64,000 nucleotides of DNA from assembly GCF_023015695.1 (NCBI RefSeq), contig NZ_JALKAS010000001.1:1364001-1428000 (forward strand), read 5' to 3'. Under the pieces are notes generated by a model. That model was not told where the DNA came from and made no database searches. It saw only the letters and a list, made by a program, of their open reading frames with translations. The translations under genes were made by a program, and so were the position numbers. Shown here piece by piece: positions 1-64,000 of this stretch. The stretch is from Jannaschia sp. S6380. Its GTDB lineage: Bacteria > Pseudomonadota > Alphaproteobacteria > Rhodobacterales > Rhodobacteraceae. The stretch's first letter is position 1; every line of letters begins with the position of its first letter.

Positions 1-1746
1 AACCGTCAGATCCGCGCCGCGCGTCCGGACGCGGAACCCTTGGGTGATCTTGCCGACCTTCAGGACGAGCGACTGCCCGCCGACCGAGACACGGGCAAGC
101 TGATCGCCTGGCGTCCAGTCCGATTCTACCCGCAGGACCTCGTCCCCGATGGTCACGTCCGCGCCATGGCGGTCTGCGGCGATCGTGGTGTCGAACCGCG
201 CGCCGCCCAGGGTCACGACCCAGTCGGAGCCCACCTTGCGCTCGTGATTGTCCATCCGGCCCGACACGCGCGTGCGCCGTATCTCGGCCACGCGGTGCAT
301 CGCGGCGCAGGCGGCAGCGATGCGCTTCAGATGATCCCCGGGAAGGTCGACGCCGTTGAAACCCTCGGGGAACTCCTCGGCGATGAAGGCGGTCGTCATC
401 TCGCCCGCGATGAACTTCGGATGGTCCATGACCGCCGACAGGAACGGCAGGTTGTGGCCGATTCCTTCGATCTCGAACGCGTCCAGCGCGTCGCGCATCG
501 TATCGATCGCCGTTGCCCGATCCGGACCCCAGGTGCAGAGCTTGGCGATCATCGGGTCGTAGAACATGCTGATCTCGCCCCCTTCGAATACGCCGGTATC
601 GTTGCGGATGACGGGGGCGCCCCGCGTCTCCGCAGGCTGTTCGGCATCGGGCGCAGTCTCGACCGGCGGGCGATAGCGGGTCAGGCGGCCGATGGAGGGC
701 AGGAACCCGCGATACGGATCCTCGGCATAAAGACGGCTCTCTATGGCCCAGCCGTTCAGCGCGATGTCGTCCTGTTTCAGCGACAGCCGCTCGCCATTCG
801 CGACGCGGATCATCTGCTCCACGAGATCGATGCCCGTGATGAGTTCAGTCACCGGGTGCTCGACCTGCAGGCGCGTATTCATCTCCAGAAAATAGAAGTT
901 CCGGTCGCCATCGACGATGAACTCGACCGTGCCGGCGCTGGCGTAGCCGACGGCATGGGCCAGGGCCAGCGATTGCTCGCCCATGGCGCGGCGCGTCTCC
1001 GGGTCGAGGAAGGGAGACGGTGCCTCCTCGACCACCTTCTGGTTGCGGCGCTGGATCGAGCATTCGCGCTCCCCCAGATAGACGCCTTTGCCATGGCTGT
1101 CGCAGAGGACCTGGATCTCGATATGCCGGGGCTGGGTGACGAACTTCTCGATGAACATGCGGTCGTCGCCGAAGCTGGCGCGCGCCTCGTTCTTGGACGC
1201 CTCGAACCCCTCGCGGACCTCGTCCTCGGACCAGGCGATGCGCATGCCCTTGCCCCCGCCGCCGGCGCTGGCCTTCATCATAACCGGATAGCCGATCTCG
1301 CCCGCGATCTTCACCGCCTCGTCGCCATCCGCGATCAGACCCATGTGGCCGGGCACGGTGCTGACGCCGGCCTCGGCCGCGATCTTCTTCGACGTGATCT
1401 TGTCGCCCATCGCCTCGATCGCACCCTTGGGCGGGCCGATGAAGGCGATGCCCTCGGCCTCCAGCGCCTCGGCGAATTTCGGGTTCTCGGACAGGAAGCC
1501 ATAGCCGGGGTGGACGGCCTGCGCGCCCGTCTGACGGATCGCATCCATGATCTTGTCGATCACGATGTAGGACTGGTTCGCCGGGGGCGGGCCGATATGG
1601 ACCGCCTCGTCGGCCATGGCGACATGCAGGGCGCCCCGATCCGCGTCCGAAAAGACGGCTACCGTCTGAATGCCCATCCGACGGGCCGTCTTGATGACCC
1701 GGCAGGCGATCTCGCCCCGGTTCGCGATCAGGATCTTGTCGAACAT
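1..1746 (-). CDS. pccA: Propionyl-CoA carboxylase alpha subunit (biotin carboxylase), partial
   Basis: Biotin carboxylase subunit that, with PccB, carboxylates propionyl-CoA to methylmalonyl-CoA in the cytoplasm. The minus frame opens with MFDKILIANRGEIACRV, the standard N-terminus, at an ATG in 1744-1746, and stays open for 582 codons to the window edge. Visible are the glycine-rich ATP-grasp loop KASAGGGGKGM (about 1235-1275), the GERECSIQRRNQK segment (about 1040-1090) and EMNTRLQVEHPVTE (about 840-880). The C-terminal biotinyl lysine domain lies beyond base 1. Biotin carboxylases of acetyl-CoA and methylcrotonyl-CoA carboxylases share the N-terminal half; pccB nearby on the same strand decides the name. 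Confidence 0.9.
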   Translation of the reverse strand, partial: MFDKILIANRGEIACRVIKTARRMGIQTVAVFSDADRGALHVAMADEAVHIGPPPANQSYIVIDKIMDAIRQTGAQAVHPGYGFLSENPKFAEALEAEGIAFIGPPKGAIEAMGDKITSKKIAAEAGVSTVPGHMGLIADGDEAVKIAGEIGYPVMMKASAGGGGKGMRIAWSEDEVREGFEASKNEARASFGDDRMFIEKFVTQPRHIEIQVLCDSHGKGVYLGERECSIQRRNQKVVEEAPSPFLDPETRRAMGEQSLALAHAVGYASAGTVEFIVDGDRNFYFLEMNTRLQVEHPVTELITGIDLVEQMIRVANGERLSLKQDDIALNGWAIESRLYAEDPYRGFLPSIGRLTRYRPPVETAPDAEQPAETRGAPVIRNDTGVFEGGEISMFYDPMIAKLCTWGPDRATAIDTMRDALDAFEIEGIGHNLPFLSAVMDHPKFIAGEMTTAFIAEEFPEGFNGVDLPGDHLKRIAAACAAMHRVAEIRRTRVSGRMDNHERKVGSDWVVTLGGARFDTTIAADRHGADVTIGDEVLRVESDWTPGDQLARVSVGGQSLVLKVGKITQGFRVRTRGADLTV

Positions 1747-1805
1747 CGTCCCCCCTCCGGTCTTGCGCCGGGTCCATAGACCCCTTTCGGCCATGCGCCG
1801 AAAGG

Positions 1806-1846
1806 ACAAAAGAAAGGGCCGCCCGGTCGCAAGACCGGACAGCCCG
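1806..1846 (-). terminator. Rho-independent terminator after the small lipoprotein gene
   Basis: Read on the minus strand, the arms CCGGTC and GACCGG (1823-1838) close on a four-base loop, are extended by a GGGC/GCCC pair, and are followed by a T-rich run (CCCTTTCTTTTG). It sits 36 bases after the stop of the lipoprotein gene at 1882 and before the pccA start, so it probably separates the two transcripts. Confidence 0.7.
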
Positions 1847-1881
1847 ATTGATCCGAAGGATGCGCCCTCGGGCGCGCCCGA

Positions 1882-2076
1882 TCAGAAGTCGTTGGCGAGT
1901 GCCCCGCCGGCCGCGCCGATGGCACCGCCCGCGACGCAGTTGCCGTCTTCGATGATCTCGCCCACGGCGCAGCCGACCGCGCCGCCCACGGCGGCCCGCT
2001 CGAAATCGCTGCCCTGCTGGCAGGCGGACAGGCCGAGAACGAGGGCCAGGGCGGGAATGATGAACTTGCGGTGCAT
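1882..2076 (-). CDS. Small glycine-rich lipoprotein
   Basis: 64-residue predicted lipoprotein of unknown role. A lipoprotein signal peptide (MHRKFIIPALALVLGLSAC) ends in a lipobox with Cys-19 as the lipidated residue, so the product should be anchored in a membrane. The mature part is short and small-residue-rich, with a glycine-zipper-like pattern (GGAVGCAVG, GGAIGAAGGALANDF) interrupted by a short acidic segment. AAGGAGAG precedes the ATG. It resembles the next gene (2155-2361) in length and pattern, suggesting a tandem duplication. Such small Gly-zipper lipoproteins sit between pccB and pccA in related genomes; function unknown. Confidence 0.75.
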   Translation of the reverse strand: MHRKFIIPALALVLGLSACQQGSDFERAAVGGAVGCAVGEIIEDGNCVAGGAIGAAGGALANDF

Positions 2077-2154
2077 GATGTCTCTCCTTTTTCGGTATGA
2101 GGTGAAAACGTCAGCGCGCGGAGGACGGTTCCAACGTCGCGATCCGCATCGGCG

Positions 2155-2361
2155 TCATCGTGCCCAGCCGGACACGTCGTCGGCCAGCGCGCCGGCCGCG
2201 GCGCCGACGAGCGCGCCGCCGGCCACATTGCCGTCGAGGGCCTTTGCGCCCAGCGCACCGACGACCGCGCCGCCCGCGGCACGCTCCACATCGGTGCCCA
2301 CGCAGGCGGAAAGGGCCAGAACGGCGAGGACGCCGCTGACCCGAAGGTGTTTGATGGACAT
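2155..2361 (-). CDS. Small glycine-rich lipoprotein, paralogue of the neighbouring gene
   Basis: 68-residue predicted lipoprotein. I place the start at the ATG in 2359-2361 (MSIKHLRVSGVLAVLALSAC) because it gives an intact lipoprotein signal with Cys-20 in the lipobox and has CAGGAGCAG upstream; a longer frame exists but lacks a signal peptide. The mature part (VGTDVERAAGGAVVGALGAK, then GGALVGAAAGALADD) aligns by eye with the gene at 1882-2076, sharing the ERAA-GGAV and GGA-GAA-GALA-D blocks. Glycine-zipper segments often associate with membranes, but no function is known. Confidence 0.75.
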   Translation of the reverse strand: MSIKHLRVSGVLAVLALSACVGTDVERAAGGAVVGALGAKALDGNVAGGALVGAAAGALADDVSGWAR

Positions 2362-2443
2362 GGAACTGCTCCTGCTACTTCTTTTGTTTTTCGCCTCAAC
2401 TTGCCGCGCCGCCCCCGGACCTGGCCGCACGGTGCGATTCCGC

Positions 2444-2494
2444 GCAAAAAGGGTCCGGACGATGGGGCGGCATCTCGGCCAACCCATCGTCCGG
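2444..2494 (-). terminator. Strong rho-independent terminator
   Basis: A perfect 12-base inverted repeat (CCGGACGATGGG at 2455-2466 and its complement at 2483-2494) with a 16-base loop is followed on the minus strand by CCTTTTTG. It lies 170 bases after the hypothetical gene ending at 2666 and upstream of the 2155-2361 lipoprotein. The rest of the 303-base gap 2362-2665 shows no gene that I can support. Confidence 0.75.
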
Positions 2495-2665
2495 GAGGGG
2501 AAGGGGTACGGTTCCACTCGTGACGGAAAGCCCCGAACCCCGAAGGGGACACGGACACCCGGCACGAGATCACGCTGCCCGGTGCCGGGCGTCGCGGATA
2601 GATTGTTTCGTTCCCGACAGGGTCGTCGGCGGCCGATGGCTCAAGGGGCATGCAAATCGGCAACT

Positions 2666-3067
2666 TCATGCCCATGTGTCGTCCCCGTCGTCGTCCGGAA
2701 CGTCATCGGACGCGAAGATCTCGGGAAAGGATGCCTGCGCCCGGTCGATATCGACCCGCAGCAATGCGTCGTAGTCCCGGGCGTCGAACGGATCGTCCTC
2801 CGCGATCACCTCGCGTCCGAACAGCCACGAGAGACGGCCCGCATCGAGGTTTCCGCGTTCGAACGGTGCATCCCCGAAATGTTCGATCAGCGCGGCGAGG
2901 AAGGCCCTGTCCGCGGCACGGTCGGTCGCGCGCCGGTCGCGATAACGTTCGCGCCTGGTAATCGGGGTCACGCCCTTGGGGTTGGCGCGGCGGATGGTGA
3001 ATTGGAAATCAGTTCCGGCGAGCCGGCCCGGAAAACCCCGATGCTTCAGCATGTCGACCATCCACAT
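2666..3067 (-). CDS. Hypothetical protein, acidic C-terminus
   Basis: Up to 133 residues; I recognise no family. The N-terminal half is basic (RRANPKGVTPITRRERYRDRRATDR), the second half acidic and ending DDVPDDDGDDTWA, with no signal peptide or membrane segment, so a soluble cytoplasmic protein is likely. Three in-frame ATGs (3067, 3061, 3052) compete and none has a convincing ribosome site; the longest is given. Codon use is typical of the window and the gene is followed by a strong terminator, which supports it being real. Confidence 0.55.
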   Translation of the reverse strand: MWMVDMLKHRGFPGRLAGTDFQFTIRRANPKGVTPITRRERYRDRRATDRAADRAFLAALIEHFGDAPFERGNLDAGRLSWLFGREVIAEDDPFDARDYDALLRVDIDRAQASFPEIFASDDVPDDDGDDTWA

Positions 3068-3121
3068 ACGGGACGGACGGCCGACGGCGGGACGGAGGAT
3101 GCCCCCCGTCCCGCGCGCAGG

Positions 3122-3259
3122 TCAGTACTTGGTCGTGACCGGCTCAACCACGACGGGCGCGGGGTCGACGATGACGACTTCTTCCGGCTCGGAATTCCCG
3201 CAGGCCGACAGCGCTGCGAGCGCGGCGAGGCCGACGACGATTTTGGTAATGCTCGACAT
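3122..3259 (-). CDS. 45-residue lipoprotein
   Basis: A short gene: ATG at 3257-3259 and TGA at 3122-3124. The protein begins MSSITKIVVGLAALAALSAC, a clean lipoprotein signal with Cys-20, followed by an acidic then valine/proline-rich tail (GNSEPEEVVIVDPAPVVVEP) ending TTKY. TTCAGGAGATCTGG supplies a strong ribosome site (AGGAG) before the ATG. It is the third small lipoprotein gene between pccB and pccA. Function unknown. Confidence 0.7.
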   Translation of the reverse strand: MSSITKIVVGLAALAALSACGNSEPEEVVIVDPAPVVVEPVTTKY

Positions 3260-3503
3260 CCAGATCTCCTGAAATGGACGGACGGCACACGAGGTAGCCC
3301 CCCCGCGCCGCCCATGGGTTCGACCGCGTTCCTGCGGCCCGACGCGACGCTAGCAGACGCATGTCGCACGGGAAACGTCCTCGTGAGAAATGCCGCGTTT
3401 GCCTGTGGTATAAGTGCCAAAACCGCGTCAATCGGCGCAGGAGGCGCGATTGTCGACCCATCGCGAACAATCACCCGCGCGGGGCAGCGGGCCACGTCCT
3501 GGA

Positions 3504-3995
3504 TCAAAAGTCGATGGGCCGGCATTCGCCCTCCTCGATCGCGTAAAGGCCGAAATACTGCGTCGCCTCGGGGTCGGTCGTGCCACGCGGCACCGGCCGG
3601 TCCATCAGCGTGACCACCAGCTTGTCGGAGCGCGCCGCCGGCAGCGCGGCAATCGGCAAGCCGTGCGTCCGGCAGAGCCAGTCCAGATCGGCCAGGGCCG
3701 CGTCCGGATCGACGGTGCCGCCGTCGCGCGCGATCTGCGGGGCGATGAACCGCAGCACGGCCTGCGCACCGCCGTCGCCGACGCGTTCCCACACCACCTC
3801 CCAAAGCACGATGGGTTGGCCGGAGGGCAGACCGTCGGCGCGGGCCGCACCGCCGATTGGCAGCGCCAGAAGCCCGGCCAGCAGCGCCGCGCCTAGCTGT
3901 CGCGCAAGGCCGCGATCAGTTCGTCCTTGGTCATGTCCGATCGGCCGTCGATGTCGATCTCTTTCGCCCGGTCGTAGAGTTCGTCGCGCGTCCAT
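3504..3995 (-). CDS. DUF6497 family exported protein, start uncertain
   Basis: The C-terminal 125 residues fit DUF6497, a small exported family common in Rhodobacterales: a hydrophobic signal (GAALLAGLLALP, predicted cleavage after ARA), then LPSGQPIVLWEVVWE, RDGGTVDPDAALADL, and the VVTLMDRPVPRGTTDPEATQYF block. No ATG, GTG or TTG lies in frame between the signal peptide and an ATG at 3993-3995, about 100 bases inside the upstream Rho-N gene. Either the protein has an unusually long basic N-terminal region, or translation starts at a CTG near 3887, coupled to the stop of the upstream gene. The coordinates give the ATG choice. Function unknown. Confidence 0.65.
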   Translation of the reverse strand: MDARRTLRPGERDRHRRPIGHDQGRTDRGLARQLGAALLAGLLALPIGGAARADGLPSGQPIVLWEVVWERVGDGGAQAVLRFIAPQIARDGGTVDPDAALADLDWLCRTHGLPIAALPAARSDKLVVTLMDRPVPRGTTDPEATQYFGLYAIEEGECRPIDF

Positions 3996-4156
3996 TCCTC
4001 GTAGGGTGGCGACGTGCCGCCCTTCTTCGATGGCGACATCTCGTCGTTCGCCCGTGCGTTGGCGATACGCGCCGCCTTCTGCTTCGACGCGCCGTCCTTG
4101 CGCAGCGCCTCGTAGGTCTCGTCGTCCTTGACCTGCGGTCCATGATCCTTGGTCAT
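3893..4156 (-). CDS. Rho-N / DUF7218-like small protein
   Basis: 87-residue basic soluble protein. The N-terminal part (KDDETYEALRKDGASKQKAARIANA) matches the DUF7218 pattern, and the C-terminal YEEWTRDELYDRAKEIDIDGRSDMTKDELIAALRDS is a Rho-N/SAP-like helix-extended fold of the kind found at the N-terminus of Rho, which suggests nucleic-acid binding. GGAGGACCC precedes the ATG. It lies 69 bases after pccB on the same strand; that gap holds a 7-base-stem hairpin (4175-4191). It overlaps the DUF6497 frame downstream. Confidence 0.75.
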   Translation of the reverse strand: MTKDHGPQVKDDETYEALRKDGASKQKAARIANARANDEMSPSKKGGTSPPYEEWTRDELYDRAKEIDIDGRSDMTKDELIAALRDS

Positions 4157-4225
4157 CGGGTCCTCCTGCGATGCCGGTTTCCCTGAAACCGAACCGCCGG
4201 CCCGCCGATGCCGTTCCCCGCCCCG

Positions 4226-5758
4226 TCACAGCGGGATGGTGTCGTGCTTGCGCCACGGCCGGTCCTGTCGCTTGTTGCGCAGCGAAGCGAAGGCGCGGGC
4301 AATCCGCTTGCGGGAGTTCCGCGGCATGATCACCTCGTCGATGAAGCCCTTCTCGGCGGCGACGAAGGGGTTGGCGAAGCGGTCCTCGTAATCCTTGGTG
4401 CGCGCGGCGATCTTGTCGGCATCGCCCAGCTCCGTCCGGTAGAGAATCTCGACCGCGCCCTTGGCGCCCATCACCGCGATCTCGGCGGTGGGCCAGGCAT
4501 AGTTGAAATCGCCCTTCAGATGCTTCGACGCCATGACGTCATAGGCGCCGCCATAGGCCTTGCGGGTGATGAGCGTGACCTTCGGCACCGTCGCCTCGCC
4601 ATAGGCGAACAGCAGCTTGGCGCCATGCTTGATGACGCCGCCATACTCCTGCGCGGTGCCGGGCAGGAAGCCCGGCACGTCCACCAGCGTCAGGAGCGGA
4701 ATGCCGAACGCATCGCAGAAACGAACGAACTTCGCGGCCTTGCGCGAGGAGTCGATGTCGAGGCACCCGGCCAGCACCATCGGCTGGTTCGCCACGACGC
4801 CCACGGTGCGCCCCTCGATCCGAATGAAACCGGTCAGGATGTTCTTGGCGAAATCGGGTTGAAGCTCGAAGAAATCGCTCTCGTCGGCCAGCTTGGCGAC
4901 CAGTTCGGCCATGTCGTAGGGCGTATTGGGATTGTCCGGAATCAGGGTGTCCAGGCTCTCCTCGATCCGGGCGGGGTCATCGAAGAAGGGACGGACCGGC
5001 GGGATCTCGCGGTTGGAAAGCGGCAGGAAGTCGATCAGGCGCCGCGTCTCGGCCAGCGTCTCCACGTCGTTCTCGAAGGCCAGGTCGGCCACGCCCGACT
5101 TGCGCGTGTGCGTCGTGGCGCCGCCCAGTTCCTCGGCGGTGACGACCTCGTTCGTGACCGTCTTCACCACGTCCGGGCCGGTCACGAACATGTAGCTGGA
5201 ATCGCGCACCATGAAGATGAAATCCGTCATCGCGGGCGAATAGACGGCCCCGCCCGCGCAAGGGCCCATGATGACGCTGATCTGCGGGATTACGCCCGAC
5301 GCATCGATGTTGCGCTGGAACACCTCGGCATAACCGGCCAGCGATGCGACCCCCTCCTGAATGCGCGCGCCGCCCGAGTCGTTCAGCCCGATGACCGGGG
5401 CGCCGTTCTGAAGCGCCATGTCCTGGATCTTGCAGATTTTCTGGGCATGCGTTTCCGACAGCGATCCGCCGAAGACGGTGAAATCCTGGCTGAACACATA
5501 GACCAGGCGCCCGTTCACCGTGCCCCAGCCGGTCACCACACCGTCGCCCGCCGGACGGTCCTCCTGCATGCCGAAATCCGTGGCGCGATGGGCCACGAAC
5601 ATGTCGAACTCCTCGAAGCTGTCGGGATCGAGCAGCAGTTCGATCCGCTCGCGCGCCGTCAGCTTGCCCTTCGCGTGCTGGGCGGCGACGCGACGTTCGC
5701 CCCCGCCGGCGCGGGCCTGCGCCCGGCGCGTTTCCAGTTCGGCGAGTATGTCCCTCAT
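4226..5758 (-). CDS. pccB: Propionyl-CoA carboxylase beta subunit
   Basis: Carboxyltransferase subunit (510 residues, full length for PccB) that transfers CO2 from carboxybiotin on PccA to propionyl-CoA, feeding the methylmalonyl-CoA pathway. The start is the ATG at 5756-5758 ([20 protein letters not shown]) with GGGAGCCGTG upstream; the frame stays open far beyond but without homology. Hallmarks are [15 protein letters not shown], the acyl-CoA oxyanion segments [14 protein letters not shown] and [13 protein letters not shown], and [28 protein letters not shown] with [13 protein letters not shown] in the second crotonase-like domain. It runs in the same direction as pccA, about 2.5 kb upstream. 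Confidence 0.95.
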
Positions 5759-5875
5759 CACGGCTCCCTTCCGATGTCGCCCTTGGCTTAGACGCTGCGG
5801 CGGGGTGCGGGAAGAGTGATGTGACGGTTTCGCGACAGGTTTCCACCCGTGCGCGACCTGCGCCCCGCAGCCCGA

Positions 5876-5893
5876 CGCACAGGCGCCTGTGCG
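5876..5893. promoter_or_regulatory. Perfect 18-base palindrome, candidate operator
   Basis: CGCACAGGCGCCTGTGCG is perfectly self-complementary and lies between the divergent pccB (start 5758) and MFS (start 5939) genes, 46 bases before the latter. It could bind a dimeric repressor of either gene. It is not the TTTGCAAA motif known for the propionate regulator PccR. A T-run (GGGGTTTTAC) follows about 10 bases downstream on the plus strand, so an RNA hairpin role is also possible. Confidence 0.4.
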
Positions 5894-5938
5894 CGGCGGG
5901 GGTTTTACAGGCCGCCCCAAAAGGCGTAGCGGCGAGCC

Positions 5939-7159
5939 ATGGCCGCCTATTCCGACACCGGCGGCGGGTCGCGCCGCGTGCGCACCCCGCCGCATATCCT
6001 GACGCTTGTGGCGCTGGTGGGCGTGTCGACGCTTTCGATGAACGTGTTCTTGCCGTCGCTGCCGGCCATGGCCGAATGGTTCGCCGCCGATTACGGGCTG
6101 ATCCAGCTGTCGGTCGGCCTGTATCTCGGGGTGAACGCGGTCCTGCAGCTTTTCGTGGGCCCGATCTCCGACCGCTACGGCCGGCGCCCCGTCATCCTGA
6201 CCGGTATCGTCCTGTTCATGCTGGCGACGCTCGGGTGCCTCTGGGCCCCCACGGTCGAGCTTTTCTTGGCGTTCCGCATGGCCCAGGCGGCCATCGTGGT
6301 CGCCATGGTTCTGAGCCGGGCGGTCGTGCGCGACCTCTATCCGCAGGACAAGGCCGCCTCGATGCTGGGCTACGTCACGATGGGGATGTCGGTGGTGCCG
6401 ATGGTCGGCCCGGCCCTGGGCGGCGTGCTGCAGGCCGAGTTTGGGTGGCAGTCGAATTTCTGGCTGCTCCTGCTTTCGGGCATGGGTCTGTGGTTGCTGA
6501 CATGGCGGGACCTGGGCGAGACGGCCCCACGCAGCGGTGGCAGCTTTCGCGATCAGGTGCGGCAATATCCCGAACTGCTGACGTCGCGGCGGTTCTGGGG
6601 CTATTGCGCGGCTTCGGCCTTCGCGTCGGGCGCGTTCTTCGCCTATCTCGGCGGCGCGCCCTTCGTCGGCGCCGTTGTCTTCGGGATGGATCCGGCGACG
6701 CTGGGCCTGTTCTTCGGGGCGCCGGCCGTCGGATACATGATCGGCAACGGCATTTCGGGCCGTTACTCGGCGCAGGTCGGCATCGACCGGATGATCCTGA
6801 TCGGGGCAATCGGGCAGGCCGTGGGGCTGGGCGCGCTCGCGGTACTGATGGCGGCCGGGTTCCAGTCGCAGTGGGTCTTCTTCGGCTTCATGACGTTCCT
6901 GGGCCTGGGCAACGGTCTGGTGATCCCCAACGCGACGGCCGGCATGCTGTCGGTGCGCCCGCATCTGGCGGGCACGGCCAGCGGCCTTGGCGGCGCGATG
7001 ATGATCGGCGGCGGCGCGGCGCTGTCGGCGCTGGCCGGGTGGTTGCTGGAAGGGGGTCAGGACGCGATGCCGCTGGTCCTGCTGATGCTGGCCTCGGGCA
7101 CCGTGGCGGTGATCTCGACCGTCATGACGATCCGCCGAAACCGACAGATCGCATCCTGA
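5939..7159 (+). CDS. MFS transporter, Bcr/CflA drug-efflux type
   Basis: 406-residue inner-membrane transporter with about 12 hydrophobic segments. Hallmarks are the first helix [14 protein letters not shown], the MFS motif [15 protein letters not shown] between helices 2 and 3, and [36 protein letters not shown] in helices 4-5, typical of the proton-driven Bcr/CflA multidrug and sulfonamide/bicyclomycin efflux family. Substrate cannot be told from sequence. It is transcribed away from pccB, and the divergent intergenic region carries an 18-base palindrome. Confidence 0.85.
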
Positions 7160-7238
7160 ACGCGCGCCGGCACCTTGTGGCGACAGCCCCCGATCTGCCA
7201 AGGTCCACGGACCGATCCACACCGCCGGAGCGTATCGC

Positions 7239-7706
7239 ATGGAACTGACGGGAACCCGCATCATCGCCGCCCCGAGGGACGTCGTCTGGACCCGGCTGAA
7301 CGATGCCGACACGCTGCGCGCCTGCATCCCCGGATGCGAGGAGCTGACCGGCAATGCCGAGGACGGGTTCGAGGCCGTCGTCAAGCAGAAGGTCGGCCCG
7401 GTGAAGGCGACGTTCCGCGGCGCCGTGACGGTGTCGGACGCCAATCCGCCGGAAAGCTATCGCATCGCGGGCGAGGGCAAGGGCGGGGTCGCGGGTTTCG
7501 CCAAGGGCGCCGCGGACGTGCGCCTGGCCGAGGTGCCCGAGGGGACGGAACTGACCTATGTCGTCGACGCCAAGGTCGGCGGCAAGATCGCTCAGCTCGG
7601 CTCGCGCCTGATCGACAGCTTCTCGGCCAAGATGGCGGACAGCTTCTTCGAGACCTTCAAGGCCGAGGTCGAGGGCCGGGACGGGGCGCAAGACCCGGTG
7701 ACATGA
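7239..7706 (+). CDS. CoxG-like SRPBCC family protein
   Basis: 155 residues matching the carbon-monoxide-dehydrogenase subunit G (CoxG) branch of the START/SRPBCC fold: [36 protein letters not shown] at the N-terminus, [33 protein letters not shown], and a C-terminal amphipathic region ([20 protein letters not shown]). In carboxydotrophs CoxG helps anchor CO dehydrogenase to the membrane, but there are no cox structural genes here, so this is a stand-alone member whose ligand is unknown. It follows the MFS gene by 79 bases and may be cotranscribed. Confidence 0.85.
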
Positions 7707-7733
7707 ACATCACCTCGTAACATACCGTTTCGG

Positions 7734-8393
7734 CTAGCTTCCTGCCCTGCGCCAACCGGCGTTTCGGGCCTCCGTCTCAGTGCAGAACCAGCGCTCGCCG
7801 CGGGTGGTATCGATCCGCGTCGGCCCGTAGGCGCGGCTTCCCGGCAGATGGTAGAGGCGGCCGTTGTCGCTGATGTTTCCCTTGATCCGGCAGGTGCCGT
7901 CGGCCGGAGCGTTGGCCCGCGCCCGCGCGGCGCGACGTTCGGCCCGCCACGCGGCAGGATCGAGCATGTCATAGGCCCAGAGACCGCGCGCCAGCAGCGC
8001 CGCCTCCTTCTGTTCGGCAAAGTAGCGGGGGTCTTCGCGATAGACCCGGGCCAGGCCCAGACGCACGAGTTCGGCGTTCATGTCCCGCCCGTCGACCCGG
8101 CAGATCGCGAGCAGGCGGCCATAGCGGTCACGGTCATGCACGGTGCAGCGCGCGATGCGCCCCTGATAGAGCCGCCGTGCCCCGAGGGTCGCCATACGGC
8201 CGCAGGGCAGCACCGCCCCCGCCGCATCGGTACAGGTCTGCCCGTCCTCGGCCGCGTCGATGCCCAGCAGGCGGACATTGGCGGCGGCACCGATGTCAAT
8301 CGTGTCGGCGTCGATGACCCGGATCGGGCCGGACAGGGTGTCCGCCCCGACCGGCAGGGCGAGGAGAATGAGGCAGAGAAGAAGACGGAACAT
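7734..8393 (-). CDS. Secreted thermonuclease-family (SNase-like) protein
   Basis: 219 residues. A signal peptide (MFRLLLCLILLALPVGADT, cleavage near residue 17) leads into a staphylococcal-nuclease OB-fold: GPIRVIDADTIDIGAAANVRLLGIDAAEDGQTC with the metal-binding Asp residues, CTVHDRDRYGRLLAICRVDGRDMNAELVRLGLARVY with the catalytic Arg region, and a C-terminal Cys-containing extension (GTCRIKGNIS, GERWFCTETEARNAGW) common in alphaproteobacterial members. Probably an exported nuclease. A CtrA-type box lies 44-58 bases upstream of the start. It converges with the CoxG-like gene. Confidence 0.85.
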   Translation of the reverse strand: MFRLLLCLILLALPVGADTLSGPIRVIDADTIDIGAAANVRLLGIDAAEDGQTCTDAAGAVLPCGRMATLGARRLYQGRIARCTVHDRDRYGRLLAICRVDGRDMNAELVRLGLARVYREDPRYFAEQKEAALLARGLWAYDMLDPAAWRAERRAARARANAPADGTCRIKGNISDNGRLYHLPGSRAYGPTRIDTTRGERWFCTETEARNAGWRRAGS

Positions 8394-8436
8394 CCGGCAT
8401 GGATCGCCCGCGAATCAGACACCATCAAGGCAAATG

Positions 8437-8451
8437 TTAAGAAATAGTTAA
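8437..8451 (-). promoter_or_regulatory. Full CtrA-type binding site upstream of the nuclease gene
   Basis: On the minus strand the sequence reads TTAACTATTTCTTAAC, matching the CtrA consensus TTAA-N7-TTAAC exactly in an otherwise GC-rich setting where TTAA is rare. It is 44-58 bases before the nuclease ATG, in the right range for a site overlapping the -35 region, and lies just after the stop of the EamA gene. CtrA dependence is inferred. Confidence 0.55.
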
Positions 8452-8455
8452 GGGA

Positions 8456-9382
8456 TCAGTATTTTGTCGCCGGCACGGGCGGCGTCACGCTGCGTCTGCG
8501 GCGCGCCTCGCGCCAGGCGATGAAGCTGACGGCGGCGATGATGATCCCGGCCCCCAGGATGACCCAGGCATCCGGCGGCTCATCGAAGAGCGTCCATCCC
8601 AGAAGGACCGCCCAGATCATCTGCAGGAACGTCACCGGCTGCGTGACCGAGACCGGCGCCGCTGCGAAGGCCCGCGTCATCGTGTAGTGCCCGGTGGTCG
8701 CGAAGGCCGCGACGACGAACATCCAGCCGATATCCGCCAGGCTCGGCGGGACCCAGACGGCCATGGCGAAGGGGGCGAGACCGATGGTGACCGTTACCGA
8801 CAGCATCGCGACGACCATCCCCGCGGCGTTCCGATCCGACAGGCGCTTGGCCAGCAGGTAGGACGCCCCGAAGATGACCGCCGTCAGCAGCATGGCCAGG
8901 TGCCCGGTCTGGATCTCGCGAAAGCCGGGGCGCAGGATCACGACCGTACCCGCCAGCGCCGCGAGGATCGCCAGAATCCGCGGCAGGGCGATCCGTTCGT
9001 TCAGGAAGATCGCCGCGCCCAGCGTGACGTAGACCGGGCTGAGATAGTTCATCGCCGTCACCTCGGCGATGGGGATCTGGGTCATGGCGTAGAACCACAG
9101 GATCACGGCCAGCGCATGCAGCACCCCCCGGGTCGCGAACAGCGCCAGATCGACGCGGGGGACGGAGGTGCGCAGCAGTGCGGGCAGCACGGGCAGCAGG
9201 AAGACCAGGCCCAGGAGGTATCGCAGGAACGCCGCCTCGGCCGCCGGAAGGTCTTGTGCGGCATGCTTGACCACGGCGGTCACCGCGATGAAGCACAGCC
9301 CCGTCGCGATCATCCACAGGATGCCTTGAAGGGGCCGGGACGGTGGCGTCATGGGCCGTGTCTGCGCCCGTTTTCGTGCCAT
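8456..9382 (-). CDS. EamA/DMT-family permease
   Basis: 308-residue inner-membrane protein with about ten hydrophobic helices in two EamA repeats: the first contains AVVKHAAQDLPAAEAAFLRYLLGLVFLLPVLPALL and PIAEVTAMNYLSPVYVTLGAAIFLNERI, the second contains ATTGHYTMTRAFAAAPVSVTQPVTFLQMIWAVLLGWTLFDE. The family exports amino acids or other metabolites; substrate not predictable. The ATG at 9380-9382 follows the LysE stop by 10 bases with GGGGTGA upstream; an alternative is the ATG at 9352 (MTPPSRP). Likely cotranscribed with the LysE gene. Confidence 0.85.
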   Translation of the reverse strand: MARKRAQTRPMTPPSRPLQGILWMIATGLCFIAVTAVVKHAAQDLPAAEAAFLRYLLGLVFLLPVLPALLRTSVPRVDLALFATRGVLHALAVILWFYAMTQIPIAEVTAMNYLSPVYVTLGAAIFLNERIALPRILAILAALAGTVVILRPGFREIQTGHLAMLLTAVIFGASYLLAKRLSDRNAAGMVVAMLSVTVTIGLAPFAMAVWVPPSLADIGWMFVVAAFATTGHYTMTRAFAAAPVSVTQPVTFLQMIWAVLLGWTLFDEPPDAWVILGAGIIIAAVSFIAWREARRRRSVTPPVPATKY

Positions 9383-9392
9383 CGCAAGACGT

Positions 9393-9986
9393 TCACCCCA
9401 GGATCAGGCTGGCCGCGATCGCCCACATCAGGGCCGCCACCAGCAGATCTAGGATCCGCCAGGCCATCGGCCGCGCGAAGATCGGCCGGAGCAGCGCCGC
9501 GCCGTAGCCCAGCGTGAAGAAGAACGTGAATGAGGCGACGACGGCCCCTGCCCCGAAGAGCGGCGGATCGTCGGACTGCGCGCCGATGGAGCCGAGCAGG
9601 ACCAGCGTATCCAGATACACATGAGGGTTCAGCCACGTCAGCGCGAGGCAGGTCAGAACGGCGCGCCACAGGCCGCCGGCACGTCCCTCGGGTTGTAACG
9701 CACCCTGCCCCTTCCAGGCCGACCAAAGGGCACGCGCGCCATAGGCCAGCAGGAACGCCGCCCCACCCCAGCGGAAGGCCGGCACGATCCACGGCGCCGC
9801 CTCGATCAGGACGCCGAAGCCCGCGACGCCCGCCGCCACCAGCAGGGCATCCGAAATGGCGCAGGTCAGGACGACGGACAGGACGTGTTCGCCGCGCAGG
9901 CCCTGGCGCAGGACGAAGGCGTTCTGCGCCCCGATGGCGAGGATCAGTGACAGGCCGAGAAGGAAGCCGGAGACGAGGGAGGTCAT
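9393..9986 (-). CDS. LysE/ArgO family amino-acid exporter
   Basis: 197-residue, six-helix inner-membrane exporter. The N-terminus GFLLGLSLILAIGAQNAFVLRQGLRGEHV is the diagnostic LysE/ArgO signature (GAQNAFVLRQG), and ALTWLNPHVYLDTLVLLGSIG is the second conserved block. The family exports basic amino acids (lysine, arginine). GAGGGAGG precedes the ATG. Its regulator (an ArgP/LysG-type LysR protein) is not adjacent; the gene sits 10 bases upstream of an EamA permease. Confidence 0.9.
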   Translation of the reverse strand: MTSLVSGFLLGLSLILAIGAQNAFVLRQGLRGEHVLSVVLTCAISDALLVAAGVAGFGVLIEAAPWIVPAFRWGGAAFLLAYGARALWSAWKGQGALQPEGRAGGLWRAVLTCLALTWLNPHVYLDTLVLLGSIGAQSDDPPLFGAGAVVASFTFFFTLGYGAALLRPIFARPMAWRILDLLVAALMWAIAASLILG

Positions 9987-10031
9987 CGCGCCGGGATGCC
10001 CGGACCTGCGTCAGGACGCAACGCCGCCCCG

Positions 10032-10709
10032 TCAGTCGTCGTTCAGGCGACGTTCCAGCGCAGCGGCCCGGCCACGCAAGGTCAGCGCGATCGCGTAGAC
10101 GAAGACGAAGGTGATGCCGCCCAGCATCCGCTCATAGAGGCCGTCGATGTCTGTGGGCAGGAAGAAGAAGATCGGCGCCAGCGGAACCCACAGGATCGTC
10201 GCGAGCCGGCACATCCAGCCGTAGGTCTTCGATATCGCGTCCGCCCCCGCCGACATGCCCCATGGGATGACGGCGAAGGCCACGCCCAGCGCCCAGACCA
10301 ACTGCGTGTGGATCACCCACCCCTCGCTGTCGCCGTCGCCGTATTCGTTACGTGCACCGACCAGGAACACGATCAACCCGGTCAGGATCAGCCCGAAGAT
10401 GCCCGCCGTCCAGCCGCGGCCGCCCAGATGCGCATGCGCCGCCCCCGAGGACAGCGCGATCAGCGAGGCGGCATAGGCATAGATGCCGATATCGACGATG
10501 AATTCGTAGCGGCCGGCGCCCAGGTCCGAAATCGTATCGGCGATCCAGTCGTGATCCGGCACGACGAAATCCGCGATGAGTATGGACACGGTGAAGATGA
10601 CCGGCCCGGCCATCGCGATCCAGGCCAACCCGCGCAGGATGTCGGGATGCTCGGGCAGCGGATCGCCCGGACGTTCGGGTACCTCCTGCGGGTTGGTGGG
10701 GCGTCGCAT
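10032..10709 (-). CDS. DUF998 family membrane protein
   Basis: 225-residue protein with about six membrane segments (ILRGLAWIAMAGPVIFTVSILIADF, DIGIYAYAASLIALSSGAAH, GIFGLILTGLIVFLVGA and later). The DHDWIADTISDLGAG segment after the first helix is the DUF998 signature; function unknown. I choose the ATG at 10707-10709 because GGGAGGATCC lies just upstream, rather than an ATG ten codons earlier. It precedes the LysE gene on the same strand by 45 bases. Confidence 0.75.
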   Translation of the reverse strand: MRRPTNPQEVPERPGDPLPEHPDILRGLAWIAMAGPVIFTVSILIADFVVPDHDWIADTISDLGAGRYEFIVDIGIYAYAASLIALSSGAAHAHLGGRGWTAGIFGLILTGLIVFLVGARNEYGDGDSEGWVIHTQLVWALGVAFAVIPWGMSAGADAISKTYGWMCRLATILWVPLAPIFFFLPTDIDGLYERMLGGITFVFVYAIALTLRGRAAALERRLNDD

Positions 10710-10790
10710 GATGGATCCTCCCGCGACCGGATGCCGCACGTCTCGGGGAAGAAACGGATCGCCCGGACGGAGGGTTCCCGGATGGCGCAG

Positions 10791-11531
10791 TCAGAGCTGC
10801 GCCATCACCTCGTCGCTGGCCTCGAAATTGGCGGTGACGTTCTGGACGTCGTCGTCATCCTCCAGCGCATCGAGCAGCTTCATCAGCGACTGCATGCCCT
10901 CGAGATCCAGCTCGGTCGTGGTCGTCGGCCGCCAGACGAGCTTGGTCGACTCGCTCTCGCCCAGTTGCTCCTCCAGCGCGTTCGACACGGCGGCGAGGTC
11001 CGTATCGGCGCACCAGACGACATGGCCCTCCTCGTCGCTCTCGACATCTTCGGCACCGGCCTCGATCGCGGCCATCAGGACGGTCTCGGCATCGCCCACG
11101 CTGGCCGGATAGACCACCTGCCCCTTGCGGTCGAACATGAAGCCGACCGATCCGGTCTCGCCCAGGTTGCCGCCGTTCTTCGAAAAGGTGGACCGGACGG
11201 ACGACGCGGTGCGATTGCGGTTGTCCGTCATCGCCTCGACGATGACGGCGACGCCGCCGGGGCCGTAGCCCTCGTACCGGATCTCGTCATAGTTCTCGGC
11301 ATCGCCGCCCGAGGCCTTGGCGATGGCGCGCTGGATCACATCCTTGGGAACCGACTGGCCCTTCGCTTCCTTCACGGCGAGGCGCAGGCGCGGGTTCTTG
11401 TCGGGATCGGGGTCGCCCATCTTGGCGGCGACCGTGATCTCCTTGGCCATCTTCGAGAACAGCTTGGCGCGCAGCTTGTCCTGCCGGCCCTTGCGATGCT
11501 GGATGTTCGCCCATTTGGAATGGCCTGCCAT
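10791..11531 (-). CDS. yebC: YebC/PmpR family regulator/translation factor
   Basis: 246 residues, full length for the YebC/PmpR family. The N-terminus [32 protein letters not shown] is nearly invariant in the family, followed by [30 protein letters not shown] and [28 protein letters not shown]. Members have been described as DNA-binding regulators and, for YebC proteins, as factors that relieve ribosome stalling at proline-rich motifs. Cytoplasmic. No ruv genes, its frequent neighbours, are present here. Confidence 0.95.
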
Positions 11532-11615
11532 CGGTCCCCCCTGATGCTATGCTATCGTCGCGGCATGGCGATATAGGCCCTGTCCCCGCCGACCCGCAAG
11601 ACCGGAGGAGCCCGC

Positions 11616-11990
11616 ATGCGCAAGGTCAAGCAGATCACGCCTTTCGTCCTGATTCCTGATCTGGACGAGGCCATCGCCTTCTACGAGGGCCTGGGTTTTG
11701 CCTGCACGTTCCGGGGCACCGGGCCGGGCTATGCGTTCCTGCGGGCGGATGGCGGGGCGATCCGGCTGCTCGAGACCGACGACCCCGACGCGGCCGCCGC
11801 CGCCCGTCAGCATATGGTGTATATCGACATGGGGGATATCGACGCGTTCTGGGACGACGCGCGCCCGTTCCTCGACACCCTGCCCCGTACCCGCGTCCGT
11901 GCGCCGTTCGACCAGTCCTACGGCCAGCGCGAGGTGCATGTGATCGACCCCGGCGGCACGCTGCTGCTGTTCGGGCAGGAGATCGGCTGA
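11616..11990 (+). CDS. VOC family (glyoxalase/bleomycin-resistance fold) protein
   Basis: 124-residue single vicinal-oxygen-chelate domain: KQITPFVLIPDLDEAIAFYEGLGFACTFRG at the N-terminus and FDQSYGQREVHVIDPGGTLLLFGQ at the C-terminus, typical of bleomycin-resistance-like proteins that bind small ligands or catalyse metal-dependent reactions. GGAGGAGCCCGC precedes the ATG. Substrate unknown. It diverges from yebC and lies 64 bases before the SLC13 gene. Confidence 0.8.
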   Translation: MRKVKQITPFVLIPDLDEAIAFYEGLGFACTFRGTGPGYAFLRADGGAIRLLETDDPDAAAAARQHMVYIDMGDIDAFWDDARPFLDTLPRTRVRAPFDQSYGQREVHVIDPGGTLLLFGQEIG

Positions 11991-12054
11991 CACGGCGATT
12001 GCCGCGCGTGCCATCTCTGCTAGATGCCGGGGACAGCAACCCGGACCAGACCCC

Positions 12055-13833
12055 ATGACCACCGACCAGATCATCCTTTTCGCCCTTTTCGGCGGCGTCT
12101 TCGCGATGCTGCTCTGGGGGCGGTTCCGCTATGACCTGGTGGCGTTCTCGGCACTGCTCCTGGGGGTGATCCTGGGGGTCATTCCCAAGGAGGACGCGTT
12201 CTCGGGCTTCGGGCATCCGGCGACGATCGTGGTCGCGCTCGTCCTCGTGGTGTCGGCGGGGCTGGTTCGGTCGGGGGCCGTCCTTCTGATCACGCGGACG
12301 ATGATCGACGCGGGCCGCAGCGTGGGCAGCCATATCGCGATCATGGGCGGCATTGGCGCGGTCCTGTCGGCGTTCATGAACAACGTCGCGGCGCTGGCGC
12401 TCCTGATGCCGGTCGACATCGCCACCGCGCGCAAGGCGGGGCGGATGCCGGGAACGACGCTGATGCCGCTCAGTTTCGCGACGATCCTCGGCGGCATGAT
12501 CACGCTGATCGGGACACCGCCCAACATCATCATCGCCGGCATCCGCCGCGACCAGTTGGGCGAGAGCTTCGCGATGTTCGACTTCTTTCCCGTGGGCGCC
12601 GTCACCGCGCTGGCGGGGCTGGCCTTCGTGGCGCTTCTGGGCTGGCGGATGATCCCCGGTCAGGGCGACGTGCAGGGCGGCGCGTCCGAGACCGAGGTGA
12701 CGCATTACATCGCCGAGCTGACCGTGCCGAAGGACCATCCCCGCATCGGCGCGAAAGTGTCCGATTTCGGCGACGTCGCCGAGGAGACGGCCGTCCACAT
12801 CATCGGCCTGATCCGCGACGGCCGCCGCATGTTCGGCAGCGCCCGGCATGTCGCATTGGAGGCCGGCGACGCCCTGATCCTCGAGGCCGAGCCGGGCGCG
12901 CTGGACGAATTCCGCGCGACCGAGAACCTGGAGTTCACCGACGACCGCCGCATGTCCCTGCTGGACGCGGCGGATCAGGGGCTCAGCCTGATCGAGGTCG
13001 TGGTGACCGAGACCAGCCGCATCACCGGCAAGTCCGCGCAATCCATCGGGCTCGCCTGGCGGCAGCGGACGGTGCTGATGGGCATTTCGCGCAAGGGTCG
13101 GCGGATCAAGGACCGGCTGCGACGGACGGAGGTGCAGACCGGCGACATCCTCCTCCTCCTCGCGCCGACGGAATCGGTCGAGGATGTCGTGACCTGGCTG
13201 GGCGCTCTGCCGCTTGCGGACCGGGGTCTGGCGGTGACCGAGAACAAGAAGATCTGGCCCGCCGCCGGGCTGTTCCTGATGGCCGTCGTCGCGGCGAGCT
13301 TCGGCCTCGTCGACCTGACCGTGGCGTTGGGTGTCGTGGTGGTCGGCTACGTGCTGTCGCGCATCGTGCCGCTCCACGAACTGTACACCCATATCGAATG
13401 GCCGGTCGTGGTGCTGCTGGGGTCGATGATCCCGCTCGGCGCGGCGCTGGAGACGTCGGGCGGCACCGGCCTGATCGCGAACTGGCTGACCGGCATCACC
13501 ACCGGGCAGCCCGCCTGGGTCGCGCTCCTGCTCCTCATGGTGGTGACCATGGTGCTGTCGGCGATCCTGAACAACACGGCGACCGCCATCGTCGCGGCCC
13601 CCGTCGGCATTCAGATGGCCCGCTCTCTCGACGTGAACCCCGACAGCTTCCTGATCGCGGTGGCGGTCGCCGCCTCCTGCGCGTTTCTCACGCCGATCGG
13701 GCACAAGAACAACACGCTGATCCTCGGCCCCGGCGGTTACGGCTTCGGCGACTACTGGCGGATGGGCCTGCCGCTGACGGCTCTGGTGGTCGCGGTCGCG
13801 CTGCCGGCGACCCTGTTCTTCTGGCCGCTCTGA
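12055..13833 (+). CDS. SLC13-family permease with RCK/TrkA_C domains
   Basis: 592-residue inner-membrane protein. Two hydrophobic halves flank a cytoplasmic insert of about residues 205-400 that holds two TrkA_C-type segments (ELTVPKDHPRIGAKVSDFGD and VVVTETSRITGKSAQSIGLAWRQRTVLMGI). The membrane halves show SLC13/CitM-like motifs: AFMNNVAALALLMPVDIATAR with GMITLIGTPPNIIIAGIRRDQLG, and the mirrored ILNNTATAIVAAPVGIQMA with AFLTPIGHKNN. The family takes up divalent anions such as sulfate, succinate or citrate; the TrkA_C architecture is common in putative sulfate/thiosulfate transporters. Substrate undetermined. Confidence 0.85.
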   Translation: MTTDQIILFALFGGVFAMLLWGRFRYDLVAFSALLLGVILGVIPKEDAFSGFGHPATIVVALVLVVSAGLVRSGAVLLITRTMIDAGRSVGSHIAIMGGIGAVLSAFMNNVAALALLMPVDIATARKAGRMPGTTLMPLSFATILGGMITLIGTPPNIIIAGIRRDQLGESFAMFDFFPVGAVTALAGLAFVALLGWRMIPGQGDVQGGASETEVTHYIAELTVPKDHPRIGAKVSDFGDVAEETAVHIIGLIRDGRRMFGSARHVALEAGDALILEAEPGALDEFRATENLEFTDDRRMSLLDAADQGLSLIEVVVTETSRITGKSAQSIGLAWRQRTVLMGISRKGRRIKDRLRRTEVQTGDILLLLAPTESVEDVVTWLGALPLADRGLAVTENKKIWPAAGLFLMAVVAASFGLVDLTVALGVVVVGYVLSRIVPLHELYTHIEWPVVVLLGSMIPLGAALETSGGTGLIANWLTGITTGQPAWVALLLLMVVTMVLSAILNNTATAIVAAPVGIQMARSLDVNPDSFLIAVAVAASCAFLTPIGHKNNTLILGPGGYGFGDYWRMGLPLTALVVAVALPATLFFWPL

Positions 13834-13921
13834 CGGCGCACGGCCGGGACGGCGCGGATATTCGGCGGGCGGACAGACCCGGTCCCTTGCCCCCGGCGGG
13901 CGCCGGGCGCAGAAAGCGGGC

Positions 13922-14719
13922 ATGGCCTTCCTGCGGTTCACCATCCTCGGCTGCGGCTCCTCCGGCGGCGTGCCGCGCCTCGGCGGCCATTGGGGCGATT
14001 GCGACCCGGAGGAGCCGAAGAACCGCCGCCGCCGCTGCTCCCTCCTCGTGGAGCGGCTGGGCGACGACGGCATCACGCGCGTCCTGATCGACACCTCGCC
14101 GGATATGCGTCAGCAATTGCTGGACGCGGAGGTCGGCGAACTCGACGGCGTGGTCTGGACACACAGCCATGCCGACCACGTTCACGGCATCGACGACCTT
14201 CGGATGATCGTCTTCAACCAGCGGCGCCTTCTGGATGTCTGGGCGGACGAGCCGACCTTCGCCGCCCTGACCGCGCGCTTCGGCTATGCCTTCGCCACGC
14301 CCGCGGGCTCCAGCTATCCGCCGATCCTGCTGCGGCATGCCCTGTCGGGGCCGGTGACCATCGACGGCGCCGGCGGCCCGATCGAGATCGTGCCGATCCC
14401 CGTGGGCCACGGCGACATGGCCGCACTCGGCCTGCGCATCGGCGGGCTGGCCTACATGCCCGATGTCAAGGACATCCCCGACACCGCCCTGCCCGCCCTG
14501 CGCGACCTCGACATCTGGGTCTTGGACGCGCTCCGGCGGCGCACGCACCCGTCGCACCTGTCGCTAGACGAGGCGCTGGCCTGGTTCGAACGCCTGTCGC
14601 CGGCCCGCGGCGTCCTGACCAACATGCATGTCGACCTCGACTGGGCGACGGTCACGAACGAGACGCCCCAGAACGTCTCCGCCGCATATGACGGCCTCGT
14701 GCTGGAGTTGCCGTGCTAG
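13922..14719 (+). CDS. MBL-fold metallo-hydrolase, PhnP-like
   Basis: 265-residue metallo-beta-lactamase-fold enzyme. FTILGCGSSGGVPRLGGHWGDCDPEEPKNRRRRCSLLVE is the PhnP/RNase-Z-like N-terminus with a Cys motif, HSHADHVHGIDDLR carries the HxHxDH metal site, and IPVGHGDMAALGLRIGG and NMHVDLDW contribute the remaining ligands. Related proteins hydrolyse cyclic phosphodiesters; in Rhodobacterales this gene usually follows tatD and metG, which are absent here. Its stop codon overlaps the GTG start of the AEC transporter by 7 bases, so the two are coupled. Confidence 0.85.
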   Translation: MAFLRFTILGCGSSGGVPRLGGHWGDCDPEEPKNRRRRCSLLVERLGDDGITRVLIDTSPDMRQQLLDAEVGELDGVVWTHSHADHVHGIDDLRMIVFNQRRLLDVWADEPTFAALTARFGYAFATPAGSSYPPILLRHALSGPVTIDGAGGPIEIVPIPVGHGDMAALGLRIGGLAYMPDVKDIPDTALPALRDLDIWVLDALRRRTHPSHLSLDEALAWFERLSPARGVLTNMHVDLDWATVTNETPQNVSAAYDGLVLELPC

Positions 14720-15639
14720 ACGTCCTGGCCGTCACGGTCCCGGTCTTCCTGATCATCGCGGCGGGCTATGTCGCGGTCTGGCACAAATTGTTCAGCCAGG
14801 CCCAGGTCGATGGGCTGATGATGTTCACCCAGCGCTTCGCGATCCCGTGCCTGCTGTTCCTGGCCATGGCCCGGCTGGACCTCGCGCAGGGCTTCGACCT
14901 GCGGTTGCTGACGGCGTATTATTCCGGATCGGTGGTCTGCTTCGCGGCCGGAATCGTCGGAACCCTTCTCTGGCTGCGCAGAGGGGCCGAGGACGCGGTG
15001 GCCGTGGGCTTCGCCGGGATGTTCGCGAACACCGTCCTTCTGGGCCTGCCCATCGCCGAGCGGGCCTATGGCGTCGAAAGCCTGGCGCCGAACTACGCGA
15101 TCATCGCCCTGCATGCGGCGTTTTGCTATTTCACCGGCATCACCGCGATGGAGGTCGTGCGCGCCGGCGGCACCGGCTTGATCGGCGGGCTGACGACCGT
15201 GGCGCGCAAGATGGCCACCAATTCGCTGATGATCGGCGTGGCGCTCGGGCTGGCTTTGAACCTGTCGGGCCTGTCCCTGCCCGCCCCGGTCGAGGAGGCG
15301 GTCGCCCTGATCGCCCGCGCCGCCCTGCCCGCCGCGCTGTTCGGCCTCGGCGGCATCCTCGTGCAGTATCGCCCCGAAGGCGACGCGCGCGGCATCGCGC
15401 TCTGTTGCGGGATCGCGCTGATCCTGCATCCGGCCTGGACCTACGGGATGGGGCGCCTGCTGGGCCTGGGCGACGGGCCGTTCCGCGCCGCCGTCCTGAC
15501 CGCGGCGATGGCGCCGGGCGTCAACTCCTACCTCTTCGCGGCGATGCACGGACGTGCGGTCCGCATCAGCGCGTCGTCCGTCCTGATCGGCACGGGACTG
15601 TCGGTGCTGACGGTGTCCGGCTGGCTGCTGCTGCTCTGA
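14713..15639 (+). CDS. AEC (auxin efflux carrier) family transporter
   Basis: 308-residue inner-membrane transporter with about ten helices. The start is the GTG at 14713-14715, inside the end of the MBL gene. Family signs are LDVLAVTVPVFLIIAAGYVAVWHKLFS at the N-terminus, KMATNSLMIGVALGLALNLSGLSLPAPVEEAVALIARAALPAALFGLGG at the repeat junction, and APGVNSYLFAAMHGRAVRISASSVLIGTGLSVLT near the end. Bacterial AEC proteins transport malonate, malate or similar organic anions; substrate unknown. Confidence 0.85.
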   Translation: MLDVLAVTVPVFLIIAAGYVAVWHKLFSQAQVDGLMMFTQRFAIPCLLFLAMARLDLAQGFDLRLLTAYYSGSVVCFAAGIVGTLLWLRRGAEDAVAVGFAGMFANTVLLGLPIAERAYGVESLAPNYAIIALHAAFCYFTGITAMEVVRAGGTGLIGGLTTVARKMATNSLMIGVALGLALNLSGLSLPAPVEEAVALIARAALPAALFGLGGILVQYRPEGDARGIALCCGIALILHPAWTYGMGRLLGLGDGPFRAAVLTAAMAPGVNSYLFAAMHGRAVRISASSVLIGTGLSVLTVSGWLLLL

Positions 15640-15643
15640 CGCG

Positions 15644-16519
15644 TCAGCCGTCGGACATCGCGGCGGGCCAGACCGGAACGGTCGGCGCGGTGCCAAAGCT
15701 CTTGTCCAGCTCCCACGCCACGAAGAGCGGGACCGGATCGGCCTCGCCCGCCGGCTCTCCCAACCAGTCGGGACGCGCAACCGGGCGTGCGGAGCGGTGC
15801 AGCCCGTTGCAGAACGGCTGACGATTCAGCCAGGCACGCATGTCGGCGCGCTTGCGCGAGGAATGGAACGGTCCCCAATCGGCGGCCACGCCACGCATGC
15901 CGCGGCTGACGACGCCGTCGCGGGGCACCGTCAGGTTCATGATCCGCACCGCGCAGGACATGTTCAGCGCGCCGTCCTTCAGCGCCTCGCCCGAACGCGC
16001 CTGGCAGCCGTAGCCCCGCGCGGTGGCCGGCAGGATCTGAACCAGGCCGTACCACAGGCCGCCGCCGCCAACGGCGGTCGGACGCCAGGTGCTTTCGTGC
16101 TTGGCAAGCGTCGACAGCAGGCCCGCCCAGAACGCCTTGCGCTCCCATTCGTCCGCCTCGGGATAGGCCGGGCACCACTCCGCGATATCGCGCGGCACCG
16201 TCTGCACCAGCCGGTCGCCATGCGTATCGAGCGCGCGCATGGCCGCCGCCGTCCAGCGGGCCGAGCCACGGATATGATCCCAGCGCAGATCGGGCATTTC
16301 CTGGAGGCGGGGCCTGGACGCGGGACGGACGGACGCCTCGGGCGCGAGGAGCGAGCCGAGATCGGCCCCGGGGGCGCCTGACAGGGACATGGTACTGGGA
16401 ACCGTGGTTAGCATACGCTGCGTCGGCCGTGGATCGGCAAACGCGGCACCTGCCGCCAGAACGGGCAACAACGCGCCCGCAACACCGCGGCGCAGGGCCC
16501 GCTTCCATCGATTCGCCAT
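15644..16519 (-). CDS. Exported lytic transglycosylase (SLT domain)
   Basis: 291-residue protein with a signal peptide ([25 protein letters not shown]) for export to the periplasm. The catalytic SLT core is visible: [18 protein letters not shown] with the catalytic Glu in [23 protein letters not shown] (the GLMQ-type motif), and [10 protein letters not shown]. Such enzymes cleave the MurNAc-GlcNAc bond of peptidoglycan. The ATG at 16517-16519 has GGGGGGAAAC upstream; longer frames lack homology. Divergent from gatB; the 283-base gap between them holds no other gene that I can see and should carry both promoters. Confidence 0.85.
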
Positions 16520-16802
16520 GTTTCCCCCCGGGTTGCCCCAACTTTTCGTCGTTCGCGTCCCGCCATATCTGGTGGTTCGCGATGGATCGGCGTCGAAATA
16601 TCGCGCCGAAGACCAGGCGGCCCGGTTGGCAGACCCGGCCGACGACATCCGGTCGGTAACATTTGACCATCCGGTCGCAAAGCGCAGCGTGCCGGTGCAT
16701 GTGGAAACGGTATTTTCCCGCCGATATTCCTGCGCTTCCGGCGCCTTGCCCCCGCATCGCCGGCGCCGTAAACCAGGACCCGACCCCGCCCGGAGGCCTG
16801 CC

Positions 16803-18317
16803 ATGCTCGACGTGACCGCACCCACACCGAAACCCCGCGTCATCGCGGGCGAAACGCATGACTGGGAACTGGTCATCGGGATGGAGGTGCATGCCCAGGT
16901 CGCGTCCAACGCCAAGCTCTTTTCGGGTGCCTCGACACGGTTCGGGGCCGAACCCAATTCCAACGTGGCCTTCGTGGACGCGGGCATGCCCGGCATGCTG
17001 CCCGTCATCAACGAGTTCTGTGTGGCGCAGGCGGTGCGCACGGGCCTCGGCCTGAACGCCGAGATCCACCTGAAGTCCGCCTTCGACCGCAAGAACTACT
17101 TCTATCCGGATCTGCCGCAGGGCTATCAGATCAGCCAGCTCTACCATCCCATCGTGGGCGAGGGCGAGGTTCTGGTCGAACTCGGCGATGGCACCGCGCG
17201 CGTCGTGCGGATCGAGCGGATCCATTTGGAACAGGACGCCGGCAAGTCGATCCACGACATGGATCCATCCATGTCCTTCGTCGATCTGAATCGCACCGGC
17301 GTCGCCCTGATGGAGATCGTCAGCCGCCCCGACATCCGCGGCCCCGAGGAAGCCGCCGCCTACATCGTCAAGCTGCGCCAGATCATGCGCTATCTGGGCA
17401 CCTGCGACGGCAACATGCAGAACGGCAACCTGCGCGCTGACGTCAACGTCTCGGTCTGCCGTCCGGGCCAGTACGAGAAGTATCAGGAAACGCAGGATTT
17501 CGGCCACCTGGGGACGCGCTGCGAAATCAAGAATATGAATTCGATGCGCTTCATCCAGGCCGCCATCGATTTCGAGGCGCGCCGCCAGATCGCCCTGCTG
17601 GAGCGGGGCGAGGCGGTCGTGCAGGAGACGCGCCTCTACGATCCCGACCGCGGCGAGACACGGTCCATGCGATCCAAGGAGGAGGCGCATGACTACCGCT
17701 ATTTCCCCGACCCCGACCTTCTGCCGCTGGAGATCGAGCAGGGCTGGGTCGACGAAATCGCGGCCGGCCTGCCGGAGCTGCCCGACGCCAAGAAGGCGCG
17801 GTTCGTCGACGAGTTCGGCCTGTCGGATTACGATGCCCGCGTGCTGACGGCGGATACCGATGCGGCCGCCTATTTCGAGGCCGTGGCCGACGCGTCCGGC
17901 AACGGCAAGGCGAGTGCCAACTGGGTCATCAACAACCTGTTCGGCCGCCTCAAGGAGGATGAGCGCGAGATCGAGGACAGCCCGATGACACCGGCGCAGC
18001 TGGCCAGCATCCTGCGGCTGATCGAGGCGGGGGACATTTCCGGCAAGATCGCCAAGGACCTGTTCGAGATCGTCTATGCCGAAGGCGGCGACCCGGCCGA
18101 GATCGTCGACGTACGCGGCCTTCGCCAAGTCACCGATACCGGCGCCATCGAGGCCGCGGTGGACGAGATCATGGCCGCGAACCCCACCCAGGTCGAGAAG
18201 GCGAAGGACAATCCCAAGCTTGCCGGGTGGTTCGTGGGGCAGGTGATGAAGGCCACCGGCGGCAAGGCCAATCCGGCCGTCGTGAACCAGATCGTGGCCG
18301 GGAAGCTTGCTGGATGA
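16803..18317 (+). CDS. gatB: Asp-tRNA(Asn)/Glu-tRNA(Gln) amidotransferase subunit B
   Basis: 504 residues, normal length. GatB binds the misacylated tRNA and, with GatA and GatC, converts Glu-tRNA(Gln) or Asp-tRNA(Asn) to the amide form. The start ATG at 16803 follows CGGAGGCCTGCC. Signatures: [78 protein letters not shown] in the cradle domain and the C-terminal YqeY-like tail ending [17 protein letters not shown]. gatA and gatC are not in the window. Confidence 0.97.
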
Positions 18318-18422
18318 CGCCCGGATCGGACGCGTGCTTTCTTACGTAGGGTCATGCGACTTTCCCTATGATATCCGGCAATTTACCATAATCCTGCCAT
18401 GCCGCTTGGCGATTGCGGGGGC

Positions 18423-18737
18423 ATGAGACACGACCCCACGCAATCCTCCGTCATCTATGAGTACGAGGTCATTCCGGCCCCCACCAAGCCCGAGCGCCAG
18501 CCCGGCCTGAAGACGGATGGCGAGCGCATCGCCTTCATGCTGTCGGAGATCTTCAACGAACTGGCCGAGGAAGGCTGGGAATACGTGCGCGCCGACACGA
18601 TCAACATCGACAACGTGACCGGCATCGCCGGCAACGCGCCCAAGGGCCACACGCTGCTGGTCTTCCGCAGGCCGCTGACATTGCCCGCCCCGCGCCAGTC
18701 CAGCGATGCCCTCGTCCCGGACAACCGTGTGGCCTGA
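18423..18737 (+). CDS. DUF4177 domain protein
   Basis: 104-residue soluble protein. The central segment YEYEVIPAPTKPER, then FMLSEIFNELAEEGWEYVRADTINID and LLVFRRPL fits the small DUF4177 fold, which has no assigned function. I take the ATG at 18423 (MRHDPTQSSVIYEYEV), preceded by GCGGGGGC, rather than one eight codons earlier. It lies 105 bases after gatB and converges with the BolA gene. Confidence 0.75.
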   Translation: MRHDPTQSSVIYEYEVIPAPTKPERQPGLKTDGERIAFMLSEIFNELAEEGWEYVRADTINIDNVTGIAGNAPKGHTLLVFRRPLTLPAPRQSSDALVPDNRVA

Positions 18738-18764
18738 CCGCGCGGCAACGCCCGTCATGGCGGG

Positions 18765-19025
18765 TCACTCGCCTTCGGACAGATCCAGGGACAATGCGTG
18801 TATGCGCGCCATGACGTCGCCCAGCGCGGCGTGCACCATGCGGTGACGGGCGACGCGGCCCTGCCCGGCGAAGGCGGCGGAGGTCATCGCGACGTGCCAA
18901 TGGCTTTCGCCCGATCCGTCGTCGCCCGCATGCCCGGCATGTTTGGCGCTTTCGTTCACGACCTCCAACCTCGCGGGGTCGAACGCCGCTTCGAGCCGCT
19001 CGCGAATGATATCCTGCATCTGCAT
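18765..19025 (-). CDS. BolA family protein
   Basis: 86-residue BolA-fold protein: IIRERLEAAFDPARLEVVNESAKHAGHAG at the N-terminus with the conserved Glu-Ser and His positions, SHWHVAMTSAAFAGQGRVARHRMVHAALGDVM (the FxGxxxVxRHRxV-type motif) and ALSLDLSEGE at the end. BolA proteins work with monothiol glutaredoxins in Fe-S cluster handling and some bind DNA. GGAGGGG precedes the first ATG. It diverges from the J-domain gene by 76 bases. Confidence 0.9.
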   Translation of the reverse strand: MQMQDIIRERLEAAFDPARLEVVNESAKHAGHAGDDGSGESHWHVAMTSAAFAGQGRVARHRMVHAALGDVMARIHALSLDLSEGE

Positions 19026-19101
19026 CGAAAATCCCCTCCGAGGCCTTCCCTCTGGCCGGACAATGACTAAACTCTGGCGCCTCTAGCCGGAAGGGGTGCA
19101 G

Positions 19102-19716
19102 ATGACCAAGAGTGACCCGTTCAATTTCGACATGCGTGTCAGCAGCGCCAAGAAGCGCAATCCCCGTGGCAAGCGGGGCATGTCGGGCGCCGTCGAAACC
19201 TCGACCCGCATCTGCGATCACGAGGGCTGCGAGGAAGGCGGCAAGTATCGCGCGCCCAAGAGCCGGGACACTACCGACGACTATTACTGGTTCTGCAAGG
19301 ACCACGTGCGCGAATACAACGCCAAGTGGAGCTTTTTCGACGGCGCCACCGAGGCCGAACTGGCGCGCCAGGCCCAGGCCGACGAGCGGCCGACGCAGCC
19401 CTTCCGCCGGACGGTCGAGGAACGCGCCTGGGCCAGGCTGGGGATCGAGGACGCGCACCAGGTTCTGGGCGGCAACGCCACGCGCAATCCCGGGCGCGGT
19501 GTCGTGGGTCGCAAGCTGCCCCCGACCGAACGCAAGGCGCTGGATATCCTCGAGGCGAAGGACGACTGGACCAAGGCGTCCATCCGCAAGGCGTACAAGG
19601 GCCTGATCAAGATCCTGCACCCGGACATGAACGGCGGCGATCGCAGCCAGGAGGAACAGCTCTCCGAAGTCGTCTGGGCCTGGGATCAGTTGAAGGACAG
19701 CCGCAACTTCAAGTGA
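19102..19716 (+). CDS. J-domain (DnaJ-like) protein
   Basis: 204-residue cytoplasmic protein with a C-terminal J domain (about residues 140-204): LDILEAKDDWTKASIRKAYKGLIKILHPDMNGGDRSQEEQLSEVVWAWDQL, containing the HPD tripeptide that stimulates Hsp70 ATPase. The N-terminal part carries a Cys/His pair motif (ICDHEGCEEGGKYRAPK, then YYWFCKDHVREYNAKWSFF), possibly a small zinc-binding module. This arrangement is a conserved Rhodobacterales family often encoded next to bolA, as here. GGAAGGGG lies before the ATG at 19102. Its 3' end overlaps the DUF2235 gene by 8 bases. Confidence 0.85.
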   Translation: MTKSDPFNFDMRVSSAKKRNPRGKRGMSGAVETSTRICDHEGCEEGGKYRAPKSRDTTDDYYWFCKDHVREYNAKWSFFDGATEAELARQAQADERPTQPFRRTVEERAWARLGIEDAHQVLGGNATRNPGRGVVGRKLPPTERKALDILEAKDDWTKASIRKAYKGLIKILHPDMNGGDRSQEEQLSEVVWAWDQLKDSRNFK

Positions 19717-20878
19717 CGCGCGCCGCCTTCCACGCGTGAAGGTCCGGCTCCAACGGCCGGAGCGGTTCGGGGCGATAGGGCTGGAAACCGGCGTCCTTGG
19801 CCTCGAACGCCCACCGCTCGCGTCCCGGATGGCTGACGTCGCCCAGATCGCCGACCGGGTCGCGCGACGCCCCGAACCGGCGCATCATCGCGGCGACGAC
19901 GCCGCCCTTGGCAACCTTGGAATTGGTCAGCGGGCCCATCGGGTCCATCTCCCCGCGCAGACGCTCGCTGACATTCGGGTCGAACCCGAGCCCCTCGTCC
20001 CCGGCCCCTTCCATCAGCCAGCCCAGCGTGATGGCGCTCAGCGCGGTGATCTCTCCGCCGCCCCCGACGGCGCCATGATCGCCGGCGAACCACTCTTGCC
20101 GGTAGGGCCGCCCCTCGCGACCGGCGTTCAACTCGGCCAGGTTGGACCAGAGCGTCGGGCGGAACGACTTGCGCCGTTCGTCGATGGCGACGGCATGGCG
20201 CGCCGCGCGGACCATGGGCGACAGATCGGTGTCGTGGAACGCATGGCGCCGGTTCAGGATCGGCGCGGTGGTGAAATGCCCCGGAATGCCCAGCGCGCCC
20301 ACCGTGTCCCAGATGCCCAGGAACGCGATCTCGAAGGGGATCGCCTCATCGGCCCCCATCTCCTCGTAGACGGGGGCGTCGTTCGGGTCGGTCATGATCC
20401 AGCGCGAATGGACCGCGCGCCATTCCGCGTTGCGCGACTGGCGCCGCTCCGGGGTCTCGATCCGCCGCTCGGAATAGCGGCGGACGGCCTCGGGCAGGCG
20501 ACCGAGCTTGGCGCGTTCCAGCAGACCGGTGAACCGGATGAACCCGGCCAGAGACCGGGCCGTGAACGCCCCGCGCGAGAAGCCGAAGATCATGACCTCG
20601 TCCCCCGGCTCGTAGAGGAAGATCAGATGGCGATAGGCCTCGACCACGTTGGCCATCAGCCCGAACCCCATCGCGCCGCCCAGCCAACGGTCGGATTGAC
20701 GGGCCAGCCAGGTCACCCCGCGCCGCCCTGTGCCCACGCCCTCGATATAGATCGGGACCTGTTCCACGTCGTCGTCGCCGCGGGCCGCCAACGCCTGACC
20801 AAGCCGGACCACGTTCGTCGGGTGCGGGGCCTCGGCGGCGTTCCAGGTTCCGTCGCAAAGGATGACGATGCGCTTCAT
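19709..20878 (-). CDS. DUF2235 domain protein (alpha/beta-hydrolase-like)
   Basis: 389 residues starting MKRIVILCDGTWNAAEAPHPTNVVRLGQALA, the DUF2235 signature, with a serine-hydrolase-type elbow FGFSRGAFTARSLAGFIRFTGLL and WDTVGALGIPGHF further on, then DLSPMVRAARHAVAIDERRKSFRPTLW and EWFAGDHGAVGGGG. Related proteins include T6SS-associated phospholipase effectors, but no T6SS gene is nearby, so I do not call it an effector. Its promoter region lies below the terminator at 20903-20940. Confidence 0.85.
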   Translation of the reverse strand: MKRIVILCDGTWNAAEAPHPTNVVRLGQALAARGDDDVEQVPIYIEGVGTGRRGVTWLARQSDRWLGGAMGFGLMANVVEAYRHLIFLYEPGDEVMIFGFSRGAFTARSLAGFIRFTGLLERAKLGRLPEAVRRYSERRIETPERRQSRNAEWRAVHSRWIMTDPNDAPVYEEMGADEAIPFEIAFLGIWDTVGALGIPGHFTTAPILNRRHAFHDTDLSPMVRAARHAVAIDERRKSFRPTLWSNLAELNAGREGRPYRQEWFAGDHGAVGGGGEITALSAITLGWLMEGAGDEGLGFDPNVSERLRGEMDPMGPLTNSKVAKGGVVAAMMRRFGASRDPVGDLGDVSHPGRERWAFEAKDAGFQPYRPEPLRPLEPDLHAWKAARVT

Positions 20879-20902
20879 GCCGCCAGCCTAGCACATCGCG
20901 GC

Positions 20903-20940
20903 AAAAAACGCCCCCGCGCCGATTAGGGCCGGGGGCGATA
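20903..20940 (-). terminator. Rho-independent terminator after the fasciclin gene
   Basis: On the minus strand a GC-rich stem (CGCCCCCGGCC paired with GGCGCGGGGGCG around a short TAATC loop) is followed by TTTTTT, a classical intrinsic terminator. It lies 86 bases downstream of the fasciclin stop and just before the DUF2235 gene on the same strand. Confidence 0.8.
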
Positions 20941-21025
20941 GGTCCTGCGGTCCGGTTCCCCCGCCGGGGGGTGGGGGCCGTTCCGTCCTTCGCCACATCG
21001 GGATCGCGCGGCGAATGCCTGCGGA

Positions 21026-21568
21026 TCACTGCTTGGGCAGCAGGACCCGGTCGATGACATGGATCACGCCGTTGGACTGCGCGACATCGGCAATGGTGAC
21101 GTTGGCAACGCGACCGTTCTCGTCGGTCAGCATGATCGCGTCGCCGTCATAGGTCGCGTCGAGGACACAACCGCCCAGGGTCGGGACCGGATGGCTGCCA
21201 CCATCATCGTCGATCATGCCGCGGATGGCGCCGGCCATCACGTCGGCGGCGACGACATGACAGGTCAGCACCTGTTGCAACTGGGCCTTGTTCTCGGGGG
21301 CAAGAAGGGCGTTCAGCGACGCGTCCGAAATGCGCGCGAAGGCGGCGTCGGTCGGGGCGAACACGGTGAACGGCCCCTCGCCCTGCAGGGTCTCGACCAG
21401 GTCGGCGGCCTTGACGGCGGCGACCAGGGTTTCGTGATCGGCCGAGTTGACCGCGTTCTCGATGATGTTGCGATCGGCGAACATTTCGGCGCCGCCGACC
21501 ATGATTTCGGCCGGCGCGGCCGTGGCGAGGGTCAGGGCCGCTGTGGTGGCGATGGTGAGGGTTTTCAT
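21026..21568 (-). CDS. Exported fasciclin (FAS1) domain protein
   Basis: 180-residue exported protein: signal peptide MKTLTIATTAALTLATAAPA, then one FAS1 domain with NIIENAVNSADHETLVAAVKAADLVETLQGEGPFTVFAPTDAAFARI (the GPFTVFAPTDAAF H1 motif), LLAPENKAQLQQVLTCHVVA and ADVAQSNGVIHVIDRVLLPKQ (H2 motif). FAS1 domains mediate cell-surface or matrix interactions. The ATG at 21566-21568 has GGGAGAACC upstream. It is the third gene after an ECF sigma factor and RskA-like anti-sigma, an arrangement that parallels SigK-RskA and the fasciclin proteins Mpt70/Mpt83 of mycobacteria. Confidence 0.9.
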   Translation of the reverse strand: MKTLTIATTAALTLATAAPAEIMVGGAEMFADRNIIENAVNSADHETLVAAVKAADLVETLQGEGPFTVFAPTDAAFARISDASLNALLAPENKAQLQQVLTCHVVAADVMAGAIRGMIDDDGGSHPVPTLGGCVLDATYDGDAIMLTDENGRVANVTIADVAQSNGVIHVIDRVLLPKQ

Positions 21569-21617
21569 TCTGGTTCTCCCGTTGGTTGGACGACCGGGCC
21601 TTTCGCCGCGGTTGCCC

Positions 21618-21648
21618 ATAGACACGGGCGGGACTTGCGCAAGTTTCA
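21618..21648 (-). promoter_or_regulatory. Candidate ECF-sigma promoter of the fasciclin gene
   Basis: On the minus strand TGAAACTT (21641-21648) and GTCTAT (21618-21623) are separated by 17 bases, close to the GAACTT-N16-GTCTA form of many ECF promoters, and lie about 50 bases before the fasciclin ATG. The gap to the upstream anti-sigma gene (122 bases) is large enough for a separate promoter. Recognition by the adjacent ECF factor is an inference from position. Confidence 0.4.
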
Positions 21649-21690
21649 GCGCGGTCGAAAAAAGTTTGGTGCGACGGCCATGTCGACCGG

Positions 21691-22344
21691 TCAGAGCGCC
21701 GTCACCGCGCCCACCGCCAACACGTCGCCCGTCGGCGCCCCGGTCGGCGAGCCGCCCGGAGGTTCGTCGCTGATGGCGAGGACGGCGCCCTCGGCGAAAC
21801 TCGGCGGCAGGGCGACCGTCAGGGTTCCGCGATCGGGCAAAAGGCCCAGCGAAAGCGGCGCGGCCTCGCCGGCGATTAGCCAGACCTCCAGCGCGCGCCC
21901 GGACCTTGGACCGCCCTCCAGACGGGTGACGCGCAGTTCGTCGTCATCGGCCAATGCCGAAACCCGCAGCGTCGCGTCCTCGGCCAGGATCTCGGCCCGG
22001 AAGTCGGGCGCGAAGACCTGCGACGGCTGCAACAGCAGGAACGCGACCGCAAAGGCGGCGACAGGGCCGCCGAGCAATGCGCCCCAGGCTACCCAGCGGC
22101 GACGCCGGCCGCCGGCCTCGAACAGCCGTTCCTCGATCCGGGCACGCAGACGGGGCGGCGGCGCCACGTCGCGACCGACGAGCATCGGAGTGGTGATCTC
22201 GATCCAGTCGCGGAAATGCTCGGACAACGCGGGTTCGTCCGGCAGACGGCGCTCCACCTCGGCGGCCTCGTCGGGGTCGAGGAGACCGAGGACATATTCG
22301 CCGATCAGGGCATCGTCGTCGTCGATATCGGTCGTATCGGTCAT
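21691..22344 (-). CDS. RskA-type membrane anti-sigma factor
   Basis: 217 residues. The N-terminal cytoplasmic anti-sigma segment (DDDALIGEYVLGLLDPDEAAEVERRLPDEPALSEHFRDWIE) would bind the sigma factor, a single membrane helix follows (VAWGALLGGPVAAFAVAFLLL, about residues 85-106), and the periplasmic RskA domain has the characteristic RALEVWLIAGEAAPLSLGLLPDRGTLTV and AEGAVLAISDEPPGGSPTGAPTGDVLAVG. Its ATG overlaps the sigma-factor stop (ATGA), so the two are translated together. Release is expected by regulated proteolysis, as in SigK-RskA. Confidence 0.9.
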   Translation of the reverse strand: MTDTTDIDDDDALIGEYVLGLLDPDEAAEVERRLPDEPALSEHFRDWIEITTPMLVGRDVAPPPRLRARIEERLFEAGGRRRRWVAWGALLGGPVAAFAVAFLLLQPSQVFAPDFRAEILAEDATLRVSALADDDELRVTRLEGGPRSGRALEVWLIAGEAAPLSLGLLPDRGTLTVALPPSFAEGAVLAISDEPPGGSPTGAPTGDVLAVGAVTAL

Positions 22345-22889
22345 CGCGCCATGCACTCCCGCAGAGCGATGAGGCTGCGCCGGAGCCAGGTCCGCATCGT
22401 GTTCAGCGGCACCTCGAACCGTGCGGCCAGGTCGGCATAGGTCTCGCCTTCCAGGTAGGCGCGACGCACGGCCTCCGACCGGCGCGGCTCCAACTCCTCC
22501 AGACAGGCGGCGATGGCGCGCGCCTCGCCCCGGGCGACGGCGCCCGCCTCCGGCCCGGGGGTCGCGTCGGCCAGGATGTCGTCGGACGGCATCTCGGCGC
22601 GCGCGGCCTCGGCCCGGCGCTTGCGCAGCCGGTCGATGCAATCGTTGCGCGCCACCGTCGCCATCCAGGAAATCGGCGAGAGCCCGTTCGCACGGTAGCG
22701 GTCGGCGTTGCGCCAGATCTTGACGTAAATGTCCTGCAAGGCGTCCTCGGCTTCCGCGCGGTTGCCCAAGACACGCAAACAGATCCCGAAGAGTTTCGCC
22801 GAGGTCGCGTCGTAGAGCCTGCCGAACGCCTGCCGGTCGCCCAGGGCCGCGCCCGCAAGCCAACGCTCGATCAGTTCGCGTGTGGCCAA
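22341..22889 (-). CDS. ECF RNA polymerase sigma factor (SigK-like)
   Basis: 182-residue extracytoplasmic-function sigma factor. Region 2: [63 protein letters not shown]; region 4: [53 protein letters not shown], with the helix-turn-helix for the -35 element. The best start is a TTG at 22887-22889 with GGGAGGG five bases upstream; no ATG fits without a non-homologous extension. It is followed directly by its anti-sigma gene, then fasciclin. Probably responds to an envelope signal through RskA. Confidence 0.9.
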
Positions 22890-22998
22890 CGTCCCCTCCC
22901 TGCCCCCCGTCGCGCGCGGCCGGGCCACCCCCGCCTTTCCCTTGCGGTCCGTCCCCTTATGTTGCATCCGCACAGGCGGCTGCAAGGAGATCGAGGCA

Positions 22999-23985
22999 AT
23001 GGCGGACGGCGCGATGGACATGAACGCGAAACCGACGAAGGACATCTCGGTCCGCGAAGTCTTCGGTATCGACAGCGACATGACCGTCAAGGGGTTCGAC
23101 GACCCCTCCGAGCGCACGCCCGTCATCGACACGACCTACAAGTTCGACCCCGACACCACGCTGGCGATCCTGGCCGGTTTCGGCTGGAACCGCCGCGTGA
23201 TGATCCAGGGCTATCACGGCACCGGCAAGTCGACCCATATCGAGCAGGTCGCGGCGCGCCTGAACTGGCCCTGCGTGCGCGTCAACCTCGACAGTCACAT
23301 AAGCCGGATCGATCTGATCGGAAAGGACGCGATCAAGCTGAAGGACGGCGTCCAGGTGACGGAGTTTCACGAGGGGATCCTGCCCTGGGCCCTGCGCAAT
23401 CCCGTCGCCATCGTGTTCGACGAATACGATGCCGGCCGCGCCGACGTGATGTTCGTGATCCAGCGGGTGCTGGAGCATGACGGCAAGCTGACGTTGATGG
23501 ATCAGAACGAGATCATCACCCCCCATCCGTCCTTCCGCCTGTTCGCCACCGCCAACACGGTGGGTCTGGGCGACACGACCGGCCTCTATCACGGCACGCA
23601 GCAGATCAACCAGGCGCAGATGGACCGCTGGTCGATGGTGGCGACGCTGAACTATCTATCCCACGATGCCGAGACGATGATCGTCCTGGCAAAGAACGCG
23701 AACTACAACAACGAGAAGGGCCGCCAGACCATCAGCCGCATGGTCACGGTGGCCGACCTGACGCGGACGGCCTTCATGAACGGCGACCTGTCGACGGTCA
23801 TGTCGCCCCGTACCGTGCTGGCCTGGGCCCAGAACGCCGAGATTTTCCGCGACGTGGGTTATGCGTTCCGCCTGACGTTCCTGAACAAGTGCGACGAGCT
23901 GGAACGCCAGACCGTCGCCGAGTTCTACCAGCGTTGCTTCGACGAGGAATTGCCGGAGAGCGCGGCGAGCATGTCGCTGGGGTGA
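22999..23985 (+). CDS. cobS: Cobaltochelatase subunit CobS
   Basis: 328-residue AAA+ ATPase that, with CobT and CobN, inserts cobalt into hydrogenobyrinic acid a,c-diamide in aerobic cobalamin synthesis. Walker A is GYHGTGKST (about residues 70-78), Walker [12 protein letters not shown], followed by [36 protein letters not shown] with sensor and arginine-finger regions. The ATG at 22999 follows AAGGAGATCGAGGCA. It diverges from the ECF gene and is separated from cobT by a 180-base AT-rich stretch; cobN is not in the window. Confidence 0.95.
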
Positions 23986-24165
23986 CACCCTTTTTCGTCA
24001 TAGCAGCCATTTGGGTCTCGTTTGACGCAATCTGGCTGTTTGACAAGACTGGTTTGAAGAGGACTGCTCCGTCATCCATGACCGGCAGTCAATACAGTCA
24101 CTTGATACGGCTAAGTTGGGAATGCGCCTTATTGTTCCTGACGGTGTCGATCTGGAGTGCGTTCA
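23986..24165. other. AT-rich structured spacer between cobS and cobT
   Basis: By my count this 180-base stretch is about 50% GC (90 of 180), well below its flanks. It contains nested inverted repeats: outer arms GACTGC (24062-24067) and GCAGTC (24085-24090) around inner arms GTCAT (24071-24075) and ATGAC (24078-24082), plus CAGCCA/TGGCTG arms near 24005-24038. No coding frame inside resembles a known protein. It may be a remnant of inserted DNA or an RNA element that adjusts cobT expression. No cobalamin-riboswitch core was recognised. Confidence 0.5.
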
Positions 24166-26037
24166 ATGACTAACAAGCCCACCGATAATCCCGCCGATCC
24201 GTTCAAGAAGGCGCTGGCCGAGGCCACCAAGACGATGGCCGACGATCCGGAACTGTCGGTCACCTATTCCGTCGATCCGCCGGGCCGGACGAACGACAGC
24301 GTGCGCCTGCCGCAGGTCAGCCGACGCATGACGCGGGACGAGGTGATGTTGGCGCGGGGCACCGCCGACGCCTTCGCCTTGCGTCACCGGCACCATGATG
24401 CGGGCGTCAACGCGCGGTATCTGCCGCAGGGCAACATGGCGCGCGAGCTCTACGACGCGATGGAGGTCGCGCGATGCGAGGCCGTGGGCGCGCGCGACAT
24501 GCCCGGGACCGCCGGGAATATCGACGCCAAGATCGGTGTCGAGGCGGCGCGCAAGGGTTACGGCGATGTCAGCGACAAGGCGCAGATCCCTTTGGCGACC
24601 GCTGCGGGATACTGGATCCGGCAGATGGCGACGGGGCGCGGCCTGCCCAAGGGGGCGGACAACGCGCTCGACCTGTGGCGCGGCTTCATCGAGGAGCAGA
24701 CCGGCGACCGGCTGGACAATCTGCAGGATGTGCTGGGCGATCAACAGGCCTTCGCACGTCTGGCCCGCCAGTTGATCGACGATCTGGGTTACGGCGACCA
24801 GTTGGGCGACGACCCCGATCAGGAGGATGAGGACGAGGAGGAGGAAGGCCAGCCCGAAGAGGAGGAGGAGCCCGACTCCACCGGCAGCGACGACGACGAG
24901 GAGGATGCCGAGGCCTCGCCCGAACAGAGCCAGGACCAGCAGGACGACCCGAGCCAGGCCCAGGTGTCGATGGACGACATGGCCGACCAGGAGGCGGGCG
25001 AGGAAACGGAGATGCCCGATGCGGACGAGGCGATGGACCCGCCGCCGCCCGCCCCCGTCTCGGACGCCGATCCGAACTACACCGTCTTCACCGAGGTGCA
25101 TGACGAGATCGTGGGCGCCGAGGAACTGGCCGAGCCGGCCGAACTGGAACGGTTGCGCGCCTATCTCGACCAGCAGCTGGAGCCGCTGAAGGGTGCCGTC
25201 AGTCGCTTGGCCAACAAGCTGCAGCGCCGCCTGCAGGCCCAGCAGAACCGGTCATGGGAGTTCGATCTGGAGGAGGGCATCCTCGATGCCGGCCGCCTGG
25301 CGCGCGTCGTGGCCAACCCGACGACGCCGCTCTCGTTCAAGATGGAGCGAGACATGGAGTTTCGCGACACTTGCGTGACGCTGCTGCTGGACAATTCCGG
25401 CTCGATGCGCGGCCGCCCGATCTCGATCGCGGCGATCTGCGCCGACGTCCTGGCGCGCACGCTGGAACGCTGCGGCGTGAAGGTCGAGATCCTGGGCTTC
25501 ACCACGCGCGCGTGGAAAGGCGGTCTCGCGCGCGAGGATTGGCTGAAGGCCGAGCGCCCCGCCGCACCCGGTCGCCTGAACGACCTGCGCCACATCATCT
25601 ACAAGTCCGCCGATGCGCCCTGGCGGCGGGTGCGCCCGAATCTCGGGCTGATGATGAAGGAAGGGCTGCTGAAGGAGAACATCGACGGCGAGGCGCTGGA
25701 GTGGGCGCACAGGCGCGCGACCGCGCGGCCCGAGGCGCGCAAGATCCTGATGGTCATCTCGGACGGCGCGCCGGTCGATGACAGCACCCTGTCGGTGAAC
25801 CCCGCGAACTACCTCGAGAAGCACCTGCGCGACGTGATCGCCATGGTCGAGAAACGCCGTGCCGTCGAACTCCTCGCCATCGGGATCGGTCATGACGTGA
25901 CGCGCTACTACGACCGCGCGGTCACGATTACGGATGTCGAGCAGCTGGCCGGCGCGATGACCGAACAGCTGGCCGCCCTGTTCGACGCCGACCCCCGCGC
26001 CCGCGCCCGAGTGATGGGTATCCGCCGCGCCTCCTGA
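24166..26037 (+). CDS. cobT: Cobaltochelatase subunit CobT
   Basis: 623-residue partner of CobS in the CobNST chelatase. The N-terminal domain is about 210 residues; a highly acidic linker follows (about residues 218-300, runs of Asp/Glu); and the C-terminal von Willebrand A domain carries the MIDAS motif [11 protein letters not shown] (about residues 403-413), TTRAWKGG, and [20 protein letters not shown] lies 8 bases before the ATG at 24166. The preceding 180 bases are AT-rich and structured, so translation may be controlled separately from cobS. Confidence 0.95.
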
Positions 26038-26125
26038 CCGCCGGCCGTCAAGGCAGGCAAACCGGCAGCCCCGGAGGTTCCCCCCTCGTGCTAGGGTCGG
26101 CCAAGGCCATCCGAGGATTTCGCCC

Positions 26126-27220
26126 ATGCGTCTGCGCGTCTGCACGTTCAACATCGAAAACCTGTTCACCCGCTTCGACTTCGCCGGGTTCGGCGACACG
26201 CGGGCGGCGCGCTATCTGCCGCCGGTGGTCCAGTTTCTCGGCGATTTCGGAGATGGCGACCTGTCCAAGTTCCCCGAATTCAAGCGAACCCTCCAGACCG
26301 CCGCCATCGCGCAGGACGATGACCACCGACAGCACACCGCGCTGGCGATCGCGCAGGCGGACGCGGACGTGTACTGCCTGCAGGAGGTCGACAGCATCGA
26401 CGCCCTGACGCGGTTCATGCAGGCCTATGTGCGCAAGATCGGCGTCGATCCCTATCCGAACCTGATCCTGCAGGAAGGCAACGACCCGCGCGGCATCGAC
26501 GTGGCCGCGATCACCCGCGACATTCGCCCCGCCTATGCCCGCAGCCATGCCGCCCTGACGGTGGGCGACCTGCGGCGCAGCGACATCGGCGCCGCCCTGC
26601 TGGACCGCTATCCCCTGGCCGCCGCCGAGGGCCGGGGCGGCGGCCGGATCTTTCGACGCGACTGTCAGGAACTGGAGGTTCTGGTCGGCGACACACGTGT
26701 CAGCCTGTTCAACTGTCACTTCAAGTCGATGGGCGGCGGGCGCGAGCGGTCGATGGGACGCCGGCAGTTGGAAGCGATCGCCGTGCGCACGATCGTGGAA
26801 GAGAAATTCCCCGATCCGCAGACCGCTCTCTGGGCCGTGTGCGGCGATCTGAACGACTATCGCCAGGTCATCCGCATCTCGAAGGCGGCCGGATCGGCCG
26901 AGACCGTTCGCCCGCTCGATGACGATGCGCCTTCGGGCGTCGACCCCTTGCTGAACGGGTTCGGGATCAATCTGCTGGACGTTCTGCCCGCCACCGAACG
27001 GTGGACGCACTACTACGCCAGCGCGCGGCACAAGACGCAGCTGGACTACATCATCGCGGGGCCGGTCATGGCCGACAAGGTGCGCGGCGACCCGGTCATC
27101 CTGCGCGAGGGCATGCCCCACCGCGTTCCGAACCTGGATGACCCGCGCTATCCCCGCGTGGGCTGGGATCGCCCCAAGGCGTCCGATCACTGTCCGGTGG
27201 TGGTGGAGTTCGACATCTGA
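26126..27220 (+). CDS. Endonuclease/exonuclease/phosphatase (EEP) family protein
   Basis: 364-residue DNase-I-like fold hydrolase without signal peptide. Catalytic motifs: RVCTFNIENLFTRF (Asn), DVYCLQEVDSIDAL (Glu), SLFNCHFKSM, WAVCGDLNDYRQ (Asp and Asn) and PKASDHCPVVVEF (Asp-His). Family members cleave DNA, RNA or phospholipid/inositol phosphodiesters; substrate unknown. The inserted segment FGDGDLSKFPEFKRTLQTAAIAQDDDHRQHTALAIAQ is typical of a subgroup often annotated simply as EEP domain. It precedes the aminopeptidase gene by 16 bases, so cotranscription is likely. Confidence 0.85.
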   Translation: MRLRVCTFNIENLFTRFDFAGFGDTRAARYLPPVVQFLGDFGDGDLSKFPEFKRTLQTAAIAQDDDHRQHTALAIAQADADVYCLQEVDSIDALTRFMQAYVRKIGVDPYPNLILQEGNDPRGIDVAAITRDIRPAYARSHAALTVGDLRRSDIGAALLDRYPLAAAEGRGGGRIFRRDCQELEVLVGDTRVSLFNCHFKSMGGGRERSMGRRQLEAIAVRTIVEEKFPDPQTALWAVCGDLNDYRQVIRISKAAGSAETVRPLDDDAPSGVDPLLNGFGINLLDVLPATERWTHYYASARHKTQLDYIIAGPVMADKVRGDPVILREGMPHRVPNLDDPRYPRVGWDRPKASDHCPVVVEFDI

Positions 27221-27236
27221 CGCTAGACAGCGGGGC

Positions 27237-29015
27237 ATGTTCCAAACCTTCGACGTCACCGCCCGCCCCGACGCCGCGCCGCCGCGCGTGGCAGCCCTTC
27301 GCGCCTGGATGAAGAAAGCGGGGCTGGACGCGTTCCTCGTGCCCCGCGCGGATGCCCATCAGGGGGAATACGTCGCCCCCTGCGACGAACGTCTGGCGTG
27401 GATTTCGGGCTTCACCGGGTCGGCGGGCTTCGCCGTGATCCTGGCGGACCGGGCGGCCGTGTTCACCGACGGGCGCTATACGGTCCAGGTCGCCGCGCAG
27501 ACCGACCCCGCGACGTTCGAGGTGGTCGACTGGCCCACGACCAGGCTGGCCGATTGGCTGCCCCAGGCAATGCCGGATGGCGGGCGACTGGGGTTCGACC
27601 CGATGCTGCACAGCGTCGCGGAGTTGGAGAAGATCCGCGCCCTGCCCCGGATCGAGGCCGTGGCGGCGACCAATGGTGTCGATACCGTGTGGACCGACCG
27701 TCCTGCGCCGCCGTCCGCGCCGATGTCCGCCTACCCGGTCGAACTCGCCGGGCGCACGGCGCAGGACAAGCGCACCGAGATCGGCGCCGCGATCGCCGAG
27801 GCGGGCGCGTCGAGCTTCGTGACCAACCAGCCCGACGCGATCGCCTGGCTGCTGAACATCCGCGGTGCCGACATCGCGCGGACACCAATCGCGCAGGCCT
27901 TCGCCGCGATCCATGCCGGCGGGACGGTCGACCTGATCTGCGACCCCGCCAAGGCCGCACCGGTCGCCGATCACCTGGGCGACGGGGTCCGGGTCGTGCC
28001 TGCCGGGTCGCTGATGGACCTGCTGGCGGACCTGCCGGCGCGCGCCGGGTACGACCCCACCACCTGCCCCGTCGCAATGTTCGAGGCGCTGGAGGACCCC
28101 GTGGCGATATCCGATCCGCTGGCGCTGCCGAAGGCCCGCAAGACCGATGCCGAGATTGCCGCCACCGTCGAGGCGCATCTGCGCGACGGGGCCGCGATGG
28201 TGCGGTTCCTGCGCTGGCTGGATGAAGGCCGCCCGGGTGATGCGACCGAAATCGACGTCGTCCGCGCGCTCGAAGGGTTCCGCCGCGACACGAACGCGCT
28301 GCGCGACATCAGCTTCGAGACCATCGCGGGGTCGGGCCCGAACGGCGCGATCGTGCATTACCGCGTGAACGAAGAGAGCAACAGGACGCTCGATCGCGAC
28401 AGTGTCCTGCTGGTCGATTCCGGCGGGCAGTATCTCGACGGCACCACCGACGTGACGCGCACCGTGCCGCTCGGCCAGCCGCCCCGCGACATCGCCCACG
28501 CCTTCACGCGTGTCCTGCAGGGCATGATCGCCGTCAGCCGCGCGCGCTTCCCGATCGGCGTGGCCGGCGCGCATCTGGATGCGTTGGCCCGCGCGCCGCT
28601 CTGGGCCGAACATCGCGATTACGATCACGGGACGGGCCACGGCGTCGGCGTCTATCTGGGCGTACATGAGGGCCCCGCACGGATCAGCCGGGCCAGCCAG
28701 GTGCCGCTGGCGCCGGGGATGATCCTGTCGAACGAGCCTGGCTACTACCGCGCCGGCGAATACGGCATCCGGATCGAGAACCTGGTCGTCGTGCGCGCGG
28801 CCGAGCGGCCGGATGGCGGTGACGACCGCCGGATGCTGTCCTTCCGGACGCTCACCTGGGTGCCGATCGACCGGCGACTGATCCTGCGGGAACTGCTTTC
28901 GCCGGATGAGCTGGCATGGATCGATGCCTATCACGCCGGGGTCGTCGAACGTCTGTCGGACCGGCTGGATGAGGGCGACATGGCTTGGCTGACCCGGATG
29001 TGCGCCCCGCTCTGA
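27237..29015 (+). CDS. Aminopeptidase P family protein (M24B)
   Basis: 592-residue cytoplasmic Xaa-Pro aminopeptidase-type enzyme. Two creatinase N-terminal-like domains (MFQTFDVTARPDAAPPRVAALRAWMKKAGLDAFLVPRADAHQGEYV, GFTGSAGFAVILADRAAVFTDGRY) precede the pita-bread metallopeptidase domain with the dinuclear metal ligands: LVDSGGQYLDGTTDVTRT (two Asp), GTGHGVGVYLGVHEGP (His), LSNEPGYYRAGEYGIRIEN (two Glu). It removes N-terminal residues preceding proline. Length fits the long, three-domain family. ATG at 27237 with CGGGGC upstream. Confidence 0.93.
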   Translation: MFQTFDVTARPDAAPPRVAALRAWMKKAGLDAFLVPRADAHQGEYVAPCDERLAWISGFTGSAGFAVILADRAAVFTDGRYTVQVAAQTDPATFEVVDWPTTRLADWLPQAMPDGGRLGFDPMLHSVAELEKIRALPRIEAVAATNGVDTVWTDRPAPPSAPMSAYPVELAGRTAQDKRTEIGAAIAEAGASSFVTNQPDAIAWLLNIRGADIARTPIAQAFAAIHAGGTVDLICDPAKAAPVADHLGDGVRVVPAGSLMDLLADLPARAGYDPTTCPVAMFEALEDPVAISDPLALPKARKTDAEIAATVEAHLRDGAAMVRFLRWLDEGRPGDATEIDVVRALEGFRRDTNALRDISFETIAGSGPNGAIVHYRVNEESNRTLDRDSVLLVDSGGQYLDGTTDVTRTVPLGQPPRDIAHAFTRVLQGMIAVSRARFPIGVAGAHLDALARAPLWAEHRDYDHGTGHGVGVYLGVHEGPARISRASQVPLAPGMILSNEPGYYRAGEYGIRIENLVVVRAAERPDGGDDRRMLSFRTLTWVPIDRRLILRELLSPDELAWIDAYHAGVVERLSDRLDEGDMAWLTRMCAPL

Positions 29016-29073
29016 CCCTTTCGCGCGGGGTGTTCCGCCGCTAGGGTTCGCGCGACCATCGGAGGAGTAGCGC

Positions 29074-29415
29074 ATGGCCAAGATCGACGTGACCCCGGCT
29101 TCGGGCAACTGGACCGTCCGGACCGAGGACGGGATCCTGGTGGAAAGCCGCAATGCCATGTCGCTGGCCGAAGGCCACATGGCGCCGGTGATCTACTTTC
29201 CGCGGGACGACGTTGCCATGGCCCTGCTGGAGCGGACGGACACGACGACGACCTGCCCGCACAAGGGCACGGCGAACTACTACGCCTATGTCGGGCAATC
29301 CGCGCGGATCGAGGACGTGGCGTGGAGCTACGAGTCGGTCGCGAACGACGAGGCCAGGGCGGTCGAGGGGCATCTGGCCTTCTACGGCTCCAAGGTCACG
29401 ATCGAACAGATCTGA
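29074..29415 (+). CDS. DUF427 domain protein
   Basis: 113-residue DUF427 protein: GNWTVRTEDGILVESRNAMSLAEGHMAPVIYFPRDDVAMALLERTDTTTTCPHKGTANYYAY, then WSYESVANDEARAVEGHLAFY. The PHKG-A-YY pattern is the family signature; function unknown, probably a small-ligand-binding or hydrolytic beta fold. GGAGGAG precedes the ATG. It is 58 bases after the aminopeptidase gene and converges with the DUF2267 gene. Confidence 0.85.
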   Translation: MAKIDVTPASGNWTVRTEDGILVESRNAMSLAEGHMAPVIYFPRDDVAMALLERTDTTTTCPHKGTANYYAYVGQSARIEDVAWSYESVANDEARAVEGHLAFYGSKVTIEQI

Positions 29416-29436
29416 GACCGGCCGCCGCCATGCGCA

Positions 29437-29895
29437 TCAGATGATCCGCTGCGATAGCTCGGACGGGTCGTCCGTCGCGACATGCCAGAAGGCGCGGGCG
29501 GGCTCCGGCATCGTCGCCAGGACACGGTCGAGGTCGCGCTGATCGACGCTTCGCCGGACCGCGCGCGCCGTCGCCTCTATGCAGTTCGCGGGCGTCAGAT
29601 TGTGGTTCGGGCGCAGCGCCTGCGCCTCCGCCGTCAGGGACGCGCGGTCGGCGAAGGGGACGGGCGGCGCTTCGATATCCCAGCCGTGAACGAAGATCGC
29701 ACGCGGAACGCTTGGCAGCACGCCGGCGAGGGCAATGCCCTGCCGCGGTGTCACGCGTCGGCGGAAAACCAGAAACACGGCCTGCACGGCGGTATAGGCC
29801 ATGTTGTCGGACCCGAGGCGCATCACGTCCCTTGCATCGGACAGGAACGCAGCCCACTCCTTTGAGGCATGACGATATGTCCACGGCATCGGCAT
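29437..29895 (-). CDS. DUF2267 family protein
   Basis: 152-residue soluble protein of the DUF2267 type: an N-terminal helical repeat (WAAFLSDARDVMRLGSDNMAYTAVQAVFLVFRRRVTPRQGIALAGVLPSVPRAIFVHGWD) and a second, weaker copy (NCIEATARAVRRSVDQRDLDRVLATMPEPARAFWHVA). The family has no established function. It starts 1 base after the stop of the FAD-linked oxidoreductase, so both are probably on one transcript. Confidence 0.75.
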   Translation of the reverse strand: MPMPWTYRHASKEWAAFLSDARDVMRLGSDNMAYTAVQAVFLVFRRRVTPRQGIALAGVLPSVPRAIFVHGWDIEAPPVPFADRASLTAEAQALRPNHNLTPANCIEATARAVRRSVDQRDLDRVLATMPEPARAFWHVATDDPSELSQRII

Positions 29896-29896
29896 G

Positions 29897-31270
29897 TCAG
29901 TTTTGTCTTACCAGCTTGCCCGGGTTCATCAGCCCGTCCGGGTCCAGCGCTCGCTTGACGGCGCCCATGACGTCCCAGGCGCGACCATGCTCCGCCTCCA
30001 TCAGGTGCAGCTTGCCCAGCCCCACGCCGTGCTCGCCGGTCGCGGTCCCGCCCAGTTCCAGCGCATGGGTCACCATCGCGTCCGACAGGCGCTTGGCCTC
30101 GGCGACCTCCGCCGGATCGGCGCGGTCGACCATCAGAATGGCATGATAGTTGCCGTCGCCGACATGGCCCAGGATCGGCCCATCGAGGGGGGAGGCGTCG
30201 ATCTCAGCGGTGGCGCGGCCGATCGCCTGACCCAACGCGGAAATGGGAACGCAGACGTCGGTGACTATGGCGGTCGCGCCCGGCCGGGTGGCCAGGATGG
30301 TGTGATAGGCGCGGTGCCGCATCGACCACAGGCGGGTCCGATCCTCGGCGCGGGTCGCCCAGCGATAGTCGTGGCCGCCCAGGTCGGCGGCGATCTCGCC
30401 GAAGCGGGCGGCATCGGCGGCGACCCCCTCCTCGGTGCCATGAAACTCCAGCAGCAGATGCGGCATCTCGGGCAGTCCGGCATCGTCGGCCGCGTTCAGG
30501 ATGCGGACGGTGGCCAGGTCGACATATTCCATCCGGGCCGGCGCCAGCCCCATCTGCATGGCGAGAATGACCGCGTCGATCGCGCCTTCGGTCGTATCGA
30601 AGCCGCAAACGGCGGCCGAGATCGCTTCGGGCACGCCGTGCAGCTTTAGCGTCAGTTCGGTAATCAGGCCCAGGGTGCCCTCGGCACCGACGAAGAGAGC
30701 GGTCAGATCATAGCCGGCGGAGGACTTGGCCGCCCGCGTCCCGGTGCGGATGACCCGGCCGTCGGCCAGGACCACCTCCAGCGCGCGGACGTGGTCGTGC
30801 ATCGTGCCGTAGCGCACGGCGGTTGTCCCGCTCGCCCGGGTCGAGGCCATGCCGCCCAGCGACGCGTTCGCGCCGGGGTCGACCGGGAACATCAGACCGG
30901 TGGCGCGCAACTCGGTGTTCAGTGCCTCGCGCGTGCAGCCCGGCTGGACGCGGACGAGCATGTCTTCGGCCGCCACCTCGAGCACCCGGTCCATGCGCCG
31001 GAAGTCGACCGTCAGCCCCCCGCGCGGCGCCGAGGCGTGCCCCTCCAGCGCGGTGCCGGTGCCCCAGCCGATGACCGGGATGCCATGACGCGCGCACACA
31101 GCCACGATGGCGGCCACCTCGCCGGTGTCGTCGGGATAGGCCACCGCGTCGGGCGGCATTTCGGGGTGCCAGGTCTCGGATCGGCCGTGCAGGGCCAGAT
31201 CGCTCTTTCCCGTGGTCAGGCGTTCGCCTAGCATCGAGACCAATTCGGACAGCGCGTCAGCCGGGATCAT
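29897..31270 (-). CDS. FAD-binding oxidoreductase, D-lactate dehydrogenase/glycolate oxidase type
   Basis: 457-residue flavoenzyme of the VAO/PCMH fold. The FAD-binding part shows HGIPVIGWGTGTALEGHASAPRGGLTVDFRRMDRVLEVAAEDMLVRVQPGCTREALN, PVDPGANASLGGMASTRASGTTAVRYGTMHDHV and YDLTALFVGAEGTLGLITELTL; the C-terminal FAD-oxidase_C domain shows GHVGDGNYHAILMVD and ATGEHGVGLGKLHLM with the metal-binding His/Glu. It is closest in pattern to FAD-linked D-lactate (cytochrome) dehydrogenases and GlcD. The ATG at 31268-31270 has AGAGGTGG upstream. It diverges from the ClC gene. Confidence 0.88.
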   Translation of the reverse strand: MIPADALSELVSMLGERLTTGKSDLALHGRSETWHPEMPPDAVAYPDDTGEVAAIVAVCARHGIPVIGWGTGTALEGHASAPRGGLTVDFRRMDRVLEVAAEDMLVRVQPGCTREALNTELRATGLMFPVDPGANASLGGMASTRASGTTAVRYGTMHDHVRALEVVLADGRVIRTGTRAAKSSAGYDLTALFVGAEGTLGLITELTLKLHGVPEAISAAVCGFDTTEGAIDAVILAMQMGLAPARMEYVDLATVRILNAADDAGLPEMPHLLLEFHGTEEGVAADAARFGEIAADLGGHDYRWATRAEDRTRLWSMRHRAYHTILATRPGATAIVTDVCVPISALGQAIGRATAEIDASPLDGPILGHVGDGNYHAILMVDRADPAEVAEAKRLSDAMVTHALELGGTATGEHGVGLGKLHLMEAEHGRAWDVMGAVKRALDPDGLMNPGKLVRQN

Positions 31271-31328
31271 GGTCCACCTCTTCCTCGTCGGCGCCAAGGG
31301 TGCGCGAGGGGCGCGGGAAGGACAAGGA

Positions 31329-33005
31329 GTGACCGACGCGCCGGCCCCCCGCCCGAACCCGATACTGGCCATGATCCGGCGCAGCTGGGCCCTGATCCGC
31401 GAGCAGGGGCCGTCGAAGATCCAGTTCTGGTTCATCGCACTGGCCGTGGGGATCGCGTCGGGCTACGCCGCCGTGGCCTTCATGACAGGGATCGAGGTGC
31501 TGCAGACGTTCCTCTACGGCACGGACGATCCGCGCAAGCTGCACTCCTTCGCGGCGACGATGCCCTGGTTCTGGGTGCTGATCCTGCCGGCGCTGGGCGG
31601 GTTGATCGTCGGCTGGATCCTGACGCGGTTCACGCCCGACGGGCGCGTGCGGGGGCCTGCCGAGGTGATCCAGGCATCGGCCATGAAGGAGGGCCGGGTG
31701 GAGCGGCGTGCGGGCCTCGCGTCGATCGCGGCCTCGCTGATCACGCTGTCCTCGGGCGGTTCGTCGGGGCGGGAAGGACCCGTCGTCCACATGGTCGGCA
31801 TGATCGCGGGCTGGGTCAGCAACCGGATGAACGCCGACGGGGTCACGGGCCGCGACCTGCTGGGCTGCGCCGTCGCCGCGGGCGTCGCGGCCAGCTTCAA
31901 CGCGCCGCTGGCCGGCGCCCTCTTCGCGATGGAGGTGGTGCTGCGCCACTTCGCCGTCCATGCCTTCGCGCCGATCACCATCGCGGCCGTGTCCGGGTCG
32001 GTCATCAGCCGCATCCATTTCGGCGACCGGACCGAGTTCGTCCTGCCGCAAGAGGGGACGCTGGCATTCTACGTGGAACTGCCGGCGTTTCTGCTGCTGG
32101 GGCTGGTCTCGGCGCTGGTCGCCGTCGTGCTTATGCGCTCGGTCTTCCTGGCCGAGGACGTCGCCACGCGCGTGCAGGACCGGCTGTCGCTGCCCGCGAT
32201 CCTGCGTCCGGCGCTGGCCGGGCTGATGCTGGGGGGGATCGCGATATTCTTCCCCCACATCATCGGCGTCGGCTACGAGACCACCTCGGCGGCGCTGTCG
32301 GGCGACCTGCTGCTGTATGAGGCGGTGGTCTTCGCCGTGCTGAAGGTCGTGGCCGTCAGCATCACCATGGGCGGGCGGATGGGCGGCGGCATCTTCAGCC
32401 CCGCGCTGATGGTCGGCGCCCTGACGGGGCTGGCCTTCGGCGCCATCGCCACCGCGATATTCCCCGACATGTCCGGGTCCGAGACGCTCTATGCACTTGC
32501 CGGGATGGGTGCGGTGGCGGGGGCCGTCCTGGGCGCGCCGATCTCGACCACGTTGATCGTGTTCGAACTGACCGGCGACTGGCAGACGGGGCTGGCCGTG
32601 ATGGTGGCGGTCTCGATCAGTTCGGCCCTGTCGGGTCGGCTGGTGGACCGGTCCTTCTTCCTGACCCAGTTGGAGCGGCGAGGCATCCACCTGGCCGCCG
32701 GGCCGCAGCGATACCTGCTGGCGATGTTCAAGGTCTCGGGGGTTATGAAATCGCCCGATCACCCGCGCGCGCCCTCCGAGGATCGGATCCGCCGCGCGCT
32801 CAACGAGGCGCTGTTCGTGGCCCCTGGCGATACGCTGGAAACGGCCATGCCCCTATTCGAGAAATCCGGATCGGATTTCCTGGCCGTGGTCCGACTGAAC
32901 GACGGCGCACAGCCGCCGGACGTGCTGGGCGTGCTGCTGCATGTCGACGCGCTGCGCGTATTCAACCGCGCCCTGGCGGCCACGGCGGCCGAAGAACATT
33001 CCTGA
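31329..33005 (+). CDS. ClC-family chloride channel/transporter
   Basis: 558-residue inner-membrane ClC protein. Selectivity-filter motifs: LSSGGSSGREGPVVHMVG (GSSGREGP), KVVAVSITMGGRMGGGIFSPALMVG (GxFxP type), and the later GAVLGAPISTTLIVFELTGDW. The C-terminal tail contains one CBS-like segment (GDTLETAMPLFEKSGSDFLAVVRLND to VLGVLLHVDALRVFNRAL). I choose the GTG at 31329, which has GGAAGGAC at ideal spacing; an in-frame ATG at 31269 overlaps the divergent oxidoreductase start. Confidence 0.88.
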   Translation: MTDAPAPRPNPILAMIRRSWALIREQGPSKIQFWFIALAVGIASGYAAVAFMTGIEVLQTFLYGTDDPRKLHSFAATMPWFWVLILPALGGLIVGWILTRFTPDGRVRGPAEVIQASAMKEGRVERRAGLASIAASLITLSSGGSSGREGPVVHMVGMIAGWVSNRMNADGVTGRDLLGCAVAAGVAASFNAPLAGALFAMEVVLRHFAVHAFAPITIAAVSGSVISRIHFGDRTEFVLPQEGTLAFYVELPAFLLLGLVSALVAVVLMRSVFLAEDVATRVQDRLSLPAILRPALAGLMLGGIAIFFPHIIGVGYETTSAALSGDLLLYEAVVFAVLKVVAVSITMGGRMGGGIFSPALMVGALTGLAFGAIATAIFPDMSGSETLYALAGMGAVAGAVLGAPISTTLIVFELTGDWQTGLAVMVAVSISSALSGRLVDRSFFLTQLERRGIHLAAGPQRYLLAMFKVSGVMKSPDHPRAPSEDRIRRALNEALFVAPGDTLETAMPLFEKSGSDFLAVVRLNDGAQPPDVLGVLLHVDALRVFNRALAATAAEEHS

Positions 33006-33071
33006 TCCGTCGACCTGGAACGCGCGCGTTCTAGATGACGGCCAGACGCAGCCCGGACAAGGTGAGGACCG

Positions 33072-34712
33072 ATGCTCGATCTTTGGTACAAGAATGCCGT
33101 CATCTATTGCCTGGACGTCGAGACGTTCATGGACGCGAACGGCGACGGAACCGGCGATTTCGCGGGCCTGACCGACCGGCTTGACCATCTGGAAAACCTC
33201 GGCGTCACCGCGATCTGGCTGAACCCGTTCTATCCCACGCCCAATCGCGACAACGGATACGACATCTCGGACTTCTATGGCGTGGACGGACGGCTGGGCA
33301 ATCTCGGCGCCTTCGTCGAGTTCGCGCGCGCCGCCCGTGCCCGCGGCATGAAGCTGATGGTGGATCTGGTCTGCAACCACACTTCCGTCGACCACCCGTG
33401 GTTCCAGTCGGCCCGCGCCTCCGAGGACAGCCCCTATCGCGACTGGTACGTCTGGTCGAAGGAGAAACCCGAGGACATCACCGAGGGGATCATCTTCCCC
33501 GGCGTGCAGGAGGCGGTCTGGACCTATGACGACGCGGCGGAGGCATGGTACATGCATCGCTTCTACGCGCATCAGGCCGATCTGAACATCGCCAACCCCG
33601 CCGTGCGCGAGGAGATCCTGCGGATCATGGGTTTCTGGCTGGAACTGGGCGTGGAGGGGTTCCGCATCGACGCGGTGCCCTTCCTGATCGAGTACAAGGG
33701 CCTGAAGGAGGAGCCGGACCGCGATCCCCTGCTGCTGTCGGAGATGCGCGATTTCCTCGCCTGGCGCAGGGCCGGCGCGATCATGCTGGCCGAGGCCAAT
33801 GTCGAGCGCGACACCGTCGCCGAGTATTTCGGCGGTCGCGAGTTCGAGGCGGACGAGCGGATGCACCTCGTCTTCGATTTTCCGCTGAACCAGAAGCTAT
33901 GGCTCGGAATGGTCCGCGGGTCGGCCGCGCCGATCCACGACGCCCTGAAGTCGCGCCCCTCGCCCATGCCTGTGCACGGACAGTTCGCCAACTTCCTGCG
34001 CAACCATGATGAGTTGAGCCTGGACAAGCTGACCGAGGCGGAGCGCGAGGAGTGTTTCGAAGCCCTCGCGCCCGAAAAGTCGATGCGCGTCTACGGGCGC
34101 GGCGTGCGGCGGCGGCTGGCGCCGATGCTGGACGGCGACCCGGCCCGGCTGGCGCTGGCGCATTCCATCCTGTTCGCGCTGCCGGGCACGCCCGTCATGT
34201 GGTACGGCGACGAGATCGGCATGGGCGAACGCCTGGACCTGGACGAGCGCAACCCCGTGCGCACACCGATGCAATGGGCCGACGAGCGGAACGCGGGCTT
34301 CAGCCGGACGACCGACGATTTGGTGCGCCCCGTGGTCGAGGACGGCCCGCTTGGATATCACCGCACGAATGTCGCCCGTCAGCGAGAGCGCGCGGGATCG
34401 CTGATGGATCGCGTTGCGCAGATGGTGCGAGTGCGGCGCGCCTGCCCGGAATTGGGATGGGGCGAGTGGGATCTGCCCGGCGCGCCCGATCGGGTCCTGG
34501 TCCTCCGCAGCCGGTGGCGCGGCAACGCGGTCCTCACATTGCATGATCTGGGCGGCGAGGGTGCCGAGGTCAGACTGGATCTCGGCGACGCCGACCGCCT
34601 GACCCCGCTTCTGTCCAGCGCCGAAATGGGCGACACGGTGGACGCCGACGCACCGATCGCGCTGGAACCCTACGGCTATCGCTGGTTCCGCATCGGGGGT
34701 GAGCGGCGCTAG
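33072..34712 (+). CDS. GH13 alpha-amylase family enzyme, trehalose-synthase-like
   Basis: 546-residue cytoplasmic GH13 (beta/alpha)8 enzyme without signal peptide. Conserved regions: DLVCNH (98-103), GFRIDAVPF with nucleophile Asp-200, MLAEANV with acid/base Glu-241, and FLRNHDELSLDKL with Asp-313. The N-terminus LWYKNAVIYCLDVETFMDANGDGTGDFAGL and the EECFEALAPEKSMRVYGRGVRRRLAPML insert resemble trehalose synthase/isomaltulose-synthase-like enzymes, but substrate cannot be assigned. Its TAG stop shares bases with the stop of the convergent LLM gene (CTAG). Confidence 0.85.
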   Translation: MLDLWYKNAVIYCLDVETFMDANGDGTGDFAGLTDRLDHLENLGVTAIWLNPFYPTPNRDNGYDISDFYGVDGRLGNLGAFVEFARAARARGMKLMVDLVCNHTSVDHPWFQSARASEDSPYRDWYVWSKEKPEDITEGIIFPGVQEAVWTYDDAAEAWYMHRFYAHQADLNIANPAVREEILRIMGFWLELGVEGFRIDAVPFLIEYKGLKEEPDRDPLLLSEMRDFLAWRRAGAIMLAEANVERDTVAEYFGGREFEADERMHLVFDFPLNQKLWLGMVRGSAAPIHDALKSRPSPMPVHGQFANFLRNHDELSLDKLTEAEREECFEALAPEKSMRVYGRGVRRRLAPMLDGDPARLALAHSILFALPGTPVMWYGDEIGMGERLDLDERNPVRTPMQWADERNAGFSRTTDDLVRPVVEDGPLGYHRTNVARQRERAGSLMDRVAQMVRVRRACPELGWGEWDLPGAPDRVLVLRSRWRGNAVLTLHDLGGEGAEVRLDLGDADRLTPLLSSAEMGDTVDADAPIALEPYGYRWFRIGGERR

Positions 34713-35686
34713 CGCGACCCCTGCCCGAAATGCGGCAGGACATCCGCGCCGAACGCTTCCAGAAACGCTTCCTGGTTGGATGCAACGTTGTGGACGTAGA
34801 TCTCGGCCGCGCCCATCTCGACGAAATCGTTCAGGCGTTCGGCATGCTCCTCCAGGCTGTCGGAAATCAGGACGGCGCCGGCCACGTCGTCGGGGCGGAC
34901 ATGCTCGGTCGCGTCCTCGAACTGCTGCGGCGTGCGGATCTCCCACGGAACGTCACCGCACAGGATGTTGGTGCGCCATTCCCGGAACGCCCCGTCGCGT
35001 GCGGCATCGTGCGTCTCATCCCAGGCGATCTTGGCCTGGATGCAGACGGGCTTGCCCTCGCCGCCGCCTTCGCGGAACGCCTCGATCACGCGGCGGACGG
35101 GCTCCCGGTCGGCGCTGCCCACTGTGATCAGCGCGTCGGCCCAGGATCCGCACCACCGCGCCGTCGCCTCGGACACGGCGGCGCCGATGATCAGGGGCGG
35201 CGTCTCGGGGCGGGTGTAGAGCTTCGCCTCCTCCACCACGATCCGGCCGCGATGCGTCACCGTCTCGCCGGACCAGAGCGCGCGGATCACGTCGACGCAT
35301 TCCTTCAGATGGGCATTGCGCTCGTCCTTGGCGGGCCAGTTCACACCCGCGATCCCCTCGTTCAGCAGCTGCCCCGATCCCAGCGTCATCCAGAGCCGTT
35401 CGGGATACATCGTCGAGAGCGTGGCACCGGCCTGCGCCAGGATCGCCGGATGATATCGCCAGCCGGGGCAGGACACGCTGCGGAAGTCGAGTTGCGTCGC
35501 CTCCATCGCGGCACCGAGCCACGACCAGACGAAGCCGGACTGGCCCTGCTCCACCGTCGACCAGGGATGGAAATGGTCCGATGCGGAGGCACAGGTGAAC
35601 CCGGCCTCCTGCGCGATCCTGGCACAGGATAGAAGCCGCGCGGGCGCGAACTGTTCATGACTGTTGTGATAGCCGATCCGGACCAT
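34709..35686 (-). CDS. LLM-class flavin-dependent oxidoreductase (TIGR03885 type)
   Basis: 325-residue luciferase-like TIM-barrel protein. The start MVRIGYHNSHEQFAPARLL at 35684-35686, with AGGAAAACG upstream, and the blocks QEAGFTCASASDHFHPWSTVEQGQSGFVWSWLGAAMEAT and YPERLWMTLGSGQLLNEGIAGVNWPAKDERNAHLKECVDVIRALW fit TIGR03885, a group described as probable non-F420 flavin oxidoreductases. Substrate unknown. It lies between two GH13 genes on the opposite strand and its stop interlocks with that of the upstream one. Confidence 0.85.
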   Translation of the reverse strand: MVRIGYHNSHEQFAPARLLSCARIAQEAGFTCASASDHFHPWSTVEQGQSGFVWSWLGAAMEATQLDFRSVSCPGWRYHPAILAQAGATLSTMYPERLWMTLGSGQLLNEGIAGVNWPAKDERNAHLKECVDVIRALWSGETVTHRGRIVVEEAKLYTRPETPPLIIGAAVSEATARWCGSWADALITVGSADREPVRRVIEAFREGGGEGKPVCIQAKIAWDETHDAARDGAFREWRTNILCGDVPWEIRTPQQFEDATEHVRPDDVAGAVLISDSLEEHAERLNDFVEMGAAEIYVHNVASNQEAFLEAFGADVLPHFGQGSR

Positions 35687-35804
35687 TGGCGTTTTCCTGT
35701 GCGTGGCGGTTGGGAATACAAGGGCTGCGCAAGGCGGGGGGTTCCCTTGCCGCCGCCGCGAACCACCATTGACCCCAGGACCGGACACGACGACGGAGGC
35801 GACG

Positions 35805-37418
35805 ATGGCGGACGATACACGCGAGGCCGATTGGTGGCGGGATACGGTAATCTATCAGATCTATCCCCGCTCCTATCAGGACGATGACGGCGACGGCGTG
35901 GGCGATCTGCAGGGGATCGCGCGAAGGCTCGATCATCTCGTCGAACTCGGCATCGACGCGGTCTGGGTCAGTCCGATCTACCCCTCGCCCATGGCCGATT
36001 TCGGATACGACGTCGCCGACTACACGGGGATCGACCCGCTGTTCGGCACGATGGACGACTTCGACACGCTGCTGGCCGCAGCGCATGAACGGGGTCTGAA
36101 GCTGATCCTGGATTTCGTCCCCAACCATTCGTCGGACGCCCATCCGTGGTTCCGCGAGGCGCGGGCATCGCGCGACAATCCCAAGCGCGACTGGTACATC
36201 TGGCGCGACCCCGGCCCCGAGGGCGAGGTGCCCAACAACTGGCAAAGCTCCTCCGGCGGGTCCGCCTGGACCTGGGACGCGACGACGGAGCAGTATTACC
36301 TGCACACCTTCCTGCCCGAGCAACCGGACCTGAACTGGCGCAACCCGGATGTCCGCGCGGCGATGCTGGCGGCAATGCGCTTCTGGTTCGAGAAGGGCGT
36401 CGATGGGTTCCGCCTGGACGTCGTCTATCACTGCATCAAGGACGAACAGTTCCGCGACGATCCGGTCAACCCCGATCACGACGATGAACGGGACCCGCCC
36501 TTCGGCGCGGTCATCCCGACCCACAGCACCGACCAGCCCGAAGTGATGCCCCTGGTGATCGAACCGATGCGCGCCCTGGCCGACGAGATGGGCCACCGCC
36601 TGCTGATCGGAGAGATCTATCTGCCGCACGCGCGGCTGATGCGATATTATGGCGAGGATGGATCGGGCGTGCAGCTGCCGTTCAATTTCGCCCTGATCTC
36701 GGCCGAATGGAGCGCGCCCGCCTTGTGCGAACTCGTGACGGAATACGAGCGCCTGCTACCGAAGGATGGCTGGCCGAACTGGGTTCTCGGCAATCACGAC
36801 CAAAGCCGGATCGCCACCCGCATCGGACCGGCCCGCGCCGCGATGGCGGCGGTGCTGCTGCTGGCGGGCCTGCGCGGGACGCCGACCATCTACTACGGCG
36901 AGGAGATCGGGATGGAGGACGTGGAGATACCGCCCGACCGCATCCGTGACCCTTGGGAGCGGAACATGCCCGGCAAGGGCGAAGGACGCGATCCGTGCCG
37001 GACGCCGATGCGGTGGAGCGACAGGCCGAATTCCGGGTTCTGCCCCCAGGACGTCGAACCCTGGTTGCCAATGGGCGATGTGGCGAAGGGGAACACGGTG
37101 GATGGCCAGCGGGGCGAGGACGGATCGATGCTGTCGCTCTATCGGGCGTTGCTCGCCTTGCGACGATCCCAGGCGGCGCTGCACGTCGGCGACTACGACA
37201 CGATCGCGGCGCAGGGCGACCTGCTGCTGATCGTGCGATCCGCGGCAGGGTCACGGCTGGCCATCGTGCTGAACCCGTCGGACGCGTCGGGCGCGGTGGA
37301 ATTGCCCCCCGGGGCCGGGGACCCGCGCATTCTGCTCAGAACCCAGGCGAACGTCGCGTTGGAGGGTGGGACGCGTTGCACCCTGCCTGCGGGCGCGGCG
37401 GCGATCGTCGCCCTCTGA
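35805..37418 (+). CDS. Alpha-glucosidase (GH13, oligo-1,6-glucosidase-like)
   Basis: 537-residue cytoplasmic GH13 enzyme. WWRDTVIYQIYPRSYQDDDGDGVGDLQGI is the alpha-glucosidase/oligo-1,6-glucosidase N-terminus; DFVPNH (103-108), GFRLDVV with nucleophile Asp-205, LLIGEIYLP with Glu-270, and VLGNHDQSRIATRIG with Asp-332 complete the active site. Hydrolyses non-reducing alpha-glucosides. The ATG at 35805 follows GACGGAGGCGACG. In many Rhodobacterales this gene sits with an ABC alpha-glucoside importer (aglEFGK), which is absent here. It converges with iolG, 6 bases apart. Confidence 0.9.
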   Translation: MADDTREADWWRDTVIYQIYPRSYQDDDGDGVGDLQGIARRLDHLVELGIDAVWVSPIYPSPMADFGYDVADYTGIDPLFGTMDDFDTLLAAAHERGLKLILDFVPNHSSDAHPWFREARASRDNPKRDWYIWRDPGPEGEVPNNWQSSSGGSAWTWDATTEQYYLHTFLPEQPDLNWRNPDVRAAMLAAMRFWFEKGVDGFRLDVVYHCIKDEQFRDDPVNPDHDDERDPPFGAVIPTHSTDQPEVMPLVIEPMRALADEMGHRLLIGEIYLPHARLMRYYGEDGSGVQLPFNFALISAEWSAPALCELVTEYERLLPKDGWPNWVLGNHDQSRIATRIGPARAAMAAVLLLAGLRGTPTIYYGEEIGMEDVEIPPDRIRDPWERNMPGKGEGRDPCRTPMRWSDRPNSGFCPQDVEPWLPMGDVAKGNTVDGQRGEDGSMLSLYRALLALRRSQAALHVGDYDTIAAQGDLLLIVRSAAGSRLAIVLNPSDASGAVELPPGAGDPRILLRTQANVALEGGTRCTLPAGAAAIVAL

Positions 37419-37424
37419 CCCGCG

Positions 37425-38411
37425 TCAGAGGCGGACGGGCGTCCCGCTTTCCAGCGACAGGGCGGCGGCATCGGCCAGAAGCTGGGCGCGAAGCCCGTCG
37501 TGGATCGTGGGCTGCGGCGGGCAGCCCTCGCGCAGGGCATCGACGAAATGCGCCATCTCCGCGAGATACGCATCGCGGTAACGTTCCAGAAAGAAATGCT
37601 GCGCGGGCGCGCGGGTGAAGCCGGAACCGGTCGCCGCTTCGACCGAATGGTCCCGGATGTTCCCGACCCGCAGCATGCCATCCGCGCCGTGAACCTCGAC
37701 CCGCTGGTCATAGCCATAGGCGGCGCGACGCGAGTTGGAGATCTGGCAGATCCGGCCGCTGGCCGTGGTGAGGATAGCCGCCGCCGTGTCGACATCGCCC
37801 GCTTGCCCGATCGCCGGATCGACAAGGGCGGCGCCGGTGGCGAAGACTTGCACAGGCTCCTCCTCCAGCAGGAAGCGCGCCATGTCGAAATCGTGGATCA
37901 TCATGTCACGGAAGATGCCGCCCGACGCGGCGATGTAGTCGAGCGGAGGCGGCGCCGGATCGCGCGAACTGATCGTGACGATTTCGACCGCTCCGATCGC
38001 GCCCGCGCGCAACTGGCCGCGCAGATGGGCGAAGCTCGTGTCGAAGCGCCGGTTGAACCCGGTCATGAAGGCGATGCCGGATTTCTCCACCGCGTCGATG
38101 CAGGTGCGAATGCGGTTGGCGGACATGTCCACCGGCTTTTCGCAGAACACCGCCTTGCCGGCCTCGGCGGCGGCATGGATCAGGTCGAAATGCGTGTCCG
38201 TGGGCGTCGCCACGATCACCGCGGCGATCTCCGGGTCGGACATCACCTGGTCGGCGGTCCGAACGGGCGCGCCCGTTCGCGCGGACAGCGCCTCGGCAGC
38301 CGCCGGCACGGCGTCGGACACGGCGCCGATCCGCGTGCCGGGCAGGCCCAGAAGGGATCCGGCGTGAACCTGGCCGATGCGGCCGCAGCCGAGGATTGCA
38401 AGGGTCGTCAT
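37425..38411 (-). CDS. iolG: Inositol 2-dehydrogenase
   Basis: 328-residue Gfo/Idh/MocA NAD-dependent dehydrogenase that oxidises myo-inositol to 2-keto-myo-inositol. Rossmann motif AILGCGRIGQVHAGSL (G8-x-G10-x-x-G13), VFCEKPVDM (EKP 91-93) with the catalytic Lys, and GGIFRDMMIHDFDMARFLL with the D-x-x-x-H pair typical of IolG; NSRRAAYGYDQRVEVHGADG also fits. It is the last gene of the leftward iol operon, 4 bases after the aldolase gene. Two further Gfo/Idh paralogues occur in the divergent operon; this one is closest to canonical IolG. Confidence 0.9.
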   Translation of the reverse strand: MTTLAILGCGRIGQVHAGSLLGLPGTRIGAVSDAVPAAAEALSARTGAPVRTADQVMSDPEIAAVIVATPTDTHFDLIHAAAEAGKAVFCEKPVDMSANRIRTCIDAVEKSGIAFMTGFNRRFDTSFAHLRGQLRAGAIGAVEIVTISSRDPAPPPLDYIAASGGIFRDMMIHDFDMARFLLEEEPVQVFATGAALVDPAIGQAGDVDTAAAILTTASGRICQISNSRRAAYGYDQRVEVHGADGMLRVGNIRDHSVEAATGSGFTRAPAQHFFLERYRDAYLAEMAHFVDALREGCPPQPTIHDGLRAQLLADAAALSLESGTPVRL

Positions 38412-38415
38412 GGCA

Positions 38416-39255
38416 TCACTCCGCGTCCGGTCTGCCGAGGGTTCGAAGGACATCGCGGGCGGCCGCGACCATCGGATCATGGGTGCGCCGCAGCAGCGCG
38501 ACGCGGTCGAACTCCTCGGGATCGGCGGCGAGAGCGCGGCGCAGGGCGGTCCCGAACGCCATCCGAAGCTCGGTCCCGATGTTGAACTTGCAGATGCGCG
38601 AGGTCCGAGCCAGCCGTGCCCGCTGCGCCGCCGGCACGCCGGATCCGCCGTGGATGACCAGCGGAATGTCCGTGACCGCCTCGATCGCACGCAGTCGGTC
38701 CTCGTCCAGGCCGCCCTCCTGCCGCTGCTGCAGATGGACGTTTCCGACGGAGATCGCCATTGCGTCCACCCCCGTCCCTTCGGCGAAGCGGGCAGCGGCA
38801 TCGGGGTCGGTCCCCGACGAACCCTCGCCCGCCGCATAGCCGACGAAACCGATCTCCCCCTCGCAGGACGCGCCGGCATCATGCGCCATCCGGGCGACCG
38901 CCGCCGTCGCCGCGATGTTCTCGTCAAGCGGCAGGCGCGAGCCGTCGAACATCACCGAGGTGAACCCCGCGTCCAGCGCGGCGCGGCAGTCCGCGGCGTC
39001 GTAGCCGTGATCCAGATGCGCCACGACCGGGATCGACGCCGCGTCGGCCAGGTGCCGGAACATCCGACCCAGCACCGGCAGCGGCGTATGGGCGCGGCAA
39101 CTGGGCCCGGCCTGCAGGATCACCGGCAGGCCCTCGGCCTCGGCGGCGGCGACATAGGCGCGCATGTCCTCCCACCCAAGCGTGACCAGGCCACCCACGG
39201 CGTATCCGCCCGCCATCGCGGGGCGCAGAACCTCGGCCAGCGTGGCCAGCGTCAT
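38416..39255 (-). CDS. Class II aldolase, IolJ-like
   Basis: 279-residue class II (zinc) fructose-bisphosphate-aldolase-family protein. Ligand motifs: VVAHLDHGYDAADC, SCEGEIGFVGYAAGEGSSGTDPDAA, DAMAISVGNVHLQ, and IPLVIHGGSGVPAAQ. In this operon it most plausibly cleaves 2-deoxy-5-keto-gluconate 6-phosphate to dihydroxyacetone phosphate and malonate semialdehyde (the IolJ step). That fits with IolC here lacking the fused DUF2090 aldolase domain that many proteobacterial IolC proteins carry. Its ATG overlaps the iolB stop (ATGA). Confidence 0.82.
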   Translation of the reverse strand: MTLATLAEVLRPAMAGGYAVGGLVTLGWEDMRAYVAAAEAEGLPVILQAGPSCRAHTPLPVLGRMFRHLADAASIPVVAHLDHGYDAADCRAALDAGFTSVMFDGSRLPLDENIAATAAVARMAHDAGASCEGEIGFVGYAAGEGSSGTDPDAAARFAEGTGVDAMAISVGNVHLQQRQEGGLDEDRLRAIEAVTDIPLVIHGGSGVPAAQRARLARTSRICKFNIGTELRMAFGTALRRALAADPEEFDRVALLRRTHDPMVAAARDVLRTLGRPDAE

Positions 39256-40106
39256 TTGAACTTGGCCACCATGTCCTTGATGCCGGGGATCGTCTCGATC
39301 TGGGCGGCATGGGTCGGCTGGAAATATTGCACCAGGCTGCGCTGCGACAACCCGCCGAGAATGGTGAAATAGTACATCTCGTATCCCGGCATCACGGCGC
39401 AGGGATGGTATCCCTTGTCGATGCAGATCGTCGATCCGTCCATCAGCTGATAGGCATCGCCCGGGCGCCCCTCCTCGCGTTGCAGGATCTGGACGCCGGA
39501 CCCGTGATCGGGCCGGAAGCGGAAATTATAGGTCTCGTCATGCCGCGTCTCGATGATCGTCCCATCCGCGTCCGCCCGGTCGGTGTCGTGCTTGTGCGCG
39601 GGAAAGCCGGACCATCCGCCCTGCCCCACGGTGAACAGTTCCGACACGAGCAGGCGGCCCACCTTGCCGTGCTGCTTCTGACCCAGGATGTGCTTGATCT
39701 TGCGGTGCGTCTTGGTGTCGTCGCTGCCGTATTGCACCAGGTCCAGCTCCGCGGTGCGGACGTCGAAGGGGTCGAGCACCTCGTCATGGCGCGCGCCGGC
39801 GATGAAGGTTTCGGTATCGCGGATGCAGGTGATCGTGGCCGTCGCACCCACGGGGACGTATACTCCCTCGGGCTCTCCATCCCAGACGTCGGTGCCGCGC
39901 TGGCCCAACCCGCCGAAATCGGCGCCTTCGATCGACACGTCGACCGTGCCCGTGGCCGGAACGATGCACGTCTCATAGCCGGGGACGCGGTATTCGAACG
40001 TCTCGCCCGCCTTCAGCTTGACGATATTGAAGTAGTTCAGCGGCACCGTCGGATCGTCGGCATCGACGATGGGCCGGTTGCGGTTGTCATGGGGCGCGAT
40101 GTGCAT
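39252..40106 (-). CDS. iolB: 5-deoxy-glucuronate isomerase
   Basis: 284-residue double-cupin enzyme converting 5-deoxy-glucuronate to 2-deoxy-5-keto-gluconate. Start MHIAPHDNRNRPIVDADDPTVPLNYFNIVKLKAGETFEYRVPGYETCIVPATGTVDV; second cupin with GQGGWSGFPAHKHDTD, IETRHDETYNFRFRPDHGSGVQ, DGSTICIDKGYHPCAVMPGYEMYYFTILGG carrying the metal His/Glu residues. GGAGAACCCG precedes the ATG at 40104-40106. It overlaps the end of iolC by 20 bases and the aldolase start by 4 bases. Confidence 0.95.
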   Translation of the reverse strand: MHIAPHDNRNRPIVDADDPTVPLNYFNIVKLKAGETFEYRVPGYETCIVPATGTVDVSIEGADFGGLGQRGTDVWDGEPEGVYVPVGATATITCIRDTETFIAGARHDEVLDPFDVRTAELDLVQYGSDDTKTHRKIKHILGQKQHGKVGRLLVSELFTVGQGGWSGFPAHKHDTDRADADGTIIETRHDETYNFRFRPDHGSGVQILQREEGRPGDAYQLMDGSTICIDKGYHPCAVMPGYEMYYFTILGGLSQRSLVQYFQPTHAAQIETIPGIKDMVAKFK

Positions 40107-41094
40107 CGGGTTCTCCTGCGGGATCTGTGGGGCCTGGATGGTCTGCCAGGAAGCGGTCCAGTTCGGCGGGCGTGGGCATCGCGGGCGCGCAGCCCGGACG
40201 ACCGACCACGATCGCCGCGCAGGCCGACGCGCGCAGCACCGCCGTGCGAAGGTCGGATCCGCCGGCGATCGACGACAGCAATCCGGCCATGAAGCTGTCG
40301 CCCGCCCCCGTCGGCTTGAGCGCGTCGACGGCATAGATCCCGGTTCGAAACTCGGCGCCGTCGGACAGGGTTACGGCGCCCCGTTCGCCCATCTTGTAGA
40401 TGACGATCCGGTCGGCGGCGGCCAGTTCGCGCGCCTTGGCGTAGCCCTGGTCCAAACCGCCGGCCATGAAGCCGAACTCCTCGTCATTGCCGACGATCAT
40501 GTCCGATTGCGCGCCGGCGTGCGACAGGACTTGCTGCGCGACCTCCGGGCCTGGCCAGCTGTAGGGGCGGTAGTCGATGTCGAAGATAATCGGCAGCCCG
40601 GCCGCGCGCGCTAGGTCGAAGGCGCGGAAGGCGGCGCTGCGCGACGGCTCGGCCGCGAAGACCGTGCCCGCCGTCACCAGTGCGCCGAACCGGGTGTAGT
40701 CCACCGCCTCGACATCTTCCGCGGTCATCTCGAAATCGGCGGCACCATTGCGATAGATGACCGACTGGTGCCCCTCGACCCGGCTTTCGTAGAGAGCCAG
40801 CGAATTGCGCGCCTCGCCGCCCACGGGCGTGACATGATCGGTGGCCACGCCGTACTGGCGCAGGCGGTTCAGGCAAAACCGCCCGACGGAGTCGTCCGAC
40901 ACCCGCGTCACGAGGCTTGCCCGCCCGCCCAACTTGACGATCCCCGCGGCCGTATTGGCCGAGGAGCCACCCATGTCGGCCGTGAAACCCTCGGCATCTT
41001 CGGTCGCGACGCCCGGGGCGGGATACAGGTCCATCCCCACGCGGCCGACGATGACGAAGCGGTTGCGGCGGATGCCATCGAGAAGCGCACTCAT
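40087..41094 (-). CDS. iolC: 5-dehydro-2-deoxygluconokinase
   Basis: 335-residue PfkB/ribokinase-family kinase that phosphorylates 2-deoxy-5-keto-gluconate. FVIVGRVGMDLYPAPGVATEDAEGFTADMGGSSANTAAGIVKLGGRASLVTRVSDDSVG contains the PfkB N-terminal signature, and DALKPTGAGDSFMAGLLSSI carries the catalytic Asp and anion-hole GAGD. It is the short, kinase-only form without the C-terminal DUF2090 aldolase domain. Start ATG at 41092-41094 overlaps the stop of the PhyH oxygenase gene (ATGA). Confidence 0.94.
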   Translation of the reverse strand: MSALLDGIRRNRFVIVGRVGMDLYPAPGVATEDAEGFTADMGGSSANTAAGIVKLGGRASLVTRVSDDSVGRFCLNRLRQYGVATDHVTPVGGEARNSLALYESRVEGHQSVIYRNGAADFEMTAEDVEAVDYTRFGALVTAGTVFAAEPSRSAAFRAFDLARAAGLPIIFDIDYRPYSWPGPEVAQQVLSHAGAQSDMIVGNDEEFGFMAGGLDQGYAKARELAAADRIVIYKMGERGAVTLSDGAEFRTGIYAVDALKPTGAGDSFMAGLLSSIAGGSDLRTAVLRASACAAIVVGRPGCAPAMPTPAELDRFLADHPGPTDPAGEPDAHRAP

Positions 41095-41930
41095 CCCCGC
41101 CCCACGGTGTTGCCGCCCGCCGCCTGGTCCAGAACCTCGGGGTAGGGAAAGTTCAGACCGATCAGCTGGCGGATGTCGTCGTCTGCCGCGTCGACGAACG
41201 AGGCCGGCAGCCCGGCGGGCAGATCCTCCATCGGCTTGACCCATTTCGGCAGGTACTGAATCAGGATCGCGCTGCGGTCACGTGCCGACCGGTTCGGCAT
41301 CGCGCAATGCCAAGTCGCGCCGTAGAAAAGCACCACATCACCCGGCGCACCGGTCATTCGCGCGCATTTCTCGTGGAATTCGTCCTCGGGGCCCGGATAT
41401 CGCAGATGCCGCTGGCTGCCGGGAACATAGGCCGTCGCGCCGCTCTCCTCGGTGAACGGGTCCAGGATGACCGAGACCTGCGCGTTCATGGGAAACGAGC
41501 CGTTCAGCCGCATCGGATGCGTGCCGGGTTCGTGGAAATCCCAGTAGGGATAGTCGATATGCGGCTCCTGCCCCGGCCCGCCGGGCAGGATGCGATTGGC
41601 CGCGATCGACCCCATGATGAACTCGCTTCCCAGAAAGCGGCGCAGGACGCGCATCAGGACGGGATGGGCCGCCATCCGCGAAAAGACCTCGCCCTTCGCC
41701 AGCAGGTTCCAAACGCGCCGCTGCAGTTCGATCCGGCCCGTCTCCTCGGCCTCGCCCTGGAAATGCGTGACCTTTCCGGGGTCGCGGTCGGACTCAGCCA
41801 TCACGATCGACCGGGCCTCGGCGATCTGGTCGTCGTCGATCAGCCCGGTGATCCGCACCGCTCCCGCCCCACTCAACAACTCCTCGGCGATCGTATCGGG
41901 GTCGGCGGTCCGGTCGGTAAAACTCCGCAT
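41091..41930 (-). CDS. PhyH-family Fe(II)/2-oxoglutarate oxygenase inside the iol operon
   Basis: 279-residue phytanoyl-CoA-dioxygenase-like protein. The iron triad is intact: EPHIDYPYWDFH gives His-124 and Asp-126, and VVLFYGATWHCAMPNRSARDRSAILIQY gives His-208, with Arg-217 or Arg-219 placed to bind 2-oxoglutarate. NGSFPMNAQVSVILDPFTEESGATAYVPGSQRHLRYPG is the typical PhyH core. It is coupled on both sides: its ATG shares a base with the iolD stop (TGATG) and its stop overlaps the iolC start (ATGA). The standard inositol pathway needs no such enzyme. I infer a role on a substrate variant, for example oxidative demethylation of an O-methyl-inositol. Confidence 0.85.
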   Translation of the reverse strand: MRSFTDRTADPDTIAEELLSGAGAVRITGLIDDDQIAEARSIVMAESDRDPGKVTHFQGEAEETGRIELQRRVWNLLAKGEVFSRMAAHPVLMRVLRRFLGSEFIMGSIAANRILPGGPGQEPHIDYPYWDFHEPGTHPMRLNGSFPMNAQVSVILDPFTEESGATAYVPGSQRHLRYPGPEDEFHEKCARMTGAPGDVVLFYGATWHCAMPNRSARDRSAILIQYLPKWVKPMEDLPAGLPASFVDAADDDIRQLIGLNFPYPEVLDQAAGGNTVGRG

Positions 41931-43792
41931 CAGATGCCCTTCCTCTGGCGCGCACGCCCGGTCTCGACTTCGCCATGAGCGGCGGCGACCTTGGGATGCT
42001 CGGTGGCATGCGGCGTCCCGACCTCCCACCAGGCATGGCCCTGGGTCGTCCAGCCCTCGTAGGCATCGACCTTCATCACGATGACGCAGGTCCGGTCGGC
42101 GGTCTGCGCCCGTTTGAATGTCTCGGCGAACTCGGCCATCGTCCCGACCGTTTCGGCACGTGCGCCCATGGCGGCGGCATGGGCGGCGAAATCGACGGTG
42201 AAGGGGTCGGGCACGGTGGGACAATCGGCAATCAGGTTGTTGAAACTCTCCAGCCCGGTGTTGTTCTGCAGCTTGTTGATGACCGCGAAGCCGCCATTGT
42301 CGAGAACGCAGACGATCAGCTTCTTGCCGGTCAGGACCGAAGAATAGATGTCGGAGTTCATCAGCAGGTAGGACCCGTCGCCCGTCAGGACGATGGTCTC
42401 TCGCTCGGGCTCGCGTTCGGCCTGCGCGATGCGCGCGCCCCAGCCGCCCGCGATCTCGTATCCCATGCAGGAGAAACCGAATTCCACGTCCACGGTGCCG
42501 ATGGCCTTCGTCTGCCAATGGGCCGTGATCTCGGCCGGCAGCCCGCCGGCCGCGGCCACGATGCGGTCGCGCGGATGGCACAGGTCGTTCACCACGCGGA
42601 TCGCCTGGGCATAGGAGTTCGGCCCATTGCCCGGTCGCGTGACGGCATCGGTATAGACGATCCATTCGGCGCGGGCATCGCGGGCGAAATCCACCCAGTC
42701 TGACGGCGCGCGATAGCCGTCCAGATCGCCCAGCGCCGCCAGCGCCAGCCTGGCATCCCCCACCACCGGAAGCGACAGGTGCTTGGCCGCGTCGTGGCGC
42801 GCGACGTTCACGCCTATGATGCGCGCATCGGGCGCGAAGGCTGTCCAGGACCCGGTCGTGAAGTCCTGCAACCGGGTGCCCACGGCCAGGATGACATCGG
42901 CGCGTTCGGCGATGGCGTTGGCGCTGTCGGAACCCGTGACCCCGACCGGCCCGATATTGAGGGGATGGTGCTGCAACAGGTTTGCGCGTCCGGCGATGGT
43001 CTCGACCACGGGGATGTCATGCGCCTCGGCGAAGCGGGTCAGCTCCTCCGTGGCGCCCGAATACTGCACGCCGCCGCCCGCGATGATCATCGGGCGCGCC
43101 GCCCCGCGCAGCAGGTCGCGCGCCTGGGCCAGTTCGCCTGCATCCGCGGCCTGACGGCGGATCCGGTGCACACGCTTGTCGAAGAATCGGGCCGGATAGT
43201 CATAGGTCCAGCCCTGCACGTCCTGCGGCAGGCCGATGAAGGCGGGGCCGCAATCCGCCGGATCCAGCATGGTGGCCAGTGCGGCCGGAAGCGACTGGAG
43301 GACCTGTGCCGGATGGGTGATCCGGTCCCAGAACCGCGTCACGGCGCGGAATGCGTCGTTCACCCCCAACGTCGGGTCGCCGAAATGTTCCAGCTGCTGG
43401 AGAACGGGGTCGGGCAGCCGCGTGACATAGGTATCACCGCAGAGCATAAGAAGCGGCAGCCGGTTGGCATGGGCCAGCGCCGCGCTGGTCAGCAGGTTCG
43501 CCGTCCCAGGCCCCGCGCTCGCCGTGCAGAACATGAACCGCCGACGCAACCACTGCTTGGCATAGCCCGCGGCGGCGAACCCCATCCCCTGCTCGTTCTG
43601 CCCGCGGTAGAGCGGCAAGACGTCCCGCGCATCCCAGAGCGCCTCGCCCAGACAGGTGACGTTGCCATGGCCGAAGATCCCGAAACCGCCGCCGCAGATG
43701 CGGACCTCCTCGCCGTCGATCTCGATATACTGGGCGGCGAGAAACCGGACGATCGCCTGCGTCGTGGTCAGTTTCACTATCTCGTTCGCCAT
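41930..43792 (-). CDS. iolD: 3D-(3,5/4)-trihydroxycyclohexane-1,2-dione hydrolase
   Basis: 620-residue thiamine-diphosphate enzyme that opens the ring of the diketone intermediate to 5-deoxy-glucuronate. N-terminal TPP domain: TTTQAIVRFLAAQYIEIDGEEVRICGGGFGIFGHGNVTCLGEAL and YRGQNEQGMGFAAAGYAK with the catalytic Glu; C-terminal TPP-binding motif VLTGDGSYLLMNSDIYSSVLTGKKLIVCVLDNGGFAVINKLQNN. First gene of the leftward operon; a candidate promoter (TTGCAA at 43879-43884, TATCCT at 43857-43862, 16-base spacer, minus strand) overlaps the LacI-type palindrome. Confidence 0.95.
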   Translation of the reverse strand: MANEIVKLTTTQAIVRFLAAQYIEIDGEEVRICGGGFGIFGHGNVTCLGEALWDARDVLPLYRGQNEQGMGFAAAGYAKQWLRRRFMFCTASAGPGTANLLTSAALAHANRLPLLMLCGDTYVTRLPDPVLQQLEHFGDPTLGVNDAFRAVTRFWDRITHPAQVLQSLPAALATMLDPADCGPAFIGLPQDVQGWTYDYPARFFDKRVHRIRRQAADAGELAQARDLLRGAARPMIIAGGGVQYSGATEELTRFAEAHDIPVVETIAGRANLLQHHPLNIGPVGVTGSDSANAIAERADVILAVGTRLQDFTTGSWTAFAPDARIIGVNVARHDAAKHLSLPVVGDARLALAALGDLDGYRAPSDWVDFARDARAEWIVYTDAVTRPGNGPNSYAQAIRVVNDLCHPRDRIVAAAGGLPAEITAHWQTKAIGTVDVEFGFSCMGYEIAGGWGARIAQAEREPERETIVLTGDGSYLLMNSDIYSSVLTGKKLIVCVLDNGGFAVINKLQNNTGLESFNNLIADCPTVPDPFTVDFAAHAAAMGARAETVGTMAEFAETFKRAQTADRTCVIVMKVDAYEGWTTQGHAWWEVGTPHATEHPKVAAAHGEVETGRARQRKGI

Positions 43793-43867
43793 CTTCTGAA
43801 CCCATCCCCGTCGCGGTCGACCTTGCCGATTTGCATCTTGCGTGGTCTCGAATCCGAGGATACGAAT

Positions 43868-43885
43868 TTTGCAACCGGTTGCAAA
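43868..43885. promoter_or_regulatory. LacI-type operator between iolD and the divergent operon
   Basis: TTTGCAACCGGTTGCAAA is a perfect 18-base palindrome of the LacI-family operator type (central CCGG, flanking TTGCAA half-sites). It overlaps the candidate iolD -35 region on one strand and lies directly after a candidate promoter (TTGCGT-N17-TACGAA, 43838-43866) on the other, 26 bases before the Gfo/Idh ATG. The same core recurs at 48165-48180 beside the lacI-family gene. Confidence 0.75.
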
Positions 43886-43910
43886 CCTAATTCCAGGCAC
43901 GGGATACGAC

Positions 43911-45032
43911 ATGACGGATATCGGCATCGGGATCGTCGGCGGCGGGTACATGGGCAAGGCCCACGCCGTGGCGATGTCGGCCGTTGCCGCCGCCTTCGAT
44001 ACGGCCCTGCGACCGCGGCTGGAAATGATCTGCGCGCGTTCCGCCGCATCGGCCGAAACCTATCGTGCGGCCTACGGCTTCGCGCGGGCATCGGACGACT
44101 GGCGGAAGCTAGTGGCCGATGATGCGGTCGAGGCCGTCATCATCGCCTCGCCGCAGGAGACGCACCGCGCCATCGCCGAAGCCGCCCTCGCGCGCGGCAA
44201 ACCCGTGTTCTGCGAAAAGCCCCTGGGCGCGACGGTCGAGGACAGCCGCGCGATGGCACACGCCGCACGGGGCAAGGTCGCGATGATCGGCTTCAACTAC
44301 ATCCGCACGCCGGCCAGCCAGTTCGCCCGCAAGCTGATCGCGGACGGCACGATCGGCGAGGTCACCTGGTTCCGGGGCGAACATGTCGAGGACTTCCTGG
44401 CCGATCCGGACACGCCCGCCAATTGGCGCACGCGCGGCCCTGCCAACGGCACCATGGGCGATCTGGCCCCGCACATGATCAACGGCGCGCTCGGCCTGAT
44501 CGGGCCGATCGCCACCCTGATCGCCGAGGTCGAGACGGTTCATCCCCGGCGTCCCGGCGGCGCGGTCGACAATGACGACCACGCCCAGGTGATGTGCCGC
44601 TTCGCGAACGGGGCAATGGGACAGATGTATTTCAGCCGCGTGGGGCACGGCCGCAAGATGGGCTATGCCTATGAGGTGACGGGCACCAAGGGCGCGATCC
44701 GGTTCGACCAGGAGGATCAGAACGCCCTCCACCTCTACCTGGCGTCGGACCCCGAACCGATCCGCGGCTTCCGCAAGATCCTGACAGGTCCGGCACATCC
44801 CGACTACGCCGCGTTCTGTCAAGGGCCGGGTCACGGCACCGGCTACCAGGACCAGATCATCATCGAGGCGCGCGACTTCCTGCAGGCCATCGCGACCGGC
44901 AAGCCGGTCTGGCCGACGTTCGAGGACGGTCTGGCCGTGCACGAGGTCGTCGCCGCCGCCCAGAATTCGGCTGCGCGCCGGGCATGGGTCGACGTGCCCC
45001 AGCCCAACCACATTCCAGAGGCCGCCCAATGA
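43911..45032 (+). CDS. Gfo/Idh/MocA family oxidoreductase (inositol-cluster paralogue 1)
   Basis: 373-residue NAD(P)-dependent dehydrogenase. IGIGIVGGGYMGKAHAVAM is the Rossmann motif, AVIIASPQETHRAIAEAALARGKPVFCEKPLGATV carries EKP, and GTMGDLAPHMINGALGLIG has the D-x-x-x-H catalytic pair. First gene of the rightward operon, 26 bases after the LacI-type palindrome; its stop overlaps the next gene (ATGA). It probably oxidises an inositol isomer (scyllo- or D-chiro-inositol) or a related sugar; substrate inferred only from context. Confidence 0.85.
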   Translation: MTDIGIGIVGGGYMGKAHAVAMSAVAAAFDTALRPRLEMICARSAASAETYRAAYGFARASDDWRKLVADDAVEAVIIASPQETHRAIAEAALARGKPVFCEKPLGATVEDSRAMAHAARGKVAMIGFNYIRTPASQFARKLIADGTIGEVTWFRGEHVEDFLADPDTPANWRTRGPANGTMGDLAPHMINGALGLIGPIATLIAEVETVHPRRPGGAVDNDDHAQVMCRFANGAMGQMYFSRVGHGRKMGYAYEVTGTKGAIRFDQEDQNALHLYLASDPEPIRGFRKILTGPAHPDYAAFCQGPGHGTGYQDQIIIEARDFLQAIATGKPVWPTFEDGLAVHEVVAAAQNSAARRAWVDVPQPNHIPEAAQ

Positions 45033-45934
45033 CCATCAGAATCGGCAACGCCCCCTGTTCCTGGGGGATCGAATTCCCCAGCGATCCCGCCTACCCGAGC
45101 TGGCAATCGGTCTTGGATCAATGTGTGGCCGCCGGTTTCGACGGGATCGAGCTTGGCCCCATCGGGTACATGCCCGAGGATCCCGCCATTCTCGCCCCGG
45201 CGCTGGCCGAACGCGGGCTGGAGTTGATCGGCGGCGTGGTGTTCCGCCCCTTTCACGACCCCGATCAATGGCAGGACGTCCTCGATGCAAGTCGGCGGAC
45301 CTGCGCGGCCCTGGCAGCGCATGGCGCGCCGCATCTGGTTCTGATCGACAGCATGTCGCCGCGCCGCGCGGCCACCGCCGGACGCGCGGCCGAGGCCGAG
45401 CAGATGGAGGCCGCTGAGTGGCGAGCGTTTCGCGACCGCATCGCAACCATTGCCCGCATGGGGCACGAGGAATACGGATTGACGGTCGCCATCCATGCCC
45501 ATGCGGCGGGCTTCCTAGATTTCGAACCCGAGCTGGAGCGCCTGTTGGACGAGGTCGACGACACCATCCTGAAGATATGTCTGGACACCGGGCACCATTC
45601 CTATGCCGGCTATGATCCCGTCGCCTTCATGGACCGCCATATCGAGCGGATCTCCTACATGCATTTCAAGGATATAGACCCCGAAGTTAAAGCGGATGTC
45701 GTCGCCAACCGGACGGGGTTCTATAAGGCCTGCGGCCAAGGCATCTTCTGCAACCTGGGTCAGGGCGATGTAGATTTCCCGGCTGTTCGGCAGCATTTGC
45801 TGGATGCGGGGTTCAGCGGCTGGTGCACGGTCGAGCAGGACTGCGATCCGTCCCTTCCGGGCACGCCGTTGGAAGACGCGCGCGCGAACCGCGCCTATCT
45901 GGCGTCGATCGGTTTCGACGGGGCCACGGCGTGA
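45029..45934 (+). CDS. Xylose-isomerase-like TIM barrel, IolE/IolI-type (inosose dehydratase or isomerase)
   Basis: 301-residue AP-endonuclease-2/sugar phosphate isomerase-epimerase fold. RIGNAPCSWGIEFPSD, AAGFDGIELGPIGYMPEDPAIL, GGVVFRPFHDP, LTVAIHAHAAGFLDFEPELERLL, ICLDTGHHSYAGYDPVAFM, YMHFKDIDPEV, and WCTVEQDCDP contain the metal-binding Glu/Asp/His residues. As no other candidate dehydratase is in the cluster, it may supply the IolE step (2-keto-myo-inositol to the diketone), but an IolI-like inosose isomerase is equally compatible. Start and stop overlap both neighbours. Confidence 0.82.
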   Translation: MTIRIGNAPCSWGIEFPSDPAYPSWQSVLDQCVAAGFDGIELGPIGYMPEDPAILAPALAERGLELIGGVVFRPFHDPDQWQDVLDASRRTCAALAAHGAPHLVLIDSMSPRRAATAGRAAEAEQMEAAEWRAFRDRIATIARMGHEEYGLTVAIHAHAAGFLDFEPELERLLDEVDDTILKICLDTGHHSYAGYDPVAFMDRHIERISYMHFKDIDPEVKADVVANRTGFYKACGQGIFCNLGQGDVDFPAVRQHLLDAGFSGWCTVEQDCDPSLPGTPLEDARANRAYLASIGFDGATA

Positions 45935-47085
45935 ACCGGCTGCGCTGGGGCATGATCGGGGGCGGCGAAGGCAGCCAGATCGGGCCGGCCCACCGCCTGG
46001 GTGCCGGGCTCGACGGGCTGTTCACCTTCGCGGCCGGTGCGCTGGATCACCGGGCCGACGCTGGCATCGCATATGGCCGTTCGCTGGGCCTCGGCGACCG
46101 GGCCTATGGCAGTTGGCAGGAGATGCTCGCGGCCGAGGCGGCGCGCGACGACCGGGTGGACCTTGTCACGGTCGCCACGCCGAACGCCACGCATTTCGAG
46201 ATCACCCGCGCCTTCCTCGAGGCCGGCTTCCACGTCCTGTGCGAAAAGCCGATGACGATGTCCGTCGAGGAGGGCGAGATCATCGTCGAGACGGCACGCC
46301 GGACGGGACGCATCTGCGCGGTGAACTACGGCTACAGCGGCTATTCTCTGGTGCGTCACATGCGGGCGATGGTGGCGCGCGGCGACCTTGGGCGGGTGCG
46401 TCTGGTCAAAGCCGATTTCGCCCACGGACATCACGCGGATGCCGGCGATGCCGACAATCCGCGGGTGCGCTGGCGCTACGATCCGGCGCAGGCCGGCGTG
46501 TCGGCGCAGTTCGCCGATTGCGGCATCCACGCGCTGCACATGGCCAGCTTCGTCACCGGTCAAGAGGTCACCAAGCTCAGCGCCGACATCGTGTCCTGCA
46601 TTCCGTCGCGCACCCTCGAGGATGACGCCATGGTCGACTTCCGCATGGATGGCGGTACGGTGGGCCGCCTCTGGACGTCCTCGATCGCGCTCGGGCGGCA
46701 GCACGGGCTGGCGATCGAGGTGTTCGGCGAAACGGGCGGCCTGCGCTGGAGCCAGGAGCAGCCAAACCAACTCTATCACATGCCGCTCGGCGGTCGCCTG
46801 CAGGTGATCGAGCGGGGCGAGGCGGATCTGTCGCCCGAGGCGGACCGGACGTCGCGCGTAACTGTCGGACATGCCGAGGGGATGCCGCTGGCCTTCGCCA
46901 ACATCTACAAGGATCTGGCCGAAGCGATCACCGCGACGAAGGAAGGGCGCGCGATCGACCCCGCGGCCGACCTGTATCCGCGCGCCGAAGATGGGCTGCG
47001 GTCGATGGCCGCCGTTGCCGCCGTGGCCGAGTCGGGGCGCAACGACGGCGCGTGGCGCGATGCCCGCCCGCCGATGTTCCGTTAG
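45931..47085 (+). CDS. Gfo/Idh/MocA family oxidoreductase (inositol-cluster paralogue 2)
   Basis: 384-residue dehydrogenase starting at a GTG (45931-45933) that overlaps the stop of the TIM-barrel gene. RWGMIGGGEGSQIGPAHRLGAGLDGLFTFAAGAL is a variant Rossmann motif seen in a longer Gfo/Idh subgroup, VATPNATHFEITRAFLEAGFHVLCEKPMTMSVEEG carries EKP, and SAQFADCGIHALHMASFVTG has the D-x-x-x-H pair. Third Gfo/Idh in the region and clearly distinct from the other two. Substrate unknown. Its stop interlocks with that of the lacI-family gene (TTAG). Confidence 0.85.
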   Translation: MNRLRWGMIGGGEGSQIGPAHRLGAGLDGLFTFAAGALDHRADAGIAYGRSLGLGDRAYGSWQEMLAAEAARDDRVDLVTVATPNATHFEITRAFLEAGFHVLCEKPMTMSVEEGEIIVETARRTGRICAVNYGYSGYSLVRHMRAMVARGDLGRVRLVKADFAHGHHADAGDADNPRVRWRYDPAQAGVSAQFADCGIHALHMASFVTGQEVTKLSADIVSCIPSRTLEDDAMVDFRMDGGTVGRLWTSSIALGRQHGLAIEVFGETGGLRWSQEQPNQLYHMPLGGRLQVIERGEADLSPEADRTSRVTVGHAEGMPLAFANIYKDLAEAITATKEGRAIDPAADLYPRAEDGLRSMAAVAAVAESGRNDGAWRDARPPMFR

Positions 47086-48080
47086 GGCCGCGGGCGCAGC
47101 GTCGCGCGCTCGACCACCTGGCACGGGAAAAGCCGGGCCTCGGGGTACCGGTCCGGGTCCTCCAGCATCGCACACATCAGCTCGACCGAGGAAGTCACGA
47201 TCTGCCGGATCGGCTGGCGGATCGTGGTCAGTGCGATGTTCTCCCAGCCCGACATTTCCATGTCGTTGAACCCGATGAGGCCGACATCGTCCGGCACACG
47301 CCGACCGGTGTCCCGGATCGCACTGAGCGCACCGATGGACAGGACGTCGTCGCCGCAAAAATAGGCCTCGGCCAGTTCGCCGGAGGCAAGGCGTTGCATC
47401 TCGCGCCGCCCGGCCTGAAACGAATAGGCATCGGCGAAGGAGTGGTCGACGGCGACCTCCGGCGCCGCCGACAACGCCTGCAGGAAGCCGTGCAGGCGGT
47501 CCTGCGTCGACGTCGCCGCCTGCGGCCCGCCCAGGAACGCGACCTTGCGATAGCCCCGTTCGATCAAAGCGCGCGCAGCCATCCGACCGGCGGCGACGTT
47601 GTCGATGCTGACGACGTGGACGTCGGGGCTGCTTGAATAACGACCGAAGGTGCTGACCACCGGGATGCCCTTGTCGCGGAACGCCTTGGCGAAGGCGGGC
47701 GGCAGGGTCGAGGAGGCGACCACCACCCCGTCGACGGAATACCGATGAAGCATCTGGACGGAATGGTCGGGATCCGTCTCGTCGCTGAGGTTGACCAGCA
47801 GGGGTCGCAGCCCGCGATCCTGCAGGCCACGGGTGAATAGGTCGAACACCTCCAGGAAGATCGGATTGTGGAAGTTGTTCGAGATCAACCCGATCAGCTT
47901 GGTGCGCCGCGTCGTCAGGCTCCGGGCGAGGAAGTTCGGCTGGTATCCGAGTTCGGCCGCCGCCTTTTCGACCTTCCGGCGCATCTTGCCGGAGACAGAC
48001 GCACCGTCGGTGAACGTCCGCGAGACCGCGGATGGCGAGACCCCCGCCCTGATCGCCACGTCCTTGAGAGTTGCCGGCAT
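47082..48080 (-). CDS. LacI-family regulator, probable inositol repressor
   Basis: 332 residues: LacI helix-turn-helix PATLKDVAIRAGVSPSAVSRTFTDGASVSGKMRRKVEKAAAELGYQPN plus hinge LARSLTTRRTKLIGLISNNFHNP, then a periplasmic-binding-like effector domain (LRPLLVNLSDETDPDHSVQMLHRYSVDGVVVASS, FCGDDVLSIGALSAIRDTGRRVPDDVGLIGFNDME). The ATG at 48078-48080 has GAGGGGCGAC upstream. It lies between the catabolic genes and the ABC importer, with the palindrome TTGCAACCGGTTGCAA 85-100 bases upstream of its start, so autoregulation and control of both iol operons and the importer are likely. Confidence 0.88.
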   Translation of the reverse strand: MPATLKDVAIRAGVSPSAVSRTFTDGASVSGKMRRKVEKAAAELGYQPNFLARSLTTRRTKLIGLISNNFHNPIFLEVFDLFTRGLQDRGLRPLLVNLSDETDPDHSVQMLHRYSVDGVVVASSTLPPAFAKAFRDKGIPVVSTFGRYSSSPDVHVVSIDNVAAGRMAARALIERGYRKVAFLGGPQAATSTQDRLHGFLQALSAAPEVAVDHSFADAYSFQAGRREMQRLASGELAEAYFCGDDVLSIGALSAIRDTGRRVPDDVGLIGFNDMEMSGWENIALTTIRQPIRQIVTSSVELMCAMLEDPDRYPEARLFPCQVVERATLRPRP

Positions 48081-48164
48081 GTCGCCCCTCGGTTCCGTCG
48101 CCCCCCTCTCCCATGTGGGCGGGGTCCGGTCCATCCCGCCGATCAAACCCGCATCCACAGCAAA

Positions 48165-48180
48165 TTGCAACCGGTTGCAA
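48165..48180. promoter_or_regulatory. Second LacI-type operator, between lacI and the ABC importer
   Basis: TTGCAACCGGTTGCAA is identical to the central 16 bases of the palindrome at 43868-43885. It sits between the lacI-family start (48080, minus) and the binding-protein ATG (48268, plus). Two identical sites in the two divergent regions of one pathway are strong evidence for a common regulator. Confidence 0.75.
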
Positions 48181-48267
48181 AAATGATGATTCCGTGGTTG
48201 GATGCCCGTGGGAGGCGGCGAAAGTGCGCACTCATGCCGAAGAACCGGTATCCTTGGGAGGACTCAC

Positions 48268-49218
48268 ATGAAATCGATCATCAAGACGATGGCGCTGACG
48301 GCCGCGGTCGCCGCCGCGCCCGTGATAGCGGCCGCGGATGGCCATGGCGACGACCTGAACTACATCCTGGTCAGCCATGCGCCCGATAGCGACAGCTGGT
48401 GGAACACCATCAAGAACGGCATCGCGCTTGCAGGCGAGCAGCTCGACGTGACCGTCGAGTACCGCAATCCGCCCACCGGCGATCTGGCCGACATGGCGCG
48501 GATCATCGAACAGGCCGCCGCCTCGGACCCCGACGGCATCATTACCACGCTGGCCGACTATGACGTGCTTTCCGGTCCGATCCGCGCGGCCGTCGACCAG
48601 GGCATCGATGTCATCATCATGAACTCCGGCACGCCCGAGCAGGTGCGCGAACTGGGCGCCCTCATGTTCGTGGGCCAGCCCGAATACGATGCCGGCCTCG
48701 CCGCAGGTCAGCGCGCCGCCGCCGACGGTGTCGAAAGCTTCGTCTGCGTCAACCACGTCATCTCCAACACGGTCGTCGCCGAACGGTGCCGCGGCTTCGC
48801 CGACGGGCTGGGCGTCGAACTCGGCGACAGCATGATCGATTCGGGTCAGGACCCGGCCGAGATCAAGAACCGGGTGACCGCCTACCTGACCGCCAACCCC
48901 GAGACCGACGCCATCCTGACGCTCGGTCCGACCTCGGCCGACCCGACCATCCAGGCCGTCAAGGAGATGGGGCTGGATGGCGAGATCTATTTCGGCACGT
49001 TCGACCTGGGCACCGAGATCGTGAACGCCATCAAGGACGGCACGATCAACTGGGGCATCGACCAGCAGCCCTTCCTGCAGGCCTATCTGCCGGTCGTCGT
49101 CCTGGCCAATTACGACCGCTACGGCGTCCTGCCCGGCAACAACATCAACTCCGGCCCCGGCTTCGTGACCGCCGACGGTCTGGAGAAGGTCGAGGAGTTC
49201 GCGGGCGAGTTCCGCTGA
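48268..49218 (+). CDS. Sugar ABC transporter substrate-binding protein (inositol-cluster)
   Basis: 316-residue periplasmic binding protein of the ribose/galactose type. Signal peptide MKSIIKTMALTAAVAAAPVIAAA; mature domain DLNYILVSHAPDSDSWWNTIKNGIALAGEQLDVTVEYRNPPTGDLADMARIIEQAAASDPDGIITTLAD, MNSGTPEQVRELGALMFVGQPEYDAGLAAGQRAAADG, GTFDLGTEIVNAIKDGTINWGIDQQPFLQAYLPVVVL. GGGAGGACTC precedes the ATG. First gene of the CUT2-type importer; myo-inositol is the probable ligand from context. Confidence 0.9.
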   Translation: MKSIIKTMALTAAVAAAPVIAAADGHGDDLNYILVSHAPDSDSWWNTIKNGIALAGEQLDVTVEYRNPPTGDLADMARIIEQAAASDPDGIITTLADYDVLSGPIRAAVDQGIDVIIMNSGTPEQVRELGALMFVGQPEYDAGLAAGQRAAADGVESFVCVNHVISNTVVAERCRGFADGLGVELGDSMIDSGQDPAEIKNRVTAYLTANPETDAILTLGPTSADPTIQAVKEMGLDGEIYFGTFDLGTEIVNAIKDGTINWGIDQQPFLQAYLPVVVLANYDRYGVLPGNNINSGPGFVTADGLEKVEEFAGEFR

Positions 49219-49227
49219 GCCGACTTC

Positions 49228-49251
49228 GGGCGGCCCCCCACGGGGCCGCCC
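49228..49251 (+). terminator. Strong hairpin between binding-protein and permease genes
   Basis: GGGCGGCCCC and GGGGCCGCCC form a perfect 10-base stem with a four-base loop, beginning 9 bases after the binding-protein stop and followed by CCTT, not a proper U-run. Such hairpins after the first gene of ABC-importer operons often protect the upstream mRNA and reduce read-through, giving excess binding protein. Confidence 0.65.
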
Positions 49252-49270
49252 CCTTCCCGGAGGACATGCG

Positions 49271-50389
49271 ATGGCCGACACGCCGCAAGTCGCGCTCGAC
49301 GAGCGCGTAAAGGAAATCTCGCCCCTGCGGCGTGCCCTGATCCGACCCGAGCTGGGCGGCATCATCGGGGCCGTCGCCGTCTTCACCTTCTTCGCCCTGC
49401 TGGCGCATGACAGCGGCATGTTCAACGCGCAGGGTGTGATGAACTGGTCCACCGTCTCGGCGCAGTTCATGATCATCGCCGTGGGCGCATGCCTTCTGAT
49501 GATCGCGGGCGAATTCGACCTGTCGGTCGGATCCATGATCGGTTTCGCCGGCATGATGGTGGCGATCTTCGGCGTCACGCTCGGATGGCCGATGTGGCTG
49601 GCCATCCTCGTGACCTTCGCCATCTGCATCGCGTTCGGCGCGCTCAACGGCTACATCGTCGTGCGGACCGGCCTGCCCAGTTTCATCGTGACGCTGGCGA
49701 CGCTGTTCATCCTGCGCGGCTTCACCATCTTCATTCCGCAGACCATCGAGCGGAAGACGATCATCGGCGGCATCCGCGAGGCGGCCGAGGGCGACTGGCT
49801 GGCCCCGATTTTCGGCGGCAAGATCGGCGGAAGCCTGTTCCAGTGGCTGGGCGACGCCGGCGTCATCGGCACGTTCAGCCGCGGCAACCGCGCCGGACAG
49901 CCCGTCGTGGACGGCATCCCGATGCTGATCGTCTGGGCGATCGTGCTGGTGATCTTCGGACATATCCTGCTGACGCGGACGCGGTTCGGCAACTGGATCT
50001 TCGCGGCCGGCGGCGACGCGCAGGCGGCGCGCTATGCCGGCGTTCCGGTCAACGCCGTCAAGATCCGCATGTTCATGTTCACCGCCTTCTGCGCCACGGT
50101 CTTCGCCGTCTGCCAGGTGATGGAGTTCGGGTCGGCGGGCGCCGACCGCGGTCTGCTGAAGGAGTTCGAGGCGATCATCGCCGTCGTCATCGGCGGCGCG
50201 CTGCTGACGGGGGGCTACGGCTCGGTCATCGGGGCAGCGCTGGGCGCGCTGATTTTCGGCGTGGTGCAGCAGGGGCTGTTCTTCGCCAACGTCGAATCCT
50301 CGCTCTTCCGGGTGTTCCTTGGGGTGATCCTGCTGCTGGCCGTGATCCTGAACACATATATCCGCCGCCTCATCACCGGAGAACGCTGA
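49271..50389 (+). CDS. Sugar ABC transporter permease (CUT2 type)
   Basis: 372-residue inner-membrane permease with about ten hydrophobic segments, of the BPD_transp_2 (RbsC-like) family: FMIIAVGACLLMIAGEFDLSVGSMIGFAGMMVAI (EFDLSVGS is the family signature), LNGYIVVRTGLPSFIVTLATLFILRGF, GGDAQAARYAGVPVNAVKIRMFMFTAFCATVFAV, and VIGGALLTGGYGSVIGAALGALIFGVVQQGLFF. A longer loop after residue 155 (TIERKTIIGGIREAAEGDWLAPIFGG) is present. Its TGA shares a base with the ATPase ATG (TGATG). Confidence 0.92.
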   Translation: MADTPQVALDERVKEISPLRRALIRPELGGIIGAVAVFTFFALLAHDSGMFNAQGVMNWSTVSAQFMIIAVGACLLMIAGEFDLSVGSMIGFAGMMVAIFGVTLGWPMWLAILVTFAICIAFGALNGYIVVRTGLPSFIVTLATLFILRGFTIFIPQTIERKTIIGGIREAAEGDWLAPIFGGKIGGSLFQWLGDAGVIGTFSRGNRAGQPVVDGIPMLIVWAIVLVIFGHILLTRTRFGNWIFAAGGDAQAARYAGVPVNAVKIRMFMFTAFCATVFAVCQVMEFGSAGADRGLLKEFEAIIAVVIGGALLTGGYGSVIGAALGALIFGVVQQGLFFANVESSLFRVFLGVILLLAVILNTYIRRLITGER

Positions 50390-51165
50390 TGGATCCGATC
50401 ATCCGCATGAAGGACATCCAGAAGCATTTCGGCTCGGTCATTGCGCTGGCCGGCGTCACGATCGACTTCTACCCGGGCGAATGCCATTGCCTTCTGGGGG
50501 ACAACGGCGCGGGCAAGTCGACCTTCATCAAGACGATGTCGGGCGTGCATCAGCCCACCTCGGGCGAGATCCTGTTCGAGGGGCGGCCGATGCAATTCGA
50601 CGACCCCCGCGACAGCATCGCCGCCGGGATCGCGACCGTTTATCAGGACCTGGCGATGATCCCGCTGATGTCCGTCAGCCGGAACTTCTTCATGGGCAAC
50701 GAGCCCATACGCCGGATCGCGGGCCTGCCCCTGTTCGACCACGACCATGCCAACGACGTGACCATGACCGAGATGCGCAAGATGGGCATCAACCTGCGCG
50801 GCCCCGACCAGGCCGTGGGTACGCTGTCGGGCGGCGAGCGGCAGACGGTCGCCATCTCGCGCGCGGTCTATTTCGGGGCGAAGGTCCTGATCCTGGACGA
50901 GCCGACCTCGGCCTTGGGCGTGCGCCAGACGGCCAACGTGCTGGCCACGGTCGACAAGGTCCGCAAGCAGGGCATCGCGGTCGTGTTCATCACCCACAAC
51001 GTCCGGCATGCGATGGCAATCGGCGACCGCTTCACCGTTCTGAACCGCGGCAAGACCTACGGCACGGCGAACAAGGGCGAGATTTCGCCCGAGGAATTGC
51101 AGGACATGATGGCCGGGGGCCAGGAACTGGCCGCGCTGGAGGGATCGCTGGGCGGCACCGTCTAG
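50389..51165 (+). CDS. Sugar ABC transporter ATP-binding protein (single domain)
   Basis: 258-residue ABC ATPase. Walker A GDNGAGKST (37-45 region), Q-loop TVYQDLAMIPLMSVSRNFFMGNEP, signature LSGGERQTVAISRA, Walker B VLILDEPTSALGVRQTANVL, and H-loop FITHNVRHAMAIGDR. It is the short single-domain form, as in the FrcA-type fructose/inositol importers, not the duplicated RbsA form, so it presumably works as a homodimer. The SALG replacing SALD in the D-loop is typical of that subgroup. Its stop interlocks with the L2HGDH-like gene (CTAG). Confidence 0.92.
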   Translation: MDPIIRMKDIQKHFGSVIALAGVTIDFYPGECHCLLGDNGAGKSTFIKTMSGVHQPTSGEILFEGRPMQFDDPRDSIAAGIATVYQDLAMIPLMSVSRNFFMGNEPIRRIAGLPLFDHDHANDVTMTEMRKMGINLRGPDQAVGTLSGGERQTVAISRAVYFGAKVLILDEPTSALGVRQTANVLATVDKVRKQGIAVVFITHNVRHAMAIGDRFTVLNRGKTYGTANKGEISPEELQDMMAGGQELAALEGSLGGTV

Positions 51166-52301
51166 GCCAGGCCGGATGTGCGGGTCCCGCCCTGCGCCAG
51201 CAGGTCCGCCACATGGCGCCCGATGGCCAGCGACGAGGTCAGGCCGGGGGACTCCATCCCGAAAAGGTGGACCAGTCCGCGCCGCCCGTGATCGGCCGGG
51301 CCACGGATCATGAAGTCCGCCAGCTTTTCTCCGGGCGGCGTGATCCGGGGCCGGATGCCGCAGGTGTCGGGGTACAGCGCCCCGTCGGGCAGGTCCGGCC
51401 AGAACCGGCGCAGGGCGGCGGCGACCGGGGCGGCGTCCATGTCGTGGCGATAATCGATGTCCGGTGGCGGTACGATCCGCGAGCCGGGTCCGATCCTCGC
51501 CTGCCCCGTGAAGTCCCGCAGGGCGTGGACCGCGGGGGCGGGCGTGCCGGGTGCCGGATAGATCAATCGTGCAAATGGTGACGGCGCGCCGCCGAGCGAG
51601 AAATAGCAGGCTTTCACGAAGGACTGGTGTGGAATCGCGAACGCCGGATCGGCCAACGCGCGAGCGACATCCCAGGCGCCCAGCCCCGCGGCATTCACGA
51701 GGTTCCGGGCCGCAATGCGCGTGCCGGCGGCATCGCCGACCTCAAGGACGTAGCCCTCTGCGTCCCGATGGACCCCGACCAACCGGGCATTGCGCGCAAG
51801 AACCGCCCCGTCCGCCTGTGCCTCGCCCAGGATGGCATGCATGAGGCCGACGGCATCGACGACCCCCGACGATGGAACCAAGACCGCGCCATGGCAGCGC
51901 AGCCGCGGTTCCAGGCGCGCGGCCTCCTCGCCGCTCAGAGGGCGCATGCCCTCCACCCCGTTCGCCGCACCCCGATCGACAAGCGCGGCCAACGCCGGCA
52001 TCTGGTTGGCTTCGGTCGCCACGACGAGCTTGCCGCAAGCCGCATGATCGACCCCGCGCGTCCGGCAGAAATCGTAAAGACGCGCACGCCCGTCTCGGCA
52101 AAGTCGCGCCTTCAGCGACCCGACGGGATAGGCGAACCCCGCGTGGATAACCTGCGAATTGCGGGCGCTGGTGTGGTGGAACCCCGACTCCTCGGCCTCC
52201 AGGATCAGGACCTCGTGACCGTCACGCGCCAGCGCCCGCGCGATCGCCAGGCCGGTGACACCGCTGCCGACGACGACGGTCTGCACCCGGTCGAGGCTCA
52301 T
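51162..52301 (-). CDS. L-2-hydroxyglutarate-dehydrogenase-like FAD oxidoreductase
   Basis: 379-residue flavoenzyme of the DAO fold. VQTVVVGSGVTGLAIARALARDGHEVLILEAEE is the FAD motif; HHTSARNSQVIHAGFAYPVGSLKARLCRDGRARLYDFCRTRGVDHAACGKLVVATEANQ is the L2HGDH/LhgO signature, and SSGVVDAVGLMHAIL and GIRPRITPPGEKLADFMIRG fit too. The predicted reaction is oxidation of an L-2-hydroxy acid with electrons to quinone. It is last in the tct operon (ATGA overlap with tctA), so the imported compound or a product may be the substrate. Confidence 0.87.
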   Translation of the reverse strand: MSLDRVQTVVVGSGVTGLAIARALARDGHEVLILEAEESGFHHTSARNSQVIHAGFAYPVGSLKARLCRDGRARLYDFCRTRGVDHAACGKLVVATEANQMPALAALVDRGAANGVEGMRPLSGEEAARLEPRLRCHGAVLVPSSGVVDAVGLMHAILGEAQADGAVLARNARLVGVHRDAEGYVLEVGDAAGTRIAARNLVNAAGLGAWDVARALADPAFAIPHQSFVKACYFSLGGAPSPFARLIYPAPGTPAPAVHALRDFTGQARIGPGSRIVPPPDIDYRHDMDAAPVAAALRRFWPDLPDGALYPDTCGIRPRITPPGEKLADFMIRGPADHGRRGLVHLFGMESPGLTSSLAIGRHVADLLAQGGTRTSGLA

Positions 52302-53791
52302 GCGGCGGGGCGGCGCGCCGCCTTTGCGCCGGCACGCGCGATGGCGAAGACCGTGATCGCCGTCAGTGTCCAGAACACCCAGGTGATCGGACCACGGAAC
52401 AGGATGGTCGGGGAGGAGCCGCTCATCAGCATCGCCTGACGGAAATTGTCCTCCAGCAGCGGGCCCAGGATGAACGCGATCAGGAACGGTGCGGCCGGAA
52501 TACGGAAGCGCAGCATGAAGAACCCGACCCATCCCATGGCGAACATGACGCCCACGTCGAACAGGTTGTTGTTCACCGCGAACACGCCGTAGATGCACAG
52601 CACCATCACCGCCGGAAACAGAACGCCCCGCGGGATGTCGGCGACGAAGCGGAAGCCCCGGATCGCGACGGACCCGACCAGGAACAGAAACGCCGAACTG
52701 ACGATCAGGCCGATGAACAGGCCATAGATGACGTCGGTGTTGAGGATGAACATCATCGGGCCCGGTTGCAGCCCGTGGATCATGAAGGCCCCCATGATGA
52801 TCGCCGTGATGACGTCGCCTGGCACGCCCAGCGCCAGAAGCGGGATCAGGGTGGCCCCCGCGACGCCGTTGTTGCCTGCCTCGGCCGCGGCGACGCCCTC
52901 CAGCTCGCCCTTGCCGAAATTGGCCTTGTTGGGCGATTTCCGGCGCGCCTCGGAATAGGACAGGAAGGCCGACGGCGCGGCGCCGATGCCGGGGATCGAA
53001 CCCAGGAACACGCCGATGAAACTGCCTCGCAGGATGGATTTGAAACTGTTCCGATATTCGCGGAACGTCACCCAGTCGCGGCCGAGGGCGCGTGTCTGCC
53101 CCTCGTGCCCCCGGGGGTTCCAGACCATCGAGATGATCTCGGGGATGGCGAAGAGACCGATCAGCACGGCGATGAAGTTCAGCCCGCCCATCAGGTTCGG
53201 ATCGCCGAAGGTGAAACGGTTGGTGCCGTAGACCAGATCCAGCCCCACGGTGGCCAGCAACAGTCCCAGAAGCGCCGAGAGCGCGCCGCGCAGCAGGCTG
53301 TCGCCCGACACGCCTGCGATGATCGTCAGCGAGAAGAGGATGAGGGTGAAGAACTCGGGCGGACCGAAGGACAGCGCGAAGGAGGCCAGCCACCCCGCGA
53401 ATAGGATCAGCGCCAGGTTCGACACCAGGTCTGCCGTGCACGACGCCCAGAGCGCCATCCCGAGCGCCTTTCCCGCGCGCCCCTGTTCGGCCAGCGGATA
53501 CCCGTCGAGGACTGTGGCCGACGAGGCCGGCGTGCCCGGCGTCTTGATGAGGATCGCGGGGATCGAGCCGCCGAAGATGCCGCCCTTGTAGACGCCCAGC
53601 AGCAGCAGGATGCCCGTGATCGGCTGCATCGCGAAGGTGAAGGGCAGCGTCAGCGCGACCGCCATCGTCGCCGACATGCCGGGGATCGCGCCGCCGATGA
53701 CACCGACGACGACGCCGATGGCCAAGGCGAGGAAACTCTCGACGTTGGCGACGAGCGTGAGGCCGGCCAGCAGACTGTCCAGAAGGCTCAT
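52298..53791 (-). CDS. Tripartite tricarboxylate transporter, large permease (TctA)
   Basis: 497-residue large inner-membrane permease with about 11-12 hydrophobic helices. Diagnostic blocks: GVVVGVIGGAIPGMSATMAVALTLPFTFAMQPITGILLLLGVYKGGIFGGSIPAILIKTPGTPASSATVLDGYPLAEQGRAGKALGMAL (PGMSATMAVALTLP and the GxP-rich TctA signature), RGSFIGVFLGSIPGIGAAPSAFLSYSEARR, and the mirrored GNNGVAGATLIPLLALGVPGDVITAIIMGAFMIHGLQPGP. It works with TctB and TctC; substrate unknown. Confidence 0.93.
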   Translation of the reverse strand: MSLLDSLLAGLTLVANVESFLALAIGVVVGVIGGAIPGMSATMAVALTLPFTFAMQPITGILLLLGVYKGGIFGGSIPAILIKTPGTPASSATVLDGYPLAEQGRAGKALGMALWASCTADLVSNLALILFAGWLASFALSFGPPEFFTLILFSLTIIAGVSGDSLLRGALSALLGLLLATVGLDLVYGTNRFTFGDPNLMGGLNFIAVLIGLFAIPEIISMVWNPRGHEGQTRALGRDWVTFREYRNSFKSILRGSFIGVFLGSIPGIGAAPSAFLSYSEARRKSPNKANFGKGELEGVAAAEAGNNGVAGATLIPLLALGVPGDVITAIIMGAFMIHGLQPGPMMFILNTDVIYGLFIGLIVSSAFLFLVGSVAIRGFRFVADIPRGVLFPAVMVLCIYGVFAVNNNLFDVGVMFAMGWVGFFMLRFRIPAAPFLIAFILGPLLEDNFRQAMLMSGSSPTILFRGPITWVFWTLTAITVFAIARAGAKAARRPAA

Positions 53792-53819
53792 GCCGGGCGG
53801 GGCGGGCTGTCGGGACGTG

Positions 53820-54308
53820 TCACGGCAGCCGCACCAGCTCGCCCTGCGGAATCGCCACGCCCGCGACCTTGGAGAAGAACAAGTAGAGGACGAGCGGCAC
53901 CACCACCGCCGAGCCGAGCGCCCAGGCCGGGTGCCTCGTTCGGACCAAGAGTGCCATCGCCGAGAAGGTCCCCATCGCCGTCCAGACCATGCCGAGCCGC
54001 GGCAGCGCCCAGAAGGTGGCGAGCATGACCAGCGCCGCGCCCGCAAGCCGCAGGAAGGCGGCCCGGCGATCGTCGACATCCCAAGGATCGGGGGCCGCGC
54101 GGGGCAGCGCGAACGCCGTGCCCACAAGGCCCAAGCCCACGATGGCCGTCAGCCCCGCCAGCGTTGTCGGCCAGAACAGCGGCGACAGGACGATGTTGCG
54201 CACGTTGCTGGGCGTCGACACCCAGGACGGGATGGCCACGAGGCCAAGGAACGCCGCCGCGATCACGGCGCCGATCCCCAGTTGCAAATGCAGGCGACGG
54301 TCGTTCAC
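53820..54308 (-). CDS. Tripartite tricarboxylate transporter, small permease (TctB)
   Basis: 162-residue, four-helix small subunit of a TTT transporter: HLQLGIGAVIAAAFLGLVAIPSW, LSPLFWPTTLAGLTAIVGLGLVGTAF, AGAALVMLATFWALPRLGMVWTAMGTFSAMALLVRTRHPAWALGSAVVVPLVLYLFFSKVAGVAIPQGEL. The last segment is the TctB C-terminal signature (FxxxLxVxLPxG type). I choose the GTG at 54306-54308 with GGAG upstream; a longer ATG start at 54350 adds a hydrophilic leader. It lies between tctC and tctA. Confidence 0.85.
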   Translation of the reverse strand: MNDRRLHLQLGIGAVIAAAFLGLVAIPSWVSTPSNVRNIVLSPLFWPTTLAGLTAIVGLGLVGTAFALPRAAPDPWDVDDRRAAFLRLAGAALVMLATFWALPRLGMVWTAMGTFSAMALLVRTRHPAWALGSAVVVPLVLYLFFSKVAGVAIPQGELVRLP

Positions 54309-54389
54309 GCGGGCGTCTCCGTCATCGGGGGGGAGGACCCGCCGAGGCATCCAGAGCCTTCAGCATGCTCCGCCCCACGGCCAGCGGAC

Positions 54390-55379
54390 CTATCCTTCGA
54401 TCCGCATGCCCAGATCGTCGACCAAGGCGCGGAACACCTCGTACTGCTCGCGGATGAAGGTGTTGGCTTCCTCCGGGCTCATCACGTCGATGATCGAACC
54501 CGCGGCCTCCATCGTCTCGCGGAACTTGGGGTCGGCGGCGGCCGTGGCCATCCAATCCTCCCACTTCGCGGCGACCTCGTCGGGCAGGCCTGCGGGCCCG
54601 GCGATGCCGGTCCAGCCGACGAGCTGTTCCAGTTCGGGGTGGCCCAGTTCGGCGGCGGTGGGGGCGTCGAAGCCCACGACCGGCTCGGCCGTGGTCACCA
54701 TCAGCGGCGTCATCTGGCCGTTGGCCACGAACCCCGCCAGGGCCGAGGTGTTGGTGCACAGGAAATCCGCCGTCCCGTTCAGGACGGCCGTCGCGGCGGC
54801 CCCCCCGCCCTGCTGCGGAATATGGGTCGCCGTGTTCGCGGCATCCTCCAGCCCGAACGCGTCGAGAACCATCGCGCCGCCCAGATGCAGCCCCGACCCG
54901 ACCCCCGAGGACGAGAAGCTGATCCCATCCGACTTGGCCTTGGCCACCAACTCCTCCATCGAGGTGATGTCCGACCCCGCGGCGACCGCGCAGGCGAAGG
55001 GATTGATCTCATAGACGGTGACGAAGCGGAAATCGTCCAGCGTGTAGGGCAACGTCGCCTTCATGGCCGGACTGACCGTGTGCGAGCCGACGCGCGCGAA
55101 CAGCATGGTGTACCCGTCCGGCTTGGCGTTCTGGACCGCGACCGATCCGGTCGCGCCGCCCGCGCCGGTGATGTTCGCCATCACCAGCGGCTGGCCCACG
55201 GCGTCGCCCAGCGGGGCCGAGATCGCCCGTGCCGAGATGTCCGTCGCACCCCCCGCGCCATAGGGAATGACCATGTTGATCGAGCGTTCGGGATACTCCG
55301 CCAAGGCCGCGACGGTCGTCATCCCCAGTGCCGCAACCCCAAGAACCGCGCGCCCCAGCCCCGTGTCGAATAGTGTCAT
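54390..55379 (-). CDS. Tripartite tricarboxylate transporter substrate-binding protein (TctC/Bug)
   Basis: 329-residue periplasmic binding protein. A signal peptide (about residues 1-27, GRAVLGVAALGMTTVAALA) is followed by EYPERSINMVIPYGAGGATDISARAISAPLGDAVGQPLVMANITGAGGATGSVAVQNAKPDGYTMLF, the Bug/TctC N-terminal signature, and by SSSGVGSGLHLGGAMVLDAFGL and NTSALAGFVANGQMTPL. Bug proteins bind dicarboxylates or related acids. Divergent from lysR, with an AT-rich 175-base control region. Confidence 0.92.
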   Translation of the reverse strand: MTLFDTGLGRAVLGVAALGMTTVAALAEYPERSINMVIPYGAGGATDISARAISAPLGDAVGQPLVMANITGAGGATGSVAVQNAKPDGYTMLFARVGSHTVSPAMKATLPYTLDDFRFVTVYEINPFACAVAAGSDITSMEELVAKAKSDGISFSSSGVGSGLHLGGAMVLDAFGLEDAANTATHIPQQGGGAAATAVLNGTADFLCTNTSALAGFVANGQMTPLMVTTAEPVVGFDAPTAAELGHPELEQLVGWTGIAGPAGLPDEVAAKWEDWMATAAADPKFRETMEAAGSIIDVMSPEEANTFIREQYEVFRALVDDLGMRIEG

Positions 55380-55554
55380 GAATCCCTCCCGATTTTTTGG
55401 ACCGCCCCCGTGGCTGCCGAAACGACATCACCCCGATCCTTGACAAAACATATCGTTAAGACAAATTTATCAAAAAGCACCAAAAATTTACAGCTTTCGA
55501 TAGGGCAGCTTTCGCGCATGGCCCCGCATCGGGGTCTCGGGGGAGGCGATCGTC
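55380..55554. promoter_or_regulatory. Divergent control region between tctC and lysR
   Basis: An AT-rich core (about 55440-55510) in GC-rich surroundings. It contains TTGACA at 55440-55445 on the plus strand with AAATTT 17 bases downstream, a possible promoter toward lysR, and a near-CtrA sequence (TTAA-N7-TTAT). LysR-family regulators usually bind T-N11-A sites here, and TATCG/CGATA arms flank the core. These elements are candidates only. Confidence 0.4.
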
Positions 55555-56469
55555 ATGTCCATTCGGATGCTCAAGACGTTGATCGCGATCGACGATCACG
55601 GGACGTTCAGCGCGGCCGCCGATGCCGTGTTCGTCACCCACGCCGCCGTCAGCCAGCAGATGAAGACGCTGGAGGCCGAATGGGGCGTCCGCATCTTCGA
55701 CCGGTCGCGTCGGACCCCCGTGCTGACGCCGATCGGGCGCGCGATGGTCGCGCGGGCACGCCAGATCGTGGCCGATTACGACGATCTGGTGCCATCCGTG
55801 CTGGGTGACGGCGGGCTCTCGGGCGAGTTGATGCTGGGTGTCGTCCCCACGACGCTGACCGGGTTGATACCGCTGACGCTGGCACCGCTGCGGACCGCCT
55901 ATCCCAATCTGCACGTGCGTCTGCATGCCGGGCTGACGAACGCGCTGATCCTGCGGGTTGCGCGTGGGCTGGTCGACGCCGCGCTGGTGTCGCGGCCGTC
56001 GCATATCCCGCAGGGGCAGGTCTGGCATCCGGTGGCCGAGGAGGAACTCGTGCTGCTGGCCGCCCGCGACACCGAGAGCGACGACCCGATCCAGCTGTTG
56101 CGGACAAGCCCGTTCATCCGCTTCAGCCGCGATGCGGTCGTAGGCTCCATGATCGAGGCGTGGCTGCAGGAACGCCGTATCACCGTCGCCGACGCGATGG
56201 AACTGGAAGGGCTGGATGCGATCTCTTCGATGGTGCTGTCGAACATGGGCGTGGCCATCGCCCCGCGCCGCTGCGTCCAGACGATGCATCCGCTTCCGCT
56301 CAAGCGGCTGTCACTCGGAGCCGGGGCGCCGGTCCGGCAGTTGGGGTTGATCCACAGGCATGACAGCACCAAGACCCGCGCGCTGGACGAGCTGATCCTG
56401 CGCCTGCACCGCGCGGTCGAAATCGGGGTACTCTCACCCGAGACCTGCGGCCAGACTAATGCCGCCTGA
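55555..56469 (+). CDS. LysR-family transcriptional regulator
   Basis: 304 residues. N-terminal winged HTH MLKTLIAIDDHGTFSAAADAVFVTHAAVSQQMKTLEAEWGVRIFDRSRRTPVLTPIGRAMVARARQIV, followed by a LysR substrate-binding domain (LMLGVVPTTLTGLIPLTLAPLRTAYPNLHVRLHAGLTNALILRVARGLVDAALVSRPS). GGGGGAGGCG precedes the ATG. It diverges from tctC and overlaps the TauE/SafE gene by 11 bases, so it probably regulates both sets of genes in response to the imported acid. Confidence 0.92.
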   Translation: MSIRMLKTLIAIDDHGTFSAAADAVFVTHAAVSQQMKTLEAEWGVRIFDRSRRTPVLTPIGRAMVARARQIVADYDDLVPSVLGDGGLSGELMLGVVPTTLTGLIPLTLAPLRTAYPNLHVRLHAGLTNALILRVARGLVDAALVSRPSHIPQGQVWHPVAEEELVLLAARDTESDDPIQLLRTSPFIRFSRDAVVGSMIEAWLQERRITVADAMELEGLDAISSMVLSNMGVAIAPRRCVQTMHPLPLKRLSLGAGAPVRQLGLIHRHDSTKTRALDELILRLHRAVEIGVLSPETCGQTNAA

Positions 56470-57202
56470 CCTTCTGTGGATGCTGCTGTTGGGCGCCGCC
56501 TCGGGCGGCTTGATCAACGGCCTGGCAGGGTTCGGCACCGCGCTTTTCGCACTGGGGTTCTGGCTGCAGGTCATGCCGCCCGTTCAGGCGGTGTCGATCG
56601 TGGTGGTGATGTCCGTCGCCAGCGGCCTGCAAGGGGTCTGGCTGGTCCGGCACGCGATATCGACCCAGCGGCGGCGTCTTGCGCGGTTCCTGCTGCCGGC
56701 GCTGCCGGGGATTCCGGTCGGTCTTGCCGCGCTGTCGGTCGTGTCGGCGCCGACGCTCAAGATCACGATCGCGGTTTTCATGCTGCTCTATGGCGGGTTC
56801 TTCTCGGCGCGGTCGGCGCTGCCGCGGCTGGAACGGCCGACGCCGGTCGTCGACGGGACGGTGGGCTTTCTGGGTGGCGTGTTGGGCGGGGCCGCGTCCC
56901 TCTCGGGCGCGCTTCCGACGATGTGGTGCGCGATGCGGCCATGGCCCAAATCCGAGGTACGCGCGGTGCTGCAACCGTTCAATGTCGCGGTCCTCGGGGT
57001 GACGATGATGCTGCTGGCCCTGGGTGGGGCCTATGACAGGTCGACGTTGGGCCTGATCGCACTGGCCCTGCCCGTCACGATGATCTCCGCGCAGGTCGGT
57101 ATCGCGATCTTCAAGCGGCTGGGCGACGACCAGTTTCGCCGCCTGATCATCGCGATGATGTTCGTCTCGGGCGCCGTCCTGCTGCTGCGTGAACTGACAT
57201 GA
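56459..57202 (+). CDS. TauE/SafE family sulfite-exporter-like permease
   Basis: 247-residue inner-membrane protein with about eight hydrophobic segments: GAASGGLINGLAGFGTALFALGFWLQVMPPVQAVSIVVVMSVASGLQGVW (GLxGxGxAL motif), KITIAVFMLLYGGFFSARS, VDGTVGFLGGVLGGAASLSGALPTMWCAMRPWPKSEVRAVLQPFNV, and FRRLIIAMMFVSGAVLLLREL. TauE/SafE proteins export sulfite, sulfoacetate or other organic anions. It overlaps lysR by 11 bases and the next gene by 4 bases, so it belongs to the same operon. Confidence 0.87.
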   Translation: MPPDLLWMLLLGAASGGLINGLAGFGTALFALGFWLQVMPPVQAVSIVVVMSVASGLQGVWLVRHAISTQRRRLARFLLPALPGIPVGLAALSVVSAPTLKITIAVFMLLYGGFFSARSALPRLERPTPVVDGTVGFLGGVLGGAASLSGALPTMWCAMRPWPKSEVRAVLQPFNVAVLGVTMMLLALGGAYDRSTLGLIALALPVTMISAQVGIAIFKRLGDDQFRRLIIAMMFVSGAVLLLRELT

Positions 57203-58338
57203 GCGTCACCATCGACCGGATCGAGGTCGCCTGCTTCCGCGTCCCCATCGACACGCCGGTGGTCACGTCCTTCGGCGTGATGACCAGCCGCCCGGCCGTG
57301 CTGGTGCGCCTGCAGGATGCGGAGGGCGCCTTCGGTTGGGGCGAGATCTTCGCCAACTGGCCCGCCGCCGGGGCCGAACATCGCGCCCGACTGCTGGTCG
57401 AGGACATGGCCGACCTGGTGCTGGGCCGTTCGGTCGTCGGCCCAGCAGAACTGGGCCGATACCTGACCGCCGCCACGCGCATACGGGCCATTCAATGCGG
57501 CGAGCCCGGCCCCTTCGCCCAGGTCGTCGCGGGGCTGGACACCGCGCTGCACGATCTGTTCGCGCGCCGCGCCGGCCTCCCCCTCGCCCACTATCTGAAC
57601 GCGGACGCCCCAGGTGATGTGCCGGTTTATGCCAGCGGCATTGCCGCCTGCGCGGCGCCGGAGGCCGTCGCTCGCGCCCAGACGGAAGGATTTCGGGCCT
57701 TCAAGATCAAGGTGGGCTTCGACATCGAGGACGACGTCAGGGCCTTGCGTTCCGTCCTGGCCGAAATCGGCGACGGCATGCCGCTAATGGCCGATGCCAA
57801 TCAGGCCTGGACGGTCGCGCAGGCGTGCAGCTTCTGCGACGCCACGGCCGACCTCGGGCTTGGCTGGCTAGAGGAACCCCTGCCAGCCGATGCCGCGACC
57901 GAGGATTGGACCGCGCTTCGCAAATCGACGAAGATCCCTCTGGCGGCCGGCGAGAACATCAGCGGCAGCAACGGGTTCGCCACGGCCATCGCGTCGGGCG
58001 ACCTGGCGGTGCTGCAACCGGACGTCGCGAAATGGGGCGGCGTCGCCGGGTGCGCACGGGTCGGCCGGCGGGCCATGGACGCAGGACTGCGCTATTGTCC
58101 GCATTTCCTGGGCGCGGGCATCGGCCTTCTGGCATCGGCGCACCTGCTGGCGGCTATGGGTGGCGACGGCCTGCTGGAGGTGGATGTGAACCCCAACCCC
58201 CTGCGGGACGCGTTCGACGGAACGCGGGTGGACGGCCGCGGCCGTCTGGTCCTGTCGGATGCGCCGGGGCTGGGGGTGCGCGACTTGCCGGAGGAGATCG
58301 CGCGATTTCGGACGCTCCGCCTGGACGTCAGCCGATGA
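57199..58338 (+). CDS. Mandelate racemase/muconate lactonizing enzyme family protein
   Basis: 379-residue enolase-superfamily enzyme. FRAFKIKVGFD holds the KxK acid/base pair (Lys-169, Lys-171), LMADANQAW Asp-199, LGWLEEPLPADA Glu-225/226, AAGENISG Glu-252, and DVAKWGG Lys-278 opposite the KxK motif, so a complete lysine-type active site is present. It could be a racemase, dehydratase or cycloisomerase acting on a carboxylate. Its 3' end overlaps the fumarase beta gene by 11 bases. Confidence 0.85.
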   Translation: MSVTIDRIEVACFRVPIDTPVVTSFGVMTSRPAVLVRLQDAEGAFGWGEIFANWPAAGAEHRARLLVEDMADLVLGRSVVGPAELGRYLTAATRIRAIQCGEPGPFAQVVAGLDTALHDLFARRAGLPLAHYLNADAPGDVPVYASGIAACAAPEAVARAQTEGFRAFKIKVGFDIEDDVRALRSVLAEIGDGMPLMADANQAWTVAQACSFCDATADLGLGWLEEPLPADAATEDWTALRKSTKIPLAAGENISGSNGFATAIASGDLAVLQPDVAKWGGVAGCARVGRRAMDAGLRYCPHFLGAGIGLLASAHLLAAMGGDGLLEVDVNPNPLRDAFDGTRVDGRGRLVLSDAPGLGVRDLPEEIARFRTLRLDVSR

Positions 58339-58996
58339 CCTCGTCGCTGCGATCGTCGGTCTCGCCGAACCGCTTGAGCGTGGCGGGGCGCGTGCCTTCA
58401 TAGACCTGCGCGAGGTTGGCGCTGATGCGCTCGTTCTCGCGCTCGAAGAGGCAGTTCCCGCTCAGGTCGGAGGCCACGATGAAAGGACCCATCCGGTTGC
58501 ACCGGATCACCCACATCGCCTGGGCAAGACCCAGTTCCTCGTTCCAGTGCACCGCTTCGACATTCTCGACCCCGCGGCCCAGCAGCGCGCCGGTGCCATA
58601 GCCGACGGTCGACAGGTAGACAGCACCGTTGGGCACGAAATACTCGCGATAGTCCTTGCTGCTCATCCCGCCCTTGCCGATCACCAGCTTCGCGCCCGAT
58701 TTCTCCAGCCATTCCGGCAACCACTTGGCAAACCGGAAGGACGCGGTGGCGGTGACCGCGCCCATCTCGAAACTGCCATCGGGGTTGATGCGCGCGGCGG
58801 GGGAGCAGTGAAAGTTCGCCGCGCTCTGGCTCGGCAACTCCATCGGGATGTTCGCCTTCTCCTCCAGCGCGCGCATGTAGACGCCCTCACGCGCCGTGTA
58901 CATCAGCCCGTCGAGGTAGACGATATCGCCCAGGCGCAGGTCGGCCACGGCCTCGGGCGTGGGCGTTGTCGACAGGCGGATCTCGCGGACGCTCAT
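58328..58996 (-). CDS. Fumarate hydratase / tartrate dehydratase beta subunit
   Basis: 222-residue beta subunit of a class I (Fe-S) hydro-lyase: VREIRLSTTPTPEAVADLRLGDIVYLDGLMYTAREGVYMRALEE at the N-terminus, LPSQSAANFHCSPAA, TATASFRFAKWLPEWLEKSGAKLVIGKGGMSSKDY (the swivel-domain GKGGM motif) and GNCLFERENERISANLAQVYEG. Pairs with the alpha subunit 28 bases upstream; together they would hydrate fumarate, mesaconate or dehydrate tartrate. Start ATG at 58994-58996. Sequence alone does not separate fumarase from L(+)-tartrate dehydratase. Confidence 0.87.
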   Translation of the reverse strand: MSVREIRLSTTPTPEAVADLRLGDIVYLDGLMYTAREGVYMRALEEKANIPMELPSQSAANFHCSPAARINPDGSFEMGAVTATASFRFAKWLPEWLEKSGAKLVIGKGGMSSKDYREYFVPNGAVYLSTVGYGTGALLGRGVENVEAVHWNEELGLAQAMWVIRCNRMGPFIVASDLSGNCLFERENERISANLAQVYEGTRPATLKRFGETDDRSDEVIG

Positions 58997-59024
58997 GACG
59001 GCACCGGGCGGGTTGCGGCGGCGG

Positions 59025-59990
59025 TCATTCGGCTGCCATCGCGGGAGGGGCCCAGTCCACCGTCTCGCGTCGACGATAGTCGGTGAACCAGTCGGGGTCG
59101 GTGCGCGGCTCGACCCGCCCGTCGGCATGGATGCGCGCCACCGCGCGCCGCGACGACAGGCAGAACGCGTGAACCGACATCGGCAGACCGCCGGTGTGGC
59201 AATATCCGACCTCGATATGGGCATCGATCACCATGGATTTTCCGACGAAACCCATGGCCCCCATGCCGATGGAATTGCCCAACTCCTTCAGCTCCAGCTC
59301 CAACTCGGCGATGCGCGGATCGGTGTTCCGGTCGCCCACGACGCGCAGGCAGGCCGCTTGCTTGCCCAACACCATCGAGATGTCCTTGGACCCGCCCAGC
59401 CCGATCCCGATGATCGCCGGCTGGCACGCCAGCCCCCGTTTGCCGAAGGCCACCAGGCTGTCGAGGTAGAAGCGCTTGATCCCCTGGATGCCGTCGGACG
59501 GGAACAGCATCCGGTAGTCGGTGCCGAACAGGCCGCCCTTATGGACGGTGATCAGGTCGATCCACTCCTCACCGTCGGGGGCCGGCTCGAACGCGTATTC
59601 TATCTCGGGGGCGTTGATGCCCACGTTGTTGTCGTGATCCGTCCGCCAAAGGGGGTGCACGCGATTGGGCCGCAGGGGCACACCGTTCGTGGCATTGGCC
59701 GTGGCACGGCGCAGTGCCGCCTCCAACGCGACGGGTCCGCCCTCGACCCGCGCGTCATTCGCCATCTTGATGTACCAGCGCGGACAACCCGTGTCGCCGC
59801 ACATCGCGCGACGGTCCTCCTTGGCGGCGGTGTAGTTCTCCAGCATCGCCTTCAGGACGAAGGACGAAAGGTCCCCCTCCTCATCCCGTGCCGCAGCCTG
59901 CAGACCTTCGAGATAGTCGTCGGGGATCTCGATGGCGGCCTTGTCCATCAGGGACTCGGCCGTCTTCTGGATCAGGTCGATGGCGATCAT
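59025..59990 (-). CDS. Fumarate hydratase / tartrate dehydratase alpha subunit
   Basis: 321-residue [4Fe-4S] catalytic subunit. Cluster cysteines are visible as MCGDTGCPRWYIK (Cys-64), GLACQPAIIGIGLGGSKDISM (Cys-189) and EVGYCHTGGLPMSV (Cys-264); TNGVPLRPNRVHPLWRTDHDNNVG is the conserved Asn/Pro-rich loop. The ATG at 59988-59990 has GGAGGACGCG upstream, 10 bases after the flavoprotein stop. Being fifth in the operon suggests that the hydratase acts on the product of the dehydrogenase complex. Confidence 0.88.
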   Translation of the reverse strand: MIAIDLIQKTAESLMDKAAIEIPDDYLEGLQAAARDEEGDLSSFVLKAMLENYTAAKEDRRAMCGDTGCPRWYIKMANDARVEGGPVALEAALRRATANATNGVPLRPNRVHPLWRTDHDNNVGINAPEIEYAFEPAPDGEEWIDLITVHKGGLFGTDYRMLFPSDGIQGIKRFYLDSLVAFGKRGLACQPAIIGIGLGGSKDISMVLGKQAACLRVVGDRNTDPRIAELELELKELGNSIGMGAMGFVGKSMVIDAHIEVGYCHTGGLPMSVHAFCLSSRRAVARIHADGRVEPRTDPDWFTDYRRRETVDWAPPAMAAE

Positions 59991-60000
59991 CGCGTCCTCC

Positions 60001-61752
60001 TCATTCGGCTGCCGGGACCAGGCTGGGCGGCGCATCGTCCGGCAGGATCGTCTCGCCCGGTCGGACGATGGTGAACCGGACCGGCGCCCGCGTGACGTCG
60101 AGCCCGTCCTCCGCCCCGCGCGCCACCGTATAGTAGGAGGCGCCCAAGTCGCCGCCCTCGGGGTGATCCTCGCGGAAATGGGCCCCGCGCGAGTTCTCGC
60201 GCGCGAGCCCCGCATGGGCGATCACCTCCGAAACGTCGCACAGGCTGGCAAGGTTTAGCCAGTCATGCCATGTCAGGTTGAACGCGCGATCGGTGCCGTC
60301 GACGCCGGTTTGCATCAATTCGTCGCGGATGGCCGCGATGCGGGTCAGGCCGCGCTGCATCCCCGTTTCGGTCCGCATCACGCCCACATCCTCCCACATC
60401 GCCTCCTGAAGGGTATGGCGCAGGCTCTGCACATGGCCCGGCGGCTGCGCGAAGGGGTGTAGTGCGCGCGCGACCTCGGCCTCCAGCACCTCCGGGTCGG
60501 GGTCGCGCAGGGACAGGCGCGCCACGTCGGCGCCCATCACGTCCCCGGCCACGCCGCCATAGACGGTGGAATTGGCCACCCCGTTGCCCCCCAGCCGGTT
60601 CGACCCATGCGCGCCGCCCGCATCCTCGCCCGCGACATACAGGCCCTCGAGCGCGGTGCGCGTGTCGGGGTCGACCACCACACCGCCCATGAAGTAGTGC
60701 GCCGTCGGGACAACCTCGACCCGCCCCGCAGCCAGGTCGAAGCCGCTGTCAGCGCAGCGCTGGACCATACCCGCGAATTTGCGGCGCACGTTCTCCGGCC
60801 CCAGATGCGCCATCGAGATGAAGACACCCCCGTTCTCGGACGTGTTGTTCCGGCGCATCTCGGCATAGATGCCGCGGCTGACCACGTCGCGCGTGGCCCG
60901 TTCGCCCCGCGGGTCGGTGTCGAACATGAACCGGTGATCGGCCCCGTTCAGAAGCTGCCCGCCCGCGCCGCGCAGCCCCTCCTCCAGCACGGTCCCGGTC
61001 ATCTTGGTGTGATCGCCCGCCAACAGGCCGGTCGGGTGGAACTGGACCATCTCCATGTCTCGCAAGGGCAAACCCGCGCGCAGTGCCATGGCCAGCCCGT
61101 CCATCGTCTTGTCGCCCGAGGGCGTGTGGTACTTGTACATCGTCGGGCCGCCGCCGGTGCCCATCATCACCGCCCGCGCCCGCACGAGGCGAAACCCTCC
61201 GCTGCGCATATCGACGAACAGGACGCCAGCCAGCGCCGCGCGGTCGGCGGTCGGGATCAGGCCGATGGCGCGATGCTCCTGCAACTTTTCGATGGGGCGG
61301 GACAGGACCTGCTCCATCAGCCGGTTGATGATCTCGATCCCGGTCAGGTCGCCCTTGTGCACCGTCCGGTCCGCGGTCTGGCCGGCGAAGGCCTTCTGGT
61401 GCAGGCTGCCATCGGCGTTGCGGTCGAAGAAGCAGCCGATTTCGTTCTCCAGCTCGCGGATGCGGACGACTGCCTGCTCGCACAGCTTCCAGGCCATGTC
61501 CTGATCCGGCAGCCATTTGCCGCCTTCGATCGTGTCCATGAAATGCCGCTCGACGGAGTCACCGTGACCCAGCGCCACGTTGTACCCACCCTGGACCATG
61601 CGGGTGCAGCCGCATTTCCCGATCAGGCCCTTCACCGCCATCGTGATGCGCGTGCCGGCCGGCGCGGTCTGCTGGGCATGCAGCGCCGCGAACATGCCCG
61701 CCCCGCCGGAGCCGAGGATCAGGATGTCGGTGTCGTGCCGCTCGATCCGCAT
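60001..61752 (-). CDS. Succinate dehydrogenase/fumarate reductase-like flavoprotein subunit
   Basis: 583-residue flavoprotein of the SdhA/FrdA family. ILILGSGGAGMFAALHAQQ is the FAD motif, VQFHPTGLLAG and PTAHYFMGGVVVD supply substrate-binding His residues, LEEGLRGAGGQLLN and YVAGEDAGGAHGSNRLGGNGVANSTVYGG are family blocks. At the position of the covalent-FAD His (SHT in SdhA) the sequence is GKCGCTRMVQGGYN, with Cys-49 instead of His, so FAD is probably bound non-covalently or through a different residue. This is an accessory, not the TCA-cycle, enzyme. Confidence 0.9.
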   Translation of the reverse strand: MRIERHDTDILILGSGGAGMFAALHAQQTAPAGTRITMAVKGLIGKCGCTRMVQGGYNVALGHGDSVERHFMDTIEGGKWLPDQDMAWKLCEQAVVRIRELENEIGCFFDRNADGSLHQKAFAGQTADRTVHKGDLTGIEIINRLMEQVLSRPIEKLQEHRAIGLIPTADRAALAGVLFVDMRSGGFRLVRARAVMMGTGGGPTMYKYHTPSGDKTMDGLAMALRAGLPLRDMEMVQFHPTGLLAGDHTKMTGTVLEEGLRGAGGQLLNGADHRFMFDTDPRGERATRDVVSRGIYAEMRRNNTSENGGVFISMAHLGPENVRRKFAGMVQRCADSGFDLAAGRVEVVPTAHYFMGGVVVDPDTRTALEGLYVAGEDAGGAHGSNRLGGNGVANSTVYGGVAGDVMGADVARLSLRDPDPEVLEAEVARALHPFAQPPGHVQSLRHTLQEAMWEDVGVMRTETGMQRGLTRIAAIRDELMQTGVDGTDRAFNLTWHDWLNLASLCDVSEVIAHAGLARENSRGAHFREDHPEGGDLGASYYTVARGAEDGLDVTRAPVRFTIVRPGETILPDDAPPSLVPAAE

Positions 61753-61753
61753 G

Positions 61754-62095
61754 CTAGACGGCCCTCAGAAGAAACAGACCCGACACCAGGAACGAGACGG
61801 CCGCGGCGAGCGCGGCGAGCGTCTTTTGTCGTGGCGTCCAGGGCAGCCACTCGAGCGCGAGCAGGCGCAGCCCGCCCAGCATGTGGACGGCAAGCCCGAA
61901 TACCAGCCCGAACTCAGCCAGCTTGACCAGCGGCTGTTCGGTAAGCGCAAGCAGACCATCCAGTCGCGCCGGTGCCGAAAGCGCCTGTGCGAGCACCCAG
62001 AAATGCACGGGCAGGAACAGCGCCAGCGCCAGCCCCGACACCCGGTGAAGCGCATAGGCCCACCAGAGCGGGTGGCCGCGATATCCGCCCCTCAC
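61754..62095 (-). CDS. Cytochrome-b-type membrane anchor subunit, SdhC-like
   Basis: 113-residue subunit with three hydrophobic helices. GTG start at 62093-62095 overlaps the stop of the upstream subunit (GTGA). WWAYALHRVSGLALALFLPVHFW (HRxSG motif, His-17 and His-31) and FGLAVHMLGGLRLLALE (His-71) resemble SdhC heme/quinone residues. With the neighbouring 112-residue subunit it forms the membrane anchor that passes electrons to quinone. Confidence 0.8.
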   Translation of the reverse strand: MRGGYRGHPLWWAYALHRVSGLALALFLPVHFWVLAQALSAPARLDGLLALTEQPLVKLAEFGLVFGLAVHMLGGLRLLALEWLPWTPRQKTLAALAAAVSFLVSGLFLLRAV

Positions 62096-62430
62096 GCCGG
62101 CCCCCACGTCACGGCGACTACCGACCACATCCCCATGCCCGCAAGAAGCAATCCCGAAAACCACATCAGCACGCGCACTGCCCCCAAGCGCAGGCCCAGC
62201 ACCTCGTACGCGATGACGCGCAATCCGATGGCCGCGTGGATCGCGGCGGCCATCACGAACCCGCCGTAGAACAGGAACCACGGGACCGAGCCCTGCGTGC
62301 GGCCCAATATCTCGGCCGCGCTGAGACCGCCCTGGATTGCGTAGATCATGACGCCCAGATGGACGGTCACGAAGGGGGCCATCAGCGCCGCCGTGATCCG
62401 TTGTGCCATGTAGAGCCGCAGGTCAAGCAC
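62092..62430 (-). CDS. Membrane anchor subunit of the succinate-dehydrogenase-like complex
   Basis: 112-residue protein, GTG start at 62428-62430 overlapping the iron-sulfur gene by 8 bases (an ATG seven codons later is possible). YMAQRITAALMAPFVTVHLGVMIYA (His-24) and PWFLFYGGFVMAAAIHAAIGLRVIAYEVL (His-65) are hydrophobic helices with candidate heme ligands; a third helix follows (VLMWFSGLLLAGMGMWSVVAV). Both anchor subunits carrying histidines means one or two b hemes are possible. Confidence 0.78.
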   Translation of the reverse strand: MLDLRLYMAQRITAALMAPFVTVHLGVMIYAIQGGLSAAEILGRTQGSVPWFLFYGGFVMAAAIHAAIGLRVIAYEVLGLRLGAVRVLMWFSGLLLAGMGMWSVVAVTWGPA

Positions 62431-63169
62431 GCCGCCGCCCCCGCAGATACGCCCGCGTCGTCTCGCGTTTCAGCCCCGCGATCGCCTTCATCGGGTTCAG
62501 CGCATTCGGACAATGCACGGCGCAACTGCCCTGGCTGTGACAGTTGTGGCAACCGCCCGCCCCCGAGACCGCGTCGAGGATCGCCTGTTCGTCCCCGTCC
62601 CGCGCGTCGTTGAACAATGTCCAGGCTCGGTTCAGCGCCGCCGGCCCCAGGAAGTCGGGGTTGCCTGCGACCGTATCGCAGGCGGCGTAGCAGATGGAGC
62701 AGTTGATGCATTCGATCCCCGTATTCGCCTCGACCCGGGCGGGGGAGGCCGGGTCGATGGGCACGATGCCCTCATGGCGGCTGCGGCTGGGGTGGTGGAC
62801 GGCCTCGGCCGCGACCCATTTGTCGAAGAACGGGTCCATGTCGGTGGCCAGATCCTTGATCACCGGAAGGTTCCGCAACGGACCGATGGAGATCGTTCCC
62901 CCGTCGGACACCTTCGAGACATGGGTGCGACAGGTCCAACGCGGGACGCCGTTCACCATCATCGCACAGCTGCCGCACATGCCGACACGGCAGGCATAGC
63001 GATAGCTCAGCGACGGATCGGCATTCTGTTGAACCCACGCGACGAGGTCGAGGACGGTCTGGCTCCGCCGGACGGGCACGTCGTAGGCCTGGAACGCCCC
63101 GCCCGACGCGTTCCCGCGCCAGATGCGAACGTTCAGCCTCTCGGATCCCTCGGAAAGCTCTGCTGGCAC
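62423..63169 (-). CDS. Succinate dehydrogenase/fumarate reductase-like iron-sulfur subunit
   Basis: 248-residue electron-transfer subunit. [2Fe-2S] ligands in YACRVGMCGSCAMMVNG and WTC (Cys-60, 65, 68, 80); [4Fe-4S]/[3Fe-4S] ligands in ECINCSICYAACD (Cys-154, 157, 160, 164) and CHNCHSQGSCAVHCPNALNP (Cys-210, 216, 220). Cys-207 is extra. No ATG fits without an unrelated leader; the GTG at 63167-63169 (or the TTG just before it) is chosen, with GGGG upstream. First gene of the six-gene leftward operon. Confidence 0.88.
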   Translation of the reverse strand: MPAELSEGSERLNVRIWRGNASGGAFQAYDVPVRRSQTVLDLVAWVQQNADPSLSYRYACRVGMCGSCAMMVNGVPRWTCRTHVSKVSDGGTISIGPLRNLPVIKDLATDMDPFFDKWVAAEAVHHPSRSRHEGIVPIDPASPARVEANTGIECINCSICYAACDTVAGNPDFLGPAALNRAWTLFNDARDGDEQAILDAVSGAGGCHNCHSQGSCAVHCPNALNPMKAIAGLKRETTRAYLRGRRRA

Positions 63170-63197
63170 CAAACATACCCCGGTATCGGCGGACTTG

Positions 63198-63260
63198 CGG
63201 CCCAATATACCGTTCGCAAAAGTAACGAACAGGGATAAATCATAACCGAAATCGTTAGCG
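63198..63260 (-). promoter_or_regulatory. Promoter region of the succinate-dehydrogenase-like operon
   Basis: AT-rich stretch upstream of the iron-sulfur gene. TATATT (complement of 63204-63209) is a plausible -10, placing transcription about 30 bases before the GTG; the -35 is weak. An inverted repeat GTTCG-N9-CGAAC (63212-63230) overlaps the spacer and could be an operator. Confidence 0.45.
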
Positions 63261-63715
63261 GGACTTTCGGGTTCCTTTCGGCGAGGAGGCATGAGGTATG
63301 GTCGAGGTCGCACATTTCCGCGCGGCGCCCGGTCCAGTCCCTGCGCCTGGCCTGCCGATGAAACGGATGCCCCGTATGAGATGGCCGAAATGCTCCCGGC
63401 GCACGTCTCGGGCAGTATGGTGGTCGGGACCTATCGAAAGACCGGCCATCCACAAAAACCCGTCGGCGATCGGCGCGCGGTCGTCGTCCGACAACTCGAC
63501 GATTCCAGCCATCGGATGCGGTCGCCCGGTTCGATCAGGTGCCGTGCGCACTTGCGGCGCTCGATCCGCCTGCCGTCGGTCATGCTCGCCGGAACCGTTC
63601 CATGCCCGGGCCGTAACGGGGGATAGGTGAGGCAAGGGGGATCGGAGCGGGCCGATCCGCATGGCGCGTTCCTTGCGATTGCATCCCAGTCGGCGCGCAG
63701 GGGTACGGCGCCGCG
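63261..63715. other. Stretch with no supportable gene
   Basis: Open frames occur on both strands but none resembles a known family, has a good ribosome site and remains intact. A 50-codon minus frame from about 63604 (MTDGRRIERRKCARHLIEPG) looks weakly protein-like and the homologous-looking continuation is in another frame, so a decayed gene is possible. Together with the fragment at 63716-63916 this suggests degenerating DNA next to the catabolic island. Confidence 0.4.
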
Positions 63716-63916
63716 ATGCCCGACTACGCGAAGCTTGCCGAGGTCAAGCGCCTGCATCAGCGGCGCGGCGACACGATCATAGATGTCACGCCTGACCAGA
63801 TCGAGGCGATGACGCTCCCGGACCGGATCGTCGTCATGAACCATGGCCGGACCGAGCAGCAAGGTACGCCGGCCGAAATGTTCCACGACCCCGAGACGGA
63901 AGCCCGTATCCGCTGA
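63716..63916 (+). pseudogene. C-terminal-half fragment of a UgpC/MalK-type ABC ATPase
   Basis: 66 codons matching the interior of a sugar/glycerol-3-phosphate ABC ATPase from the region after the Walker [54 protein letters not shown]. The intact form would read VTHDQ; here the catalytic H-loop His is Pro, the tyrosine before it is Asp, and there is neither Walker A nor signature motif upstream, nor the C-terminal TOBE domain downstream. It is therefore a decayed remnant and not a working ATPase. Confidence 0.7.
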
Positions 63917-64000
63917 AGGCGCGCGGCGGGGACGAAAACGCCAAACTTGGGAAATCGTCAGCCGAAAAGTTGCTCGATCGCACCGCGATATCGGAAATGG

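Follow-up and report, generated by a model that had tools for sequence, protein, structure and literature searches.

The window analysed here is a stretch of 64,000 nucleotides from Jannaschia sp. S6380. It carries an inositol (iol) gene cluster in which a PhyH-family oxygenase gene, which we call SHORT, lies between iolD and iolC. The genes of the cluster are the following:

37425..38414, minus strand: iolG, inositol 2-dehydrogenase, putative start (TIGR04380, 420.9 bits, above the cut-off of 355)
38416..39255, minus strand: class II aldolase, probably DKGP aldolase with a putative IolJ role (PF01116, 249 bits)
39252..40106, minus strand: iolB-like gene of the KduI/IolB family, putative start (PF04962, 242 bits; TIGR04378, 139.1 bits, below the cut-off of 205)
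40087..41094, minus strand: iolC, 5-dehydro-2-deoxygluconokinase (TIGR04382, 308.4 bits, above 300)
41091..41930, minus strand: SHORT, putative PhyH-family Fe(II)/2-oxoglutarate (2OG) oxygenase of 279 amino acids (PF05721, iron triad, Arg219, structural model)
41930..43792, minus strand: iolD, THcHDO hydrolase, start taken at MANEIVKL (TIGR04377, 780.6 bits, above 715)
43842..45032, plus strand: GFO3, Gfo/Idh/MocA dehydrogenase of the scyllo-inositol/L-glucose dehydrogenase type, start probably later (Pfam; 5ya8, 314 bits)
44984..45934, plus strand: IolE-like TIM barrel (TIGR04379, 175 bits, below 290; IolE structure 3cny, 103 bits)
45823..47085, plus strand: GFO2, second Gfo/Idh/MocA dehydrogenase, start probably later
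47082..48170, minus strand: LacI-family regulator, start probably near 48080 (PF00356, 54 bits; PF13377, 101 bits)
48202..49218, plus strand: substrate-binding protein of a CUT2 ABC transporter, rhizopine-binding-like (NF052284, 283 bits, below 420; PF13407; 4ru1, 142 bits)
49271..50389, plus strand: ABC permease (PF02653, 148 bits)
50389..51165, plus strand: ABC ATP-binding subunit, approximate start (matches to NCBIfam ATP-binding models begin near residue 301 of the open reading frame 49489-51165)

The divergent arm comprises GFO3, the IolE-like TIM barrel, GFO2 and the CUT2 transporter, and the LacI gene sits on the opposite strand between GFO2 and the gene for the binding protein. The cluster shares with the myo-inositol operon (iolABCDEG/J) iolD, iolC and iolG, all of them above their curated cut-offs, together with iolB-like, iolE-like and aldolase genes. 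It differs from that operon in the oxygenase gene between iolD and iolC, in its iolE and iolB relatives, both of which score below the curated cut-offs, and in the location of iolA, since the sole match over cut-off to the MMSDH (iolA) model in the genome lies far from the cluster, at C1:1076195. The genome contains a single iolD over the cut-off, and its best iolE relative is the TIM-barrel gene of the cluster; therefore, this is the genome's inositol cluster and not a spare copy of it.

SHORT is read from 41930 to 41091 and encodes 279 amino acids followed by a stop codon. Its only Pfam domain is PhyH (PF05721; 84.3 bits against a gathering cut-off of 22), a family that includes phytanoyl-CoA dioxygenase, EctD, PhnY and KanJ, among others. 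The sequence-only reading had described a gene of this family between iolD and iolC, with an intact iron triad and a 2OG-binding arginine, and all of this was confirmed. The triad consists of His124, Asp126 and His208, and the arginine is taken to be the invariant Arg219; regarding the other arginines after His208, residue 217 varies and residue 214 falls outside the invariant columns. The four residues are unchanged in 39/39 aligned relatives, with identities down to 59%. The AlphaFold model, built from an alignment of relatives, has a mean pLDDT of 79.3, with values below 50 at residues 123-126 and 136-145, that is, at or near the iron site. Its best match in the PDB is the 2OG oxygenase SptF (Foldseek E 2.9e-17, 20% identity, TM 0.74/0.77), and the predicted model presents the double-stranded beta-helix fold of the 2OG oxygenases. 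Thus, the protein has in common with the PhyH family the domain, the predicted fold, the HxD...H triad and the 2OG arginine but it reaches none of the curated NCBIfam 2OG-oxygenase subfamilies: the sole match was TIGR04436, with 27 bits against a cut-off of 200. At about 20% identity, the nearest solved relatives do not disclose its substrate. Judged by its sequence, SHORT is an Fe(II)/2OG oxygenase with a predicted intact active site, and it would be catalytically active.

The junctions of SHORT with its neighbours also agreed with what had been reported for them. At the iolD side the sequence reads ..CTGATGCGG.., where the TGA of iolD and the ATG of SHORT have one A in common (TGATG), and at the other side it reads ..GGGATGAGTG.., where the ATG of iolC overlaps the TGA of SHORT by 4 nt (ATGA). 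In 57/59 loci the iolD stop and the SHORT start are no more than 4 nt apart, and in 34 the distance is exactly -1, in a count in which the SHORT start was set by alignment and some species are present twice.

An examination of gene orders around the oxygenase had been proposed as a check, and we carried it out on the best 80 of 99 SHORT relatives. The gene was inside an iol cluster in 56/80 loci, 55 of them from alphaproteobacteria and the other (L063) from a gammaproteobacterial bin. Many of the hosts of these orthologs belong to marine genera, and Ruegeria halocynthiae and R. conchae (L012 and L017) are among them. The order iolD-PhyH-iolC is co-conserved in 55 of the 56 in-cluster loci; the other one (L010) begins at the PhyH gene, with iolC next to it. 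Furthermore, iolB and the aldolase gene follow downstream in all in-cluster loci whose contig extends so far. The placement of SHORT in the iol cluster is more than chance, because both the spacing to iolD and the gene order are conserved.

The remaining 24 loci, 6 from Luteibacter and 18 from Burkholderiales, carry SHORT outside iol genes. Among these best 80 relatives the iol cluster is thus the commoner setting (56 against 24); an equal share of loci outside it would have spoken against the link. The Luteibacter proteins are 68-70% identical to SHORT, as close as many alphaproteobacterial copies. In 6/6 loci the gene adjoins a GFO3 relative (53-56% identity), which in L050 keeps all five of the residues named in the 5ya8 enzyme (see below), and in 5/6 loci it is near a LacI gene whose product is 48-50% identical to that of the window (48% in L050), the sixth locus (L056) being a short contig. 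In Luteibacter, iolD is present elsewhere in the genome, away from SHORT. Therefore, three genes of the cluster are found together in this genus, apart from the other iol genes. In the Burkholderiales, 9 of the 18 loci contain one type of LacI and 9 contain one type of SDR, some of them 5-9 kb off. In 7/18 neither that LacI nor that SDR was present within the stretch examined, and the enzyme may thus act there alone or on something else. Outside the alphaproteobacteria, iolD over the cut-off was found in 24/24 of the searched genomes with SHORT (L063 was included and L075 was left out). The raw base rate of iolD in Burkholderiaceae was 76/195 in a set that holds many small genomes and, therefore, the 24/24 supports the link between SHORT and iolD without measuring its strength. 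No close SHORT was found among 101 plasmid records, where all matches were below 60% identity.

To place these observations within the family of the window, we surveyed 295 genomes, one per genus. SHORT (at least 66% identity) was present in 8/295, and the window-type iolD (at least 68% identity) in 62/295; all 8 are within those 62, and each of their loci shows iolD-PhyH-iolC. The search also brought up, from weak matches to SHORT, a second PhyH family of about 390 amino acids, which we call LONG. Among the 62 genomes with the window-type iolD, 8 have SHORT, 32 have LONG anywhere in the genome and 22 have neither. Considering iolD in any form (151/295 genomes), it was found in 68/72 genomes with SHORT or LONG and in 83/223 without either (odds ratio 28.7, p 2.6e-19), and for LONG the figures were 60/64 with it and 91/231 without it. 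The four LONG genomes lacking iolD are drafts that are 71-96% complete, in 410-530 contigs. As a control we used xylA, present in 179/295 genomes, which gave odds ratios of 2.8 with PhyH and 3.3 with iolD. These values are above 1, and hence genome content alone yields some association; nevertheless, the association between PhyH and iolD holds in both the xylA-positive and the xylA-negative strata (19 and 48, respectively). The conserved gene order and this test together rule out that SHORT is a chance neighbour of the iol genes.

The gene is not a fixed part of the cluster. In 100 stretches centred on iolD, SHORT was located between iolD and iolC in 4, while in the remaining 27 stretches with the window-type iolD, iolC comes directly after iolD. 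When the presence of SHORT is mapped onto a phylogeny of 83 iolD proteins, it requires 16 changes, at least 4 of them forced by supported branches, which indicates repeated gain or loss at a single position. The sequence-only reading had presented the oxygenase as translationally locked into the operon. That wording is too strong, as a strict lock is ruled out by the 24/80 loci outside iol genes and by the 54/62 genomes that have the window-type iolD and not SHORT. A step of the core pathway is likewise ruled out by the 22/62 genomes devoid of both PhyH forms; such genomes fit the expectation for a peripheral enzyme. SHORT is, then, not a step of the core pathway but an accessory enzyme, probably one of entry.

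Over the domain, LONG shares 27-30% identity with SHORT; it is about 110 residues longer, and both families can be aligned over 216 columns (hhalign probability 98%). They share the superfamily and the association with iolD, but LONG is often away from iol genes, and none of the 295 genomes has both. Among the 100 iolD-centred stretches, LONG was found between iolE and iolB in four (L198, L202, L228 and L294), and six others (L200, L232, L261, L264, L267 and L279) have it at a distance of up to about 8 kb from iolD. A query with LONG returned at least 8,000 protein matches at E <= 0.001, a figure that is not a count of LONG members, and the best 120 were examined. Phaeobacter inhibens (P0159) is one of the species with a LONG gene. 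In 20 LONG-centred loci, drawn from the best-scoring places outside those already examined, genes of the iol cluster were near in 6 (L328, L331, L332, L338, L343 and L344), and a LacI gene was beside LONG in 12, most of which have no iol genes near. The same LacI neighbour was observed in five of six plasmid records examined in context out of 47 with a LONG match (Sinorhizobium, Agrobacterium, Ruegeria, Caballeronia and Tritonibacter). In a Shinella plasmid, the genes of a CUT2 transporter come after LONG, and the binding protein of this transporter shares 64% identity with that of the window.

LONG was present in 64/295 genomes of the family and in 0/8 of those with SHORT. The chance of such a lack of overlap is 0.0017 (hypergeometric, 62 genomes, ignoring relatedness), and a tree-based test of SHORT-LONG pairs in 35 genomes offers no more than 2 independent pairs when confined to supported branches and 6 on all branches, too few to correct the exclusion for phylogeny. 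In addition, the SDR encoded next to LONG in S. meliloti has close counterparts in two of the Burkholderiales loci with SHORT, L067 and L074 (70-71% identity), but its identity to the SDR of L065 is only 27%. S. meliloti provides the sole close match of this kind, the LONG-side SDRs of Caballeronia and Agrobacterium being 25-32% identical to the SHORT-side ones. It is conceivable, and we propose it tentatively, that SHORT and LONG can replace each other as the oxidative gateway to the inositol pathway, acting as O-demethylases or hydroxylases, and that they do so in alpha-, beta- and some gammaproteobacteria. If this were true, the two families would constitute an unrecognised general route to modified inositols such as pinitol in soil and marine bacteria, a role hidden under the name phytanoyl-CoA dioxygenase.

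Taken together, the motif, the predicted fold, the position of the gene, the co-occurrence with iolD, the GFO3 and LacI partners in Luteibacter and the accessory distribution make the link between SHORT and inositol catabolism well supported. We find it fairly probable that the substrate is a cyclitol, and we give about even chances to the more specific proposal that SHORT would oxidatively unmask a modified inositol as an accessory entry enzyme. The cell would probably be able in this way to feed on modified inositols, for example those O-methylated by plants. According to the proposed scheme, the modified inositol would be taken up by the CUT2 ABC system and hydroxylated by SHORT, whereupon it would fall to a plain inositol or inosose; the ring would then be oxidised by GFO3 or IolG, and the IolE-like protein, IolD, IolB, IolC and the aldolase would complete the breakdown. 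PhyH enzymes hydroxylate C-H bonds, and the same reaction at an O-methyl group releases formaldehyde and leaves a free alcohol. The likeliest chemistry would be oxidative O-demethylation, with a mono-O-methyl-inositol as the substrate: 2OG + O2 + inositol-OCH3 -> succinate + CO2 + formaldehyde + inositol. Taken by itself, O-demethylation falls somewhat short of an even chance in our judgement. It is our first choice, ahead of the hydroxylation of deoxy-inositols, the use of other sugars, a reaction on amino-cyclitols and a repair role, because some root exudates are rich in O-methyl-inositols and the cluster includes uptake genes and three dehydrogenases that could take the product. Pinitol is the most concentrated component reported in the root exudate of Mimosa pudica, at 145 uM (PMC5789663), and in clover exudate it is close to myo-inositol (12.6 and 10.7, first column of the table in PMC8386446). 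The extension of the pathway to O-methyl-inositols or other cyclitols had been suggested already from the sequence; the accessory distribution and the pairing with GFO3 fit it, while the substrate and the reaction are what we infer.

Among the reactions of PhyH enzymes, hydroxylation of a C-H bond is the most frequent, and algae and plants contain cyclitols of the quercitol and cyclohexanetetrol types. SHORT could accordingly hydroxylate a deoxy-inositol (quercitol, viburnitol or algal cyclohexanetetrols) to yield an inositol for GFO3 or IolG, and the many marine genera among its hosts would suit such a diet. Nothing in the cluster, however, tells hydroxylation from O-demethylation, and we regard this possibility as unlikely.

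The dehydrogenase encoded next to iolD bears on a second alternative. GFO3 aligns over 352 residues with 5ya8, the scyllo-inositol dehydrogenase of Paracoccus laeviglucosivorans, and the alignment places it in that subfamily with K106, R178, D191, H195 and H318 conserved, five residues whose roles are described for that enzyme (PMC5969746). The accessible text of that work mentions no oxygenase, whereas the cluster of the window has one. GFO3 is also present in iol clusters without PhyH genes, and therefore it is not tied to the oxygenase. The 5ya8 enzyme oxidises L-glucose too (PMC5969746), and SHORT might act on another sugar or derivative handled by a dehydrogenase of this type, the iol genes being the lower pathway or a regulatory neighbour. 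The LacI-associated LONG loci, mostly distant from iol genes, are in line with that idea, but the association of the oxygenases with iolD is far stronger than that with xylA, and SHORT overlaps both iolD and iolC, so that we consider this improbable as well.

An amino-cyclitol as substrate of SHORT, rather than the modified inositol that we favour, is less probable still. Here the enzyme would act on scyllo-inosamine or on its O-methyl ether, rhizopine, by oxidative deamination or O-demethylation. Kanamycin B dioxygenase, which performs an oxidative deamination, is among the PDB relatives of SHORT (E 4.3e-6 to 6.3e-6), and the best NCBIfam model for the CUT2 binding protein is the rhizopine-binding one. 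Nevertheless, the score of the latter lies under the cut-off, so that the protein does not classify as a MocB-type rhizopine-binding protein, and its best PDB match is 4ru1, which we take to be a structure with bound myo-inositol. The cluster resembles the system for rhizopine catabolism (mocCABRDEF) in having a related binding protein and Gfo/Idh/MocA dehydrogenases, and rhizopine use also requires iol enzymes (PMC5789663). However, the route described for rhizopine relies on mocDEF and a ferredoxin oxygenase complex (PMC5789663) and not on a PhyH enzyme as in the window. Finally, a role outside carbon catabolism, in which SHORT would repair or divert a side product of the pathway, agrees with the many genomes that dispense with it or with both PhyH forms, but its repeated gain and loss better suits, in our judgement, a gene of the diet, and we hold this role to be very unlikely.

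As regards the literature, searches of open-licence papers returned no description of a PhyH oxygenase in an inositol cluster, nor the name of a bacterial enzyme by which O-methyl-inositols would enter the iol pathway. The words "dioxygenase", "pinitol" and "methyl" are absent from the main text of a survey of inositol clusters (PMC9430895). If the entry of modified inositols through SHORT is the correct reading, many proteins annotated as phytanoyl-CoA dioxygenase would gain a testable function.

Expression data are available from two rhizobial systems. In rhizospheres, R. leguminosarum induces an inositol transporter and not the inositol catabolic genes (PMC3333776); the word "phytanoyl" is absent from the main text of that article, and its data are of no help either way on the role of the oxygenase. 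A lead in favour of the proposed role comes from Ensifer adhaerens OV14, in which colonised Arabidopsis roots were sampled from day 1 to day 7 and nine genes had lowered expression at every time (Table 1 of PMC6637203). These include the genes for a rhizopine-binding protein, a Gfo/Idh/MocA protein and inositol 2-dehydrogenase, as well as iolC; the rest are two ABC genes, two phage genes and OV14_RS14055, a "phytanoyl-CoA dioxygenase". The authors list this last gene under phytanoyl-CoA hydroxylation, and it is known here by its annotation name alone. Proteins named as belonging to Ensifer are 78-82% identical to the LONG of S. meliloti, and some of them are encoded on chromosome-sized contigs (3.5-4.2 Mb).

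The second, distant PhyH family, of about 390 residues (LONG), is carried by 64 of the 295 Rhodobacteraceae genomes, and within canonical iol operons of Rhodobacteraceae it occupies the order iolE-LONG-iolB; at other places a LacI gene adjoins it. The scan of six LONG members with the NCBIfam models gave no matches. The short-chain dehydrogenase (SDR) adjoining LONG in S. meliloti is 70-71% identical to two SDRs found in Burkholderiales near SHORT, the oxygenase that the window encodes between iolD and iolC. Since such similar SDRs accompany both oxygenases, their gene surroundings suggest that LONG and SHORT may do the same job. Two intermediate relatives were also observed, with 35-36% identity across about 200 residues. 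The loci concerned are:

L198, L202, L228, L294: iolE-LONG-iolB
L348:8959-11346: SDR adjoining LONG, S. meliloti
L067:8746-9567: SDR near SHORT, Burkholderiales
L074:7716-8555: SDR near SHORT, Burkholderiales
L089 (G286:C1:132291-132896): intermediate relative, another Rhodobacteraceae genome
NC_016113.1:179426-180001: intermediate relative, Streptantibioticus cattleyicolor plasmid

With respect to expression, Table 1 of PMC6637203 gives nine genes as the down-regulated core in Ensifer adhaerens. One of them is named phytanoyl-CoA dioxygenase, and six belong to inositol/rhizopine catabolism or sugar ABC transport.

In the window, the genome's top IolE relative (44984-45934) scored 175 bits, where the model's cut-off is 290; for IolB (39252-40106) the score was 139 bits and the cut-off 205. 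With both under the cut-off, this type of cluster has IolE and IolB in divergent forms. The spacing between iolB and the aldolase gene is constant in most loci; in Jannaschia marina (L048) this gap holds about 1 kb of extra sequence. Elsewhere in the window, an LLM-class oxidoreductase gene of the TIGR03885 'flavin_revert' type (34709-35788, minus strand; 459 bits, cut-off 398.7) is flanked by two alpha-amylase-family genes on the opposite strand.
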